From Branchiostoma floridae (Eukaryota; Chordata; Leptocardii; Amphioxiformes; Branchiostomatidae): a stretch of 64,000 nucleotides of DNA. The stretch is taken from NCBI RefSeq assembly GCF_000003815.2, contig NC_049981.1, positions 658,459 through 722,458 of the forward strand, read 5' to 3'. The translations under genes and the position numbers were made by a program. Of the stretch, positions 1 through 64,000 are shown in pieces. The notes under the pieces were generated by a model. It made no database searches. It was not told the DNA's origin and saw only the letters and a program-made list of their open reading frames with translations. Each line of letters begins with the position of its first letter. The stretch's first letter is position 1.

Positions 1-130
1 GTCGTCAGGCAACCGAATTATTTTATGCTCCAATCACCAATCCAGGCAAGACGTTTCGTAGTAGAATAAGTAATGCATCATCTAATCAATTCAATCAAGC
101 GTTCTAGGCCCTCTCTATCTCTGCCACTAG

Positions 131-200
131 CCTCTACCAGGATCCGCGGATCGGTGGTCTAATTGTAGAAATTGGACAAATAGAGTCTATAGGACACAAG
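131..200. repeat. Dispersed repeat end, also at 10368-10412
   Basis: The segment containing CTACCAGGATCCGCGGATCG and GGTGGTCTAATTGTAGAAAT recurs almost unchanged at 10368-10412, and in diverged form in the arms of the palindromic element at 4164-4357 (GGATCGCTGGAAAATCGTAG). It is therefore probably one terminal arm of the same element family. Confidence 0.5.
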
Positions 201-205
201 GGAAG

Positions 206-476
206 TCAGCCGGCCAGTGGAGTATGTGTCTTATTTTGTGACAGATGTACAGCAACGATCTCCCCATACTTGACAGTGTATTCTTTGAGAGGCTTGTTCT
301 CACTCGACTCCTTCACATACACCCCGTCGTTGTTCGGCACGTGCCATTGGAGTTTCAGGTGCTGTTTGTCCGGGTAGGAGGTGATGACCTTCACAAACCA
401 GGGTACCATCTCTTGAGCATCGTTGGAGTCTGCCGGGCGGGACGACCATGAAGTCGTTGGTCTTGTACAGGGGCTC
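206..476 (-). pseudogene. Broken terminal exon of an unidentified, probably transposon-borne ORF
   Basis: On the minus strand a splice-acceptor-like CAG (plus-strand 477-479) is followed by an open frame beginning EPLYKTNDFMVV. The frame is lost near 430-440 at a C/G-rich run (one extra base) and continues in another frame as ADSNDAQEMVPWFVKVITSY, rich in charged residues, to a stop at 206. The two halves read as one protein if a single base is removed. The W-F-V-K-V-I pattern resembles the C-terminal domains of several animal transposon proteins, but I cannot name the family. The frameshift may be real decay or an assembly error. No upstream exon was found between here and the gap at 842. 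Confidence 0.4.
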
Positions 477-841
477 CTGTGAACAAAGTTTTAAAGGGCT
501 ATTAGGAAGGTGGGATGACATTTGTGTCATATGTTGGGCGACAGTCTAATAAAACATACATAGGAAATTCATGTAATTGAAAAGAAATGTTGGTTGTATT
601 TGGTCTCTTCAGGTGAATCAGCGTGTAGCAGATATGAATCACTATTCTCCAAGCAAAGGTTGAATCAATGAGTAGTGGCCCGAATTTTTACTTGTTGGCT
701 CCTCATTAAATCTTGGCCACTACGAATCCCTGCTATATACCCAACCTGAGAATATGTACCACCTACTTTTTCGTGGTAGCGTGTCTGTTGTGTGGAAGTT
801 GTGGTTGGTAATAATTATTTTTAATTAGCGTTTTAGGGATT

Positions 842-941
842 NNNNNNNNNNNNNNNNNNNNNNNNNNNNNNNNNNNNNNNNNNNNNNNNNNNNNNNNNNN
901 NNNNNNNNNNNNNNNNNNNNNNNNNNNNNNNNNNNNNNNNN
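842..941. other. Assembly gap, 100 N
   Basis: The run is exactly 100 N, the usual default for a gap of unknown size. Confidence 0.99.
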
Positions 942-3416
942 GTGAGTCACCTGATAGGTTGGAGAAAAAACAGCTAAGTTCTACTATATCAATACGTCCC
1001 CGAATGGTTGATGCCTTTCTCTTGACATTCCAAGTTATAAAACGTTTTAAAGCTGATTTTACATTTTAATACCTGATGCACGCAGTTAAGATGGGTGAGT
1101 CACTGAGTATGCTAAAGGTCACTACACTTAGGGTCACAAGGCCTGACTAATTAAAAACGTGTCGATCATGTCGGATCTGAGAACATGAATCAATGTCAAT
1201 CAACCAATCTCACAGCAGGGAACTCCAAGCTCAGAACATAAACGATGGGAAAACATGACACTGCCTGACCCTGCCTGACCCAGTGGGTACTTACGGTGTT
1301 GTTGTTTTTTTCCGCCCGTCGTTCGTTGCCATTAGAAACGGCCGATGCCATGTCACCGACCGGTCTAAGCATATCCGTCTAACTTCAGCGAACTTTTCGT
1401 GGGCTGACAATGCTTTTCAAAAGGCTTCAAATGTCCACTAGCATCTTGGAATCACACAGAAAAGGACATACGCCTGGGCGTGTGTAACGGCCATTAACAG
1501 CTGATTATCACCTAATTAACTTGATTTTCAAGTATGTGGATTGCCTGGGATTAACATCCAGATGGCCGGCCCTGTGCCCGTTGTGTGCAGTACTGTAAAC
1601 CCTTCAAATGGGTCTGTTGTATAGATGATATTTTTGGGGATACAAATTCACCCTACACTTTCTCGTTAACGATATTCGGGATAAGATTTACGAAGCAGTT
1701 AGTGACTATCACACACAAAAGGAGATATAAAAAGTTTGAAGACTATCCCATCTTGGGATACAAAGTATAAGACGTTGAAACTATGTCAAAGTAAAATGGT
1801 AGCGCCGAACCTGCTTGTATGGCTGACATCGGGTACAATTTCTTGCTCAACGAAAGCAGTCGAAAGGCTATCAGATATGAAGGAAGGTACACAGAAAGTT
1901 TGAAGACTAGAGAGTCTAGACTCTTGGGATACAGAGATTTGGGATACATAGACTTTTCAAGAAAACATGTGCACTCTGCTATCTAGAAAGACTATGTTAT
2001 AAATGGACGGATTACTAAAGAATGACCCACAAATAATAATGAAACGCGTTGGCTGGCAGTTTTGCTGATGTGTGTGTGCTCAAATGTCGTCTACTTAAAA
2101 AAAAGTAATCATAAAACGTCAAAGTATTATATTTATACCAGTAACAACCGGTACCTGTTCCTCTTGTCAGTACACCACCCCACCCCCCGTGCACACTGAA
2201 GTGGAATGATTATCAGGGGTATTCAAGATTCGATCGCTATAATGATCGCCCTGCGTGTTGGGTAAATTTGACAAAACAAACTTGATCCAAGCATAACTAT
2301 CTATTCTCTAAGGAATCATAAGACCCGCTTCTGGAGTGGAATGCTCTTGGAATGTATCCGCGATAGTACATGAAATAGATTAGATATGCACCTTGCACGG
2401 CAGCCATCGAGAAAAAAGATCATCATGTTGGCAAATTGGCGAGTTGGGAAACTGCAGTTCATTTATGTTTAATTAGCAGATCGGGATGGTAAGTAATTTT
2501 ATTGTACAGTTTTGTTTCCGTTTTTGTTTCAAAATATTTTCTGTCATATGTGGTTTTATATGGCAATGGCATTCTGGAACTGGAGTGGTTGCCTGTGTGG
2601 GGGGAGACAGGACCTGTATAGGCTGATATTGTGTTCAGAAACGTCGGGTGTTTTACCCCAACAGGAGCACGTGAACACGTGCTTATCATTTTCAAAGCTT
2701 ACGGTACGTTTCAACCAAAAATGTTATAGGGATTTATATAGTTTAAAAAAAAATGGATCTTAGTGGCAAGTGTGCAGATGTTGACACACTGACAGCACCA
2801 AATCCGTAGTTGTTTTTGTCACTTTGGAATGTTTATAGTTGGACACCGTTTAGCCCTTGGATAATGACTTTGCCCCCCCCCCCCCATACATCTGCTTGGA
2901 CATAACGAAAGCACTGGCGATTAGTTCCTGTGACACAGGCCTCCCACTCCCGCTGGGATGTAGATATGCATCACTGCATTTGACCCGGGTGTGAGGATAG
3001 GGTCACATTACCGCTAGCCCTAGACCTAATTTCCGTTCTTTTATATAAAAAAATCAAAGAAATGCTTCTGCCTGCAGCTGGCCGGGCAAGACTTCGCATC
3101 TTTTGTTGTTACTCAACTACGGTTGTCCCACAAAGAAAGCGAGAACAAGGAATGTGGGGAAAGCGGACAAAAACGCGGTATATGATAAGAAAGTCACATT
3201 TTTTCGCAATAGCATCTGCTTGGAGAGTGATGCATTGGCTCTTTTGAAAAACAAGGAGTTAGGGTTGACTTACATGTGACAAACGTGAATTTTGCTGCAG
3301 ACGAAAGCAAGTACTCTCCATGTAGATGTTGTTGGAGGAAACTTGTGACTGTCTTATTATATGCCGCGTTTTTCATTCGCCTTCTTTCAGTTTTCCCCGA
3401 CAACATCTGCTCGGCT
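942..3416. other. Gene-free stretch
   Basis: Only short unsupported ORFs were found. A short duplicated motif around 'gaaagtttgaagac' and 'cttgggataca' occurs at 1725-1770 and 1895-1950. There is a C-run at 2873-2885 and an isolated CTGCTTGGA transposon-end motif near 2891 and 3217. No exon with paired splice sites was recognised. Confidence 0.5.
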
Positions 3417-3424
3417 GATTCATG

Positions 3425-3625
3425 AGGGTCTGCATGCTCTTTTCCGTAAGGCGTAGGCAGCCTAGTTTTATATTTCCCGTAATTAGTAGGGAAAACCGTC
3501 TTATCTACGTCATTCGTAGCGAGGCAACCAAATTTAGCGTAATTGCCTTCCTTGATTTAGCGTAATACGTAGGGGGTTCTTCTGAATTCAGCGTAAATTG
3601 TGTCGGGACCCCCCATGCAGACCCT
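3425..3625. mobile_element. Short inverted-repeat element, hAT-like target duplication
   Basis: The ends are inverted repeats: AGGGTCTGCATG at the left and CATGCAGACCCT at the right. They are flanked by an 8-bp direct repeat, GATTCATG (3417-3424) and CATTCATG (3626-3633), with one mismatch. The element is 201 bp with no coding content, so non-autonomous. An 8-bp duplication is the hallmark of hAT transposons; assignment to that superfamily is inference. Confidence 0.65.
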
Positions 3626-4163
3626 CATTCATGGGTTGAGAAGATTCTATTCCAAAATTGCCATCATCATCTGTCGACAACGGGGTTATACGGTACTAGT
3701 TATACGGCCCCTTACGGGGTGACATGCCCTTCTGTTAGCTGAACACATGAAGGGGACTATCGTTCGGGTGAATGATGGTACGGTAGAGTTTAAACACGGG
3801 GCATTTAGGTCCTAAACTAAACTGCCGATTATGCCACACGATTCTATGCAAAAGATATTTATAAAATGATCAATATCACAAAGTATGTACCATTGAGACA
3901 CTGCTTTCCAAGCAGAGGTTTGTCTGCGGATTGTGTTACATGTTTAACTTTTAGCTAATTATCGGGTAGGCGTTTCTGTCGGGCTTTATGTTTTGTAGAG
4001 TTTTCATGTCCGGTGTCACGCCTAAACCACGCCGAACCTCTGCTCGGAGAGTACCTAACCAGCAACACCAACCGTTTCGACGGATCATTGATGGCGGCGG
4101 GATGCAAGCCGATAACACATACCATATGTAGATTGTTATCTACACCAGGATACAGGAGGCCTA

Positions 4164-4357
4164 GTCTCTACGAGACTCCGGATCGCTGGAAAATCGTAGA
4201 AATGGAACAAATAGAGAGGAATATAACCGGCCAGGGAACAGCTCGCGATCGCGGTCGCGTTACTGTTGCCTAGCCGGCTATATTCCTCTGGCCGGCATAC
4301 TCCTCTATTTGTACCATTTCTACAATTTTTTCCAGCGACTCGGAGTCTGGTAGAGAC
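4164..4357. mobile_element. Palindromic (foldback) MITE of 194 bp
   Basis: The two arms are inverted copies over about 80 bp. The left starts GTCTCTACGAGACTCCG and the right ends CGGAGTCTGGTAGAGAC. Both arms contain the GTAGAAATGG and AATAGAG blocks. The element is bracketed by a 13-bp direct repeat, TACAGGAGGCCTA, at 4151-4163 and 4358-4370. It has no coding potential. Partial arms of the same family lie at 131-200 and 10368-10412. Confidence 0.7.
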
Positions 4358-4440
4358 TACAGGAGGCCTAGGCTGATCACATGCTCGGCCTTGCTTTGAG
4401 TCTAACTTCTAAGATCTTCTAAGCAAGATGTAAGAATCCT

Positions 4441-4682
4441 NNNNNNNNNNNNNNNNNNNNNNNNNNNNNNNNNNNNNNNNNNNNNNNNNNNNNNNNNNNN
4501 NNNNNNNNNNNNNNNNNNNNNNNNNNNNNNNNNNNNNNNNNNNNNNNNNNNNNNNNNNNNNNNNNNNNNNNNNNNNNNNNNNNNNNNNNNNNNNNNNNNN
4601 NNNNNNNNNNNNNNNNNNNNNNNNNNNNNNNNNNNNNNNNNNNNNNNNNNNNNNNNNNNNNNNNNNNNNNNNNNNNNNNNNN
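4441..4682. other. Assembly gap, 242 N
   Basis: This is a run of N of non-default length, so the size was presumably estimated. Confidence 0.99.
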
Positions 4683-5849
4683 CTCGTTTTTAGCATTCTA
4701 TCTATTATGTATTGTATCTTTAACTGTTAAAACTTAACTTTGGTTTTGACAACGCTTTGGAGAAGGAGAAAGCAGACAAAAAACTGATCCGAATCCTTAC
4801 ATGTAGTGTGTCTCCGAGCATATGTGGTGGTAGAGGCCTAGAGGAAACCACGTACACAGTGTGTTGAATGATATTTCCCTCCCAGGCTAGACACTCCTAC
4901 ACATACATACATCCTTGTACTTGGAGATTAAAGTTGACCGGGTAAGCCCGCCCACTGAAAGATTCTACCCCGCCGGGCTAATGGTATTTCTCATCCTCAT
5001 CTAAAGGGTCGGGGACTATGGTCGCTCAATGTTCCACAAATCCTAGCGGTGGGCCAGGGGCCAAGCTCTATTGAACTTGATGAATATTACAGGGATGACG
5101 TAACCATTAGCACAAATAAAAACAAGGCTTTAAACCATTGAAAGCCTTTCTTGGTGGGATTTTGTGTGAAATCTGGGCATTTTGGGAGTGGCTGCGGTAG
5201 GAAAGACCCTATACTTGTTGAATTAGTTGTAAAAAATGACATTTCTCCATCGAAGGGGTTTTGCCACCCCCCTGAAATAGTGGTATCGTCGTCAGATAGC
5301 TGTTTTAAGCTAAACGGGCCAATCCAAGTGCTCTAATTAGGGGGGTGTATCAAAAGATTAGCCGTATAGACATTCTTGCAAATGAATTTCACGAGACTGG
5401 ACATAGTTGGCTATCATTTGAGGGTAAGTTTGTATGGCTTGAACGTTTTATTCTTGAGATAATTGCATATTTGTTTCCTCAACTCTCCCATTGGAACGCA
5501 TGTATTAATTGGAGAAATTCTAATGGCATCGTCTCCCCGACAGCGAATGGAAAGTACAGGGACCTTGTAGAAAGTAACTTCACTGCCCAGTATACTGCAA
5601 AGCTTTATGATAGATATCCTGGACCAGTGGATGCCAGATTGTTTTCAGGGCCAACACTGACAAACTGCTGACTTCTGTGACCGACATTACACAACGGAAA
5701 TTCTACAACAGCCGCTCTGAGTGTCCTAGTTAGTTTACGCCACTGAGTTAGAACCACCTGGGGTAACCTTACAGCGATGAACAGATAACACCATACATTT
5801 TCTGGTGGGGAGTGTGGACTTCTATCCCGCCTGATAGGGTTAACGGACG
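4683..5849. other. Gene-free stretch
   Basis: An open frame of 108 codons at 5345-5671 has no recognisable domain, no convincing splice sites and no neighbours. I treat it as chance. Nothing else was recognised. Confidence 0.45.
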
Positions 5850-5922
5850 GTGTGTGTGCGTGCGTGTGTGTATGTATGTATGTATGTATGTTTGTGCGCG
5901 CGGGTGTGTGTGCGTGTATGTA

Positions 5923-6000
<78 letters not shown>

Positions 6001-6014
6001 TGTGTGTGTGTATG
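5850..6014. repeat. TG microsatellite with TATG blocks
   Basis: TG dinucleotides run for about 160 bp, interrupted by (TATG)n at 5872-5892 and 5918-5930 and a short GCGCGCG segment. Long open frames on both strands here (Cys-Val or Thr-His repeats) are by-products of the repeat. Confidence 0.97.
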
Positions 6015-6226
6015 CCACCTTTGGGGCATCTTCACTATAGAAACAGCCTGGACCATCGCGGGTTAACGCAAGCATCAACAAAGATCAACAAACAGGATAG
6101 AGTTTATGAAATTCCAGACTGTTACCAGGGGCGACACAAGCAATCTCCTCGGCTCCGTGAAAGGACAAGCCACATACATGTATGTTCGGCTCCAAGTAGA
6201 ACCTATAAATATAGTGCCATACGATA

Positions 6227-6300
6227 ATATCAAAGCTCAGCCAAGGAATATAGCCGGCCAAAGGGAGTCAAACGGGCATACATACTCCTGGGCCGGCTTC
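6227..6300. repeat. Fragment of the 12284-12435 palindromic element family
   Basis: The sequence matches, in reverse orientation, the central part of the element at 12284-12435 (GGAATATAGCCGGCCAAAG and GGGAGTCAAACGGGCA here). The terminal CTCCAAGCAGA motif is missing on this side. Confidence 0.55.
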
Positions 6301-6312
6301 ACTCCTCTGCAA

Positions 6313-6391
6313 GCCTAGTTACCAAATTAAACCCCAGCCCGATCTCAAGTACACGAAATATATTTTTGAGGTTGGGGTAAGGTATACAGGC
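6313..6391. mobile_element. Very short palindromic MITE, copy 1
   Basis: The 79-bp element starts GCCTAGTTACCAAATTAAAC and ends GGTTGGGGTAAGGTATACAGGC in part-complementary fashion. A second copy in the opposite orientation lies at 7917-7994. Both carry the CCCCAGCCCGATCTCAA block. Confidence 0.6.
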
Positions 6392-6432
6392 TACTCGCTC
6401 CTCTGCCAGATTTTTATACTATCTTATTACAC

Positions 6433-6583
6433 AGTAGGATCTGCTTGGAGCTGGGGGTCTCCAGATCCGACTGGACTGTCTAGGCCCAGTGTAGAACAAC
6501 GTGGCGAGAACTGTCTGAACTGTCTGTAGCCGCCACGCATCAACTATTGATGCAAGCGAACGATTGATTGATTGATTGATTGA
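6433..6583. mobile_element. Retroposon-like 3' end with (GATT)n tail, copy 1
   Basis: The block beginning GAGCTGGGGGTCTCCAGA, containing GCGAGAACTGTC and ending in (GATT)5, is shared with 59573-59697. Ending in a short tandem repeat is typical of 3' ends of non-LTR retrotransposons or their SINEs. No intact reverse transcriptase is present. Confidence 0.45.
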
Positions 6584-7221
6584 TATTTCGAACTCTATCA
6601 ACAAGCGAGTGGACTAATCTATAGTTTAACATTCACATGTTGGGGAGACGGGTGTGGTGAGGGGTAAATATTACAGTCTTGTTCCCTGCATATCAAATGC
6701 AGGTAAATCCCCAAGCAGGAATTAGGTTCCGACGTTTTTGTGTTTATTCATGCCTTTTTGTGGTTACTGTATCTTTCTGTCCTGATTCTGCTCTGACTGC
6801 AGTGCTAATTCCAGGTTACACAAACACCAGAAACACTCGTAGTAACTCATAAACAATTGAAATACACATTGAATATAACTACTAACCTTTGATAAGAGAG
6901 CCAATAGCCTTCCCTGTGGAGACATCCAGGATCCATGATGCACGGGTTCCCACATCATGTCCGTTCTTCGCCAGCAAAACTTCCGATCGCGACGACTGGA
7001 TTCTGTACACTATCCGCGGAGTTGGAACATATATCCGGTGACGCTCACAGATCCAAAAACGAGTTGAAGAATGGCACAAGTCTATGTGAAGGAAAAAGTT
7101 TGTTGACAGCCGAATAAGTTGAAGACGCGAGCTTGGAGTGTTCTGACGAGAACGGGGTGAATGACACGGGGCGTTCTTCTGCACCAAGCCAGATTCTGTT
7201 CCCCACCCTTGTGTATCATTG

Positions 7222-7442
7222 GGCCACTGCAAGTAAATTTTATGGATGACATCGAAATCAGACTATATAAATAGTGAGATAGGGCGAAAAAACAAGATGG
7301 TGGCTACCATTTTCAAAAGATCTCAAAACAGACATTTTTGTCATGTTGACCGTCACCAAAGAAGAAAAAAAATCTGTTTTTCTGAAACAAGGTGAAAATT
7401 AATGAGCCATGATGTCATCCATAAAACTTACTTGCTGTGGCC
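7222..7442. mobile_element. MITE with about 30-bp terminal inverted repeats
   Basis: The left end GGCCACTGCAAGTAAATTTT, followed by ATGGATGACATC, is inverted at the right end as GATGTCATCCATAAAACTTA, followed by CTTGCTGTGGCC. The length is 221 bp and the interior is noncoding. Solo ends of the family occur at about 26358-26393 and about 62579-62617. No target duplication is evident. Confidence 0.7.
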
Positions 7443-7916
7443 TTACCTTGTCAAAGGAGGGCTGATCCCCGTAGAGACCCACAGATTTGCATAACGGAAC
7501 TCCCAGTGGGCACAACAGAAGGGTCGTATTTTCCCGAGATGAAACCAGCTCAGACGCCACAACTGTGTCAACTGTGTTTGGAGTCTTTTAACTCCTCGGA
7601 GTCGGATGTAATACAGTATGGCACCTTTTCGAAGTCATCATGAACTTAGGGCCTAGGGTATCCAACCTGTCGATGGATTTTCAAAAATTTCCAGAACCAT
7701 AAGGTAGGCTTACATACTTCTTTGTTTTGAATATTCATATCTGACGAGGAAAATTCCCCACGTTGCCATACATGTATGATGTAGTTTTGGGTGTTATAAA
7801 TATATCCCGTACATCAGATGACTCATGGCGTAGGTAACATGGATCTGCAGCCGTGAATTGTATCAAAGACGGACAGGCCTGGCGGCATTTGTAATTTTGC
7901 ATTCTTCTGTGTGTTA

Positions 7917-7994
7917 GCCTGGATACCATATCCCAACCTCAAAAATATCTTTTGTGTATATAGTTGAGATCGGGCTGGGGTTTGGTAACCAGGC
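7917..7994. mobile_element. Very short palindromic MITE, copy 2
   Basis: This is a 78-bp inverted-orientation copy of the element at 6313-6391. It starts GCCTGGATACCATATCCCAA and ends GGGGTTTGGTAACCAGGC. Confidence 0.6.
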
Positions 7995-8799
7995 TATCTG
8001 TGTGTGTGACCACCCAGTATTTTTTTTCGGTCCATAGATTAACAACAAGAGCCTTGTTGGGATCCATGTACAATTTCCGGTCCTCGGACTAACGCCACCG
8101 AAACCCAGGAATTGGGTAAGTAAAGTTGTCAATCCTTTGTTGTTAGTTGTATTATGGCATTCATCTTATGTTTATAAAGTTTTTGTTTTTGTTCCTGTTT
8201 TTGGTCTGGTGTTGCTGACTGCTAACCGGGTATCAGTACTATCTCCAAGCAGATGAAAGCAATCCTGCTCCGTTTTTTTACTTGACACAAAATCTATTTT
8301 TTTCTAGTCTTGTGTCTTAATTGATCGCCCTATACACCAGAAGACGAAAAAAAAAACACATGAAAAACGCTTGAAAAACTCAAGACCAGAAAACTGGATT
8401 CTCACATCTGCTTAGACTAGAGTCGAAGCAGGGTCGGACATGTGGTTTTGTCGTCTGAGCGGCCTCCTGTTGCCCTGTCCAGTGGCTGGTGTTGATAACG
8501 ATCTATGGTATGTGTTATGGCTTGCACTCGGACCGCCATCGTTGACCCGGAAAATACGATTACGATGTTGCAGGACCCATTTCCTTGTAACCCGTGGAGA
8601 TCCGTGAAGCATCTAAATGTTATATAGGGTCCGGCTCCTTACAAAGCGGATGTTGGACTCCTTTGTGTTTTGTCATCCCTTCCATGATTTTTGTCACTTT
8701 CAAAAAACAACACGCCTTTAGAAATGACGTCTGAAGGTACTCTCCAAGCAGAGGTTGAGTCGCGTAGATATAGTAGTAGTCGGAAAAATTACACCGGCG
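7995..8799. other. Gene-free stretch with a CCAAGCAGA-ended repeat
   Basis: About 8231-8420 lies between CTCCAAGCAGATGAAAG and CTCACATCTGCTTAGACTAG, which look like inverted element ends. The interior has the semi-inverted blocks 'ctagtcttgtgtc' and 'gacacaaaatc'. No gene was seen. Confidence 0.4.
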
Positions 8800-9023
8800 N
8801 NNNNNNNNNNNNNNNNNNNNNNNNNNNNNNNNNNNNNNNNNNNNNNNNNNNNNNNNNNNNNNNNNNNNNNNNNNNNNNNNNNNNNNNNNNNNNNNNNNNN
8901 NNNNNNNNNNNNNNNNNNNNNNNNNNNNNNNNNNNNNNNNNNNNNNNNNNNNNNNNNNNNNNNNNNNNNNNNNNNNNNNNNNNNNNNNNNNNNNNNNNNN
9001 NNNNNNNNNNNNNNNNNNNNNNN
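8800..9023. other. Assembly gap, 224 N
   Basis: This is a run of N just downstream of a CTCCAAGCAGAGGTTGAG repeat end at 8740. Confidence 0.99.
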
Positions 9024-9844
9024 CTAGTACAGAAAAAAAAAACGTGGTGAAAGTCAAGTTCGTTTGAGATTCCATAGCGTTCTAAACTGTAGACCTCGGG
9101 GCATTCTTAGAAAAGCTTTACGCAAGTTAGATTCAAGTTACGCAAGTGGCCACCACACATTAACGGAAACCGGACGTACTCAGTGGGTTATCTCCGCAAT
9201 GGGCCTACACTTACTGTAGATTTGTTCTGACATAAACTATAAGATAGCTAGCAAAGTTAGATTTTCAATAGCGTGACCTCAGCAATAAGGATGTTACCAT
9301 GATTCTGATTATCGCAGTGCAGTAAGGCAGAGTCACAATCTCTAATTCCAAGTAGACCGTACTTATCCTTGGCCTTTTGTAACCTGCCACCCCCAGTGGA
9401 CTCTCAAGTATTTTGTGTAGTTTAATAACAACAAACTTTTTGGACACTTGCCCGACCAAGGAGAAGTTTTTGTTTTGATTTCTATATAGTGTTTATTTCA
9501 TTTCCTGTACTTCTCAAGAACTTGAGACAAAACTTGAGAATTAGGTCAGCACGAGCGATAAACGTTTTACAACTACAAGCGACTATTCTGGTTGGGTAGC
9601 GGTATTTTTATATAGTAATAGCATATATAGCTCCAGATGTTTTGTTTACCCTTGGTTTACCCGACTGTTCGCTAGCGGCTTGTATAATTACTACTTATAA
9701 TAACCATCCGAGGGCGTAATCTAATAATAATATCTAGTCTTTAGTACAGCCGAATCACTGCGTTTAGCCCATGTAGGCAAGAACGTGCATATAAACTGTA
9801 GTAAAGATCTCTCTCACCAAAAGCTAATCCCCGCTACCCAACCT
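9024..9844. other. Gene-free stretch
   Basis: The stretch is AT-rich with only short ORFs. I see no repeat boundary or exon I can defend. Confidence 0.4.
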
Positions 9845-10050
9845 NNNNNNNNNNNNNNNNNNNNNNNNNNNNNNNNNNNNNNNNNNNNNNNNNNNNNNNN
9901 NNNNNNNNNNNNNNNNNNNNNNNNNNNNNNNNNNNNNNNNNNNNNNNNNNNNNNNNNNNNNNNNNNNNNNNNNNNNNNNNNNNNNNNNNNNNNNNNNNNN
10001 NNNNNNNNNNNNNNNNNNNNNNNNNNNNNNNNNNNNNNNNNNNNNNNNNN
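9845..10050. other. Assembly gap, 206 N
   Basis: This is a run of N. Confidence 0.99.
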
Positions 10051-10594
10051 GCTAAACTCCTTCCCCAGCTTATGTACCGCAAGGTCTGCTTGGAGGTTAT
10101 CTTCACGGACTTCCGTGGGCGTGTTTCTAATGGCGGTAACACGATCTTTCGACATAATACCTTCCCGGCACAGGGACCTGGCCAAGATACTGTACTGTGT
10201 ATAGAAAATCAGCGCCGCCTCCCCTCAACAATAAAAGATAACGGCCTAGAAAGGCTGTGAAGTAGGTAAGAAGTCGCCAGTGATTTCACTCCTTAGAGAT
10301 AGTAACTGACCTCCTGACATTATATAGCGATTTCTTTCGCTCCCCTCCCCCTATTCATTCAGCCTCGACCAGGCTCCGCGGATCGGTGGTCTATTTGTAG
10401 AAATTGGACTCTTCAGAGTCAGCAGAACAGAATATTGGCCAAGCCGACAACACTCATATGCCACTTAACTCCTACTAGGCTTTTATTCCTATTGAACCTA
10501 TTCCTATTTATTCCTGTTGACCAAAGTCCACTAATACTACTTGGCCAGGCGAGAGTATTGAGCCAGCGGTCACTACGGAGGATGGTACTCAGGC

Positions 10595-10874
10595 TACTCT
10601 CCAAGCAGAGGTTTAGGCTCCGGCTGTTTTTTAACGTTTTTTTAGTCGTTTTTATCGGGCTTTCTATTTTGTCATTTTTTTTCGTTGTGTCCGGCCTGTG
10701 TGTTAGGCCGGACACAACGAAAAAAAAATGACAAAATAGAAGCCGGANNNNNNNNNNNNNNNNNNNNNNNNNNNNNNNNNNNNNNNNNNNNNNNNNNNNN
10801 NNNNNNNNNNNNNNNNNNNNNNNNNNNNNNNNNNNNNNNNNNNNNNNCGGAGCCTAACCTCTGCTTGGAGAGTA
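10595..10874. mobile_element. Foldback MITE, CTCCAAGCAGAGG family, copy 1 (contains a gap)
   Basis: The left arm begins TACTCTCCAAGCAGAGG and the right arm ends CCTCTGCTTGGAGAGTA. The hairpin centre is at about 10693-10720, where GGCCGGACACAACGA faces its inverse. The right arm is broken by a 100-N gap at 10748-10847. The same arms, with the T-rich blocks TTTTTTAACG and TTTATCGGGC, recur at 16116-16239, 26487-26580 and 26666-26876. Confidence 0.85.
10748..10847. other. Assembly gap, 100 N, inside a palindrome
   Basis: This is a default-length gap in the right arm of a foldback element. Flanking bases GCCGGA and CGGAGCC overlap by CGGA, so the true gap may be tiny. Confidence 0.99.
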
Positions 10875-11313
10875 TAATATAAGAACATATAGCGACGTCT
10901 CATCGCCGTATTAGAATACACTGAGACTGAATTGTATCCTTGTATATGCTTCGAGATTTGGTGTCTGCGATTGTTTCAAAGCAGACGTGTCAGCTGGATG
11001 ACGAAAGAGAAGAATTTGGCCAAAAAGGGACTAATAAGTTGCCATGGGATTTCAGTCAGGACTCCAGGCTAAACTTCCCCTCCGGGCCGCTGGCCGAAAC
11101 CATATGGTGAGCAAACTCCCGGGACAACTGCCATAGATGTAGGGTTTGTTTTGTTTCGAGCAAGCTTTTGTGTCGTTTTGTGCGTCTTTGTTGAAACTTG
11201 TATCTTTCTGTACTGTCGGCTCATCGAAAAAAGCCAAGCGCTTTAGCTAGACCCTGGAACCGATTTTCAGAAAAAGAAAACGGCCTGGTGTCTATAGGGT
11301 CTCTATAGGATCG

Positions 11314-11673
11314 ATAGAAGCGACTCGTTAACAAGGGTACAAAGTAGACATGTACAAGCGTTTCCAAGGGGTTGAATATATTCTTGCATTCCATATCTAG
11401 CATAAACTGTTGATAGAATAAGGTATTGAAAAAAAAAAACCTCTGCCGATAACCACTTGGAAGATTTGTGTAAGGTCACAGTTAAATCCCTGTCATTCAT
11501 AGAAGCGACTCGTTAACAAGGGTACAAAGTAGACATGTACAAGCGTTTCCAAGGGGTTGAATATATTCTTGCATTCCATATCTAGCATAAACTGTTGATA
11601 GAATAAGGTATTGAAAAAAAAAAACCTCTGCCGATAACCACTTGGAAGATTTGTGTAAGGTCACAGTTAAATC
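11314..11673. repeat. 175-bp near-perfect tandem duplication
   Basis: The block starting ATAGAAGCGACTCGTTAAC at 11314 is repeated from 11499 with a 185-bp offset. It ends in GGTCACAGTTAAATC in both copies. Even the internal A-run is the same length in both copies, so the duplication is very recent or an assembly artefact. Confidence 0.9.
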
Positions 11674-12283
11674 TCTTGTGATAATCGGTCAGTCTAAATC
11701 AGACTCACTAAACACAATCCTGGTTCAATCCTCTTCTGGGTCTAATCCCTACGATAATGCCCTCACTGACGGAGTCCTTGTTTTAATTCCGTATTGTACT
11801 CTATCTCACCAAGGAGCTTTGATCTCACTGACTTGCGGTACTTTCGCAGTGGGGTTCAAGCGCCGCCAAACTGGTTGGGGTTGTGAGATCTTGTGAGCTG
11901 GCGGCCCGGGTTCAGGCGTTGCGGGTACGCCAACGAACTAATTTCCAAGCAGATCCTACGGTGCCATAAGATATGATACTTTACGTCACAGGTAACATAT
12001 CCTGAAATATACATAAAACCTTAACAGAAATGACCCAAATTTATCGCACGCACGAACCATATTTCACTCTATTGACATTATGTGTTTTGTATGGTCGACG
12101 ACGTTCACGGTACAGTGACGGTAGGTTGGTGGCGTCAGTCGTCAACGTTAACAACTCCCTTTAGTGTTGTAAGAATCCAAAGGTTCTTGATTCGTATCCC
12201 CAGCAGACCCCAATGTTGTGCCACAGGGAACGGCGCTTTACACACATTTTCTCACTCAAACAGGTGAGAATGAGTGACTAACT

Positions 12284-12435
12284 AATCTCCAAGCAGATCC
12301 ACGGTGGCGTAATATGGTATCAAACCCAACGTAGGTGCCCGTTTGACTCCCTTTGACCTCCTTGCTTTGACCGGCTATACTCCTTGGCCAGCTTTGATAC
12401 TATCTTATGGCACTGTAGGATTCTGCTTGGAGATT
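12284..12435. mobile_element. Foldback MITE with AATCTCCAAGCAGATCC ends
   Basis: The left end AATCTCCAAGCAGATCC is inverted at the right as GGATTCTGCTTGGAGATT. The arms continue with the inverse blocks ATGGTATCAAA and TTTGATACTATC. The length is 152 bp. A half copy (left arm only) lies at 11941-11985, right arms lie at 6410-6440 and 24353-24368, and an internal fragment lies at 6227-6300. Confidence 0.75.
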
Positions 12436-12670
12436 ATGACTAGCTTCAGTTAGGGACGTCTTCTCCGATGGGACATGATGTCTGTGTTTGAGGAGAGCCA
12501 CGTCTCAGGCACGACAAATAACCGTCCACATTATCAAAATGACGAGGTTCTTCTCAGTGTGATTGGATAAAACCTTACAGTCCAGTCTTATACAGCTTGT
12601 ACCTAAAGTACAAAACTGTTATACGAAGCAAACAAAACTGATTCCTAGGTTTATAAGCTTTATATACAAG

Positions 12671-12881
12671 TACTGTAAATGTATTTAAGTTCGCGGGTAT
12701 TTAATTTCGCGGTAGCGGGAAAAGGACTTTTCGCGGTGGATTTAAGTTCGCGGTATTACCATAGACTGCTATCTAATATCATAATAGAAAAATGTTCGCG
12801 GTGGTTTTAAATTCGCGGTAAAGTGGTCATCGCGAAAACCGCGAACATTAATCCACCGCGAACATTTCTGCATTTACAGTA
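12671..12881. mobile_element. MITE with TACTGTAAATG ends, copy 1
   Basis: The terminal inverted repeats are TACTGTAAATG and CATTTACAGTA. The interior is built from repeated TTCGCGGTGG and AAGTTCGCGGTA modules, unusually CpG-rich against an AT-rich background. The length is 211 bp. Other copies lie at 24622-24828 and 33080-33283. Confidence 0.85.
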
Positions 12882-15192
12882 TATCGACCTCCCTTGTAAA
12901 CCAGTCAATCATGGCCGAACTGAATCAAACAGTTGCTCTCAACAAAAGATTTTTTTCACCTGTCTGTGCTATGTCTACCTTGTCCCCCCAACGACCTGGA
13001 GGTCAAGGGACTAGGTAGGTAGGTAGATAGGTGCTATCACGATAGCCCAGTATCATTTGTAGGAGTCTATTTTTGCTATCCGACACAGTTGTTACACTGC
13101 CAAGCTTTCTCCAGAGGACGAATCGTCCTGCTACTACCGTGATCTGATGTCTTATGTTTTTGTCCACATGTATAACATGTATATCATGTATAGCTGAAAA
13201 CTGGGGCTATTGGAACATGATAAAAGACAAAAAAAAAAAAAACATCGAGGATTGTATGTCCCAAACAGACCTAGACCTACTAGCGGAGCTTGATGAGGAG
13301 AGGCTACAAAAATCGTACGACGATGAAAAACCCTACAACGGAGTAGGGCGATTTTCTCGTCTGCTATTGTTCAGTATACATTTCCACAAAATATGATATT
13401 CTGCACGAGCAGTTGATTTACTAACACAACAAAAGGTACCAAAACACGCACCGCACTTCAACGGCAATATTGTTATCTTGAGAACCATTTTATGATTACA
13501 ATTGTCACACATTTGTCGTCCACCCAACTTAGCGACAAGAATTGTGAATTATATGCATTTAAATGTTTTCTTTACACATGCGTGACTTTGAAATCATCAG
13601 GCAAATTTTGGCTGGAAATACCATATATTGGGTAACCTGCTTGCCGGTATTACCACTTCAAAACTTCAGATACATTATCGTGCAAGTATCAGAAATGTTT
13701 ACGGAAGCCAATGAGAAATGTTGTAAACGTCAAATCTGACATGTTGCAGCGAACATGAATCGTAATTATGACAAATGAAAAACTTTTGAACACCTGTAGA
13801 ATATGAGTAGCATCATATCTACTAATCATAATCAGCCGTGTAAAAATCTTTCCTATTTTGTTAATGCAATCCTCCGTCAGACTAAAATAGTCCTGTTGCG
13901 CTACTGCTGGGTACTCCACATCCCGATACACCGATATTATGTAGACAGAGCAATTGCTATTGTATCCTAATCGATTTTTGTTGATGTGTTTTTTTTTTGT
14001 TGAGACACTATCCATGCGTTATTGATCTGTAATACCACATCACGTAATCACACACGCAAAAAGAACCCAGTAAATCCTATCAACCATGTGCGACTCGAAA
14101 TACTGGTAACACGACACGTACCAGGTAGTCTGTGCGGTAGGTGTTGCTGGAGAAGACATGTTGAGAATCGTTTTAGGATTAAATTCACATCTTCAAATAT
14201 CTGTCGACCTCTCAACGTAACAATAACACTTACCCTTACTAGTGAATTGTGTTTACTTAAACGATCTAGCGATTTCTAGGGCGCTGTCCTCCTATATAAA
14301 AATACCACTAGAATCATAGCACGGCTCTAATAAGACCTCCTGTCAGATCGGACAACCTGGACTACCGCGCGCTAAAAGCGCTATTGAATAAGACCTCAAT
14401 CAAACTTTAGCAATTTGAAATTGCGTCAATTGAAATTTGGTTGCATTTTCCTCGTGGGGTTGGATGCCCATATTTGAATTTTCCAAGGAAAACTCACCAA
14501 ACGTAGAGCCTACGGTAAGAGTACTCGAATAAATGCCTAGTACTGCCTGCACAAACTTGCATGCTCATTTTAAATGATATGTTTATTGCAAATTCTTGCC
14601 CGAGGGCTAATTGCAGGTACAAACAACATGTAAAATAATAAAAATTTATTTAAATGCCAATGTGCATCTTGTACACTGATCTTATAAAGCATGAGTTAAT
14701 ATTAGTGATGTCCTGTTGTTAAGTTCAGGATTTAATACCGGGGTGACAAAAATATTGTATCCGCTCTGAACCCATCACCCCCATCCTACACCCGGTCCGC
14801 GAATATTTACTATATTAGTCGACTAAATCAGGTCGTCACAGTTACAAGTAACTTACAGATTTTGTAGTGTATTCGACCATAGTTAGACACACAGAACCTC
14901 CCGTCATTCTCACAGGCAGGGCGCACAATTCTGTTGCAGTGATATAGAAAACAGAAGCGGATTCCTAGCCTGATTAAATCTCGCTTATAACAGCCCGCCC
15001 AACATCCGCCGGCCTCCGCGGGGAGGAGCCAGTTACAGCCCGGACAGCAGAGTTTGTGTTACACAAACTAGCGGACTCCGTGTTCTTACAAATATTGCAT
15101 GGGCTCTAAAAAATAAATCTTAGGTACTACAGTCGTCTATATATTGTCGTTACGTCACAAGCATTGAAAAGCTTCTGCAGTGTATCTAACTA
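12882..15192. other. Gene-free stretch
   Basis: A short frame at 13220-13396, downstream of an A-run, encodes the acidic stretch DLDLLAELDEERLQKSYDDE, which could be exon debris, but no matching splice sites or partner exons were found. Short TAGG microsatellites lie at 13012-13030. Nothing else was recognised. Confidence 0.4.
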
Positions 15193-15442
15193 ATACCCCT
15201 GTCACATTATCCAAGATCTTCGGGCGTATCGATGGAAGGTCGGCCATATTTAAGATCGACAGAGGGTTGCGCGTATTTTTCACCTGAAAACCATCCCTGT
15301 CACATATAAGCCATACTTTGTACCTTGTACAATTGTTGATGATGACAATTGTTGTGCATTAAAGTTATTGTCATAAACGAGGCTCGAGCGATTGCCGCAG
15401 AATCGTCGTCCGATTGATTTTCACCAAATGTGACAGGGGTAT
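15193..15442. mobile_element. Inverted-repeat element with ATACCCCTGTCACATT ends
   Basis: The left end ATACCCCTGTCACATT is inverted at the right as AATGTGACAGGGGTAT. The length is 250 bp and noncoding. The interior at about 15320-15375 contains GTACAATTGTTG and GCATTAAAG, resembling the LINE tails elsewhere in the window. Confidence 0.7.
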
Positions 15443-15446
15443 CAAG

Positions 15447-15642
15447 CCCCGGTCACAAAGCGCGTACGATTTCTTGCGATAGCATATTCCACATATCGCA
15501 CGATGATCGCAGTAAATCGCAGCTCAGTCGTAAGCGATCGTAAGCCATATGAGAGCATCAGATGATGTTCAATTTTTTTTCCAGCGTCACACGATATTTC
15601 ACTACCTCTTCCTGAATAGTCGCCTGAACGCTTTTGCGCTTC
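15447..15642. repeat. Repeat copy A flanking a nested element
   Basis: The block with GCATATTCCACATATCGCAC and GATGATCGCAGT is repeated at 16556-16745 (copy B). The two lie either side of the element at 15643-16552. This is either a tandem duplication that was interrupted or two independent insertions. Confidence 0.6.
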
Positions 15643-16552
15643 TTTATACCCCCCTCACATTATATACGGTCTTCGGACGTACTTTGCGATCGCAGGAAAG
15701 CCGGCTGATTTTAAGATCTTAAGATGGTCTTGCGTATTTTTCTCCCCAAAACTGTCCCCCTCACATCTAAGCGAGGCTCGTGCGATCGACGGTGAATAAA
15801 TCTATGATAATGAACCTCCCATGACCTCTTGCACGCGGACAAGGTAACACAAAACGTTCCTCAAAAAACGGCGGCAAGAGATCAATAAATGTTGCTTTAT
15901 TTTGTTGTCGGAATCGTTTTAACCAACGAATGGAATGCGCGGGCATAATAGAAATGACACATACTACCACAGGGACCACAATGTTAGAATTACCCTCACA
16001 TTCCCAGAAATTCAAAATTTGTAAATAAACAAAAGTCGGACGAACGTCGCCCGACTGACGGGCGTTCGCCATCCGATTTGCGCTCGATAACTATGTCTGT
16101 GCTCGCCTATCAGCCTACTCTCCAAGCAGGTTACTGTGACCGGACACAGTAAGAAAAAATGACAAAATAGAAAGCCCGATAAAAACGACTAAAAAAAACG
16201 TTAAAAAACAGCCGGAGCCTAACCTCTGCTTGGAGAGTATATCAGCCTTCAATCGTTGGATTTACGCAAGACTATTGACCGATACCCCTGCGAGGTACGC
16301 ACGATTTGCACACACGATCTGCGACTCGGTAACGAGCTCTGCGATCTAAAAGATCTCCTGCGACTTGTCGCTTATGTTAAGAACATGTTTCGCTGCACCG
16401 CGACCATCGTACGACACCTGATAAACGCCGGCGATCCCTAAAAATCGCAAGATTTTCGTGAGAACACCGGACGTCTTACTCGCGAAAATGTCATTTAGAG
16501 CTCGTAGACTAGTCTTCCGATCGATATTCGCCTAATGTGAGGGGGGTATAAA
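15643..16552. mobile_element. 910-bp element with TTTATACCCCCCTCACATTA ends
   Basis: The inverted termini TTTATACCCCCCTCACATTA (left) and TAATGTGAGGGGGGTATAAA (right) are perfect over 20 bp. The interior has a 101-codon minus-strand frame (15767-16072) with no domain I recognise. It also contains a complete younger MITE at 16116-16239. Confidence 0.8.
16116..16239. mobile_element. Foldback MITE, CTCCAAGCAGAGG family, copy 2 (left arm deleted)
   Basis: The left arm is cut to TACTCTCCAAGCAGG while the right arm is complete, ending CCTCTGCTTGGAGAGTA. The sequence TATCAGCC(T) directly repeats on both sides (16108-16116 and 16240-16248), giving an 8-9-bp target duplication. It is inserted inside the 15643-16552 element. 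Confidence 0.85.
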
Positions 16553-16555
16553 GGC

Positions 16556-16745
16556 CTTTTCACAAGAATCGTACGACGTCCTTGCGATTGCATATTCCGC
16601 ATATCGCACGATGATCGCAGTGATTCGCAGCTAAATCGAAATGAAAATCAGCCATCGCAGAGAATCGGATGATGTTCAAAATATTCCAACGTCGTACGAT
16701 TTTTCACTTGTGTCTCTCGTGACTGACATTGAGTAGTCAAAGCTT
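16556..16745. repeat. Repeat copy B flanking a nested element
   Basis: This is a diverged copy of 15447-15642, sharing GCATATTCCGCATATCGCAC and GATGATCGCAGT and the later GATGATGTTCAA block. Confidence 0.6.
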
Positions 16746-18263
16746 TTGTAGTACAATTAACTGAAGTATGACACACGAAACCCTACTCCAAACAAAACGT
16801 GTGTGATGATTTCAAATGTAGAGGGAGTTCAAACAACGCAAATATTCACGCATTAGCACAATTCACACAGTGTTAGGTATGCTCGTTCGTCTACGAGGGC
16901 GATTGTCCTCTATGTTTTTTGCGAACTTTTTGGGAACGAACGATTATCAACATTTCATGATGTATTGGGAGGTTGTATATGACTACAGGGTAAGGGGTAC
17001 GATATGCTATAACAGCATAACATTTGTTCTTTAGAAAGAACTTCCAGTAGTATTTCTGTTCTGAAAATTGTCTTAAATAGTTGTCCTCCTGCATGAGAAA
17101 GTTCTTGGATGAACTTCGCAGAGCGATGATAACGTGACGTCAGCGACGCGAGGTCGCAGTCCCAAAGCTGGGGCACAGGTGCGTCAGCACAATGGGCATA
17201 CGTGCTGGGGGTTGGTTTCATTTCCTCCTTGGCTTGTCGTTTGCCTCAAAGGATGGTACGTTACGAGTGTTCAAATCGTCACAATGCTCCTTTATTGTTT
17301 AAGCATACATGGGCAAGTCAGGGTTATTAGACTTGGGGCAATGCCAGCTGCTAGTAGCCTAACTGGTAGCATTAGGAAGAGTTCTCAGTAAGAAAGTTGC
17401 GAGTGTTCAAAATATTAAGTTGTCCCTATTGCTTAAACATGTACAGGTTAGGGGTATGGTTAGGGCATTGCCTAAACTGTACAAATAGCCTAATATTATT
17501 GTCATTAAACAGAGCTCTCAGTCCGTATTTCTGAGCTGAGTGTACGCGTGATATTTAAATATAAAAACAATCCTAAAATGAGTGTCAAAATTGTAATATT
17601 TCATGCTGACGAATAATATCAAGTTGGTAATGTCCTGCGCATAAAAGCTTATGTACGTACTGAACGTAAAGGGGAGTATCTTCTTTTCCCCCTTCAATGT
17701 CCTTGTGACTAATCGAGTTGGACTTATCAATAAGAACTTCATTACGCACGATTTGAGGAAATTCTTCCAATACGGTAAGTGTGGATACTGTAGTATCAGT
17801 CCATCAATTACCGGACGGATAAGATATAGGATTTTGTTACACTCGTATATTGTCAATTTAAAAAAAAATCGACTGACAATGTTGTATACTATAAAACTAC
17901 ACAAATACTGATGAAAGTTGCCTTGGACTTAAGTGCAATCTAAACATTAGCCGACAACGCTTAGCTATATTGTTTGATACGCAACATTTTTTTGGTTTCA
18001 TTTAATTATAAAGAGCCAAAAACAGCATTACCGGTAGAGCCGTATGCTATGCAGCTGAAGTACACCGCTATGTCTCAATACGTCAATATCTTTTGATATC
18101 CAACTTTTGCCTAATACCTGAAAATGTACAACGGAAAATGTACAACGGTATCACAAGTTCTTAATTTCATTTGTCTAAAGTTTAATGAAGCCACAATGCC
18201 GCACTGGAATCAATGAACGTGATACGCCGTCAAGTTGTCAGAGTGTGTCGGTTTTACAGTGCC
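16746..18263. other. Gene-free, AT-rich stretch
   Basis: Weak repetition of TTGTTTAAGCATACATGGGC-like sequence (17296-17345 and 17425-17470) suggests a diverged local duplication. The 128-codon minus-strand frame at 17518-17904 is a hydrophobic AT-rich translation without recognisable domains. No exon was called. Confidence 0.4.
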
Positions 18264-18264
18264 G

Positions 18265-18671
18265 TGCTTTTATAATCTTTATCTTTATTGCAAATACAAA
18301 GTAAAGTAGTAGTGGTATACATAAACATAGTTAACAGAGAAGGGAAATGATATTCATAGATAAATCAAAAAGGAATAACGTCTAAACTAAATCTATTTCT
18401 ACTTAATCTATTTGATGGGTTTGACTTCTTTGCCGTGAGCAGTAGGAGATGAATTGTCCAACATTTTCATATATAAAGGGGTCGGACGACTTAAGCAAGA
18501 AGATTGATTTTTGTTGGTCGGTAAGGTGATAAAAGCTTGGGAAAGTTTTGCAGATTTTAAGGAAAAGTTTGTTTCTTTCGGAACTGTACTGTGAACATTG
18601 ACAAATGAAATGTAGTTCATCTTCCACTGCTTACCGGTACCCTGAACAGTATTTACACGTTCTCTCGTCAA
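18265..18671 (-). mobile_element. 5'-truncated LINE, 3' end of ORF2 plus 3' UTR
   Basis: The minus-strand translation contains EDELHFICQCSQYSSERNKL, the C-terminal Cys/His motif after the reverse transcriptase of many non-LTR retrotransposons (E-D-E-x-H-F-x5-C-x8-R). A stop codon follows, then a noncoding tail ending TTTGCAATAAAGATAAAG. The upstream part is frameshifted and the element is dead. Confidence 0.75.
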
Positions 18672-18689
18672 CGGTCAGTTTTTTTGTAC

Positions 18690-20640
18690 CTGCCCCTCTC
18701 TATTTCTAGTGAATGAGCACTTACCCTCATTTTACATAAAGCGGATCTTAGCTCAAAATCTGAGTGGTATAGGTAACTCTCCATACTGTACTCAGATTCA
18801 AGTTTCTTATACTATCTTTACTTACCAGTATTAACAGATAATTGGTGAAGGGATTTTGAATATACATGTCTGTTAGCCTTTTTCTTAGCGATACACAAAT
18901 GCTTGCTACCAACATTTACATTGTTACTGTGCCAGATGAATGAATTACTATCTAGAATTTCTTTTACCTGGTATAATCAGTTTTTAAACAAATAGAAACC
19001 ACCCATGTCCAGCTGAAATTTGCGGGGTGTCTTCATGGGCTCGAATGCATCTAAGATACATCGAATCGTTTAAAAAAATAGGAATCCGCAAGTGTGATTG
19101 AATATTGTTGTTCAGTTGAAAGGACAACAAATGGTTAAAAATACAAAAAGGATCATCTAACCATTCTCAACATTTTCGTCTTCAATAGTCTGTGTAATCA
19201 CAAACTCCGCTGTTCGGGCTGTAACTGGCGCCTCCCAGTTGGAGGCAGGCAATGTTGGGCTGGCTGTATAGAAGCGTGCGTGATTAAATCAGGCTAGAGT
19301 TTCAAAACTTGGTAAAGGCAAAGTAAGGTTAACAATGTTTATTTTATACCACCACACAGATGGTTATGAGTGTTTTATTTTAGGTGATTGATGCATAAGC
19401 ACCCTGCAACATTTATCAGATTCGCAACAATCTTGTTTGATTTGAATATCGTATACGAAGTAAAAGCCAAATAAAAACAAAGAAGTGTTATGACGATAAA
19501 ATGTTGACAATCGTTTCAGGACTGTTGTTTTCTTTGAACACGTCTATCATCCTCAAGGCTAAATGATAAGACCTAACGTGGTTTGTGAGTGTTTTTTGTT
19601 TAGACATTTGATATGTTCTGTTGATTGTTTGAACGCTTGAAATCATCACGCAAGTTTGGTTGCAGCTGTACCACTTGGCAGCCTTATCCTCAGTACCGGG
19701 GATCTGTACGTACATAAATATTTTGCTGGATAAAACATATTCCGTTTTGTCGGGTAGGATTAGAAGCCCACAATGTATGTCTAGGAAGAAAAATCTGGTG
19801 TTTTGAAACATTTTTTCCGTTTGTACAGGGCACATCACAAGTATACAATGTTATTCCGTCATTCAATTCAGGCCATGCTGTGAATTGATACGAAACCAGA
19901 GAAACACTGTAGCAAACTGAAATCTTCATACCGTCAAAAGCAATGCACAGAGACCTTTATGATGTGATGTAAAAGGTGGTTACCTGTTCTTTTTAAAACT
20001 TAAGCCAACATTTGAAGCTCAAACGCAACTGAACGATAAGTTTTCTACCCGTGGCTATGGTACACTATACTATAGCAAATCCACATTTCCGCCATAAACA
20101 TGTTGACCATCGTTTATAGATTGTTCTGACATTTGACAACGCTTGTCGTCCTCTAAGTCAATGAATATCGTTAACCTGTATGTTTTATGACAAGTTCAAT
20201 AGCCTTTGAAACCATTACGCAAACCTGGGTCGGCAATGCAACGCGCTGTATATATCCTTGCTGTTTCTTCACCCCGACGTCAACAAATACAGGTACATGT
20301 AGCTACAAGTTGTAAGTATTTACCTGGTATCTTGACAGATAATGTTGCGATAGTGTTGCCGAGTCGGAGTGCCGACGCCAGTTGATATTTGGACGGTACT
20401 GCATCCCGTTTCTGGGTGTCAAGACAGCCACAGGCGTCTACTGTATCCATTGCTCTTGATCAATAAATTTTAACAATCATGTACATATAGAAGAACGTTT
20501 ATTGGCAATTTCATACCCGATGACATAGATTTCAAAAATGTTTTCAGTCATACTAACCATAACGTCTTCCTAATGACCGAAGGCAAAGTTAGCCCATATA
20601 CATTGAGACCACCCTCTGTCCCTACTATAAATTCGACCTC
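18690..20640. other. Stretch with a diverged tandem duplication
   Basis: The block at 19490-19700 (ATGTTGACAATCG, CATCACGCAAGTTTGG) reappears diverged at 20097-20260 (ATGTTGACCATCG, CATTACGCAAACCTGGG). The first copy has a 116-codon minus-strand frame (19488-19838); the second is interrupted by stops. It may be old coding DNA, but no family was recognised. Confidence 0.4.
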
Positions 20641-20755
20641 TTATCTTTAAACAGTCATAACTCTAGAACGAAATACGATATTTCAAAACGGTTTTTAGTT
20701 TTGTGATGCGGATGTTAGCGCCTTTCTAACAACACCAACGTTGGCCCAATATGCA

Positions 20756-21106
20756 ATCTAGACACAGTTTTTACCGATATCTGTGGAGGTGTCGGGAGGG
20801 ATCTGGAACGTAGGAGGTGGGACACCCGTGGCACTTGCAGTCATAAACACGTCGCGCGATTTTCAAAATTGCTTCATATGCTGGTTATATGCTAATGAAC
20901 CCTCACGAAGTCGGGCGCATCTACACGCGCGCGGAAATTGTCGGGGACCCTTGCTAAGCTATCGGGGGGAATCCTGCTAAGCTATCGGGCGAACGCTCCG
21001 GACCTTTCGGGAGAAATTTTCCCGATATCTTTATGGCGATATTGCCATCTAGACGCTCGGCGAGAGGTTGTCGGTTCACCGATATCGGGAAAAACTGTGT
21101 CTAGAT
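20756..21106. mobile_element. 351-bp element with ATCTAGACACAGTTTTT ends
   Basis: The left end ATCTAGACACAGTTTTTAC, then CGATATC, is inverted at the right end as GATATCGGGAAAAACTGTGT, then CTAGAT. The interior repeats GCTATCGGG units. No coding content was seen. Confidence 0.7.
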
Positions 21107-21112
21107 CGTGCC

Positions 21113-21822
21113 TAAGACCCCGTTCACACTCAAAACAATGAAGCGGCTTCAACGTGGAAGCCGCTTGAACGTGCAATCCGCTCCAAAAAAATTACGTTCA
21201 CACTCATCACAGACAATCAGATTAATCGCACACAATCCAAGCTGATTGTGATTCCGTACCTGGACTTCAGGTACTTTTTGTACAACATTGTTTGTACTAC
21301 GTTTTCTCAAACCCACTCTTAATAGTCTTATATCATGATCCAGAGAGAGATCTGTTCAAAGATATGCTTGTTTTTTTTTGGTGATTTTTTTAGCTTGCTG
21401 TGGTTCCTCTCTCTTCGCGTGATAAAAAAAGCTTTGTTTGCTTCCCATTCCACTTGCCTTGACCCTACAGCGTTTTTTTCTTTCTATCCAGACATTATCA
21501 TTGGGCACAAAAATTAGTAACGTGAGCAAACCTGTCAATGTGGCGTGTGTTCCTGCTCCCGCCGATACATGGATATATAACCTCCAACAGGGGGCAAATC
21601 GGAAATTTACATAGAATCTAGCCACATTGCGTTCACACTCGCGATTTCAGCCAAGCGGCTTGTTCACAGGTGTCTCAAGCTACCTCCCAGGGATGGATTG
21701 CAAACGAGCCGGATCGGTGAAAATCCAAGCCGCTTGGAGCGTTCAGACTCAAGAAAACGATCCGGATCAAGCGGCTTCCATGTTGAAGCCGCTTCATTTT
21801 TTTGAGTGTGAACGGGGTCTTA
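21113..21822. mobile_element. 710-bp element with TAAGACCCCGTTCACACTC ends
   Basis: The left TAAGACCCCGTTCACACTC is inverted at the right as GAGTGTGAACGGGGTCTTA. Each arm carries subterminal repeats of AAGCGGCTTC in both orientations. No transposase was found. The terminal sequence resembles PIF/Harbinger-type MITEs I know from marine invertebrates; that assignment is tentative. Confidence 0.75.
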
Positions 21823-21859
21823 GACTGTGTCTAGAGCTGCCCTAACCCCAATTCTGAAC

Positions 21860-21945
21860 TTCAAATTAAACAGTCATAACTCTTAAACAAAAGGCGATAT
21901 TTCAAAACAGTTTTTAGTTTTGCAACATTCTAAGACGTAGGATGT
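21860..21945. repeat. Duplicate of 20648-20720
   Basis: AAACAGTCATAACTCT plus GATATTTCAAAAC and GTTTTTAGTTTTG occur at both sites, bracketing the two elements between them. Confidence 0.7.
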
Positions 21946-22739
21946 TCGCCTAACCGTTACCCGTGGGTACCGTACACAGCACTGTAGTTTTTTTCTGAAG
22001 TCCCACTTTGTCAAGGGCAATATACAACTAACCAAACCCTACAAACGTTTAGCTAATTTCACACAATCTAAACTCAATCGAATTCTCACTGCAGTCTCAC
22101 TGTTGAAGTTACCGGTAGTCAGGTCGCCCATGCAACAGGTGGTCCAAATGGTATTGTTCACACGGAAAGATCCTTGACGGCCAAAAGCATGGGCTTTGAC
22201 TCCTAAAGTCGGTGGGCTTTTTGAAAAATGAGAAACATTCAAGATATCGCACTTCGCAAATCATTGCACATCAGGACGGAACCGCCGTTTGGTACCATGA
22301 CAGTCACTGGAACGTAGCGCTACCCAATGTCGTCCTATTATCTAGGAGTTAGACATAATGCCTCAAATACAGCAGTTAGAGGTGAATTAGGGAGACAACC
22401 TCTTTATATACAGAGACAAATTAGAATTATTAAATTTTGGGTAGAAGTGTTAGAGATGAATGAGAACAGATAAAAAAGGAAATGCTACAAATTACTGTAT
22501 TAGCTTGACCAGGTAGGTGGACAGGAAGTCCTGGTTAAGCCAGGTAAAGCAGATGCTGTTTTCTCATGGTCTGCAAGAAGCATGGTATGGCCAAGGGCCG
22601 GGTAAGTAATAAGGAAGTATTTTTTGAGGTCTTTTAAAAAAAGGTCTAAACTACAGGCAACTCAAATATGGAACTATGAAATGGAAAACCCTAATAGGCT
22701 AGAAACATATTGCTAAATCAAAGACAGATTTGTGACAGA

Positions 22740-23560
22740 AAAATATCTGAGTGTTATCAATGCTGAGATGCGCATCACATGGGCTAAGTATAGAAACAGG
22801 TAGACATATGTTACACGCCTTTCAACAGTTCTCAGTCACACTCACACGGCAGACGGACGACGCAAGCACGACTCGAAGCCAGCAGAGATTAGGGACCGAT
22901 CTTGTATTCTTTCACTCCATGACGTCCGTGTCTCGTGCGCCCACATACTTATGTTAACAGACAAGATAGATTACGTCCACTGTGTGATGAAGCAAGGCAT
23001 CATTGAAAACGAATATCATTTTGTAATGGAATGCCCATTTTTACACAGCTTAAGAATATGATACATACCAAAATACTACGCCACACGACCAGACCCACAG
23101 CTGGGAAAGTTCATTTACAATGCCTTCACTTTAAGATACAACCATATCAATGACCAACAACTCTGTCTGTCGTCGTTGTCTACTTAACCTTTGTGCTGCA
23201 TATGTTATTGATGATTTATTTTGTGTCGATGTGCAATTACTTTCATCTGACGTAACTAAATGGGGGACAAATCCTTGTATGGTTTTTGTTTCTTCTGATT
23301 TATTTATTCATTTGAAATAATTTTCACTTCTGTTCGTGAAGTTGTACATTAATAGAACTATGATTTTGGTTCTGCCCTTATATTGATCGTATTTCATTTC
23401 ATTTTAACTTATGTACAATTGGTCGCTTTGTTTATTGATTTCATTTGTAACTTGTGTCTAATTATTTATAATTTTTGTTGAGTGTATGTCTATGTCTATG
23501 TTACATTGCTATGGCCCATTGGTGGCAGAGAGCGAATAAAGATTGCCTATTTGAAAAACG
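22740..23560 (+). mobile_element. 5'-truncated LINE 3' end, frameshifted
   Basis: Around 22970-23040 two frames together give RPLCDEA and then ENEYHFVMECPFLHSLR, the same post-RT Cys/His motif as at 18.4 and 27.4 kb, so at least one frameshift is present. A long AT-rich 3' UTR ends GCGAATAAAGATTGCCTATTTG at 23531-23552. Non-functional. Confidence 0.7.
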
Positions 23561-23796
23561 CCATTTTCCTTTTAAGTAGATAGATCACTACCAAAGAACA
23601 ATGGTGATCTGTAACTTTCCTCCGCCCGTTTTAACGCAGTGTGAGCGTGATCTACCGGAATCCCGAGGTGTGTGATGACGTATGTCCGGGTGACCTATAT
23701 GCATTGTCTGAAACATTTTATTTTGTCACAGAATTGTCTCATTTTTTTTTTCATTTCTTCGTTCGTAGTGAATTTTGTTTCTTTTCAGCCGACGCA

Positions 23797-23846
23797 CACA
23801 CACACACACAAAGATCCAGTCACGCATGCGCGCGCGCGCGCGCGCA
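23797..23846. repeat. CA and CG microsatellites
   Basis: ACACACACACACAC is followed 20 bp later by a (GC)n run of about 20 bp, a potential Z-DNA-forming sequence. Confidence 0.9.
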
Positions 23847-24621
23847 AACAAATAAACGCCAGCTACTCAACTATCAAAGGTACAAAACGCTATAATATCC
23901 TTTTTTTTTGCTCTCTTTTATGCCGGTAGGAGGTTTAAATCCACTCCAAATCTTGTATTTTTGTTTACTAAAAATATTTACAAAGTTTAATGGTCTTCTC
24001 TAATTTTCCTTTTACATTGTACAAGCTTTCACAACTTGAGCTCGACGACACTTCGTCTCTTTTCATGTGTTAGTGCCCAACCTCTGGCAATTGAAAAAAA
24101 GAAGGTCATATATGAGTTCAGTTCAGTTCATCCTCAGAGAGGTGACACCATCGTCTCCATATGTTCCTGTCCAGCATGATCGTCATGGCCGTTCGTTGGC
24201 CTGCAAACCTGTTTCCCCGAGCAGCAGCTTCCTGTTTGGTCATATATGATAAACCTTGCTTATAGGAAGAGCAATGCCTTACACCTAGTTTCCAATACCA
24301 ATGGGATTTGTACTTTACTTTTACATTAGTATAAAAGTAATTAGGGTAGTAGGGTCTGCTTGGAGACTACGTGTATCTTTTTATGAACACCTCTCATGGT
24401 ATATTTTCTATGTGTTCATCTGCTTGGGGATAAGGACCAGCTTGGCTTGGCTGTAAGCTTGGCTTTTGTATCCAGCCGTTTTAACTATAATAGCTCTCGA
24501 GTCTCGCCTTATCCGGAGAGGAAAGAAAAGACTCGGGAGCTATGATACGTCAGGACACGACAGGATGACTTTGATTGACAGGCTACGACTTTCCTGTAGG
24601 GGACCATGGGTGATGGGTCCA

Positions 24622-24828
24622 TACTGTACATGCATTTAAGTTCGGGGGGATTTAATTTCTCGGTAGCGAGGCAATGGAATGTTCGCGGTGGTTTTGACTT
24701 CGCGGTAGAGCCACACACTGTGGTCACATACGGTAAAGTATAATGTGCGTAGTTTTGAGTTCGCGTTGAAGCGGCCAAGAGAAAACAGGGAACATAAAAC
24801 CACCGCGCGGATTTCTGCATTTACAGTA
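24622..24828. mobile_element. MITE with TACTGTAAATG ends, copy 2
   Basis: This is the same family as 12671-12881, with ends TACTGTACATGCATTTAAG and CTGCATTTACAGTA. It is more diverged, and several internal TTCGCGG modules are mutated. Confidence 0.8.
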
Positions 24829-25028
24829 TCCCGTCTGATTCCAATTAATACCACTGGCACCCGAACACCGTCTGATAAGACGGTATCTCTGGGGATACGT
24901 CGCCAAGGAAACTGAAGTATCCAACCAATAGCTTTGTAAAGAATTCGGACATGCGCTTTGCCAGCAATATTGCAAAAACCGCCAAAATTCAGACCCTCTC
25001 TGTGTCTTGTTTGTGGTAGATCGGAAGT

Positions 25029-25490
25029 ATGTTTCTCCTGTACATTTTGGTGTCGTTGTGTCTCCGACACCCACCGCCGACTGCAAGGAATGTCACTGGC
25101 TGGCCTGGCATACCATCAGCAATGGAAGGAAAGTTGCCAGGAAATGGTATGATCTTCTACGACCCGCCTGGAGATGATGGTTTTCCTCGACCAACGACCA
25201 CGATGGCGCCAATTTTGGTTAACCTGAACTTGGCACAGCTTTTGTTCGGAACAACCTTCAGCATACCGTGGCGATCACAGCTGAACTCGGGGTACAACAG
25301 TTTGGCCATGGATGGACTCTTGATAGAAGAACCACTAAAACGTTCACGAAGCCTCCTACTTCGGCTGCACACGAACAATGTGGTATCAATAACAGTTTCT
25401 ACTGATGTATCGTCTAACCTTCAAACAATTGTGGCCAAAGTGGTGGGGATGGATGAGGGAGACTTCTGGCTGAGCATCGGAGGACGTAAG
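25029..25490 (+). CDS. Orphan exon of a secreted or membrane protein, signal peptide at N terminus
   Basis: The frame is open for 154 codons from an ATG at 25029 to a consensus donor (AAG|GTATGT at 25490/25491), ending in phase 0. The first residues MFLLYILVSLCL form a short hydrophobic run resembling a signal peptide. A Pro/Gly/Thr-rich linker follows (about residues 14-60, including PRPTTTMAP). Next comes a globular-looking stretch with FSIPWRSQLNSG, LLLRLHTNNVVSITV and ending DFWLSIGGRK, whose alternation of strands and one helix could suit a SEA-like extracellular module. I do not recognise the family. No downstream exon was identified before 31 kb; it might be the 5' end of the membrane-protein gene at 44-46.5 kb, in which case the whole transposase-like gene would lie in its intron, but nothing proves this. 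Confidence 0.5.
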
Positions 25491-26486
25491 GTATGTCATC
25501 TTCATATATGTATAATTTGCGATAAAAGCCGAACAGCCTAAAATACGATTTCAAGTTTTGGCGCAATTGTATTTTTAACTGTTTGGGGAGGGGGGCGTTT
25601 GCCCAGAGCTGCAGGTTTAGCGTGTTGTTGGATCATACGCATGTCAGTGTACTTTTGACGAAGTATCATGTGAAGGTGTACGCTAACATTATGAGAACTC
25701 TCGTAAACCTTCCCAAAGCCATTCAATCCACCACGCACAAATTGTTTTGTCGCATGTTAGGTACTGCGGTTGGCGCCAAAAAGTTACCAACCGCCCCCGT
25801 CGACGTCACGGTTGCGTAAACTCACTGCGCTTTTTGTTTCATTCTGCAAATGAAGCTACCCTGTATTGATAAATGCATCACATTGTTACATAAATAGATA
25901 AATGTCGACAGGCCCATAGCTAAGGTATAGTTTTATTTAGGATTTCATGTGCGTTGGTGATGGGGAAGGGCTGTGCTGTATGTGAAACAACGGGTCACGA
26001 TTTCCCCTCAAATTAACCTTAATAAAGTTATACTATAGCCACCACACCGTTATTCTCCAAGCAGAGATTGGGTTGCAGAGATAGTAGTGGTAGAGGTCGG
26101 GATTTTTTAACGGAGGGGCGCGAGCCGGTAAAAATCGCGATCACTACTATCTCCACGAGAATAAAAACCGTGAGCTTATCACTATCTCCACGATGCTGGG
26201 AGTGTAGACCACCCGCCCAGTTCACAAGCGCAGGACGATCAATTTAAGAAGAGCGCTATTAGACTATTAGACAGATCATGATAGTGGCCTGGACGGCGAC
26301 AAGTCGAAAGGCCGGCTAAAAAGACAGACTACCCGACAAAGGAAATTAATAAACGCGTGGATGTCATCCATAAAATTTACTTGCTGTGGCCTACATGTAT
26401 GTTACGATACCGTAGCATCTGCTTGGACGGATGTAGAGTTACGGGCCGGCCGCGGGTGGTAGTTTGCAAACATTCCGCGCACCGCC

Positions 26487-26580
26487 AATGTCCAAGCAGA
26501 GGTTAGGCTCCGGTTGTGTTTTTAACGTTTTTAGTTTGTAAACCTTTCATCGGGCTTTCTATGTTGCACTGTTTTCTTGG
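26487..26580. mobile_element. Solo left arm of the CTCCAAGCAGAGG foldback MITE
   Basis: TCCAAGCAGAGGTTAGGCTC, a diverged T-rich arm and CATCGGGCTTTCTAT are present, with no right arm before the next copy at 26666. Confidence 0.7.
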
Positions 26581-26665
26581 CGTCTCGCGGCCTTTAATGC
26601 CAGCACACGGAACTCACAATGCCCCACAAACCTAATCACTTCAACACATTATAGCCGTCTAGCAC

Positions 26666-26876
26666 TACTCTCCAAGCAGAGGTTAGGCTCCGGCTGTGTT
26701 TTAACGTTTTTTTTAGTCGTTTTTACCGGGCTTTCTATTTTGTCATTTTTTTTCGCTGTGTCCGGTCTAATTAGGTTTAGACACAGCAAGATATAATACA
26801 AAATAGAAAGCCCGATAAAAACGACTAAAAAAAAACGTTAAAAAACAGCCTGAGCCTAACCTCTGCTTGGAGAGTA
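26666..26876. mobile_element. Foldback MITE, CTCCAAGCAGAGG family, complete copy with 9-bp target duplication
   Basis: The element runs from TACTCTCCAAGCAGAGG to CCTCTGCTTGGAGAGTA with near-perfect arms of about 95 bp. It is flanked by the perfect direct repeat GTCTAGCAC at 26657-26665 and 26877-26885. A 9-bp duplication suits Mutator-like elements; with no transposase present this assignment is inference. Confidence 0.92.
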
Positions 26877-27217
26877 GTCTAGCACCTACGTTCAAAGTGC
26901 GCGCCGTGCAACCAAGACACCCCCCCCACGCCCCAATTCTGTATCAAATTCTTCTGCCCAACACATCCCTTGAACCTATAATTTTTAACTTTCTCGCTGC
27001 GGAAATTTATATAAATGTTGTAGTATCGCAGATATCTAAAAAAGGAGTATATGCATAACAAACAGTACACCGTGATCATGATGTAAAAAAATCGTCACGA
27101 TTTCCATGTCCGCCAGAAAATTATTATTCTATTTTTCTTCTAAAGAATAATGAAACAGCGGATAAGAACAATGTGAACAGTCCTATTGTGCCACTTGAGA
27201 GGTCTTGAAGTTTCCAT

Positions 27218-27780
27218 TTGTCAGAACTCCATCGTACATGTCGTTGTTTTTTTCTTTTCCAAACCAAGGAGCCTGTCTTTTCCCTTGCCCCAACCAAGGA
27301 CATTATATATAAGTTGAATGTTGAAACAGGCAGATACCACAATGTAGCCCCCGACCAAAGGTTTTGTCCTTTCTGCCCAAATCATATTGAAGATGAATTT
27401 CATTTTATAATGGAATGTTCTAGATGCGCTAGTTTACGCAATGAATTATTCACGTTTCTCGAAGCAAGTACAACATATTTCAAAAGACGATGCTACAGAC
27501 AGATTTGCACATTTATTTAGATTTCAGAACTCCCATAATGCAAAAATAGGCAAATATATCAATGACTGCTTTGCTATTAGAAAGAATACTGAAGCTATTG
27601 ATTAGCCTACTTCATTATGATACTATACGAATGAATTATGCATATTAGCCCTTATTGTTATGTTAACTATGATGTTAAGCTTTATCCTATACCTCTATAT
27701 TTTGTACTTTATGTAATAGTTGTTGGCATACTTTGTACCATGTACAATTGTCGTGCAATAAAGTTCTGTATATCATATAT
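27218..27780 (+). mobile_element. 5'-truncated LINE, 3' end of ORF2 plus 3' UTR
   Basis: The frame from 27218 contains CPFCPNHIEDEFHFIMECSR, the C-terminal Cys/His motif downstream of reverse transcriptase, followed by LRNELFTFLEA. The frame ends at 27520, and a 3' UTR runs to GTGCAATAAAGTTCTGTATA at about 27752-27771. It is the best-preserved of three such fragments here (others at 18.3 and 22.9 kb). Confidence 0.8.
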
Positions 27781-28270
27781 AATGTCATGGCCCAAACAAA
27801 CAGCCTGTGTTGTTCAACCCTGCTCCCCAAATGAGGAGATTCCCCGGAAATCTGATATACATATTGGCTGCTCCGCTGCTCCAACCCCTCTAACCCCAAG
27901 TCACGGTGAGGCCTACTCGCTAATGTTTACGTTTTAGCGCGGATGCACACGGGATGGGTGGTCCAGGGTGGCTGTGAGACCAAAAAGATCGTCGCGGTAC
28001 GGCGGCGTGCTAATTTGCACCTCCCTTCGAATTGAAAACTTCTTGAAACAGCGGAGGCGCGTGCTTGGCGCGTGCTTTTTTTATTTTTACTACGTTTTTT
28101 TTCTTTTCTTTTTTCCCCCACATTTTTGATGCCGCTACGCTGGGTGAAATTACAGCGTAGCGGGCTTTTTACAGTGTTGTTTTTCCAACCCATATGCTGA
28201 AAAGGCCTGGCGAGAACACTGATGACAGCGGATATTAGCGGCTTGACACTGTTGTCTGCTCGGAGATCAA

Positions 28271-28749
28271 GGTCTCATTGATGTATTACTCCGCGAGTGG
28301 GTACCCTAAAAGAGATCCGAGCCAAAAATGAACGGCTGCACGGACGCATGTTTTTAGCGGTGAGAAATTCCCTTTTAGCCAGCGGAACTGATCTCAAAAG
28401 TTAGATTGGTGAAAGATTATTTGTAACTGAAGAAATTAGCAGGTAAAGTTTTGCAGCCGCGCGCTAGGTCGGAGGTACACAGTCGTGGGTTCTGAGTGGT
28501 GCGGTTGTACAATAGCAGCGAAAAAGTGCCTTTTGTGGGGATTGACTAATCGTAGTTTGTAATTGCTATAAAAAAAGTTCCTACGTATAGTTTACATTGG
28601 CAATTTTTTCCCACGATATAGGGTAAATGTGCTCGACATAGAATGAAAAATCTGCTGAAATTTCACGTAGCTTCATTATGAACGCGCCCATTTAAACCAC
28701 GAATTAATACATAGAAGTCTATGGGAAGAAGAAACTCATCAATGAGACC
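28271..28749. mobile_element. TTAA-type element, copy 1 (TCAA target)
   Basis: The ends are GGTCTCATTGATG and CATCAATGAGACC. It is flanked by TCAA on both sides (28267-28270 and 28750-28753), a variant of the TTAA duplication seen at the other two copies. The length is 479 bp and noncoding. Tetranucleotide TTAA targets are characteristic of piggyBac and Kolobok elements. Confidence 0.85.
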
Positions 28750-28860
28750 TCAAAGGCCATTGATTGCATCCGGCTCCTTCGCGACCGAGAGAAAGTCTAC
28801 GTTCATTGGGTGCATGTGGTAGAATATTGTTTGAAACGTGTCATTCGTAGAGCGGCTTAA

Positions 28861-29064
28861 GGTCTCATTGATGTATTACTTCGCGAGTGGGTACCCTAAA
28901 AGAGATCCGAGCCAAAAACTGAACGGCTGCATGGACGCATGTTTTTAGCGGTGAGAAATGAAAAATCTGCTGACATTTCATGTAGCTTCATTATAAAGGC
29001 GACCATGTAAAACACGAATTATAACATAGAAGTCTATGGGAAGAAGAAACTCATCAATGAGACC
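28861..29064. mobile_element. TTAA-type element, copy 2, internally deleted
   Basis: It has the same termini as copy 1, flanked by TTAA (28857-28860 and 29065-29068). Only the outer roughly 100 bp at each end remain, 204 bp in total; the deletion joins GCGGTGAGAAAT to GAAAAATCTGCTG. Confidence 0.88.
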
Positions 29065-29372
29065 TTAAATAAATATGAAAAATATTCATAAAAAATCAAC
29101 GATTTGCGCTGGAGCAAAAAATTGAAAAGGTTTTATAACCGGGCGCCAGCCCGCATTTTTTGGCTGCAGATTACTCCGTCTACCTATTTCCGTTAACATG
29201 GTAACGGACGAGTCTACATTTCCAAGGGGCGTTATTATTGTTATTTTTCTTGTATCGTACTCTACTAGATATATAAGCCATTTGAAAGAGGACTAAGGTT
29301 CTAAAGCTGTCTTTCTTGGTGTAAACTACTTCCAAGTTATTTTTTGCATTCTCCGCCTTGTCCCGAACGCCC

Positions 29373-29391
29373 CCCCCCCCCCCCCCCCCGC
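29373..29391. repeat. C homopolymer
   Basis: This is a run of about 19 C; its exact length is likely unreliable. Confidence 0.8.
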
Positions 29392-29943
29392 GCTAGGCGT
29401 CACACCTATGAAAAGGCCAATCAGAAAGGCTCAGTTTGGCTTGCCCGCCTCTGACATAAGGAACCTTGAAACGCAACTAACGTCAATTTCTAGTAATGAA
29501 GCTCTGTTTTGACTTGGTGAGCTATAGTACCTTCACCCGATCTGCCATATAACCGTTACTACTAGTATTTGTCGTAGAAGGATCCGTATGAATCTCGTCG
29601 TGCCTGTCGTGCTGAGATCCCTTTCACGACTATTCTCTGATATATATTCCAAATAAACAAAGACAAAATTCACAAAGAGAGCATTACTCAGTCAAACTCA
29701 TAGACAGACGGATCTAATGAGTCTTTCCGACACGTCAAAAGCGTCATTCTCGACGCCTTTGCACTTTGTCCTATAGATTGGCAACAAGGCCGCTAGGTGG
29801 CGCTTTTACGTCTAGAATGACCTCGCACTTAATTACCTCTCAGAGGCTAATTCATTAACGTACGACACCCAGACTTTCAGAGATGATTAAGAAAACGACA
29901 TTCTTTCCTCTGAGAGATTTTTTTATTAATACATTAAACTTAA

Positions 29944-30423
29944 GGTCTCATTGATGTATTACTCCGCGAGTGGGTACCCTAAAAGAGATCCGAGCCAAAA
30001 ACTGAACGGCTGCATGGACGCATGTTTTTAGCGGTGAGAAATTCGCTTTTGGCCAGCCGAACTGATATCAAAAGTTAGACTGGTGAAAGCTTGCTTGTAA
30101 CTGAAGAAATCAGCAGGTAAAGTTTGACAGCCGCGCGCTAGGTCGGAGGTACACAGTCCTGGGTTCTGAGTGGTGCGGTTGTACGCTAGCAAGGAAAAAG
30201 TGCCTTTTGCTGGGATTGACTAATTGTAGATTGTAATTGCTATAAACAACAAACCTATGGATTCTAGTCATTGGCAATTTTTTTCTATTATATAGAGTAA
30301 ATTTGCTCAACATAGAATGAAAAATCTGCTGACATTTCATGTAGCTTCATTATAAAGGCGACCATGTAAAACACGAATTATAACATAGAAGTCTATGGGA
30401 AGAAGAAACTCATCAATAAGACC
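29944..30423. mobile_element. TTAA-type element, copy 3, full length
   Basis: The ends GGTCTCATTGATG and CATCAATAAGACC (one mismatch) are flanked by TTAA at 29940-29943 and 30424-30427. The 480 bp align with copy 1 throughout. No transposase was seen. Confidence 0.88.
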
Positions 30424-30429
30424 TTAAAC

Positions 30430-31210
30430 TTTAAAGAGTGACCATGCCCATGCTGTTCAGTTCAGTAATGATAAAGAGAGGGGGGAAATGGACACAATTG
30501 TTTCAGACTGATGAGACTTTTAAGATAGACGACGAACCTTACCGGTGGTGTTGTGGTGTTGGTACCACCAGTACGTTACCTTAACCCGTCTGTTCTATCC
30601 TTTTTTGTTTGTGATGGTGACGCCGCTACCCTACCCCACATATCGTGTCTGCGCTATCTGCGAGTAGACAGGAAATGGAGTTCTCTTCGGAACTTGGGGA
30701 GAAAAGAATTACCATTTCCTGCTGTCGGATCACAGAAGCATTAGAGAACCTCCCCTTACTCACCCAAGATGTTACCTCCCCTCCCCTCTCCCTGGACGGT
30801 GGATCTCAAAGCAGCTTTTTTTCTCTAACTATTTCTTGGGGAGTAGAAACTATTTTGCTTAACAAGTCCCAAAGTCTTTCAAAGATGAACATACAAACTT
30901 AAAATCAGTTACGTGATCCTCTGAATTACACAGTTAATAAACAAAGCCTGTGCAAGAACGGAGAGTTGTGGCTATAGTACAATAAACTGTAACAGAGATG
31001 GCCTTTAGACATGAAAACTAGAATATCAGCTAAAATTGCTGGTTTTCATGCATTCATGCAAGGACATTGTTTCAATAAGTGTTCAAAATGACCCGCCCTG
31101 AGTAGTATACAGTGTCATAATTCATGGTTACAATTAGTTCCTATAACCACCGAATGAATGACCGAACGTGGTCAACAGACATAGAATACAAACGCTTTGT
31201 AATGCTTTAC
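30430..31210. other. Upstream region of the DUF7869-like gene
   Basis: No exon was recognised. TTTACAG at 31206-31212 just before the proposed ATG (31222) could be a splice acceptor, in which case a noncoding first exon lies somewhere in this region. Confidence 0.35.
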
Positions 31211-31221
31211 AGGTAACCAGC

Positions 31222-34200
31222 ATGGCAGGTGTGACATCTGAGAATGAGATTATCAATGTTCAGCTTAGACTGCGTGGAGGACAGCCCATGGAAGACGACC
31301 CAAGCAATGCTACCCAAACAGAAGCTGGAGAAGCACATACCAGCTCGTCCGCCAAGAGACAAGTTACATCTGACAGAGGTTTGTATACAACATACATGTA
31401 TGTAGATACAAAAACAAGACCATAGCATGTACATGTAGATTTACCATTCCAACAGACTTACTATACATTATGGCTCTATCAATCCAAGGAGCTTTTATCT
31501 ATCCCTATATATATATATCTATATCTATATATATCTATATATATCTATATATATCTATCTATCTCTATATATATATATATATATATATGTAGGAAGGTGT
31601 GTGTGTGTTAATACATATTATCATATAACCAGGTGCCGCGGACCAATCAGAAGGCCCAGTTCAACGTTGATTATGACGCAGTAACATAAAGATTCCGGCC
31701 AGGCCGGTGTGTTCGCTCCTTCTGATTGGTCAGAATGAATCGACACCGGCACCGTTGTCGATTTGCATCGACACCGGCACCAGTGTCGATGCAAATCTAT
31801 ACCGTGTCGATCCATTCTGACCAATTAGAATGATCAATATACACAAGAAAGTAGGGGATATGCAGGCATTGGCCAATCAAAAGGAGCGAAACATAAGCCA
31901 AAGCAGTGGGAATAAGTACGGACTGCAAGGGGGGAATGGCTCATTCTGTTAACATTGGTAATGAGTTTTGTTGTTTGGAAATTTTGGTTTTCAAAAAGGA
32001 ATCTGTAATCTCCTTACAAATGTATGTACCAAAGAACAAATGTGAATTTCAGAAATTCGACAGCGGAATTCACACGTATAGTACCAAGGGATGTATGCGT
32101 CACACAGGAGTTTGCAAGTTTGGGTAGGCTATATGATAATAATGTTAATGACCCGCCTGTTCCATGGTGTACATGGTGTCAGCCTGTCAGGCGTTAGAAA
32201 AGGACCAGGCGTTATGACACCATATACACCTCGGGGCGGGTCACTACCCCTTAAATATACCACGGCTACAAAAAAGGCAATTGCTATGATCAGTTGTTGT
32301 ACGCTAGAAATCCCTAAAGTAGACCTATGTGTATATCATTGAGTTTTTAATCTTTTCACAGATACCACTAATTTTTTTTTCGCAACATGCTATTTACAAA
32401 GGGTTGGTGGACAAGTCAGAAAAATCCCCAAAAGGCAAGTGCGACAGCATATTCTGTTGCACAAAAGCTTAATCTAACTTGTCCTGCTTTACAATGTGCA
32501 TTCTTGTTGCATTACTCACATGAATAAAACACATGCGATGTTCAGTCTCAGGTTATGATGAGTTATTTGTTTCCCTTTCTTCTAGATCCTTTGAAAAGGA
32601 TGAGAAGGGTAAAGGCCATGGACATGGACCACATCCGAATAAAGCTCATGGAAGGATGTAAATGCAAGCACAGTTGCCACATAGAAGTTGATGAGATTGC
32701 TGTCCTAGATTTTCGACAACGAGTCCATGTGTTGCCGGAGGGCCCTATACGACAAACAAGGCTCCTGGAACTCTACAGGACATGTAAAGTCCATGTGGAA
32801 GGACAAGGCGAGAAGTATCTGGTTAATGGAGCATTTGTTTGCATGTAAGTGGTTTGATTTAGTATGATCGGATTGGCAACTACAAAGTCTCACACTACAG
32901 TACACAGGTTTCCACATTAACTCACCTTTATCTGAAGGGTAACCTATACCAAATGTTTGTAAAAAGCGAACGTTCAGGGATATCATGTTGACAAATGGTT
33001 GTTTGAAATTCTGATATTAAAGCAAAAATCTAGTATATTTTCAAAATATCGAAATTTGAAACCACTGGTCTTGACCTGATACTGTAAATGCATTCAAGTT
33101 CACTGGGATTTAATTTGGCGGTAGTGGGAATAAGGACTTTTCGCGGTGGATTTAAGTTCGCGGTAACACCATAGACTGCAGTCTAATACCATAATATAAA
33201 AATGTTCGCAGTGGTTTTAAGTTCGCGATGAAGTGGTCAACCGTGAACATTAATCCACCGCGAACATTTCTGCATTTACAATATTCCTAGATGCCCAGTT
33301 TTAAAAACAAGTGATATTCCAAGCTAGGAGGCTTACCACTCAGACAAAAGGTGAACTGCCATGACAAGTTTTCAATGGCACCTGTCATAATTTGCTCCGC
33401 CACTTTACGTTTACTGGAAAAAAGCATAAAGCAATGGATTGGAATTCTATTCTAATGCAAGATGTAATATTAACTTCCAGGTACACCTGGTACGGCATTT
33501 GCCTTGGGATCTCCCGGTCCAGTCATTACCGCATAATGGGCGATCTGAACCTTGGTTACTATGCTGTTGAGAGGCAACCAGCACTTGAAGGAAACCTTGG
33601 AGCAAAAGGTAACATGTTCTGTAATGGTTGTAAATATGTGCACAGTCAAAATTGTCCTAAGCAACCACTGAAGGCCACCACTGAGCTTGATGTCTATCAC
33701 TTTTGTTTCTGAGAAGTTTGTTAAAGACCCAAGCAAAGATGTGTTTGCTGGTTGGTCAAGACAGTTGGTTGCTTGGGAAATGGTCTTAATTATGTAAAAA
33801 TGGATGGGACTGTTTCAATGTGTCCTCTGACAACAGGTGGTTGCCTGTATCTTTGCATAATCAATGCAAAACTGCCATAATTCTTTTAAGTAATAAATGA
33901 TTGGATTTTCAACATTGTGGCCTGTATAAGTTAGTTAAAGGTGTACATAACCAAGCATATACATAACCAAGCATAGACAATGCAGATGTGAAAGTAATTT
34001 GCATAATCACAATATTTCATGTAGATATGAGGCCTCTGAACTCAATGTTGGGTAGCATTTGTATGCATGCATGTTTTTGTGTAGAAGACCAGCATAATAG
34101 AGAATGCCTGAATGTATTGTATTGATACTTGGCATGTTGGTAGATCTTGACAACACCTGGAAATGATTAGATTTTTGGACCCATAATGGGCTTGTTACGG

Positions 34201-37200
34201 TACTGCAGTAGAACTTCTGGTCATGCTATGGTCTTGTTTTTGTAGTGTTAGATAGCTCTTGGGGCCGAGAGTACAGGTAAGTGGTGTAGGGTTGGCAGAT
34301 CGGCATGATTATTGGTCTGTTGATTTAATATAATGGTTTGTTAAGTGATCATCCTGCTAAAATGAAAGACAATAACATGAAAATAACATAAAAATCCTTT
34401 TGGAATTAGATGGAAGTCATATGCGTTTTCCTTTCTTTGTATTTTAGGAAGTATAGCCAAAGGCTTCCTGCAAGCATATATCACAACGATGGGAGACAGA
34501 AGCCCTGACAGCCGAAGGATTCTGTTACCTGTGGGGCTGACAAGGACTGAGATCTACTTGCAGTATAAGGACCAGCACAAAGTTGCAGCAGTCACCCTCT
34601 CGTATTTCTGTTCAATTTGGCAGAAACACTTCAAGCAGGTTTCTATCCCAAAGGTAAGAAGAAACGTGAAGGCTCAAATTTGTTTTGCGTAAAAACAAAA
34701 CGTCATAGGACTGCCTCAATTTGTATTTAAGTAACATGGCTCAAAATACCACCTGCATATGCAGGTAAAATCGCAGCTGTGCAGGTATTTCTGATGTATT
34801 GGGTTTTATACATAAATGTACTATGATGTAGATGTATACGGAATGTTACTAGCTGCATTGACTGTTACCACCTATAAAGTATAAAAGAAAAATAGCAATG
34901 GTTCCTAAACAGTTTTAGTATGATCCATAATTCCTAATATGAAAGTGGTGCAGGTAAAATTTGCCTGGTGCAGGTAATTTTCAATGTTACCTGCACCAGT
35001 GTAGGTATGCAGAAACAAGAATTTCGAGCCCTGAGTAATGATAATGAGGCTATAGTGCTTTATAGTTAGGTAAACTGAGGACACATTACCTACATTAACA
35101 AAGTTGTGCCTTGTACATGTAGCAGCTTTCTTGGATCAGGAAGACTATAGCTAGGGTTTACCCTGTTTTGAATAAATGATTTCTCCATGCAGGTGCAAGA
35201 TGAATTCTCAAGATAGACTTGTGACAGTGTTGCAATATACTTCATTTCTTCTAATACACTGTCCACTTCATTTGTGGTTTCAGGCCTGTCGCATGAAACA
35301 GTGCGATGTCTGTATGCTTGCCAAACAGACCATCGCATCAGAGGTTTCACACACTGCGAGGCAGAGTTTGATAAGCAAATGGAAGAGACATTTACAACGT
35401 CAACAGTAAGTTTTACACGTACAAAAAAGTGTAATGAAACTAACTTTGTTAATCATATTGCTTTTGAGATTTTACCTGTCATTCGTTTGTATGTGCATCA
35501 CTGCAAAGCCCACTCACATTCTCAACACTGGTGTTACATTTAAAATATATGACCTTTACTCAGGCCTATCTAAAAAGAAACACCTCAACAGTTACGTTTT
35601 ATTTCATGTTACATATTTTCCATGAGAAGAAACAAAACAAACGTCATATGTAAATCTTGCTCTGTAGGAATGAGAGAGAGACATATTATGAGAGGAGAGC
35701 AAGAGCAGAAAGCAGACGAAGGGACTACCTGAGTCTGATTTTAGATGGGATGGACCAGTCCAAATCAAATCTGCCCCACTTCAAGGGATGGACTGAACCA
35801 AAGGTAGGTTAATGCACTAGAAGTCTGTCAATGTTACACTGGGGTTATGTGGCATTGTTAATATATAGAATGTGCATGTCTTCTTAGCTATCTAGATGGA
35901 AACCTGTATGGTATGCATTTTTGACCCATGAAAACATTTCCAGAATTGTGTTAAATCTATTGTAGTTTCATGACTAACATGTGTTAAAATTACTAATTTT
36001 TCTTATATATCTATTAATTCAATTTATTCATTGTTTTCTTAGCTATGATAGCTAGTAGTTGGATTTAGCAGCACTATAAGATCATATCAACACTTGTCCA
36101 TTACAAAACTGCTACTAGTTTATTTAGATGTTTAACTTTTATCACTTTCGCGGCGGTGTACCCATAACTCTAGTAAAGCTGCCTACCTACAGGATGGCGG
36201 ACAGGGAGTAGCACCCCTGCCCTTGAGGAGCTAGTCTCTCACCCCTCCCCCACAAATAAACTTGAGTATGTTGCCCTAGATATGGGATTTGATATGATAG
36301 TGATGAAACCATCCCCGATTCAGCCAGGGAGACAGTGTGGAACAGGGCCGCTGGATTTCCAGCGAGGGAGACAGCGTAAAACAAGGCTGTTGGATTTCCA
36401 GCCAGGGAGGCAGTATTGAACAGGGCCGCTGAAAATCCAGCCAGGGAGGCAGTGTTGAACAGGGCCGCTGGAAATCCAGCCAGGGGGGCAGTGTTAAACA
36501 GGGTTGCTGGATTTCCAGCCAGGGAGGCAGTGTTAAACAGGGTTGCTGGATTTCCAGCCAGGGAGGCAGTGTTAAACAGGGCCGCTGGAAATCCAGCCAG
36601 GAGGCAGTATTGAACAGGGCCGCTAGATTTCCAGCCAGGGAGGCAGTGTTGAACAGGGCTGCTGGATTTCCAGCGAGGGTGGCAGTGTTGAACGGGGCTG
36701 CTGGATTTCCAGCCAGGGAGGCAGTGTTGAAAAGGGTCGCTGGATTTCCAGCGAGGGAGGAAGTTTTGAACAGTAGTTGGATTTAGCAGCACTATAAGAT
36801 TCATATCAACACTTATCCATTACAAAACTGCTACTAGTTTATTTAGATGTTTAACTTTTATCACTTAATTTCTTTTTTTTTACATTCAGTCTGCTGGAAA
36901 TGCAAGACTAGACACCCACATCACCGGTGCAATTGTACATGGAAGGAACACCTACGCACTACTGGACCTATCACAGTATCCACACGACTCCAACCTGGCC
37001 ATGAACTCGCTACTCCACATAATGGTCTGCGAAGCTGAGAATGGCCAGCTTCCACCCATCCTTAACATCCAAGTGGATAACTGTGGTCGAGAAAATAAGA
37101 ATCGCTTCTTCCTGGGACTCATGGGCTACCTGGTGAAGAAGAACTTTTTTGAAGAGGTAAGCCATGAATCATTGTCAAGGTGTGAGACTCAATGCTGTGT

Positions 37201-39866
37201 GTAAAAGTTACAAACCTCCAATTTTTTTGGATGTTGAGAAAATACATTGCTAAATATTTTTAATAAGTTTTAAAAAAGCAACACAGAACTTTCAAAACCC
37301 TGTCAATGTTACAGGACTGAATCAAAATTCAATTTTGAGAAATCTGATTACTACTTTTCATGACAATTAAACTGGTCTCACAAATTAGATACAAAGCTAC
37401 TTGTTATTACCTCCATGAAAAATGGAGGTATAGTTTTTGGTGTGTCTGTGTGTGCGTGTCCGCATATTTGTGGACATCATAACTTGAGAACCTCTCAATG
37501 GAGTACGATGATATTTGGTATGTGGGTAGGGGTTGGGAAGACGAAGGTCAAGGTCAATTTTGGCCCCCTTAGTGTGTGACCTTGGTACTGCAGCAGAACT
37601 TCAATTTTTTGTATCTTTTTATCTGGACATGCTATGGTCTTGATTTCTTGGTGGCAGATAGCTTTTGATGTAAGGAAGAAGTGGTGTATGTTTGGGCCCC
37701 CTAGCAGCTTGCCCTGGAACTGCAGGAGCATTTTTGTCAAAATCTTCCAAGAAGCATAACAGAACATAGGAATGATGAATTTCCATGATATTTGGTATGC
37801 AGGTACATGTGGCAGAGATGTACATAATGAAATCAAAATTATGCAAAGTTGGACTTCATTTGCATACTTAATGAGGAAAATTTATATTTACAGTGTTTTC
37901 CAATATATCGCTCAAATACATGTTACATATGTAGTTTGTGGCACGCGGAAGTTTAGCAGAAATTAATTATGCAAATAAGTCCCTAATTTGCATAATTAAT
38001 TTGAAAGTGTCCTAATTTTTCTTAGTACGTGTAGTAAATGATTGGTCTGTCAACACTGTGACCTGTCTACGTTAGTTAAAGGTGTACATAATCAAGCATG
38101 AATTATGCTAATTTGAAAGTAATTTGCATAATCAGAATATTTTCTTTCACAGATTACTGTGAATTTTCTTATGGTAGGCCACACGCATGAAGATGTCGAT
38201 GCAGTATTCAGCCAGTTCAGCCACCGGCTGGATCGAAAAGACGCAAAGACGCTGGATGAGCTGGAGACTGTGCTGAAGGACAGCTTCCATCCGGCGCCAA
38301 AGGTGGACAACTTTTTGGTGATGTGGGACATCAAAAACTGGCTGAAGCCTTATTTGGCCCCGATTGAAGGCCATTCCAAGCCTCATATGTACAGGTATGT
38401 GAACTGCCTACACTTCTGTCTGGCTTTATAAGACAGGAACATATAATGTGTACTCATTTCCTCGACTATCATTAAATATTGAATGAAGGGTTGGGCAGGG
38501 AGATGCACGTGGATATGTTGATTAGGATATTACTAAAATAATGACAAGTTTATTGCAAGTTCTCGCCCGAGGGCTAATTGGGACAAAATGACGGCAAACA
38601 ATGGTTAACAGCATTTTTAGTGAGCGGCTGCTCCAGTCTAAAAAATGATGCCAAACGTCAACTTCTTTAATGACATCATTTCCATGATGACAAACAAGTC
38701 CACAAAAAGATTACCTCTCTTTCAGGTTTACTAAAGATAGGAGCGAACGCGCCAACATGCAGTACAAGATGTGGTCAACCGACACTGTGTGGCGACCATC
38801 CGCAACGGACCCGGATCTCCAACTGTTCAAAGAAGTTGATGGCGAGCAGCAAATACCAACTGGACAGCCAGCCTTTGTGGAGCCACACTTCGAGGAAGAA
38901 GACCTTAAGAAGTTAAAGTCATCAATCGAGAAAATGAGGGACCATCTCAACTACCAGCAGTGGCAGTGGTGGCAGACATTTTTAGATAACCCAAAAGCCA
39001 TCCACCACACCTCCACCACACCTCCATCCTGGTTTCTCGACAACCTCCGTCCATTTCAACCTTTGCCACCTGTTCCACTAACATCAGATGAAGGGCAGAG
39101 GACAGCACTGCAGAGGCTGCTAAACAAGGAGCTCAACTGTCCTCCTGTGAGTCATCACATTACTGTTATATCTTTATTTATCCTCATATATTTATCTATA
39201 TATCTGTATGCACAATATTTCAAATACACTGTAGCACCCCAGTGAAGCAATCACCTCATATCACTATCCTCTACCTAAATAGCAGATGAACATGACATGA
39301 TGTTGATACTTTTTGTGAAGCAAAAATTGTTCAGAGAACCTTCTTTGCCAATAGGTCATTTAATTCTTTTTAAATCATAATTGCAAAGCAAATCCTCCTA
39401 TAATCATTTATTCATAGAAAAAGGCAAAGTTGCATCTTGGTTCTCTGTGATATGAACTTCAACGTAGCAATGCCACAGGGGTCCCATAGTTTGTCCTTAT
39501 AGTTTTTCAAATGTATCTTTTCAATAGGTATCTAACAAAGGAAAAAAGAGGCAGCAGAGTCAGCAGCCCTGCGTAGCACAGAAGAAGAGAAGAGGAGGCA
39601 ACAGTAAGCCAAAAAAGAATGACATGGCTGCATTTTTTGATGACAAGAAAAGAGTAAAAGTAGGAAAAATTGAATGGATCATTGAGGAAAAAGCAAAACT
39701 ATTAATGTACAGGGGAGCCCTAGGCAAAAAATATGTTCCATATAAGAACAGTGCAGGTAATCCAATGTGTATGTACATTAACAAAGACTCTATTGTCGCA
39801 CATTTTAAACTAACTGGGGATAAAATCCCACCCAACATTGTCGAGAAATTACAAGAGAAGATGTAA
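31222..39866 (+). CDS. Ten-exon DDE transposase-like protein, DUF7869 type (758 aa)
   Basis: Exons: 31222-31378, 32586-32844, 33481-33608, 34448-34653, 35284-35405, 35668-35803, 36890-37156, 38153-38394, 38726-39146, 39528-39866. Every junction is GT-AG and every phase matches; the joined frame is 2277 nt with one stop. In order the protein has an acidic N terminus, a cysteine cluster (GCKCKHSCH, exon 2), a helix-turn-helix-like stretch YLVNGAFVC then GICLGISRSSHYRIM, a second Cys pair (QCDVCMLAK, exon 5), then a catalytic-type core: LSLILDGMDQ (exon 6), NIQVDNCGRENKNRF (exon 7) and VGHTHEDVDAVFSQF (exon 8). The spaced acidic residues match a DDE/RNase H fold; the nearest family I know is DUF7869. 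The C terminus is basic (KGKKRQQ, KKRRGG) with a small closing domain. An intact, intron-rich frame suggests a recent element or a domesticated gene. No terminal inverted repeats were found around it. The start rests on the first in-frame ATG of exon 1; upstream noncoding exons are possible. Confidence 0.85.
31502..31590. repeat. TA / TATC microsatellite in intron 1
   Basis: ATATATATCTATATC-type repeats run for about 90 bp. Confidence 0.95.
31721..31829. repeat. Inverted repeat in intron 1
   Basis: TCTGATTGGTCAGAATGAAT followed by CGACAC (31721-31746) is inverted at 31804-31829. Between the arms, ATCGACACCGGCACC is itself repeated in tandem. It could be a small MITE or a foldback structure. 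Confidence 0.6.
33080..33283. mobile_element. MITE with TACTGTAAATG ends, copy 3, in intron 2
   Basis: The ends are TACTGTAAATGCATTCAAG and CTGCATTTACAATA. The internal TTCGCGGTGG modules match copy 1 at 12671-12881. Confidence 0.85.
33895..34060. repeat. Repeat shared by intron 3 and intron 7
   Basis: TTAGTTAAAGGTGTACATAA, then CAAGCAT, and GAAAGTAATTTGCATAATCA occur here and at 38040-38140. Downstream (34120-34320) there is a diverged match to 37500-37680 (CATGCTATGGTCTTG, GATAGCTTTTG). Parts of one longer repeat therefore occupy both introns. Confidence 0.7.
34735..35033. mobile_element. Degenerate element with GAATTTCGAGCCCTG end, intron 4
   Basis: The right end GAATTTCGAGCCCTG is a terminal sequence shared by many aquatic-animal MITEs. 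The left end CATGGCTCAAAATAC is a decayed inverse. The interior repeats CCTGCATATGCAGGT-like and GTGCAGGTAA modules. Confidence 0.5.
36054..36147. repeat. Left copy of a 94-bp direct duplication in intron 6
   Basis: The sequence from AGTAGTTGGATTTAGCAGC to TTAACTTTTATCACTT is repeated at 36772-36867 with very few differences. The two copies bracket a 624-bp insertion. Confidence 0.95.
36148..36771 (+). repeat. Insertion in intron 6 copied from the gene's own 3' flank
   Basis: The first part (36160-36310: GGCGGACAGGGAGT, CCCTGCCCTTGAGGAGCTAG, CTTGAGTATGTTGCCCTAGA) matches 40600-40740. The rest (about 36337-36771) is eleven units of the 39-bp minisatellite found at 40985-41535. Order and orientation are the same as downstream, with about 200 bp (40770-40980) left out. 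Confidence 0.9.
36772..36867. repeat. Right copy of the 94-bp direct duplication
   Basis: This is the partner of 36054-36147. It ends 22 bp before the acceptor of exon 7, so the duplication includes part of that acceptor's upstream sequence. Confidence 0.95.
37400..37860. repeat. Dispersed repeat beginning TTACCTCCATGAAAAATGGAGGT, intron 7
   Basis: It opens with a small hairpin (ACCTCCAT and ATGGAGGT) and continues with GTGTGTCTGTGTGTGCGTG and repeated GATATTTGGTATG motifs (37509 and 37789). A diverged, truncated match lies in intron 3 at 34120-34330. From memory, this opening is common in invertebrate genomes. Confidence 0.55.
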
Positions 39867-39882
39867 ATAACATTTAGTGCTA

Positions 39883-40700
39883 GAGTTATGGGTACTCACA
39901 ACCGCCCACCTACAGGTCGGCGGACAGGGAGTGGCGCCCCTGCCCTTGAGGAGCTAGTCCCGCAGTGTTCTCCCCCCCCCCCCACACGCAAAGAGAGGTA
40001 AAGTGTAGAGTTATGGGTACTCACAACCGCCCACCTACAGGTCGGCGGACAGGGAGTGGCGCCCCTCCCCTTGAGGAGCTAGTCCCGCAGTGTTCTCCCC
40101 CCCCCCCCCCCCTCCACACGTTTTTGGAAAAGGGGGCGCCCCCCCCTCCCCAATAAGACGTTTTTCCCTATTTTTTTCCCCCCCCCCCCCACCCAAAAAA
40201 GAGGTAAAATGGAGGTTTTTGGGGTTTTTCCCCCCCCCCCCTTTATTGTTGGGGGAGGGGGAGGGGGGCCCTCTCCCTTGGGGGAAAATGTCCCACTTTT
40301 TTTCTCCCCCCCCCCCCCCCCCCCCAAAAAGGGGGTAAAGGTGGGGGGTTTTGGGTCCTCCAACCCCCCCCCAAAAAGTTTGGGGAAAAGGGGGGGGCCC
40401 CCCTCCCTTGAGGGAGTTATTCCGAAATGTTTTCCCCCCCCCCCCCCCCCACGCAAAGAGGGGTAAAGTGTAGATTTTTGGGTTTTCACAACCCCCCACC
40501 TACAGTTGGGGGGACAGGGAGTGGGCCCCCTCCCCTTGGGGAGCTAGTCCCGAAGTTTTTTCCCCCCCCCCCCCCCCCTCACGAAAAAGAGAGGTAAAGT
40601 GTAGAGTTATGGGTACTCACGCCCACCTACAGGTCGGCGGACAGGGAGTGGCGCCCCTGCCCTTGAGGAGCTAGTCTCTCACCCATTCCCCAAAAATGAA
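39883..40700. repeat. Tandem repeat of about 120 bp, degrading into homopolymers
   Basis: About seven units start TAGAGTTATGGGTACTCAC and contain GGCGGACAGGGAGTGGCGCC and GAGGAGCTAGTC followed by a C-run. Units 1, 2 and the last are clean. Units in the middle (about 40120-40560) keep the same order of features but with C, G, T and A runs inflated and fine sequence lost, as in a badly resolved long-read consensus. Confidence 0.85.
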
Positions 40701-40913
40701 CTTGAGTATGTTGCCCTAGATGTGGGATTTGACATGATAGCCTTAACAAAAACTTGATGTGATGAAACCATATTTGTGCTTCTTATGGGCCACCTGGCCA
40801 GAATGTGGAAGAGTGCATTATTTCAACACCATTGTTACAGTATTTATTATCTAACATGTAAATGTGGTTATGTACTTGACCACATGTAAAGAGGTACATG
40901 CATTGCAAATTTG

Positions 40914-40919
40914 AATAAA
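40914..40919 (+). promoter_or_regulatory. Possible poly(A) signal downstream of the DUF7869-like gene
   Basis: AATAAA in TTTGAATAAAGTTCTG is the first clear signal I saw beyond the stop at 39866. A 3' UTR reaching it would cross the tandem repeat. Confidence 0.35.
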
Positions 40920-40984
40920 GTTCTGTGTAAAGCACAAGGCCAGAAGTATGACTTTCTTTTGTAGAGTTTACAGAAATTCCAGCC

Positions 40985-41555
40985 AGATTAACAGTGTTGA
41001 ACCAGGCCGCTGGAATTCTAGCAAAGGAGGCAGTGCTGAATATAACCGCTGGATTTCCAGCGAGGGAGGCAGTGTTGAACAGGGCCGCTGGAAATCCAGC
41101 GAGGGTGGCAGTGTTAAACAGGGCCGCTGGAAATCCAGCGAGGGTGGCAGTGTTGAACATGGCCGCTGGATTTCCAGCGAGGGAGGCAGTGTTGAACAGG
41201 GCCGCTGGATTTCCAGCCAGGGAGGCTGTGTTGAACAGGGCCGCTGGAAATCCAGCCAGGGAGGCAGTGTTGAACAGGGCTGCTGGATTTCCAGCCAGGG
41301 AGGCAGTGTTGAACAGGGTCGCTGGATTTCCAGCGAGGGAGGAGAGGGAGGAAGTTTTGAACAGGGCCGCTGGAAATCCAGCCAGGGAGGCAGTGATGAA
41401 CAGGGCCAGACTTCCAGCCAGGGAGGCAGTCTTGCTCTGGACCGCTGGAATTCCAGCCAGAGAAAACAGTCAAGTGGAAGCCGCTGGAAATCCATCCAAA
41501 CAAAAACCTAGGGTAAGGCGCTGGAATTCCAGCCAGGGAAGCAGTCTCAAGTAGT
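40985..41555. repeat. 39-bp minisatellite with palindromic core
   Basis: About fourteen units of GGAGGCAGTGTTGAACAGGG plus a 14-bp core. The core occurs as GCTGGAAATCCAGC, as its exact reverse complement GCTGGATTTCCAGC, and as the perfect palindrome GCTGGAATTCCAGC. Because 39 is divisible by three, all frames tend to stay open; the resulting ORFs on both strands are not genes. A second array of the same unit is in intron 6 at 36337-36771. Confidence 0.97.
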
Positions 41556-42315
41556 TTAAGGAGTACATGATATCATACTATGTACAAATAGTACCGAAAT
41601 CTTAAAAAAGTGTCAACTTGAGACAATAATACAGTCTCAAGTTGCATCTGAATCCGTTAAGAATAGTCAGTCTACCGAGGGGATATCTATGCACAGATTC
41701 CCCAAAGTTAAAAATGACAGAACTGCGGCTGACAAATTGAGAGTCTCAGCGAGCTAGAAAACAGTGTACAAAATTATGTATCAAGTTTGTTCAGAGGCAT
41801 GGTTCCTTCCGCGACATCTACGGCTTCGCACACTTCGAGCTCCGCACACTTCGAGCCCTCGTACTTCAACATGAACCTTGAGATTATATTGGGGAGAGCT
41901 GTGGGAGGACCAGAAGGATTATCGCAGGAAAAGTTCCAACTATTGACACCGCTGGTCTGCCGACTCCCAGTCACGGAACGCGCGCGGAGAAGGGTGAATT
42001 CGCCACTGTTTATCACAGCTGCAGGACGTTTATCTGTCACATACTAGTAGTAATTCACCCTGTAAATTTACCTTGTATTTCGCTTGTTCTGGTCATAACT
42101 GTGTTGCCATTATTGTGAAGTACTTGTACGCTTTGACTCCGACACAAAACAGCACAAATGATTCTTGGATTTTACATCTTTGTCGGCGTCCGGATAGATT
42201 TCATAACAAAGTGAACCGCTTATACCGAACTCGTAACAACAATGATGCCGACGCTGTCCCAAGATTTTCAAGCACGAAAATTTGCTGACCGTATTCAAAA
42301 TACGTTGGAAAAATA

Positions 42316-43010
42316 GTCACTAGATTTTGTCATGAGTATTGTAGTTTTTGGTCTCCGTAAAACCAAGTTACGAGCGAATCTGGGATTTTTCGTCGTCGAC
42401 AACAACAACTCTAAGAAAAATGGCCCCAAAAAAGATGGCGGCCGTGCGCTAAAAACCTCAGAGACTTTTCGAATTTTCTTTCACGGAAACACCAGTCTGT
42501 ATGTTTTTCCTCGAATCACTAGGAGCTTACGAAATCTGTGTGTTGTTTAGTGTCTTAGCGGTGGACATGTTGTTGATAGATGAGTTAAAATAGTTTGGTT
42601 TTGTATAAAAACTTCTAGCGTAACCTGAGCATGTAAACAAAGGAAAATATATCGAGGTTGCGGGACCACAAGCATGTACGTACTTGTTACTATGTCATCG
42701 ATAACTCGTTTTTTTTGCTCGTGTAGCTACAAACTTGGCACTTTTGTCGCTAGATTTTGTCATGAATATTGTAGCATTTATATGTAGTACTGATATGGTC
42801 TCCGTAAAACCTAGTTACGAGTGAATCTTGGATTTTTCGTCGTCAACAACAAAGAAAAATTCCTCACAAAAAAATGGCGGCCCCGTGCCATGCGCTATTA
42901 TTTAACCACACTTTTCGAATTTTCTATCACGGAAACACCAGTCTGTGTGTTTTCCTCGAATCACTGGGAGCTTACAAAATCTGTCTGTTGTGCAGACAAA
43001 TATGAGACAG
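42316..43010. repeat. Tandem duplication with a GATGGCGGC motif
   Basis: The block with CTAGATTTTGTCATGA, TGGTCTCCGTAAAACC, GGATTTTTCGTCGTC, ATGGCGGCC and CACGGAAACACCAGTCTG occurs at 42316-42545 and again at 42749-42985, about 430 bp apart. Neither copy has an extended coding frame consistent between copies. Confidence 0.8.
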
Positions 43011-43903
43011 AAAGAACAGTCACTCTCAAAATGTTTCACGGACTCGTCACAATCTGGAGGCGTTTAGCTAGCTATCGGCCGTGCTCACGACTAGAAATGG
43101 TCAGTCTACGACGTACTATCTATCCGATAAAAGCTTACAGGTTTGTAAACAAACACATACTTTGAGTGGGAATGTATTTTGAATCGCATTTCTTGTGGCA
43201 ATGAGGTTGCTTCTCATTTTAAATCCTGGCGAACTGTACGTAGTTAGTTGCTCAGCTGTTGTATATTTGTACGCGACCGAAGCTTTAGTCCCGGTTTCGC
43301 TAGCAGACACAAGCTGAGACCGCAAAGAGGCACAAATTTCTGCGCTTCCGCTAGAAAACATCTTCAAATTAATGTACAGCATGGCCTCCTTACTGAGGAT
43401 AATGTAAGCTAATGCTATCATTTGTGTATAGAAGAAGCGATGACTGTTTGTCCCCGCTTATTCCACACGCTACAATAATGAACTTTCTCCCCGCTTGCGT
43501 TACGCACGCTTGGTACGTGCATCAACTTCAAGTGCCTCTAAGATATATTTCAGTGGCGTGAATACGAACGAAATTCTCTTCAAGTGAAGTGAAGTATGTG
43601 TTCTTTAGTCGTGCCGAGTTTCGTCAATGAATTATGTTTCCTTTATAAGATACGGGTCTATCAAATGTATATTATTCCCCTAGTCAACCATACCAGCTAG
43701 TAGGGACTAACTAAAATGACGTCACGGCATGTTCCTAATTAGTTCCAGCAAAGAGCTCAAAGTACACATTTTTATGTCGCTGTTTGAGGGACTTCCGGAC
43801 GGACAATTGATTTGAAACTTGCATTGACTTTTTCAGAAAAGATCAAATTTTTACATTATTGGTAGAAAATGCTACAGACGATTTCATTTCAGTTACACTT
43901 GAA

Positions 43904-44003
43904 NNNNNNNNNNNNNNNNNNNNNNNNNNNNNNNNNNNNNNNNNNNNNNNNNNNNNNNNNNNNNNNNNNNNNNNNNNNNNNNNNNNNNNNNNNNNNNNNN
44001 NNN
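43904..44003. other. Assembly gap, 100 N
   Basis: This is a default-length gap upstream of the membrane-protein exons; 5' exons may be hidden here. Confidence 0.99.
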
Positions 44004-44121
44004 GGGCTCCATCAGCTTATCTGTAATATTTCTGGTAAGAATGAAGCATGCCAAAATCGTTAAGTTACGAATGATCTACAATGGAGAATAAACTAATATG
44101 CTGTTTTTATTCCGACGCCAG

Positions 44122-46531
44122 CCCATCAACTCACCGTCTGCCGACAAGGCCAACATCTTCACCTGGAACTACTTCAAGTTTGTGGAGGAACATCCCTACT
44201 TGTGGGTGTTCGACACCACACAGTGTTTCCCTGAGTCCAACAAAGTCAACATCATGTTCACTGTACCAGGTAATGACATATACAATTTGGAGTATAGAGA
44301 AGGATGGAGGAAGAGAGTCATGTCCATCCGTGCAACCAGCACGCCCGGATGATGATGATGATGACCGCTTGCAAATATCACAGTTATAATGCTACCTGCC
44401 ATAATTTACGAAGAAATTCATTTGACGATTTGCTTACTAAATACATCAATAATGTTTGTTACAAAATGTTGAATCCTTGACAATTTAGGTCATTACATTT
44501 TAGTGGTTTGATAAGTCCTTGCCACAGCAAATGGTGCTCTGGTGACACCCGTCTCTCTTCCTGCGTCCCTTCGTTACACAGATTTGTGCAATGACTCTAC
44601 ACAGCGAGGGTCTACTTTGCTGGTTGTGGTCTGTGGAGTGTTAGCAAGCAAGAAAGTCAAGAGCACCTGATAGCAAACCTTTACATTTCGGAATAAGGTT
44701 TTGTTACATATATATGTTTCAAAAGACTATCTGAACATGTTAATGTTTAGTGTAGATCTGCATTGTGTCGAGAAAGTCATGGTAACTCAAAGTTTCACTC
44801 TTTGTTTCTCCACAGCCGACTACAAGGCGGCGTTCCAGCTGAGTGAGACTCTGGCCCGTGACGTGTTCCTGTACGAGCTGGCTCGGGTCATGACAGTCTC
44901 TCCTCTCCGCATCCAGAACCTAGGGGTAAGTTTTTAAATTTCTTTTGCTTATAACGAAAAAATAAATAAAATTACATCAATCGGAGATGACATACTTCTC
45001 CAGGTTCTCCTCTTTTACTTAAGTTATAAACATACACAGGGGGAGAGAGGGGGCGGGAGAGATAGAAAGAGATGAACAGATGTACACATAGAGACGCGAC
45101 AAAACATGACTTCACTAACAGTAAGCTGAAGAAATAACAAGAAATTGGCCAAAGAAAGAAAAAAAAACTCGTTAATAGTAAAACTGACACCTGCTCTACC
45201 TGTTGGTTTCCACGCGGTATGGACGTCAGAGATGTCGACAGTTAGTTAGGTCAAAGGTCCAAGAAGTCTCTAGAATTAAACATGTGTGTCTTCAAGTGCG
45301 TGCTATATGCATGTACATTGCCTTATAATAGCCAACGGTAAAGTAAGTTAGACTGAGTCATTGAGAAAAATTCTGACTCTGTGAAAATATTGTTATCAGA
45401 TCTTCAATATCTCTTGTTTATTCTTGAACCCTTTCATATCGTCCCGTCCGCAGTTCACTTATACCAGTACAAGTGACGTCACCGTCAAGTTTACGTTGCT
45501 GGGCGTTCCCCCCGTCACTGGTAACGTCGCCGTCGTCAAGCCGCAGACGTCATTGGACGTCGCCAGGACTCTGCTGAAGAACGCCATCGACACCAACAGT
45601 TTCCAGGTCACCATTCAGCTGCAAAATGTGGTACGTCATCCATTTCTAACCAATGGTTGTGCTTGAAGATTACCTGGTTGGTTACTGATGACGATACACT
45701 GTCATCGATATTCACATCATTCTTTTGAGCAATGGACGCTCTTTGATGGTAACGTAATGCGGCTGCGGGGTCTTTGATCGATCGATATAGGGTCCTTGTA
45801 TTTAGAGGATTACAAAATCGTTGATACCGGATATTGAATGTCGCCACTTCCGTCTCCCAGCTGACCGTGGTTGTTCCCGCCTCCCCCGGCACCATCGTGG
45901 AAAACGCCATCTTTGATAACCAGTCATCCGAACTGATAGGATTCTCCGGCGGTAAGGATGTTCTTTTTTTAAATTTTCAATTAGAATTATAATACATACA
46001 CTAACTAACAAAAATGCTTCACTTTAGCTTTTGTGCTTAGATGAAACGTCAGGCAGTTCTCAACATTCAGTTCAGTTACTTTAACAATGAATGGCTTGAA
46101 CCATGTATCTAAGTCCTAAAACGACATACCATATTAATCAAAACAATATTTGCTGTGTACAATTTGTCATATGCTGAAGCCATGAGATTTGCCATAGCAC
46201 TGTTCAAGTTAGGGTAGATCCAAAAAGTCTTGTCCAAGAAATCACAGTTTGAGCTAAATGGGGTGTCGCTCTGACGAAAGCAGCAGTACAGTGACCAAAA
46301 AAAATATTTTTGTCCTTTATAGGGGCCATGGCTGGTGTGGCCCTAGGCCTGCTGATCGTGACCATTGCCCTGGGACTGGGCCTGATGTTCCTGCTGCAGC
46401 GCGGGTTCGGTGGGGGGTCCAAGGCTCCTGCAGTGGCGCGCAGTGGGGGAGGCAACTCCGCACCGACCGAGGAGAAGGTCCCGGGAGGCCTGGATAATAT
46501 CGACAATCCAAACTACAGCAGCACTGCATAA
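44122..46531 (+). CDS. C-terminal half of a type I membrane protein with NPxY tail
   Basis: Five exons with matching phases: 44122-44269, 44816-44925, 45454-45630, 45861-45951, 46323-46531 (stop). They give 244 residues. Extracellular part: PYLWVFDTTQCFPESNKVNI, then a helix-strand module (FLYELARVMTVSPLRIQNLG, then SDVTVKFTLLG) of the ferredoxin/SEA-like type often found just outside membranes, then a second similar stretch (VARTLLKNAIDT, FQVTIQLQNV). One transmembrane helix of about 23 residues (GVALGLLIVTIALGLGLMFL) is followed by a cytoplasmic tail of about 45 residues, Gly/Ser/Pro-rich and ending LDNIDNPNYSSTA. NPNY fits the NPxY motif read by PTB domains and clathrin adaptors. The arrangement recalls the juxtamembrane region of fibrocystin-like proteins, but I cannot assign the family. 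The 5' end is missing; a possible preceding exon end lies at 44004-44034, against the gap. Confidence 0.85.
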
Positions 46532-46856
46532 AATCTCCTGTCGCTTTTTTATTAGGAAGAAAACACAGAAAATGTTATTTGACAAATGGCAAAGAAATGT
46601 AGGTAAATAGTGGGATCACTAATATAGATCATAAAAGCTACATGCTCTGTTGAATGTCGTCTACTCTTGTCTTTACTTAATCGAATGTAATCATGACACA
46701 TCTTAAACGGTTAACATGTATGCTAGGCCCCTTGTAAATCAACTTGTAAAGGTTGGAGGGGTCAGCGGCTATCTAAACATGAAACGAATTAATAGCTAGA
46801 TAAGAAAAATGATAGAATAATTCAAGTACGACGTCATGCTCGTTTAATACCCTCTC

Positions 46857-46862
46857 AATAAA
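46857..46862 (+). promoter_or_regulatory. Poly(A) signal of the membrane-protein gene
   Basis: AATAAA in CTCTCAATAAAGCATTG lies 326 bp after the stop at 46531, a reasonable 3' UTR length. Confidence 0.6.
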
Positions 46863-46869
46863 GCATTGA

Positions 46870-48040
46870 GTAATGAATGCAGGTATATGTGCATGTCAAT
46901 GCATGCATGATGAAAATTTCTGATGTGAATACGAAGTTGGGAACAAATTTTTAAAAGTTCAATAACTGTTAAGTATGTCAAAGTGATTGGTAACTTTTCT
47001 TTAAACACAAACGTTATCTGCAAACTCGATTGAATTCCATAATCTGTGTAAGTGTACTAACTAAGCATTGAGTACGTTATTTACAAAATGGATTAGTCTT
47101 GATTCATCAATATTCTTTTTTTCTAGCTTGAATCAAAGAAGAATGACCTTTTTTTTCTAAAACGTTGTCCTGAAAGGGTTCACGTGAAATTATGCATGTT
47201 TTTTGTTGATTGTTTTCATTCCATCAAAAATTCAACCACCGACGTATTGGTTGATTAATTGATTGACACATAGGATGAAGGGCTCATCATATATCAGTGG
47301 ATAGACAGCCAATGTATACTATACCTTCAGGTAAGTGAAAGAGAGGTAAAAATCAAAACTACTAAAATCTCCCTGACAGAAGCCAGTGCTTGGAAAATAC
47401 AATCACTAGTGCATGTAATAGTAAGATCAAACGACAATGATTCTTGGAATATGTTTATTAATAACTGTTTTTTCTGTAATATGTTTTTTTAAGAATGTAA
47501 ATCCAGCTTAGCATTGCTCAAGTCCCATACGGAACACAGACGGAACAAACCTTAAAGGTATTTCAGAAAGGAAATAGTTGCATATAAAATTTAATGTTTT
47601 TCACTACTTGCAACAAACAATAAAGTCTCAACCTTTCGTTAGCCTGACTTATTTCTTCCTAATATCTAGTATTTGAATTTAAAATTTCATTTACTTGTAT
47701 AACAACGATTTAAAATTGGACCACAAACCTTCCGTATTAGGTGGAAAAACACATCTTGGCATATATTTGTACATGAGTAAACTAAACTTGACGATTCATA
47801 TTGTTTTTGTCATATTTTCTGCTTATGTAGGTTAAATACGATCATGACTGGATTTAAAAGAAGATATAAGGTTAGAACTGCGCATGTACGAGGTCAAAGG
47901 TCAAACAACAGATTTCATAATAAGAAACAGCCAGGTGCATAATGAAATAACATGCAGATGCACTCAAGAAAACATTAAAAACCTTCCGTAAGGCCAGCTG
48001 AAGTTAACTTAACATATGTTTGCCATTCATTGCCAATGGA
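46870..48040. other. AT-rich intergenic stretch
   Basis: No exon or repeat with clear limits was recognised. There is another AATAAA at about 47620. Confidence 0.4.
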
Positions 48041-48044
48041 CCTT

Positions 48045-49020
48045 TACAGGTAGAGCTCTATGCATTGAGATTATGCATTAAACTCTTTCAGCTCGTCTTT
48101 GAGATCAGTCTATCACACTCACCTATTCGTGTTTTGACAGTCTTGGCAATTGAGTAATATGAATAAAGCTCTGTGCATTGAACTGTTACAAATTCACCAT
48201 GAGGTTCTAGTGCATTGGGGTTACAAGCAAATCCCTTGAATCGATCTGTGACACAAGGATACCAAATTCACCTATTTCTGTTTTGACAGTCTTGGCAATT
48301 GAGGGATATAAGTACAATTCTGTTCATTGAACTGTTACAAATTCACCATGAGATTTTAGCGCATTGATCTTATAAGCAAATCCATTGAACCGTTCTTTGA
48401 GACTAGGATACTAAATTCACCTATGCCTGTTTGGACAGTCTTGGCGTTGAGAAATATGAATATAGTTCTGCGCAATGAACTGTTCCAAACCCACCATGAT
48501 ATTTTAGTGCATTGAGCTTAAAAGCAAATGCCTTAAACCGTTCTTTGTGACAACGATATCAAATTCACCATTTCTTGTCTTGACAGTCTTGGCGTTGAGT
48601 AATATGAACACAGCTCTGCGCATTGGACTGTTTCAAATTCACCATGAGATTGTAGTGCATTGATGCTATAAAGAAATCTCTTGAACCGATCTCAAACCCA
48701 TGATATCAAATTCACCATTCTTGTTCTGACAGTATTGAGAGTGTACTAAGTTAAACGTAGAAGTAGTTACAGTTCTGCGCATTGAACTGTGTCACATTCA
48801 CCATGAGATTTTAGTGCATTGAGCCTATAAGCAAATCCCTTGAACCGTTTTTTGTGAAAACTTAGTGCATTGAACCTATATGGAAATCCTTTAAAGCCGT
48901 GTCTGAGCCCAGGATATCAAATTCAGCTATCCTTGTTTTGACAGTCTTGACAGGCAGGTAATATATATACAGTTCTGTGCATTCAACTGTTTCCAAATTC
49001 ATCATTAAAATATCCTTCTA
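48045..49020. repeat. Diverged tandem repeat, about 120-150 bp unit
   Basis: About seven units each carry GTGCATTGA, TTAGTGCATTGAGCTTATAA, GCAAATCCCTTGAACCG, ATATCAAATTCACC and TTTTGACAGTCTTGGC, with substantial divergence and variable length. No coding frame persists. Confidence 0.8.
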
Positions 49021-49589
49021 AATCCTACGTCGCGACGAGGATATCAAAGCCATGTATTCCCACTTTGTGAAAATCTCCACAACCTAATAATTTGCACTCT
49101 ATATACAGCTTTGTCCTTTGAAGTGTCTCCAAATACATTTTAAGCAAATCCTCCAAGGCAAGCAATCACGTTTTGTATAGTACACTTGCTGCAATTTGAG
49201 CATCTGAAATGGCTGTTTCTAAATCCACTGTGAGGGTTCGTTTTCAAAGTCTTTTGGGGACTGACTAGTAGCAGATATGGTCCTACTCTGACAAATTTGA
49301 CATGAAGCAGTAGACACATCGCTGAACTCTGCATTTTGCTTTCTCAAAATCCACTTGACTGAGTATGGAAATCCTTTAAAAGCTTCTTTGACACCAGAGA
49401 ATACAATATTCATGTTCCAGCTTGGACAATCTCGGCAGCAAAGCTATAGACATGAGCTAGCTTGTACATTGACGCGTTTTCAACTTGGCTGCGAAATAAA
49501 ATGCATTACCGGCTTGTATATAAATCTTTGTGCAATAGACATAGGAAAATACCACTTTCATAATTGTAATAGTCGCTCACAACTCTTTT

Positions 49590-50706
49590 GGGTTTAAATG
49601 CCCTCTCGGATTGGCAGAAAGTTACACGTTGTCGCCCAAAGTTGACATCTCGTACATATTGAATTTTGTAAGTCTCTATAGTAGTCTGTACAGAAAATCT
49701 AGGAAAAATATCATTTCACAGTTGCGTATAGGTGGGATAAGGATATGAGAGTGCAACCAAACGTATTGTACGCTCACATATCTTTTATGCTTAAATGCCC
49801 TCCTGATTGGCAGAAAGTTTCGCTTTGTCGCCCATATTTGACATCACGTTCATATTAAACTGTTGAAGTCTCTGTACAGCAAATATTGGAAAAGTATCAT
49901 TTCACAGGTGGGATGAGAATAGGGAAGTGCAACCAAACGTACTGTACACTCACAGCTCCATAGGATCTATATGTGCGGACGACAATTTCCTCTCTGATTG
50001 ACAGAAGTTATTTTTGATGATTGGTGACTTTTCTGTGTCAGATCTTATGGAGTACGTATCTACCTCATGTACACATTAACTACTTGTTGCGACTGTGTAC
50101 AAGAAAATGAAGAAATACAGGAAAATACCATTTTCACAGTTACGTATAGATGGGAAGAGTATAGGGGATTACAACCAAACGTATTGTACGTCCACAGCTC
50201 TATATGGTCTAAATATGCTGACATAAATTTCATCTGATTGGCAAAAAAATATTCATAAAATATGTCGCCCAGATTAGACATCTTTCTACATTAACTGCTT
50301 GTGTATGTCTTCATACAGTAAAATATCGGAAAATACAATTTTCATAATTATTTCTAGATAGGGAGTGTATATGAGTGCAGCCAAACGTATTGTACGTCCA
50401 CAGCTAGCTCTTTTATCTTTTAACGTCCACAATATCGTTTCAAATTGCTAGAAAGTTACTCTTGACGATTTGTCAATTTTCCGTGTTAGAGTTTGCGGAT
50501 TCGTCCATATATGACAACCCTTACACATTACCCAATTGTATACATGTACATGCAAGTCTCTATACAAAAAATATTAAGAAAATACCACCTCACAGAATAT
50601 GGTGTTATAATAGCTGATTGCAACCGAACGTATTGTACGTCCACAGTTCTTTAAGATCCATTGTGCTGACAACAATATCCTTTCACAAGTTATTCTCAAT
50701 TACTTG
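49590..50706. repeat. Tandem copies of the EF-hand gene's 3' end
   Basis: About five or six diverged units of roughly 190-240 bp contain GCAACCAAACGTATTGTACG, CTCTGATTGGCAGAAAGTT and GTCGCCCATATTTGACATC. The unit continues into the terminal exon at 50707-51099. In at least two units the minus-strand sequence still reads as the protein's last residues (for example MDESANSNTEN then stop at about 50472-50507, against MDDSTNSDTEK in the gene). Confidence 0.8.
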
Positions 50707-51099
50707 TTACTTTTCTGTGTCAGAATTTGTCGAGTCGTCCATGTTTGACAGTCCATACATCAGCCCATTCGACGCCTGGTCGCCATCAAGACAACTCTTC
50801 TCCACTACCTCGCAGAGCGCATGCGTGCTATCAGTCTGCTCGTCGCTCATTGGTTCCTGCGCGAGACATTTATCACGACAACTGTCTGTGGAATCTTGCA
50901 CGACTTGTAGAAGACTCGGGTCCCTTCTCAGCCCCTCTATGAACTCCCTCAGAATGAGAAACCCATCCTGATCGCTGTCCAGTCGTTCGAAGATCTTCTC
51001 CGTCACCTCATGGATGTGGTGGTCTCTTTCGCGACGTTCTTGGGCCAGAAGGAACTCGTCTATGTTCGTTTCTTGAGGAATTCTTATGTCCTGGAGAAA
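50707..51099 (-). CDS. Terminal exon of an EF-hand calcium-binding protein
   Basis: On the minus strand an acceptor (ATTTTATTTTGCAG) at 51100-51102 precedes 130 codons ending with TAA at 50707-50709. A complete 12-residue EF-hand loop, DSDQDGFLILRE, lies between helices EVTEKIFERL and FIEGLRRDPSLL. Loop positions 1, 3, 5, 6 (Gly) and 12 (Glu) are all canonical, so calcium binding is expected. This helix-loop-helix with the D-P-S-L ending resembles the last EF-hand of the neuronal calcium sensor group, but a long acidic Ser/Asp-rich tail of about 80 residues is unusual for that group. Upstream exons would lie at higher coordinates; none was found up to 53 kb. Its 3' UTR is the repeat array at 49590-50706. 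Confidence 0.8.
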   Translation of the reverse strand, partial: FLQDIRIPQETNIDEFLLAQERRERDHHIHEVTEKIFERLDSDQDGFLILREFIEGLRRDPSLLQVVQDSTDSCRDKCLAQEPMSDEQTDSTHALCEVVEKSCLDGDQASNGLMYGLSNMDDSTNSDTEK

Positions 51100-51109
51100 C
51101 TGCAAAATA

Positions 51110-53480
51110 AAATAAAAACGTTGGTGCTTTCATTAATTTGTTGTAATCAGAAAATGTCGTATTTTGACAGTAATCAGAAAACTTCGTATTTTCAGACTTG
51201 CTTATTTAGTCCATTTATTTAGTACAGAATTGTTTAAAAGTTACAAAACGTGTTCTTACAAAACATGGTGCTTAGTATATTTTTTATGATCTAATCCATG
51301 TTTTACCATACTTAATTACCATAGGAACCTTCTATTGGTAAATAACGGGCCCGGTTGGCCTTTTTTACAAGAAGATAATTTGTTGACCTTTAAGATCATA
51401 GTGAAACGATTGCAACTTTCGTACTAAAAGCTGTTGCCACTTTGAATGGTCCCAAAAGTTAAGTCTATTTTGATAATCGTCCGCCATACTCTAAATGGAC
51501 TCTTTATGTACGCATGCCTGTTGGCAGCTTTTAACATTTAGAGTTCGTCCAGGTTTTCTTCGAAAATGTTTCGCCTGGAGTAATGCAGTTGTAACTTATA
51601 GTGAATCTTTCTGAAGTAATGGAAGGATAATATATGCCAGCTACATTCGGGCTGCTGTATCAGTCCCATTCGACGCTTTCAGTGGGTAAAGTGCTCGCTC
51701 ACAAACTCCCCCGCTTCGTAAACTATACAACTTCTTTTCATGCTTAACATGCTTTCATGCTTATTCAGCACTTATGAGAAAGAGTATACAGTCACACATG
51801 TGGTATTGACCACGTCTGCATAAGGACTACCTGGTTATCAGTATACAGTGAAGCCTGAAGCAAAAGCTACGAATTTGTCCCAGTGAATTGGCGGTACTTC
51901 TTTGTGTTTTCATGGGTAGGTCACGGCGTCCAGTTGTCGCCGGGTCCCGGTTTAATTTTAACTGCGAGTTAAAATCCAGGAGCCTAGCCGTGCCCAAAAA
52001 TAGCCCGGTAGCCAAAGGGTATCCCACGTGGCCACCTAGGGGTAACACCCGAAAGTGCAGGAAACAAATGCAGTAAACTACCCAGACGGGCCTCTAAATT
52101 TGGCCGTAGCATAAGCAAAACTAATATCAGTAATGGAGTACAGAAAGGAGCGGTGTAGGATTCCAGAGCAGGCATGTGACGTCCTCCTTTGACAGGCTTA
52201 GCCATTTCTAACTAACAGTGTTCGACAGGAGGTTGCTGCTCACAAAGTGTAACCGACGGCAGAAACACCTTTTCGCTCATCTAATTTCCGCTGGAAGCTC
52301 ATGTCTGACGGTGAATGATGTAGCGTTTCTAAGTAACACGTGGAGGAATTTCTTTATGTATGCGTAGCTTTAAACGTGGAATGTTATCTTGGAATCATCT
52401 ATCATTGAACTGGCCGTCTACGGTCATAATTGTGGCCAAGCATCCATAAGTCATCGAGCCGAGGCCTTTCAACGTGCACCGATGTTGTATAAATGGGAAA
52501 AGTACTTGAGGCGACTTTGCTGGAGGTGAAAATGGGTACTTGCAATTGGCTTCTGATTGAGACGTCACTGTGGTAGGAATTAAATGGATGTCCCGTGTTT
52601 GAGAAGAAACACCTTTCGAGCACGTTAAAGAAAGCACCACACTTGATAAAAGGATTAACTTTAGGTCTGTGTGGGTGGTTTATAATCTTACAGTCCGATG
52701 CCCCCATCTGGAGCATTACCAGACGTAATTAGGTCACTAGAGCGCCTATTACAGACTGTAATTACAGACCCGTGCGATTCAGCCCCATGGAGCCAATTAT
52801 AAACTCCTCGCAATTCAGCCCCTGGCTTCGAAGAGAGGGAGATAGGGCAGTTGGTCCACCCGGCCCAATGACAGTAACAACACAAACATTGATTAAGAGC
52901 ATACATTACGTCTGTTAATATTTGCTATCGCATAGTTTTTGTCATCAACTTAATATCTACAATATAGTTTTATTTAAGGTTTTGAACCCTCTCTAATCAA
53001 GGAGTAAGCTTGTTATGTTATCAACTGATCTAACAGGACTTTGACGATGTTATCTGTATCTTTGTTACCCTCTTCAAATTCTCTCAAGATCGTAATGAAA
53101 AGCGACCTGCAGCTTGAGCTTCTCATGAATGAACAAAGATTTAAGCAAACAGAACAGAGTCACTACAAACGTGAGACTCTGTGCTGTAGGCTGTCTACAC
53201 GAATTGTCAAATCATTTTAAACAGCGCAGACAACGTACCATGTCCTGTTGATAAGGTTGGAGAAGACACTTATTAAAGCAATAGATAACATCGTTAGAAA
53301 GAATGATCCTGGTGCTTTCTTTCATAAAGATATGTATGGGCGTTTATTTATCAATAGCCCTGTTATTTAAGTCATTGTTTAAGGCCACCCACGGTCTCCA
53401 GACTTTCTCCAGACCATGGTTGAGAATTTGTCGCTAGCAGGTCACATGTGGTTAGGATTCGGTCGGCATGGTCACCTACA
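51110..53480. other. Stretch with no recognised gene
   Basis: This should contain an intron or the upstream exons of the EF-hand gene, but I could not identify any. A few ORFs of 70-100 codons lack domain or splice support. Confidence 0.4.
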
Positions 53481-53482
53481 AC

Positions 53483-53698
53483 GTCGGGCGTGGCGTAAAT
53501 GGTAGAGCGTTCGGCTGGGAATCTAATGGTCCTGAGTTCGACCGACGTTGTGCCCCCGACGTTGTGCCCTTGGGAAAGGCACTTTACCCTTCCTCAATTC
53601 ACCCAGGTGTAAATATGGGTACCTGACTTGGATCGGGGAGGTGAAAGACTATCTTTACCTTTTGTCTGTGCCGTGTATGTGGCACTGTTAATACAATC
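53483..53698 (+). mobile_element. tRNA-derived SINE
   Basis: The head is tRNA-like with an A-box (GGCGTAAATGGTAGAGCG) and a B-box (GAGTTCGACC), i.e. an RNA polymerase III promoter. It is followed by the body CCTTGGGAAAGGCACTTTAC, CAATTCACCCAGGTG and GGGTACCTGACTTGGATCGG common in invertebrate SINEs, ending around GTGCCGTGTATGTGGCACTG. CGACGTTGTGCCC is duplicated in tandem at the head-body junction. Confidence 0.85.
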
Positions 53699-53699
53699 T

Positions 53700-55438
53700 A
53701 CTAACTTGAGTGCAGTGCAATATTGTATCATTCTGTTATCATGGCTATGAGACAATACTTTACTTGGGACTGCATTGTATTATTAGCAACAACACCATTG
53801 CCTGCAGTACAAAGTGAACCAGTCTAGTCATTTTCAGCCTGAAGAAGATAAAAGATGGTCATTAAAATGACGGCTTTTTCAAATCCTTTTGACAGCGAAT
53901 TGAAAAAATGTCTAATACTAATTGTCGTTAACAAATTTGAAACGTTTAGAAAATCAAAGTCAGCTTCTGAGTGAGTTTGAGTTTGATTCTGCTTGCCAAT
54001 ATACCCCATTCCCGATAAGGTGGCCATGATTTGTTTTTTTCCGTGGTCATTGCACCAAAACGGGTGCGATTAAAGAAGAAATCTTGAGGTAGAATAGAAT
54101 AGATTCCGAGCTTCCTCTAATCCATCAACGAACTTGATTGAGAAGGGGTCAATGGCAAAGTCATAGAAGTGTGACACCTCTTTTACTAAAATTGATTGCT
54201 CTGGTGCTTAGTTTGACACTTAAAGCCGTATTCCGCAATAAGTAACGCAGTTGGCGTTATTCTGATGATGCCATTGTGTGATGAATTAGCTTGTTAGACA
54301 ACGGGGTAATGATTCATTGCCCTCGCATTCTCCCAAAAGTTTAGTAATCATTTATCATCCCAGACATGCTTAATTACGTACAAGTGTTGAAGTAACGGTT
54401 AAAGGGGCATTCTACTCCACAGGGGAGCGTTATTTTCCGATAGATATTAGTTTTAGGAAGTAATAAAATCATACTACTTCACATTATTCGATAAGGTAGC
54501 CTGTTGCTCCACGTGCCTCAAAAGCATTCAGTCTTCTACTAAACTCCTCAAGAACCCTCAAATTGAATGAATCCTATGGCTGAATATAATGCAAAACTTT
54601 TAGGTAAGGTTACAAGATTAATTTAGTTCGCTAAGGAATCTCGTCTTGTTATGTGTTCTTTGCTATATCATGAACAATTTGCCTTCTCGGTGTGCTTAGC
54701 GATCCTCATTTATTCCGAAAATATGCACGAAAAGCAAAGTGTCTATGCGTATAGGCAATGTATGGGTAGGCTCTGCATGGGTTAAGTGAGTGTCATTATT
54801 GTTTTACAAAACACACATCGCGCAATGTGAATTCCACAAAATTCGGCTGATTATGTATTCATTGACACATCTTTTATTGGAAAACATCACCCCCGTCTGG
54901 AGTGGAATGCTCCTTTAAGTATTCGGCACAGAAACCTTTGGTGCCGATTCCAATTAGAAACCCCCCTGCCACCTACCACTGATGCGGTATCCTTGGAAAA
55001 TGCACCAAACACAACTTTATTCACTCCAATAAGGCGTAAATAAATTAGTTGACTTTAGTTTAGGAGGAAAAGTGTGATAAAATGACATATAAAATGACTA
55101 CAAGAAGCACTATTTTAGTTTGTATGTACCACAATTTAAATCATTTTCACTATAGTGCAACATTGTCATTGTCTCTGCCCAAAAGCTTTGTCCTTGTCTC
55201 TCTCCTTGACTGCGTTCAAAACCTGTAGGTCGCACGAAACAAGAGAATTCTGTGCCCTTTGGCATCCTCAACTCGACAGGGTTGACACCTCTCCACTTTC
55301 CCAATCCCATTAAGATCGTTTCACGGGTGTTTGACATTCAGGTGATGCAGCTTTTTATGCAGCTCTACTACATGTTGTGTTTGGAGGATGGTAAAAAGAA
55401 AGCCACAACCTAACTATGTATGTTATTGTTGTCGTGGC
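53700..55438. other. Gene-free stretch
   Basis: The stretch is AT-rich; GTCTGGAGTGGAATGCTC at 54896-54912 echoes TTCTGGAGTGGAATGCTC at 2330-2346, so one more dispersed repeat is shared with the start of the window. No exon was called. Confidence 0.4.
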
Positions 55439-56574
55439 TACAGTCAAACCTGCCCAAGCGACCACCTCTTCTCAGCGACCACCTTGCCATTACGACCACT
55501 TTTTATTGGTCCCTTAAATTTTATCCATTGACGTAAGCATTAAGCGACCTTTTCTCAACGACCACCTGGCCAACGCGACCGCCAAGTAAGGACCGCACAG
55601 GACCAAATATCTGCCTATAACGACTGTTACACGTCATTTTCAACGTTGAGGTGTCATCGATTTTCGCGATTTTCGCGGCCAGTTTGCGTCGGATTTTGAC
55701 TGACATTACGATGTTATGTTTAGAATAAAGACGGCGGAGGTCAATTAGTGGGTCAATGGGGCAGTCTACTGTAATATAAGAAGGAAATTTCGTCGTAAGA
55801 AAGTCTGAATTTTGCTTTTACAGAAGTTTTTTTTTTAAATCTTACACATGGTTCAGCGCGTTTCTTTGCTGTTTCTCTGCAGAAGGATACATTTTTACAA
55901 ACATGAAAACTTCGGGATTATACGAAGTACACTTTATCTGCTGTAAATTAATTCGTCGCTTTCGTTGCTGTAGAAAAAGAAAAACAATATTTGTAGGTCA
56001 ATTATTGTGGTGTTTTTCCATGTTCAAGTCATGGAAAAACGTTTGATTTGGAACACTGTCCTATAGACGTACACAAGTCTATAGTAGCCAAACAGCCCTT
56101 TTTTTGTTATTTCACATCTTCTTTTACCTCGTAATTGGAATGAGCATACTATGACATAAGTATCCGTTCTTAGATACATTTTATAAAGCAATCTACGGCG
56201 TTACTTGTTTATTTTGTAGATCCTTTATACGCTTAACAGTAGGCTGTAATCTCTTTGGGAAAGGGACGAAAATTGGTTCACGTGTATAGTAGATGTATGT
56301 ATATCCACGTAACCAAATCAACATGGCCTAACTGTTACCTTTTACCTCTTTGTATCGTGTCTTGATTACTTTTTATTGGACGTAACTACATTTCCTCTCC
56401 AGAGTTTAAACAGAGCGACAATCTAAATCATTCGCACCGAATGTTGAAAGCCCCTGAGTCTGACTAGTTTTGTTTTAAGAACGTGTGGGTGTCCTTATTA
56501 CATTTGAGCGATGAAAGCGTTAGGTGAAATTAGTCTACTGGGGATTTTCTGATTGCGCGAAGTTTGCTGAGTCA

Positions 56575-57480
56575 GTCATCACCCGGGGTGCCAGGAAAGC
56601 TCGTTAACAGAACATCAAAACAACAAAATTCGTCATATTGACGCCACTCTGTTGTAAGTGCCTTGTGATCTATAATGGTCACACGCTCATACGCTGTGGG
56701 CTAAACAAGACCACGTTGAAAGTGGTCATGTCAGCAAAATTTAGCATTTTTACTTATTACATATAGCCATGTCGGTATCATTTCATGAAGAAAGAAATAT
56801 GCACAAAATAACAGGGATAACAACAGACTAAGTCATCTTGACGCCACTCTGTTGTACGTGCCTTGTGATCTAAACTGGTCACACGCTCATGCACTGTGGG
56901 TTAAATAGAACCAAGTTAAAGTGCTTATGCCACTTAAAATTCAACATCTCCACCAGTACAATAAACCATCCCGGTATCATTTGATGAACAAAGACATCTG
57001 TACAAAATAAACAAGAAGACAATAGAATGGTGCTTGTGCTTGATAATAAAAATCTTTGCACGCTCATGATTTTTACTTATCACATTTAGTCATGACGGTA
57101 TTATTTGATGAACAATTTGATGATTGCAAATTATATAAATTTGATGATTGCAAATTATATAAACATCTTGACTCAACCTTGTTGGAATGCTCGATGATAA
57201 CTTTGTAACAGTGGTGTTCAAGTACCGCCTATCGTCCTTGCCGCAGGGCTCTAGAGCTTTTGTGGCGACAGCGATAGTGGTCATGATTTGTAATCTGCCG
57301 CCCCGGGTTCGATCCCGGGTGGGGGCATGTTTGTTTCTTTCTGTTCTACTCGCCCCTCTGGTTGTTTCAACTTCGCACGCTCATTATTTGTGGGTTACAC
57401 AAAACCACATGTGCATATGCTACCAAAATTCACCTTTTCCTGATTATATTCAGCCATAACAATATCAATCAATAAGCAGA
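56575..57480. repeat. Diverged tandem repeat of about 195-240 bp inside the 3-kb element
   Basis: Units at about 56640, 56835, 57055 and 57370 share TTGACGCCACTCTGTTGTA, GTGCCTTGTGATCT, CACACGCTCATACGCTGTGG and CATGTCGGTATCATTT. Later units are partial. A perfect short duplication, TTTGATGATTGCAAATTATA, lies at 57116-57163. Confidence 0.75.
57255..57331 (+). tRNA. tRNA-like sequence, degenerate, inside the 3-kb element
   Basis: A good T-arm (CCGGGTTCGATCCCGGG) follows an anticodon-loop-like TTTGTAA and a D-arm-like GTGGCGACAGCGATAGTGG, so A- and B-box promoter elements are recognisable. The 5' acceptor strand (about AGCTTTT) does not pair with the 3' side GGGGGCA, and the anticodon stem is poor. 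It is probably a tRNA pseudogene or a SINE head; a TGT anticodon (Thr) would be the reading. Confidence 0.4.
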
Positions 57481-57809
57481 AACATTTTTAGAAATTATAT
57501 GCCCTTCTGGTGATATTGAATATCGGATCTTTAAAAAACCATACTTTCAGTTCTTGTTTTCTGCCGCCAGGTATCCAAGTTAATTTCAGCCCGCGAAGTC
57601 ATAGTAAACATGGCAGCCGATTCGGAACCTGGTAGCGTGTTTCGTCAACACCAAAAAAAACACGTTCCTTTGACATGCAGAAATTACCAAACATCATGAA
57701 GACTTAATCTATCACACAACCGTACTGGCTACACAGTTGAATTGAGCTGGCGTATACAACTTATGCATTAAGAATTTCTCAATTTCTATTTGACGCTAAT
57801 TCACCTTTA

Positions 57810-58214
57810 NNNNNNNNNNNNNNNNNNNNNNNNNNNNNNNNNNNNNNNNNNNNNNNNNNNNNNNNNNNNNNNNNNNNNNNNNNNNNNNNNNNNNNNNNNN
57901 NNNNNNNNNNNNNNNNNNNNNNNNNNNNNNNNNNNNNNNNNNNNNNNNNNNNNNNNNNNNNNNNNNNNNNNNNNNNNNNNNNNNNNNNNNNNNNNNNNNN
58001 NNNNNNNNNNNNNNNNNNNNNNNNNNNNNNNNNNNNNNNNNNNNNNNNNNNNNNNNNNNNNNNNNNNNNNNNNNNNNNNNNNNNNNNNNNNNNNNNNNNN
58101 NNNNNNNNNNNNNNNNNNNNNNNNNNNNNNNNNNNNNNNNNNNNNNNNNNNNNNNNNNNNNNNNNNNNNNNNNNNNNNNNNNNNNNNNNNNNNNNNNNNN
58201 NNNNNNNNNNNNNN
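57810..58214. other. Assembly gap, 405 N
   Basis: This gap lies inside the 3-kb element, at the inner edge of its right inverted repeat. Confidence 0.99.
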
Positions 58215-58469
58215 CGCAAACTGGCCGATTTCGGCACAAAATCGCGCTAGTTATCATAAAAAAAAATGAAAACCTCAATTTTGAAAATGATGCGGTCGTT
58301 ATGGGTCCCAATTTGGGCCAGTCGCGGTCGCATTGGCCAGGTGGTCGTTGAGAAAAGGTCGCTTAATGCTTACGTCAATGGGAAAATAAATCGGGACCGA
58401 GAAAAAGCGGTCGAAATGGCCAGGTGGTCGCTGAGAAGAGGTGGTCGCTCGGGCAGGTTTGACTGTACT

Positions 58470-59490
58470 TAAAATTTCACCTGTTGAGAATACTTTAGGC
58501 TCTTGATCTACCATTAGACCTCACTGGACTCAGAAGTGAGTAGCTACATGTATTTTGGTTAGGTACATCCATAGAATATTATGATAAATGAAGTTCTGTG
58601 TTTGAGGAGAGCCACACCTTGAGCACATTTAAGAACCCACCACACTTGCAGCTTGTACTGTTCAGTACTAAGCTGATGTACTGTAATTCCTGATTTTTTC
58701 AATGTACTCTTATGTTCACGGTTTTCACTGTGACGACTGAAATGTGATCTTATCATTACTGATAACAAATAAATCACAGACTTTCTGAATGCGCACTTGC
58801 CACAACAGTGAACATTTAGTTCCGAGAACAAGTTAAATTTTCTCAGACCGTGAAAGTTTGGTACCGAGAAGACAAAGTGAATTACAGTATTACACCATGA
58901 GGTATGCAATCCTAAATAATAGACCCCTAAAAAGAGTGGCTAGCGTATACATGAAAACTTTCTAGTTCAGAAAAAGCTCAACTTTTACTGATTGACTAAG
59001 ATTAGGAATCATGGTTTGCCCTCTGCTTTTGAGTTATGCAGGGATATGTTACTGTATAGAACAAGAATTGAATATGTCTCTCTGACCTGTTTGTGACAAA
59101 TGAGGTCTTTGAGGCAACAACAAAGTACCTGAACCTCTGTAAATGCAGAACAGGCACAGAGGAAACACATATGGATGGGCAGAATTACACTATTGATGAC
59201 TAACGTTGGAGACCTAAGGGTGATTGACAGCTGATTAGGACAACAGTGACAGGAAAATGTTGACAGATGACCAAGTGGTCCTCAAGGAAGATCGTTTTGA
59301 GACATGAAGCATGTTCTTTATCAGAGCATCTCTCTAACAGTAAATTGAGAACTTGGAAGGGTAGTTGACAATGTCACCTTTGATCACATAACATATGGGC
59401 AGGTTTACAAAGCTGTAGTTCACCCTGTCAGTATTTTTTCTGAACTCACTCTTGGAAAGCCATGGTTGAGACAGTGCAGCACTTTATCTT
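58470..59490. other. Stretch where upstream MLX exons would be expected
   Basis: I looked for the exon encoding the basic-helix-loop-helix region that should precede 59752 and found none. No other gene was seen. Confidence 0.45.
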
Positions 59491-59697
59491 TTGATTCATA
59501 GTCTTCTGCTAGAACACCGGCTTAAAAACACCCAAGAGGGAGATGGGAAGATCAGATCTTCAACACACTCAAGAGCTGGGGGTCTCCAGAACCAACTGGA
59601 GGTAGTATGCCCAGGACAGGCCAACCTGGCGCGAACTGTCGATATCTGTAACCGCTATGCATCAGATTATGATGCCTGCAAATGATTGATTGATTGC
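59491..59697 (+). mobile_element. Retroposon-like 3' end with (GATT)n tail, copy 2
   Basis: GAGCTGGGGGTCTCCAGAAC, CGCGAACTGTC, TGTAACCGCTATGCATCAG and a terminal GATTGATTG match 6433-6583. The 64-codon frame covering it ends just before the tail. It lies 55 bp upstream of an MLX exon. Confidence 0.45.
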
Positions 59698-59751
59698 TAG
59701 AACATATGCGTATGGTGAATTGACAACAAAGTTTTCTTGCCCATTTTATAG

Positions 59752-61181
59752 CCATTGACTACATCAGCTTCCTGGTGCAGCAGAAGAAGAAACAGGAAGA
59801 TGAGTTGGATGCACTCAGGAAGGACGTCATGGCTCTCAAAATCATGAAGGGGTAGGAATTTCACATCTTTGATGTGTCAGAAATGTTGATATCTTGCTGA
59901 TTTAGGTCATTGCAGTACTTGCATAAACTGCCAGGTGTCATGCATGCTGTGCCACAGTCAAAATCATGAAGGATTAGGAATTTCAAATCTTCAATGAGCT
60001 AGAAATGTTTGCATACCATGGTGATAAAGGTCGTTGCAGTACTTCTGTAAACTGCTAGATGTCATGCATGCTTTGTCAAACTCATAAGCAATCGCAATTG
60101 CTTTCAGGAATTATGAGGAAATAGTAGAAGCCCATCAGAACACGCCGACCCAAGGCCAGAACCAGGTGTCAGACGAGGTCAAGTTCAATGTGTTCCGCTC
60201 GGTGATGGACCACCAGTTCCAGTCCTTTAACCAGTCCATCTCCGTGGCCAGCTTTGCCGAGCTGTCGGCCTGCGTCTTCAGTTGGTTGGAAGAACACTGC
60301 AAACCTCAGGTAAGACACAAGCCTCCCTTCCTTGATGTCAGGATACTGTACATCTTGTAATGTGGTGGTGGTAATCTTGTGTGTGGTGGTTTTATTTTCA
60401 ATGGTTTTATTTTCACACCCAAATATGATTTTCCAATGTCTTACGGTACCAAGGAGGGTAAGGATGCTATCCCAGAATTCCTGAAATACACACTCCACAA
60501 TACACATCAGAGATGGATGACTGTGACCCTTAAGCATTTCGCCTTTGAAAATATGGCGACTGGTGCAATATAGCCAGTAAATTTTTGATTTCTTCAGTTG
60601 TCAATAAACTCTTGTAGCCCATAACTTCCATAAGAATTTTGTAACTTTTTGTACTACTTTATTTTTGTGTGTGATAAGCACTAGCGGACCATTGATGCAA
60701 ATGTTCACAAAATTGGAGTGTGTATTGTAGCAATTCTGAGATAATATCCTTATCCTTGTTGCTATGGTAATAATAGATAAATCTCAAACCTCTACCAACT
60801 CTGTCAAAATGTAGAAATGGAAGGTCAAAGCAATTTTTTTTAAATATTTGATGGGCATTCAGCTATTCTCTCATTGGTGGAACTGCCATTTGCCATACTA
60901 TCATTTGCAAACAGCTAATTGTGGTTGACAATCAGGTTCATTTTATTGTTTCAATTGTGAAACAAACCACTGAGAAAGCTTCCTTCCTCTTCTACAGCAA
61001 AATGTAATGCCCATGGAAATAGGTGGATTAACAGTAGCATTCTCCCCATTGAAATAGACTCCAGTCTAATGTTAAGATAATCAAAGATCCTAAATTTTAC
61101 CATTTGTTGTTTGTTCCATTACAGACATTGCGAGAACTTATGCTGGGGGTTTTGAGACAAGTCAACAACCAGCTCTTTTAG
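59752..61181 (+). CDS. MLX: MLX, Max-like protein X: last three exons
   Basis: Exons 59752-59851, 60108-60309 and 61125-61181 (stop) join in phase and encode about 119 residues. The first gives the end of helix 2 and the leucine zipper: IDYISFLVQQKKKQEDELDA then LRKDVMALKIMKG. The second gives NYEEIVEAHQ, QVSDEVKFNVF and the conserved SISVASFAELSACVFSWLEE then HCKPQ; the third TLRELMLGVLRQVNNQLF. This is the diagnostic C-terminal domain of MLX, the obligate dimer partner of MondoA and ChREBP, which bind carbohydrate-response E-boxes and control glucose- and lipid-metabolism genes; the domain mediates dimerisation and cytoplasmic retention. The first exon starts after one base of a codon, so an upstream exon with the DNA-binding basic region and helix 1 must exist. 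It is not in the readable sequence. Confidence 0.93.
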
Positions 61182-61618
61182 CAGTTCCTGGGTCTACAAG
61201 GATATATGGGGAAAATATATGGAAAGACCAGAAGTGATTTGTTTTTCACAACATTTATTTATGTCTTGTCATATTGTGCACCAGATGCAATTTTGCTCTT
61301 TTCATAAATTAAGTTTATTATCCGTACTGCTTTACAGCTGTATGTAACAAATACTAGTCAAATTTGATACATTTCTACTTGACAAAAACTGTTTACTTGG
61401 ATTTCTCTACTTATAGCAGTTTGAATTAACAAGGATACAGCAAGTCCTTTTGGTCTGCTTGCTGTCTGCTTCCCATATACATGTAGTTCACAAGCCATAT
61501 TTGTAGTATATTTTCTATTGTACATAGTGTTTGATATTACCTACCTACCTACCTACCTAGAAGTATTGTAAATATTGCTCTACAGTGTATAAAATGTATG
61601 CATTGTCTCATTGATGAC

Positions 61619-61624
61619 TTTATT
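61619..61624 (-). promoter_or_regulatory. Possible PECR poly(A) signal
   Basis: AATAAA on the minus strand lies about 395 bp beyond the PECR stop at 62017. Use of it would put the PECR 3' UTR across the MLX 3' UTR. Confidence 0.4.
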
Positions 61625-61992
61625 GTCATGGCACATGGGTATTGGATAATTACTAATATGCCAGTAGTGTAGTTCTTGAGGAATTTGAAGAAAATGCATT
61701 TGTACATTTATAAGACATCACCAAAATCTTGAAAAAAGTGCAGCATCCTAGGATAATAATGAATTTCAAATTTGGACATAAGCAGCATTATTTTGTACTC
61801 TTAGTAATCTGTATTTCAATTTGACACCAGTGGATTGATATAATGAAAGCTATGGCAGTTATGTAAAGATGATGCTGACATGTGGCCTTTTGTTGTTTTG
61901 TTTTGAACAATTAATTGCAGAACAGTATATGAAACAGATTGGGTCATTATTCATACAGTTTTGTTGTATTAAATATTGTATAATGACTTGTG

Positions 61993-61998
61993 AATAAA
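61993..61998 (+). promoter_or_regulatory. Likely MLX poly(A) signal
   Basis: AATAAA in TTGTGAATAAAACAATAG lies about 810 bp after the MLX stop and only 19 bp short of the PECR stop codon. Cleavage 10-30 nt downstream would fall at or within the PECR last exon on the other strand. Confidence 0.5.
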
Positions 61999-62016
61999 AC
62001 AATAGCGATTTTTTCC

Positions 62017-64000
62017 TCAAAGTTTTGACTTGAGTTTGTCTTCTTCCTCAATGATCTTTTCCCAGTCGTATGCTGGCATCTTGTCATGTTCTGCAAATGG
62101 AAGAAACAACAGAAATTTATTAAGACGAGTTGTAAAAGTTGTAATTCTAGCAAAACATCTTTCTAAATGCACTGGAGAGTAGAACAAAGCTAGGTACAAC
62201 TACATGTTGCTTAACCTAGTAAAGCCATGTTGATTTGATTAATATATGGATGACATGCTCTGAGAATTCTAAACTGATGAGAGCGGGTGAATAAAAAAAA
62301 ATGTTACCTTCAGTATGAAATCCAAGTGGCCCGGAAGGTTGAACAAATGGCAGTATGGTATGCCAAACAATAGATTCTTCATTTTTGTTCTTTCGCATCT
62401 TCTATGACTCGGAATTTCACATCTTGCCATTCCATAACATTAGTAGACATTTTCCGATATCTTTTTTCATTCTGTAGCATATTATAGCTCACTTTGTTGT
62501 AGTTGCTTTGTGCGATTTACAGTATAGTTGAAAACTTTTATTTTTATTTTTGGAAACGGCCACAAATTGATGCATGCGTGGATGTCATCCATATAATGAA
62601 ATCAACATGGCCTGACCAATAGAAAAATGGTAGCCAGGTAACTTTAGTGTACTAAAGTAGTGCTCTCTCCAGGATCTATCCATCCACTGATAAAAATTTG
62701 CTTGTTGGGATTAAGAAATCAATGTATCTGAATTTTGTGACATCAATAAAATTGAATTAAATGTGTTTTTGTAATCTTAAATGATGAAATTGAGGAAAAT
62801 TTAAAAAATGTGGGATCTCCAACTGAATGGGGCAGAAACAACATTCGAAGCTGATAACAACCTTGTTAAACCATATAAATACCTGGTATTGGCCAAGAAA
62901 CTTGGAACAAGTCCCATCCTCCATCCACTTTGATGGTCTCCCCAGTGATGAAGGCAGCAGCAGGGGACAACAAGAAAGTGACAGCTGCAGACACCTGCAC
63001 AAACAAATTTTATCCACGTTAAGTATTCAACAATGGAACAATGCACACTAGGGGTGGGTACCGGTACAGAAGATCCAGGTCCGGTCCAGAGGATCAGGTT
63101 CAGGTCCGGTCCGGACCTGAACCTGGACCTGATTCAGTATGTGAATAGACGATACTCAAATAATGGTCCATTTGGCAACAAAGAAATCTGTTTTGTGGAG
63201 TATTGGACTCCTACTGGCGTTATAAAGTCCTACAAAAGTACAAGGCTAAGTGGCTCTGTATGATTGGTCGTAAAACTTGGTAGACATGACTATAGACTAT
63301 ACTCTTCTTCGCTCTTGTAGTTTCTTCTACCAATAAGCCCCAAAATGTGTGAATGCCTGATTATATAATCTGTTCATTTTCCAATAGGTCCAACATCCGG
63401 TCCACCAAATTTTTTCAGGTCCGGTTTTTCTGGACCGGTCCAATAAGAAAAAACGGTTTTGTACCCAGCCCTACTGCACACCATTAAAAAATACTGAACA
63501 CGTATGCATTGAATCAATACCAGGTTTCAGAGCCATACCATGTGTCCTACAAGAATTCAAAATAGGCCCCACTAGTACTGTTACAGTAGCGGAACTGGTT
63601 TTGATATCTTGTGTTCTAAACGTGTGGTTGTAATTTTTGATGGGTAGATACAAGGTAGCTTGGAGAGAGAGGTAGTGGTCTAGGCCAGGATCCCCTAGCA
63701 GCTTTTTTGATTTTGTAATAGACTTTGAAAGAGATTAACTTGGATCAGCAAAATCTTAGGAACATGTGTATTTATTTTTTTTTATACCTCACCTACTTAA
63801 ACTATGACCTATTGACAACAATGTCTATATAATTCTTTCTCCTTCCTGTCCTAAATACCATTTATCCATTTGTCTCTACTGTCACAAAGTCAGTGTCACC
63901 TTTCTAAATCTTTCATTTTTTTCAGAAAAGTCCTAGCTGATAATTTGAACCCTACCTCTTCTGTGGTGCCATTTCTTTTTGCAGGTGTCAGAGGGATGGC
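62017..64000 (-). CDS. PECR: PECR, peroxisomal trans-2-enoyl-CoA reductase: last three exons (partial)
   Basis: Minus-strand exons: 63956-64000 (cut by the window end), 62883-62994 and 62017-62090 (stop TGA). They join in phase and encode 76 residues: AIPLTPAKRNGTTEE, then VSAAVTFLLSPAAAFITGET then IKVDGGWDLFQVSWPIP, then EHDKMPAYDWEKIIEEEDKL and KSKL. S-P-A-A-A-F-I-T-G-E-T-x-x-V-D-G-G is the C-terminal signature of classical short-chain dehydrogenases. The closest fit is PECR, which reduces trans-2-enoyl-CoA to acyl-CoA with NADPH in fatty-acid chain elongation. The final SKL is a perfect type 1 peroxisomal targeting signal. The NADPH-binding and catalytic Tyr-Lys exons lie beyond the window. 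The gene converges with MLX. Confidence 0.88.
62579..62617. repeat. Solo MITE end in a PECR intron
   Basis: GTGGATGTCATCCATATAAT and CATGGCCTGAC resemble the right end of the element at 7222-7442. Confidence 0.5.
63049..63473. mobile_element. hAT-like non-autonomous element in a PECR intron
   Basis: The ends TAGGGGTGGGTACCGGTAC and GTTTTGTACCCAGCCCTA are inverted repeats. They are flanked by an 8-bp direct repeat, ATGCACAC (63041-63048) and CTGCACAC (63474-63481), with one mismatch. Subterminal regions are dense in GGTCCGG/CCGGACC motifs on both sides. The length is 425 bp and noncoding. Assignment to hAT rests on target-duplication length. Confidence 0.75.

Follow-up and report, generated by a model that had tools for sequence, protein, structure and literature searches.

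A gene of ten exons at positions 31222–39866 of a 64,000-nucleotide stretch of the Branchiostoma floridae genome (hereafter the window; C3:658459–722458) encodes a 758-aa protein with a DUF7869 domain. We read it as an immobile, selectively maintained and single complete DUF7869 gene of transposase descent, which is in effect domesticated; we put the probability of this reading, favoured from one genome, at roughly 0.55. DUF7869 (PF25273) is a eukaryotic family for which no function is known, and no publication naming it was found in the literature searched. A complete, apparently constrained copy that retains its acidic set offers a concrete protein with which to probe the function of the family.

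Gene structure

The coding sequence comprises ten exons on the forward strand of the window. Exon 1 (31222–31378) starts with the ATG at 31222 and encodes residues 1–52, exon 2 (32586–32844) carries a first cysteine cluster (C77/C79/C83), and exons 3 (33481–33608) and 4 (34448–34653) precede exon 5 (35284–35405), which holds a second cluster (C252/C257/C260). The first acidic motif, LDGMDQ (D317), lies in exon 6 (35668–35803). Exon 7 (36890–37156) encodes the first half of DUF7869 and the second acidic motif, QVDN (D399), and exon 8 (38153–38394) encodes the second half together with the third motif, GHTHEDVD (E438, D439, and D441). Exon 9 (38726–39146) is followed by exon 10 (39528–39866), which contains a lysine/arginine-rich stretch and the stop codon.

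A preliminary description of this DNA had proposed ten exons with consistent phases and a 758-residue frame with two cysteine clusters and a D...D...(E/D) motif set. All of these were recovered when we joined the exons. The nine introns are GT–AG without exception, their phases agree, and the spliced coding sequence is one open frame of 758 aa plus a stop. Stops number 37 and 43 in the two alternative frames of the joined sequence and average 41 (minimum 21) in 1000 shuffles of it, so the 758-codon frame is not a product of chance. The GC content is 0.47 in the coding sequence vs 0.38 in the introns. Upstream of the ATG, the bases up to 31212 form a splice acceptor (TTTACAG), which leaves nine bases between the two and makes a non-coding first exon possible. 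The first AATAAA 3′ of the stop codon is at 40914, within 1.3 kb downstream.

The DUF7869 domain and the acidic motifs

A Pfam profile search matched PF25273 to residues 338–525 with 251.2 bits (E = 7.2e-75; the curated cut-off is 26 bits). This confirmed the family name given in the preliminary description. The match covers positions 4–192 of the 192-position profile and spans the exon 7/8 junction. DUF7869 is the one Pfam family above cut-off in the protein; outside it, neither the first 337 nor the final 233 residues have a Pfam match that reaches the cut-off of its family.

The three acidic motifs are LDGMDQ at residue 316, QVDNCG at 397, and GHTHEDVDAVF at 434. The spacing is 81 residues from D317 to D399 and 38, 39, or 41 residues from D399 to E438, D439, or D441. 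Fourteen lancelet loci, pseudogenes among them, could be read across the third motif; all of them keep D441, vs 12 of 14 for E438 and likewise for D439. On this count D441 is most likely the third catalytic acid and is the best candidate for it. At two further lancelet loci (L065 and L066) the exon stops short of D441. The idea that copies on contigs C4 and C16 are without GHTHED was rejected; in both, the motif lies upstream on an exon of its own (L065, L066). The GHTHED exon of a copy on contig C8 was not found in the sequence examined, and we claim no loss there.

To look beyond the lancelet, we scanned a bacterial and archaeal collection with the pattern GHTHED[VI]D, which returned 22 loci. 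Two of these, L019 and L022, are real relatives by tblastn; the remaining 20 gave no match better than E = 0.17. L019 is 28.6% identical over 262 positions (E = 8e-16) and passes the Pfam cut-off for DUF7869 (6.8e-23), and L022 matches at E = 3e-15; over the aligned pieces the two are 24–38% identical to the lancelet protein. Both keep D317, D399, and GHTHED[VI]D. In L019 D320 is replaced by A, which singles out D317 as the first acid. The contigs of L019 and L022 are short and were binned as Bacteroidetes. They are probably eukaryotic contamination, since the L022 match is split over frames as if by an intron, and since relatives were not found in phages, in viral contigs (including 20 loci checked), in plasmids (queried with a piece of L019 only), or in 14 control genomes. 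Positions 2–781 of L019 (reverse strand) hold an open frame with a zinc-knuckle-like stretch that, by eye, resembles retrotransposon gag.

A search by sequence for relatives of solved structure (PDB) returned none that is credible, the single match being to a receptor–lysozyme chimera (E = 0.69). An AlphaFold model of part of the L019 frame, built from a seven-row alignment, has low confidence (mean pLDDT 53, pTM 0.47). The model places a strand (131–136) just before the first D, then a helix (189–205), a strand (211–217) with the second D at its end, a helix (225–237), a strand (242–248), and a helix that holds the third motif (254–266). Two expected strands are unmodelled in the low-confidence stretch 138–187. 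At low confidence, this order of elements would be compatible with an RNase H core. The transposase-like character assigned to the gene in the preliminary description is plausible, given the acids kept in very distant relatives and the compatible order of elements in this poor model.

DUF7869 copies in the lancelet genome

DUF7869 is a multi-copy family in this genome. A profile search of the 513-Mb assembly (431 contigs), with all 117 candidates scored, gave 70 exon-level matches on 11 contigs, which we group into about 37 places. Two of the matches belong to the ten-exon gene, and stops are present in 18 of the 70 rows. Contig C6 (28 Mb) holds 29 of the 70, mainly at 19.5–28.0 Mb. Judged from match boundaries, most copies share an exon boundary at about profile position 96; a further boundary near position 53, found in many, is absent from the ten-exon gene.

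Copies of the whole protein are another matter. A full-protein census (40 matches, with 59 of 87 candidates scored) found all ten exons only at the 31222–39866 locus. Exons 1, 2, 3, 5, and 6 had no match elsewhere in this census at E ≤ 0.001, and exon 4 had matches in other subfamilies only (e.g., 35% on C16); other subfamilies are 24–51% identical. When tblastn was confined to the loci examined individually, other-subfamily copies matched portions of exons 3 to 6 with ∼25–43% identity. For example, exon 3 is covered at 25% by a distant copy on C8 (a smaller search), and exon 6 by copies at ∼33–43%. Copy number had been put forward in the preliminary description as a way to tell a domesticated gene from a transposon, and the answer has two sides: with 59 of 87 candidates scored, a single complete copy was found, as expected of a domesticated gene, but the DUF7869 family itself is multi-copy on 11 contigs. 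No set of full-length copies sharing their ends turned up under the same scoring.

The closest relatives are pieces of the same subfamily at seven places, six of them on C6 (protein census, 59 of 87 candidates scored), with 67–89% amino-acid identity in the best frame. Exon 9 fragments lie on C6 at 21.65, 26.27, 27.00, and 27.49 Mb, the last beside an exon 10 fragment; a partial exon 10 fragment, seen in the DNA search as well as in the census, lies on contig C234. The census adds an exon 8 piece at C6 20.04 Mb (67%) and an exon 7 piece of 30 residues at C6 27.30 Mb (80%), and the 5′ extent of all the fragments is that given by the census alone. We judged breakage by frames, as stops in the match rows may be intron ends, such as occur in the gene's own rows. 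Four of the seven places (C6 21.65, 27.00, and 27.49 Mb, and C234) are split over at least two frames; in the other three (exon 9 at C6 26.27 Mb and the two short pieces) no break was seen.

At the DNA level, the four long exon 9 relatives on C6 are 86–89% identical to the gene, and a query of 38130–39980 found the fragments, introns included, to be ∼87–91% identical. The C6 fragments carry both intron 8 and intron 9, from which it follows, on the alignments, that these introns predate the fragments. Two same-subfamily fragments start at window position 38350, inside exon 8, which points to the copying of an already truncated piece within C6. A second shared breakpoint of two C6 fragments, at 38654, was dropped: it adjoins a dispersed repeat in intron 8 (∼38520–38642, with many matches in the DNA search) and may simply mark where that repeat ends. 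Of the four C6 copies of exon 9, two were read, one of them in part. Relative to the intact gene, the two have a 2-base deletion in common, and each has private indels.

Ends, repeats, and genomic setting

The preliminary description had reported no terminal inverted repeats, and we likewise found none that are convincing: among the 25 longest of 167 inverted pairs in positions 26000–46000, pairs around the gene are weak or at chance level. A T-rich 29-base pair (28078/45155, 76% complementary) encloses the whole gene, and a 40-base pair (31089/32204, 80%) encloses exon 1 only. An ungapped scan of 28000–31221 against 39866–43900 gave one 15-of-16 match (29556/42053). We treat these pairs as chance matches or as parts of other repeats. 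Defined transposon ends were likewise seen for none of the DUF7869 copies examined, within the stretches examined.

Other repeats do occupy the introns, as had been claimed, including introns 2, 6, 7, and 8. Most of intron 7 is a dispersed high-copy repeat (37405–38132, forward strand; 6751 first-look candidates in the genome) whose match stops ∼20 bases before the start of exon 8. Intron 6 contains a minisatellite array (36318–36773, forward strand) with a unit of ∼39 bases, measured from match offsets in a self-comparison of the window. It is related to a downstream array at 40973–41460, and each array has copies of one common flanking repeat nearby. A further repeat with many copies elsewhere (39876–40084, forward strand) starts 10 bases 3′ of the stop codon, and its start is also present in the C234 fragment.

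Two other DUF7869 loci bear on how the family spreads. C4:28.705–28.722 Mb and C16:3.557–3.577 Mb share no less than 16.7 kb of sequence, including a DUF7869 gene (L073–L075, L093, and L076–L078). This block is 97.5–99.5% alike in its main pieces, and the homology passes the left edge of the examined stretch. From this likeness we infer that DUF7869 DNA has been copied between chromosomes recently. An 889-base inverted pair at C4 28.7 Mb was considered as a set of DUF7869 terminal inverted repeats and rejected as two copies of an unrelated repeat, because the unit has its own ends, occurs genome-wide, and is passed by the C4/C16 homology. This ∼890-base unit (at C4:28707412 and many other places) has short inverted ends by eye. 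The 89 bases at its end are 99–100% identical across the genome (40 scored of 856 candidates), and the repeat looks recently active.

The ten-exon gene seems to lie within another gene on the same strand. Six phase-matched exons (25029–25490, 44122–44269, 44816–44925, 45454–45630, 45861–45951, and 46323–46531) join into a 398-residue protein, a putative membrane protein that, by eye, starts like a signal peptide and has a membrane-spanning stretch towards the C terminus; it has no Pfam match. The ten-exon gene would occupy the 18.6-kb first intron of this gene, the exon at 25029–25490 being linked to the rest by phase alone. Elsewhere in the window, an open frame at 50710–51129 (reverse strand) resembles the EF-hand profile weakly (E = 0.004) and falls short of the curated cut-off.

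Selection and age of the locus

Exon 9 was compared with two broken copies. Against L094 (130 codons, 30 changes), dS is 0.146 and dN 0.062, giving a dN/dS of 0.42 (P = 0.04); against L095 (110 codons, 26 changes), dS is 0.181 and dN 0.056, giving 0.31 (P = 0.01). With 98% identity between L094 and L095, the two comparisons come close to being a single test. An earlier estimate from the first 77 codons of the exon was 0.22. Any selection reflected here may predate the split from the fragments. Strong constraint on exon 9 is not indicated: the fragments with their introns are ∼90% identical vs 86–89% for exon 9.

The repeat in intron 7 gives a measure of age. Among 40 scored of the 6751 first-look candidates, its best copy is 95% identical and most are 93%, a divergence of 5–7% from the nearest scored copies. 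Neutral change of 5% over the frame would be expected to leave ∼5 stops, with P(no stop) = 0.007 before frameshifts; with 2–3% change instead, P(no stop) would be 0.13–0.05. The indel rate used in this calculation is an assumed value. Given the divergence of the intron repeat, chance survival of the open frame appears unlikely.

Probable origin and possible function

We propose that the gene arose from a transposase of the DDE/D type belonging to the DUF7869 family. Its DUF7869 core would be RNase H-like and would hold two metal ions by D317, D399, and the third acid, likely D441. DNA binding would fall to the C77/C79/C83 and C252/C257/C260 clusters, and nuclear import to the basic stretch of exon 10. 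As the presumed catalytic residues are kept, the likeliest present role would be that of a protein that binds DNA and retains the ability to cut or join it, possibly in a metal-dependent manner. A fuller picture, in which a domesticated gene with all its acids and its DNA-binding clusters might encode an active host enzyme like RAG1 or PGBD5, which cuts or joins DNA, from within the intron of a membrane-protein gene, is less likely than not.

The preliminary description had named two alternatives for an intact frame with nine introns, a young intron-bearing transposon and a domesticated host gene. With one complete copy found (59 of 87 candidates scored), no convincing inverted repeats, and fragmentary relatives of its own subfamily, the young transposon is disfavoured and the domesticated gene favoured. 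The main rival reading, which we consider less likely, is that the locus is the lone survivor of an immobilised, intron-bearing DUF7869 transposon, intact by recency or luck and without host function. The dispersed multi-copy family would fit such a history (70 exon-level matches spread over 11 contigs, with stops in 18 of them), as would the fragmentary state of the close relatives in the protein census and the apparent nesting of the gene in an intron of another same-strand gene, where an insertion would place it. However, no other complete copy was found (59 of 87 candidates scored), no terminal inverted repeats are convincing (the 25 longest of 167 pairs), the intron 7 repeat has diverged by ∼5–7% from its nearest copies, so that the locus is not very young, and the dN/dS of exon 9 is below 1.

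The family could also be an ordinary animal gene family that merely resembles a transposase and spread by segmental duplication, never having been mobile in lancelets. That most copies have an exon boundary close to profile position 96 would be in keeping with this, the C4/C16 block of at least 16.7 kb looks like a segmental duplication, and transposon ends were found for none of the copies examined. Nevertheless, L019 and L022, relatives with the acidic motifs, come from very distant contigs of apparently eukaryotic origin, and the acid set fits DDE/D enzymes, which makes this explanation improbable. Very improbable indeed is a mis-joined gene model whose exons are not spliced together, in view of nine phase-consistent introns, 758 open codons against a mean of 41 stops in shuffles, and a DUF7869 match that runs through the exon 7/8 junction. 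We favour the reading as a domesticated DUF7869 gene.

Comparison with known systems

Some DDE/D transposases and integrases have a short spacing between the second and third acids, and the set of acids seen here fits DDE/D enzymes. The likeness of the lancelet protein to them consists of the three acidic motifs, with D399 followed by E438 at 38 residues or D441 at 41, and of the L019 model, in which the second acid would fall at the end of a strand and the third in a helix. The protein differs from them in having no match of solved structure other than the one at E = 0.69. DUF7869 itself, whose profile the protein covers from position 4 to position 192, is a family without assigned function.

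There may also be a resemblance to IS3EU, a eukaryotic transposon group with an IS3-like catalytic domain. IS3EU transposons are reported to have 6-bp target duplications and the ends TAYGG..CCRTA (PMC12730594). TAYGG occurs four times upstream of the ten-exon gene and CCRTA five times downstream of it, in no case within a paired inverted repeat. RAG1 and PGBD5 are transposases put to work in chordates, and the present gene raises two questions: whether DUF7869 is a transposase, and whether it is a chordate transposase put to work beside these two. PGBD5 differs in belonging to the piggyBac family rather than to DUF7869, and in that its orthology is published. PGBD5 is reported to be an intron-containing domesticated transposase found in cephalochordates (PMC3902484), and the ten-exon gene would be like it in being an intron-containing, transposase-derived gene of a cephalochordate.
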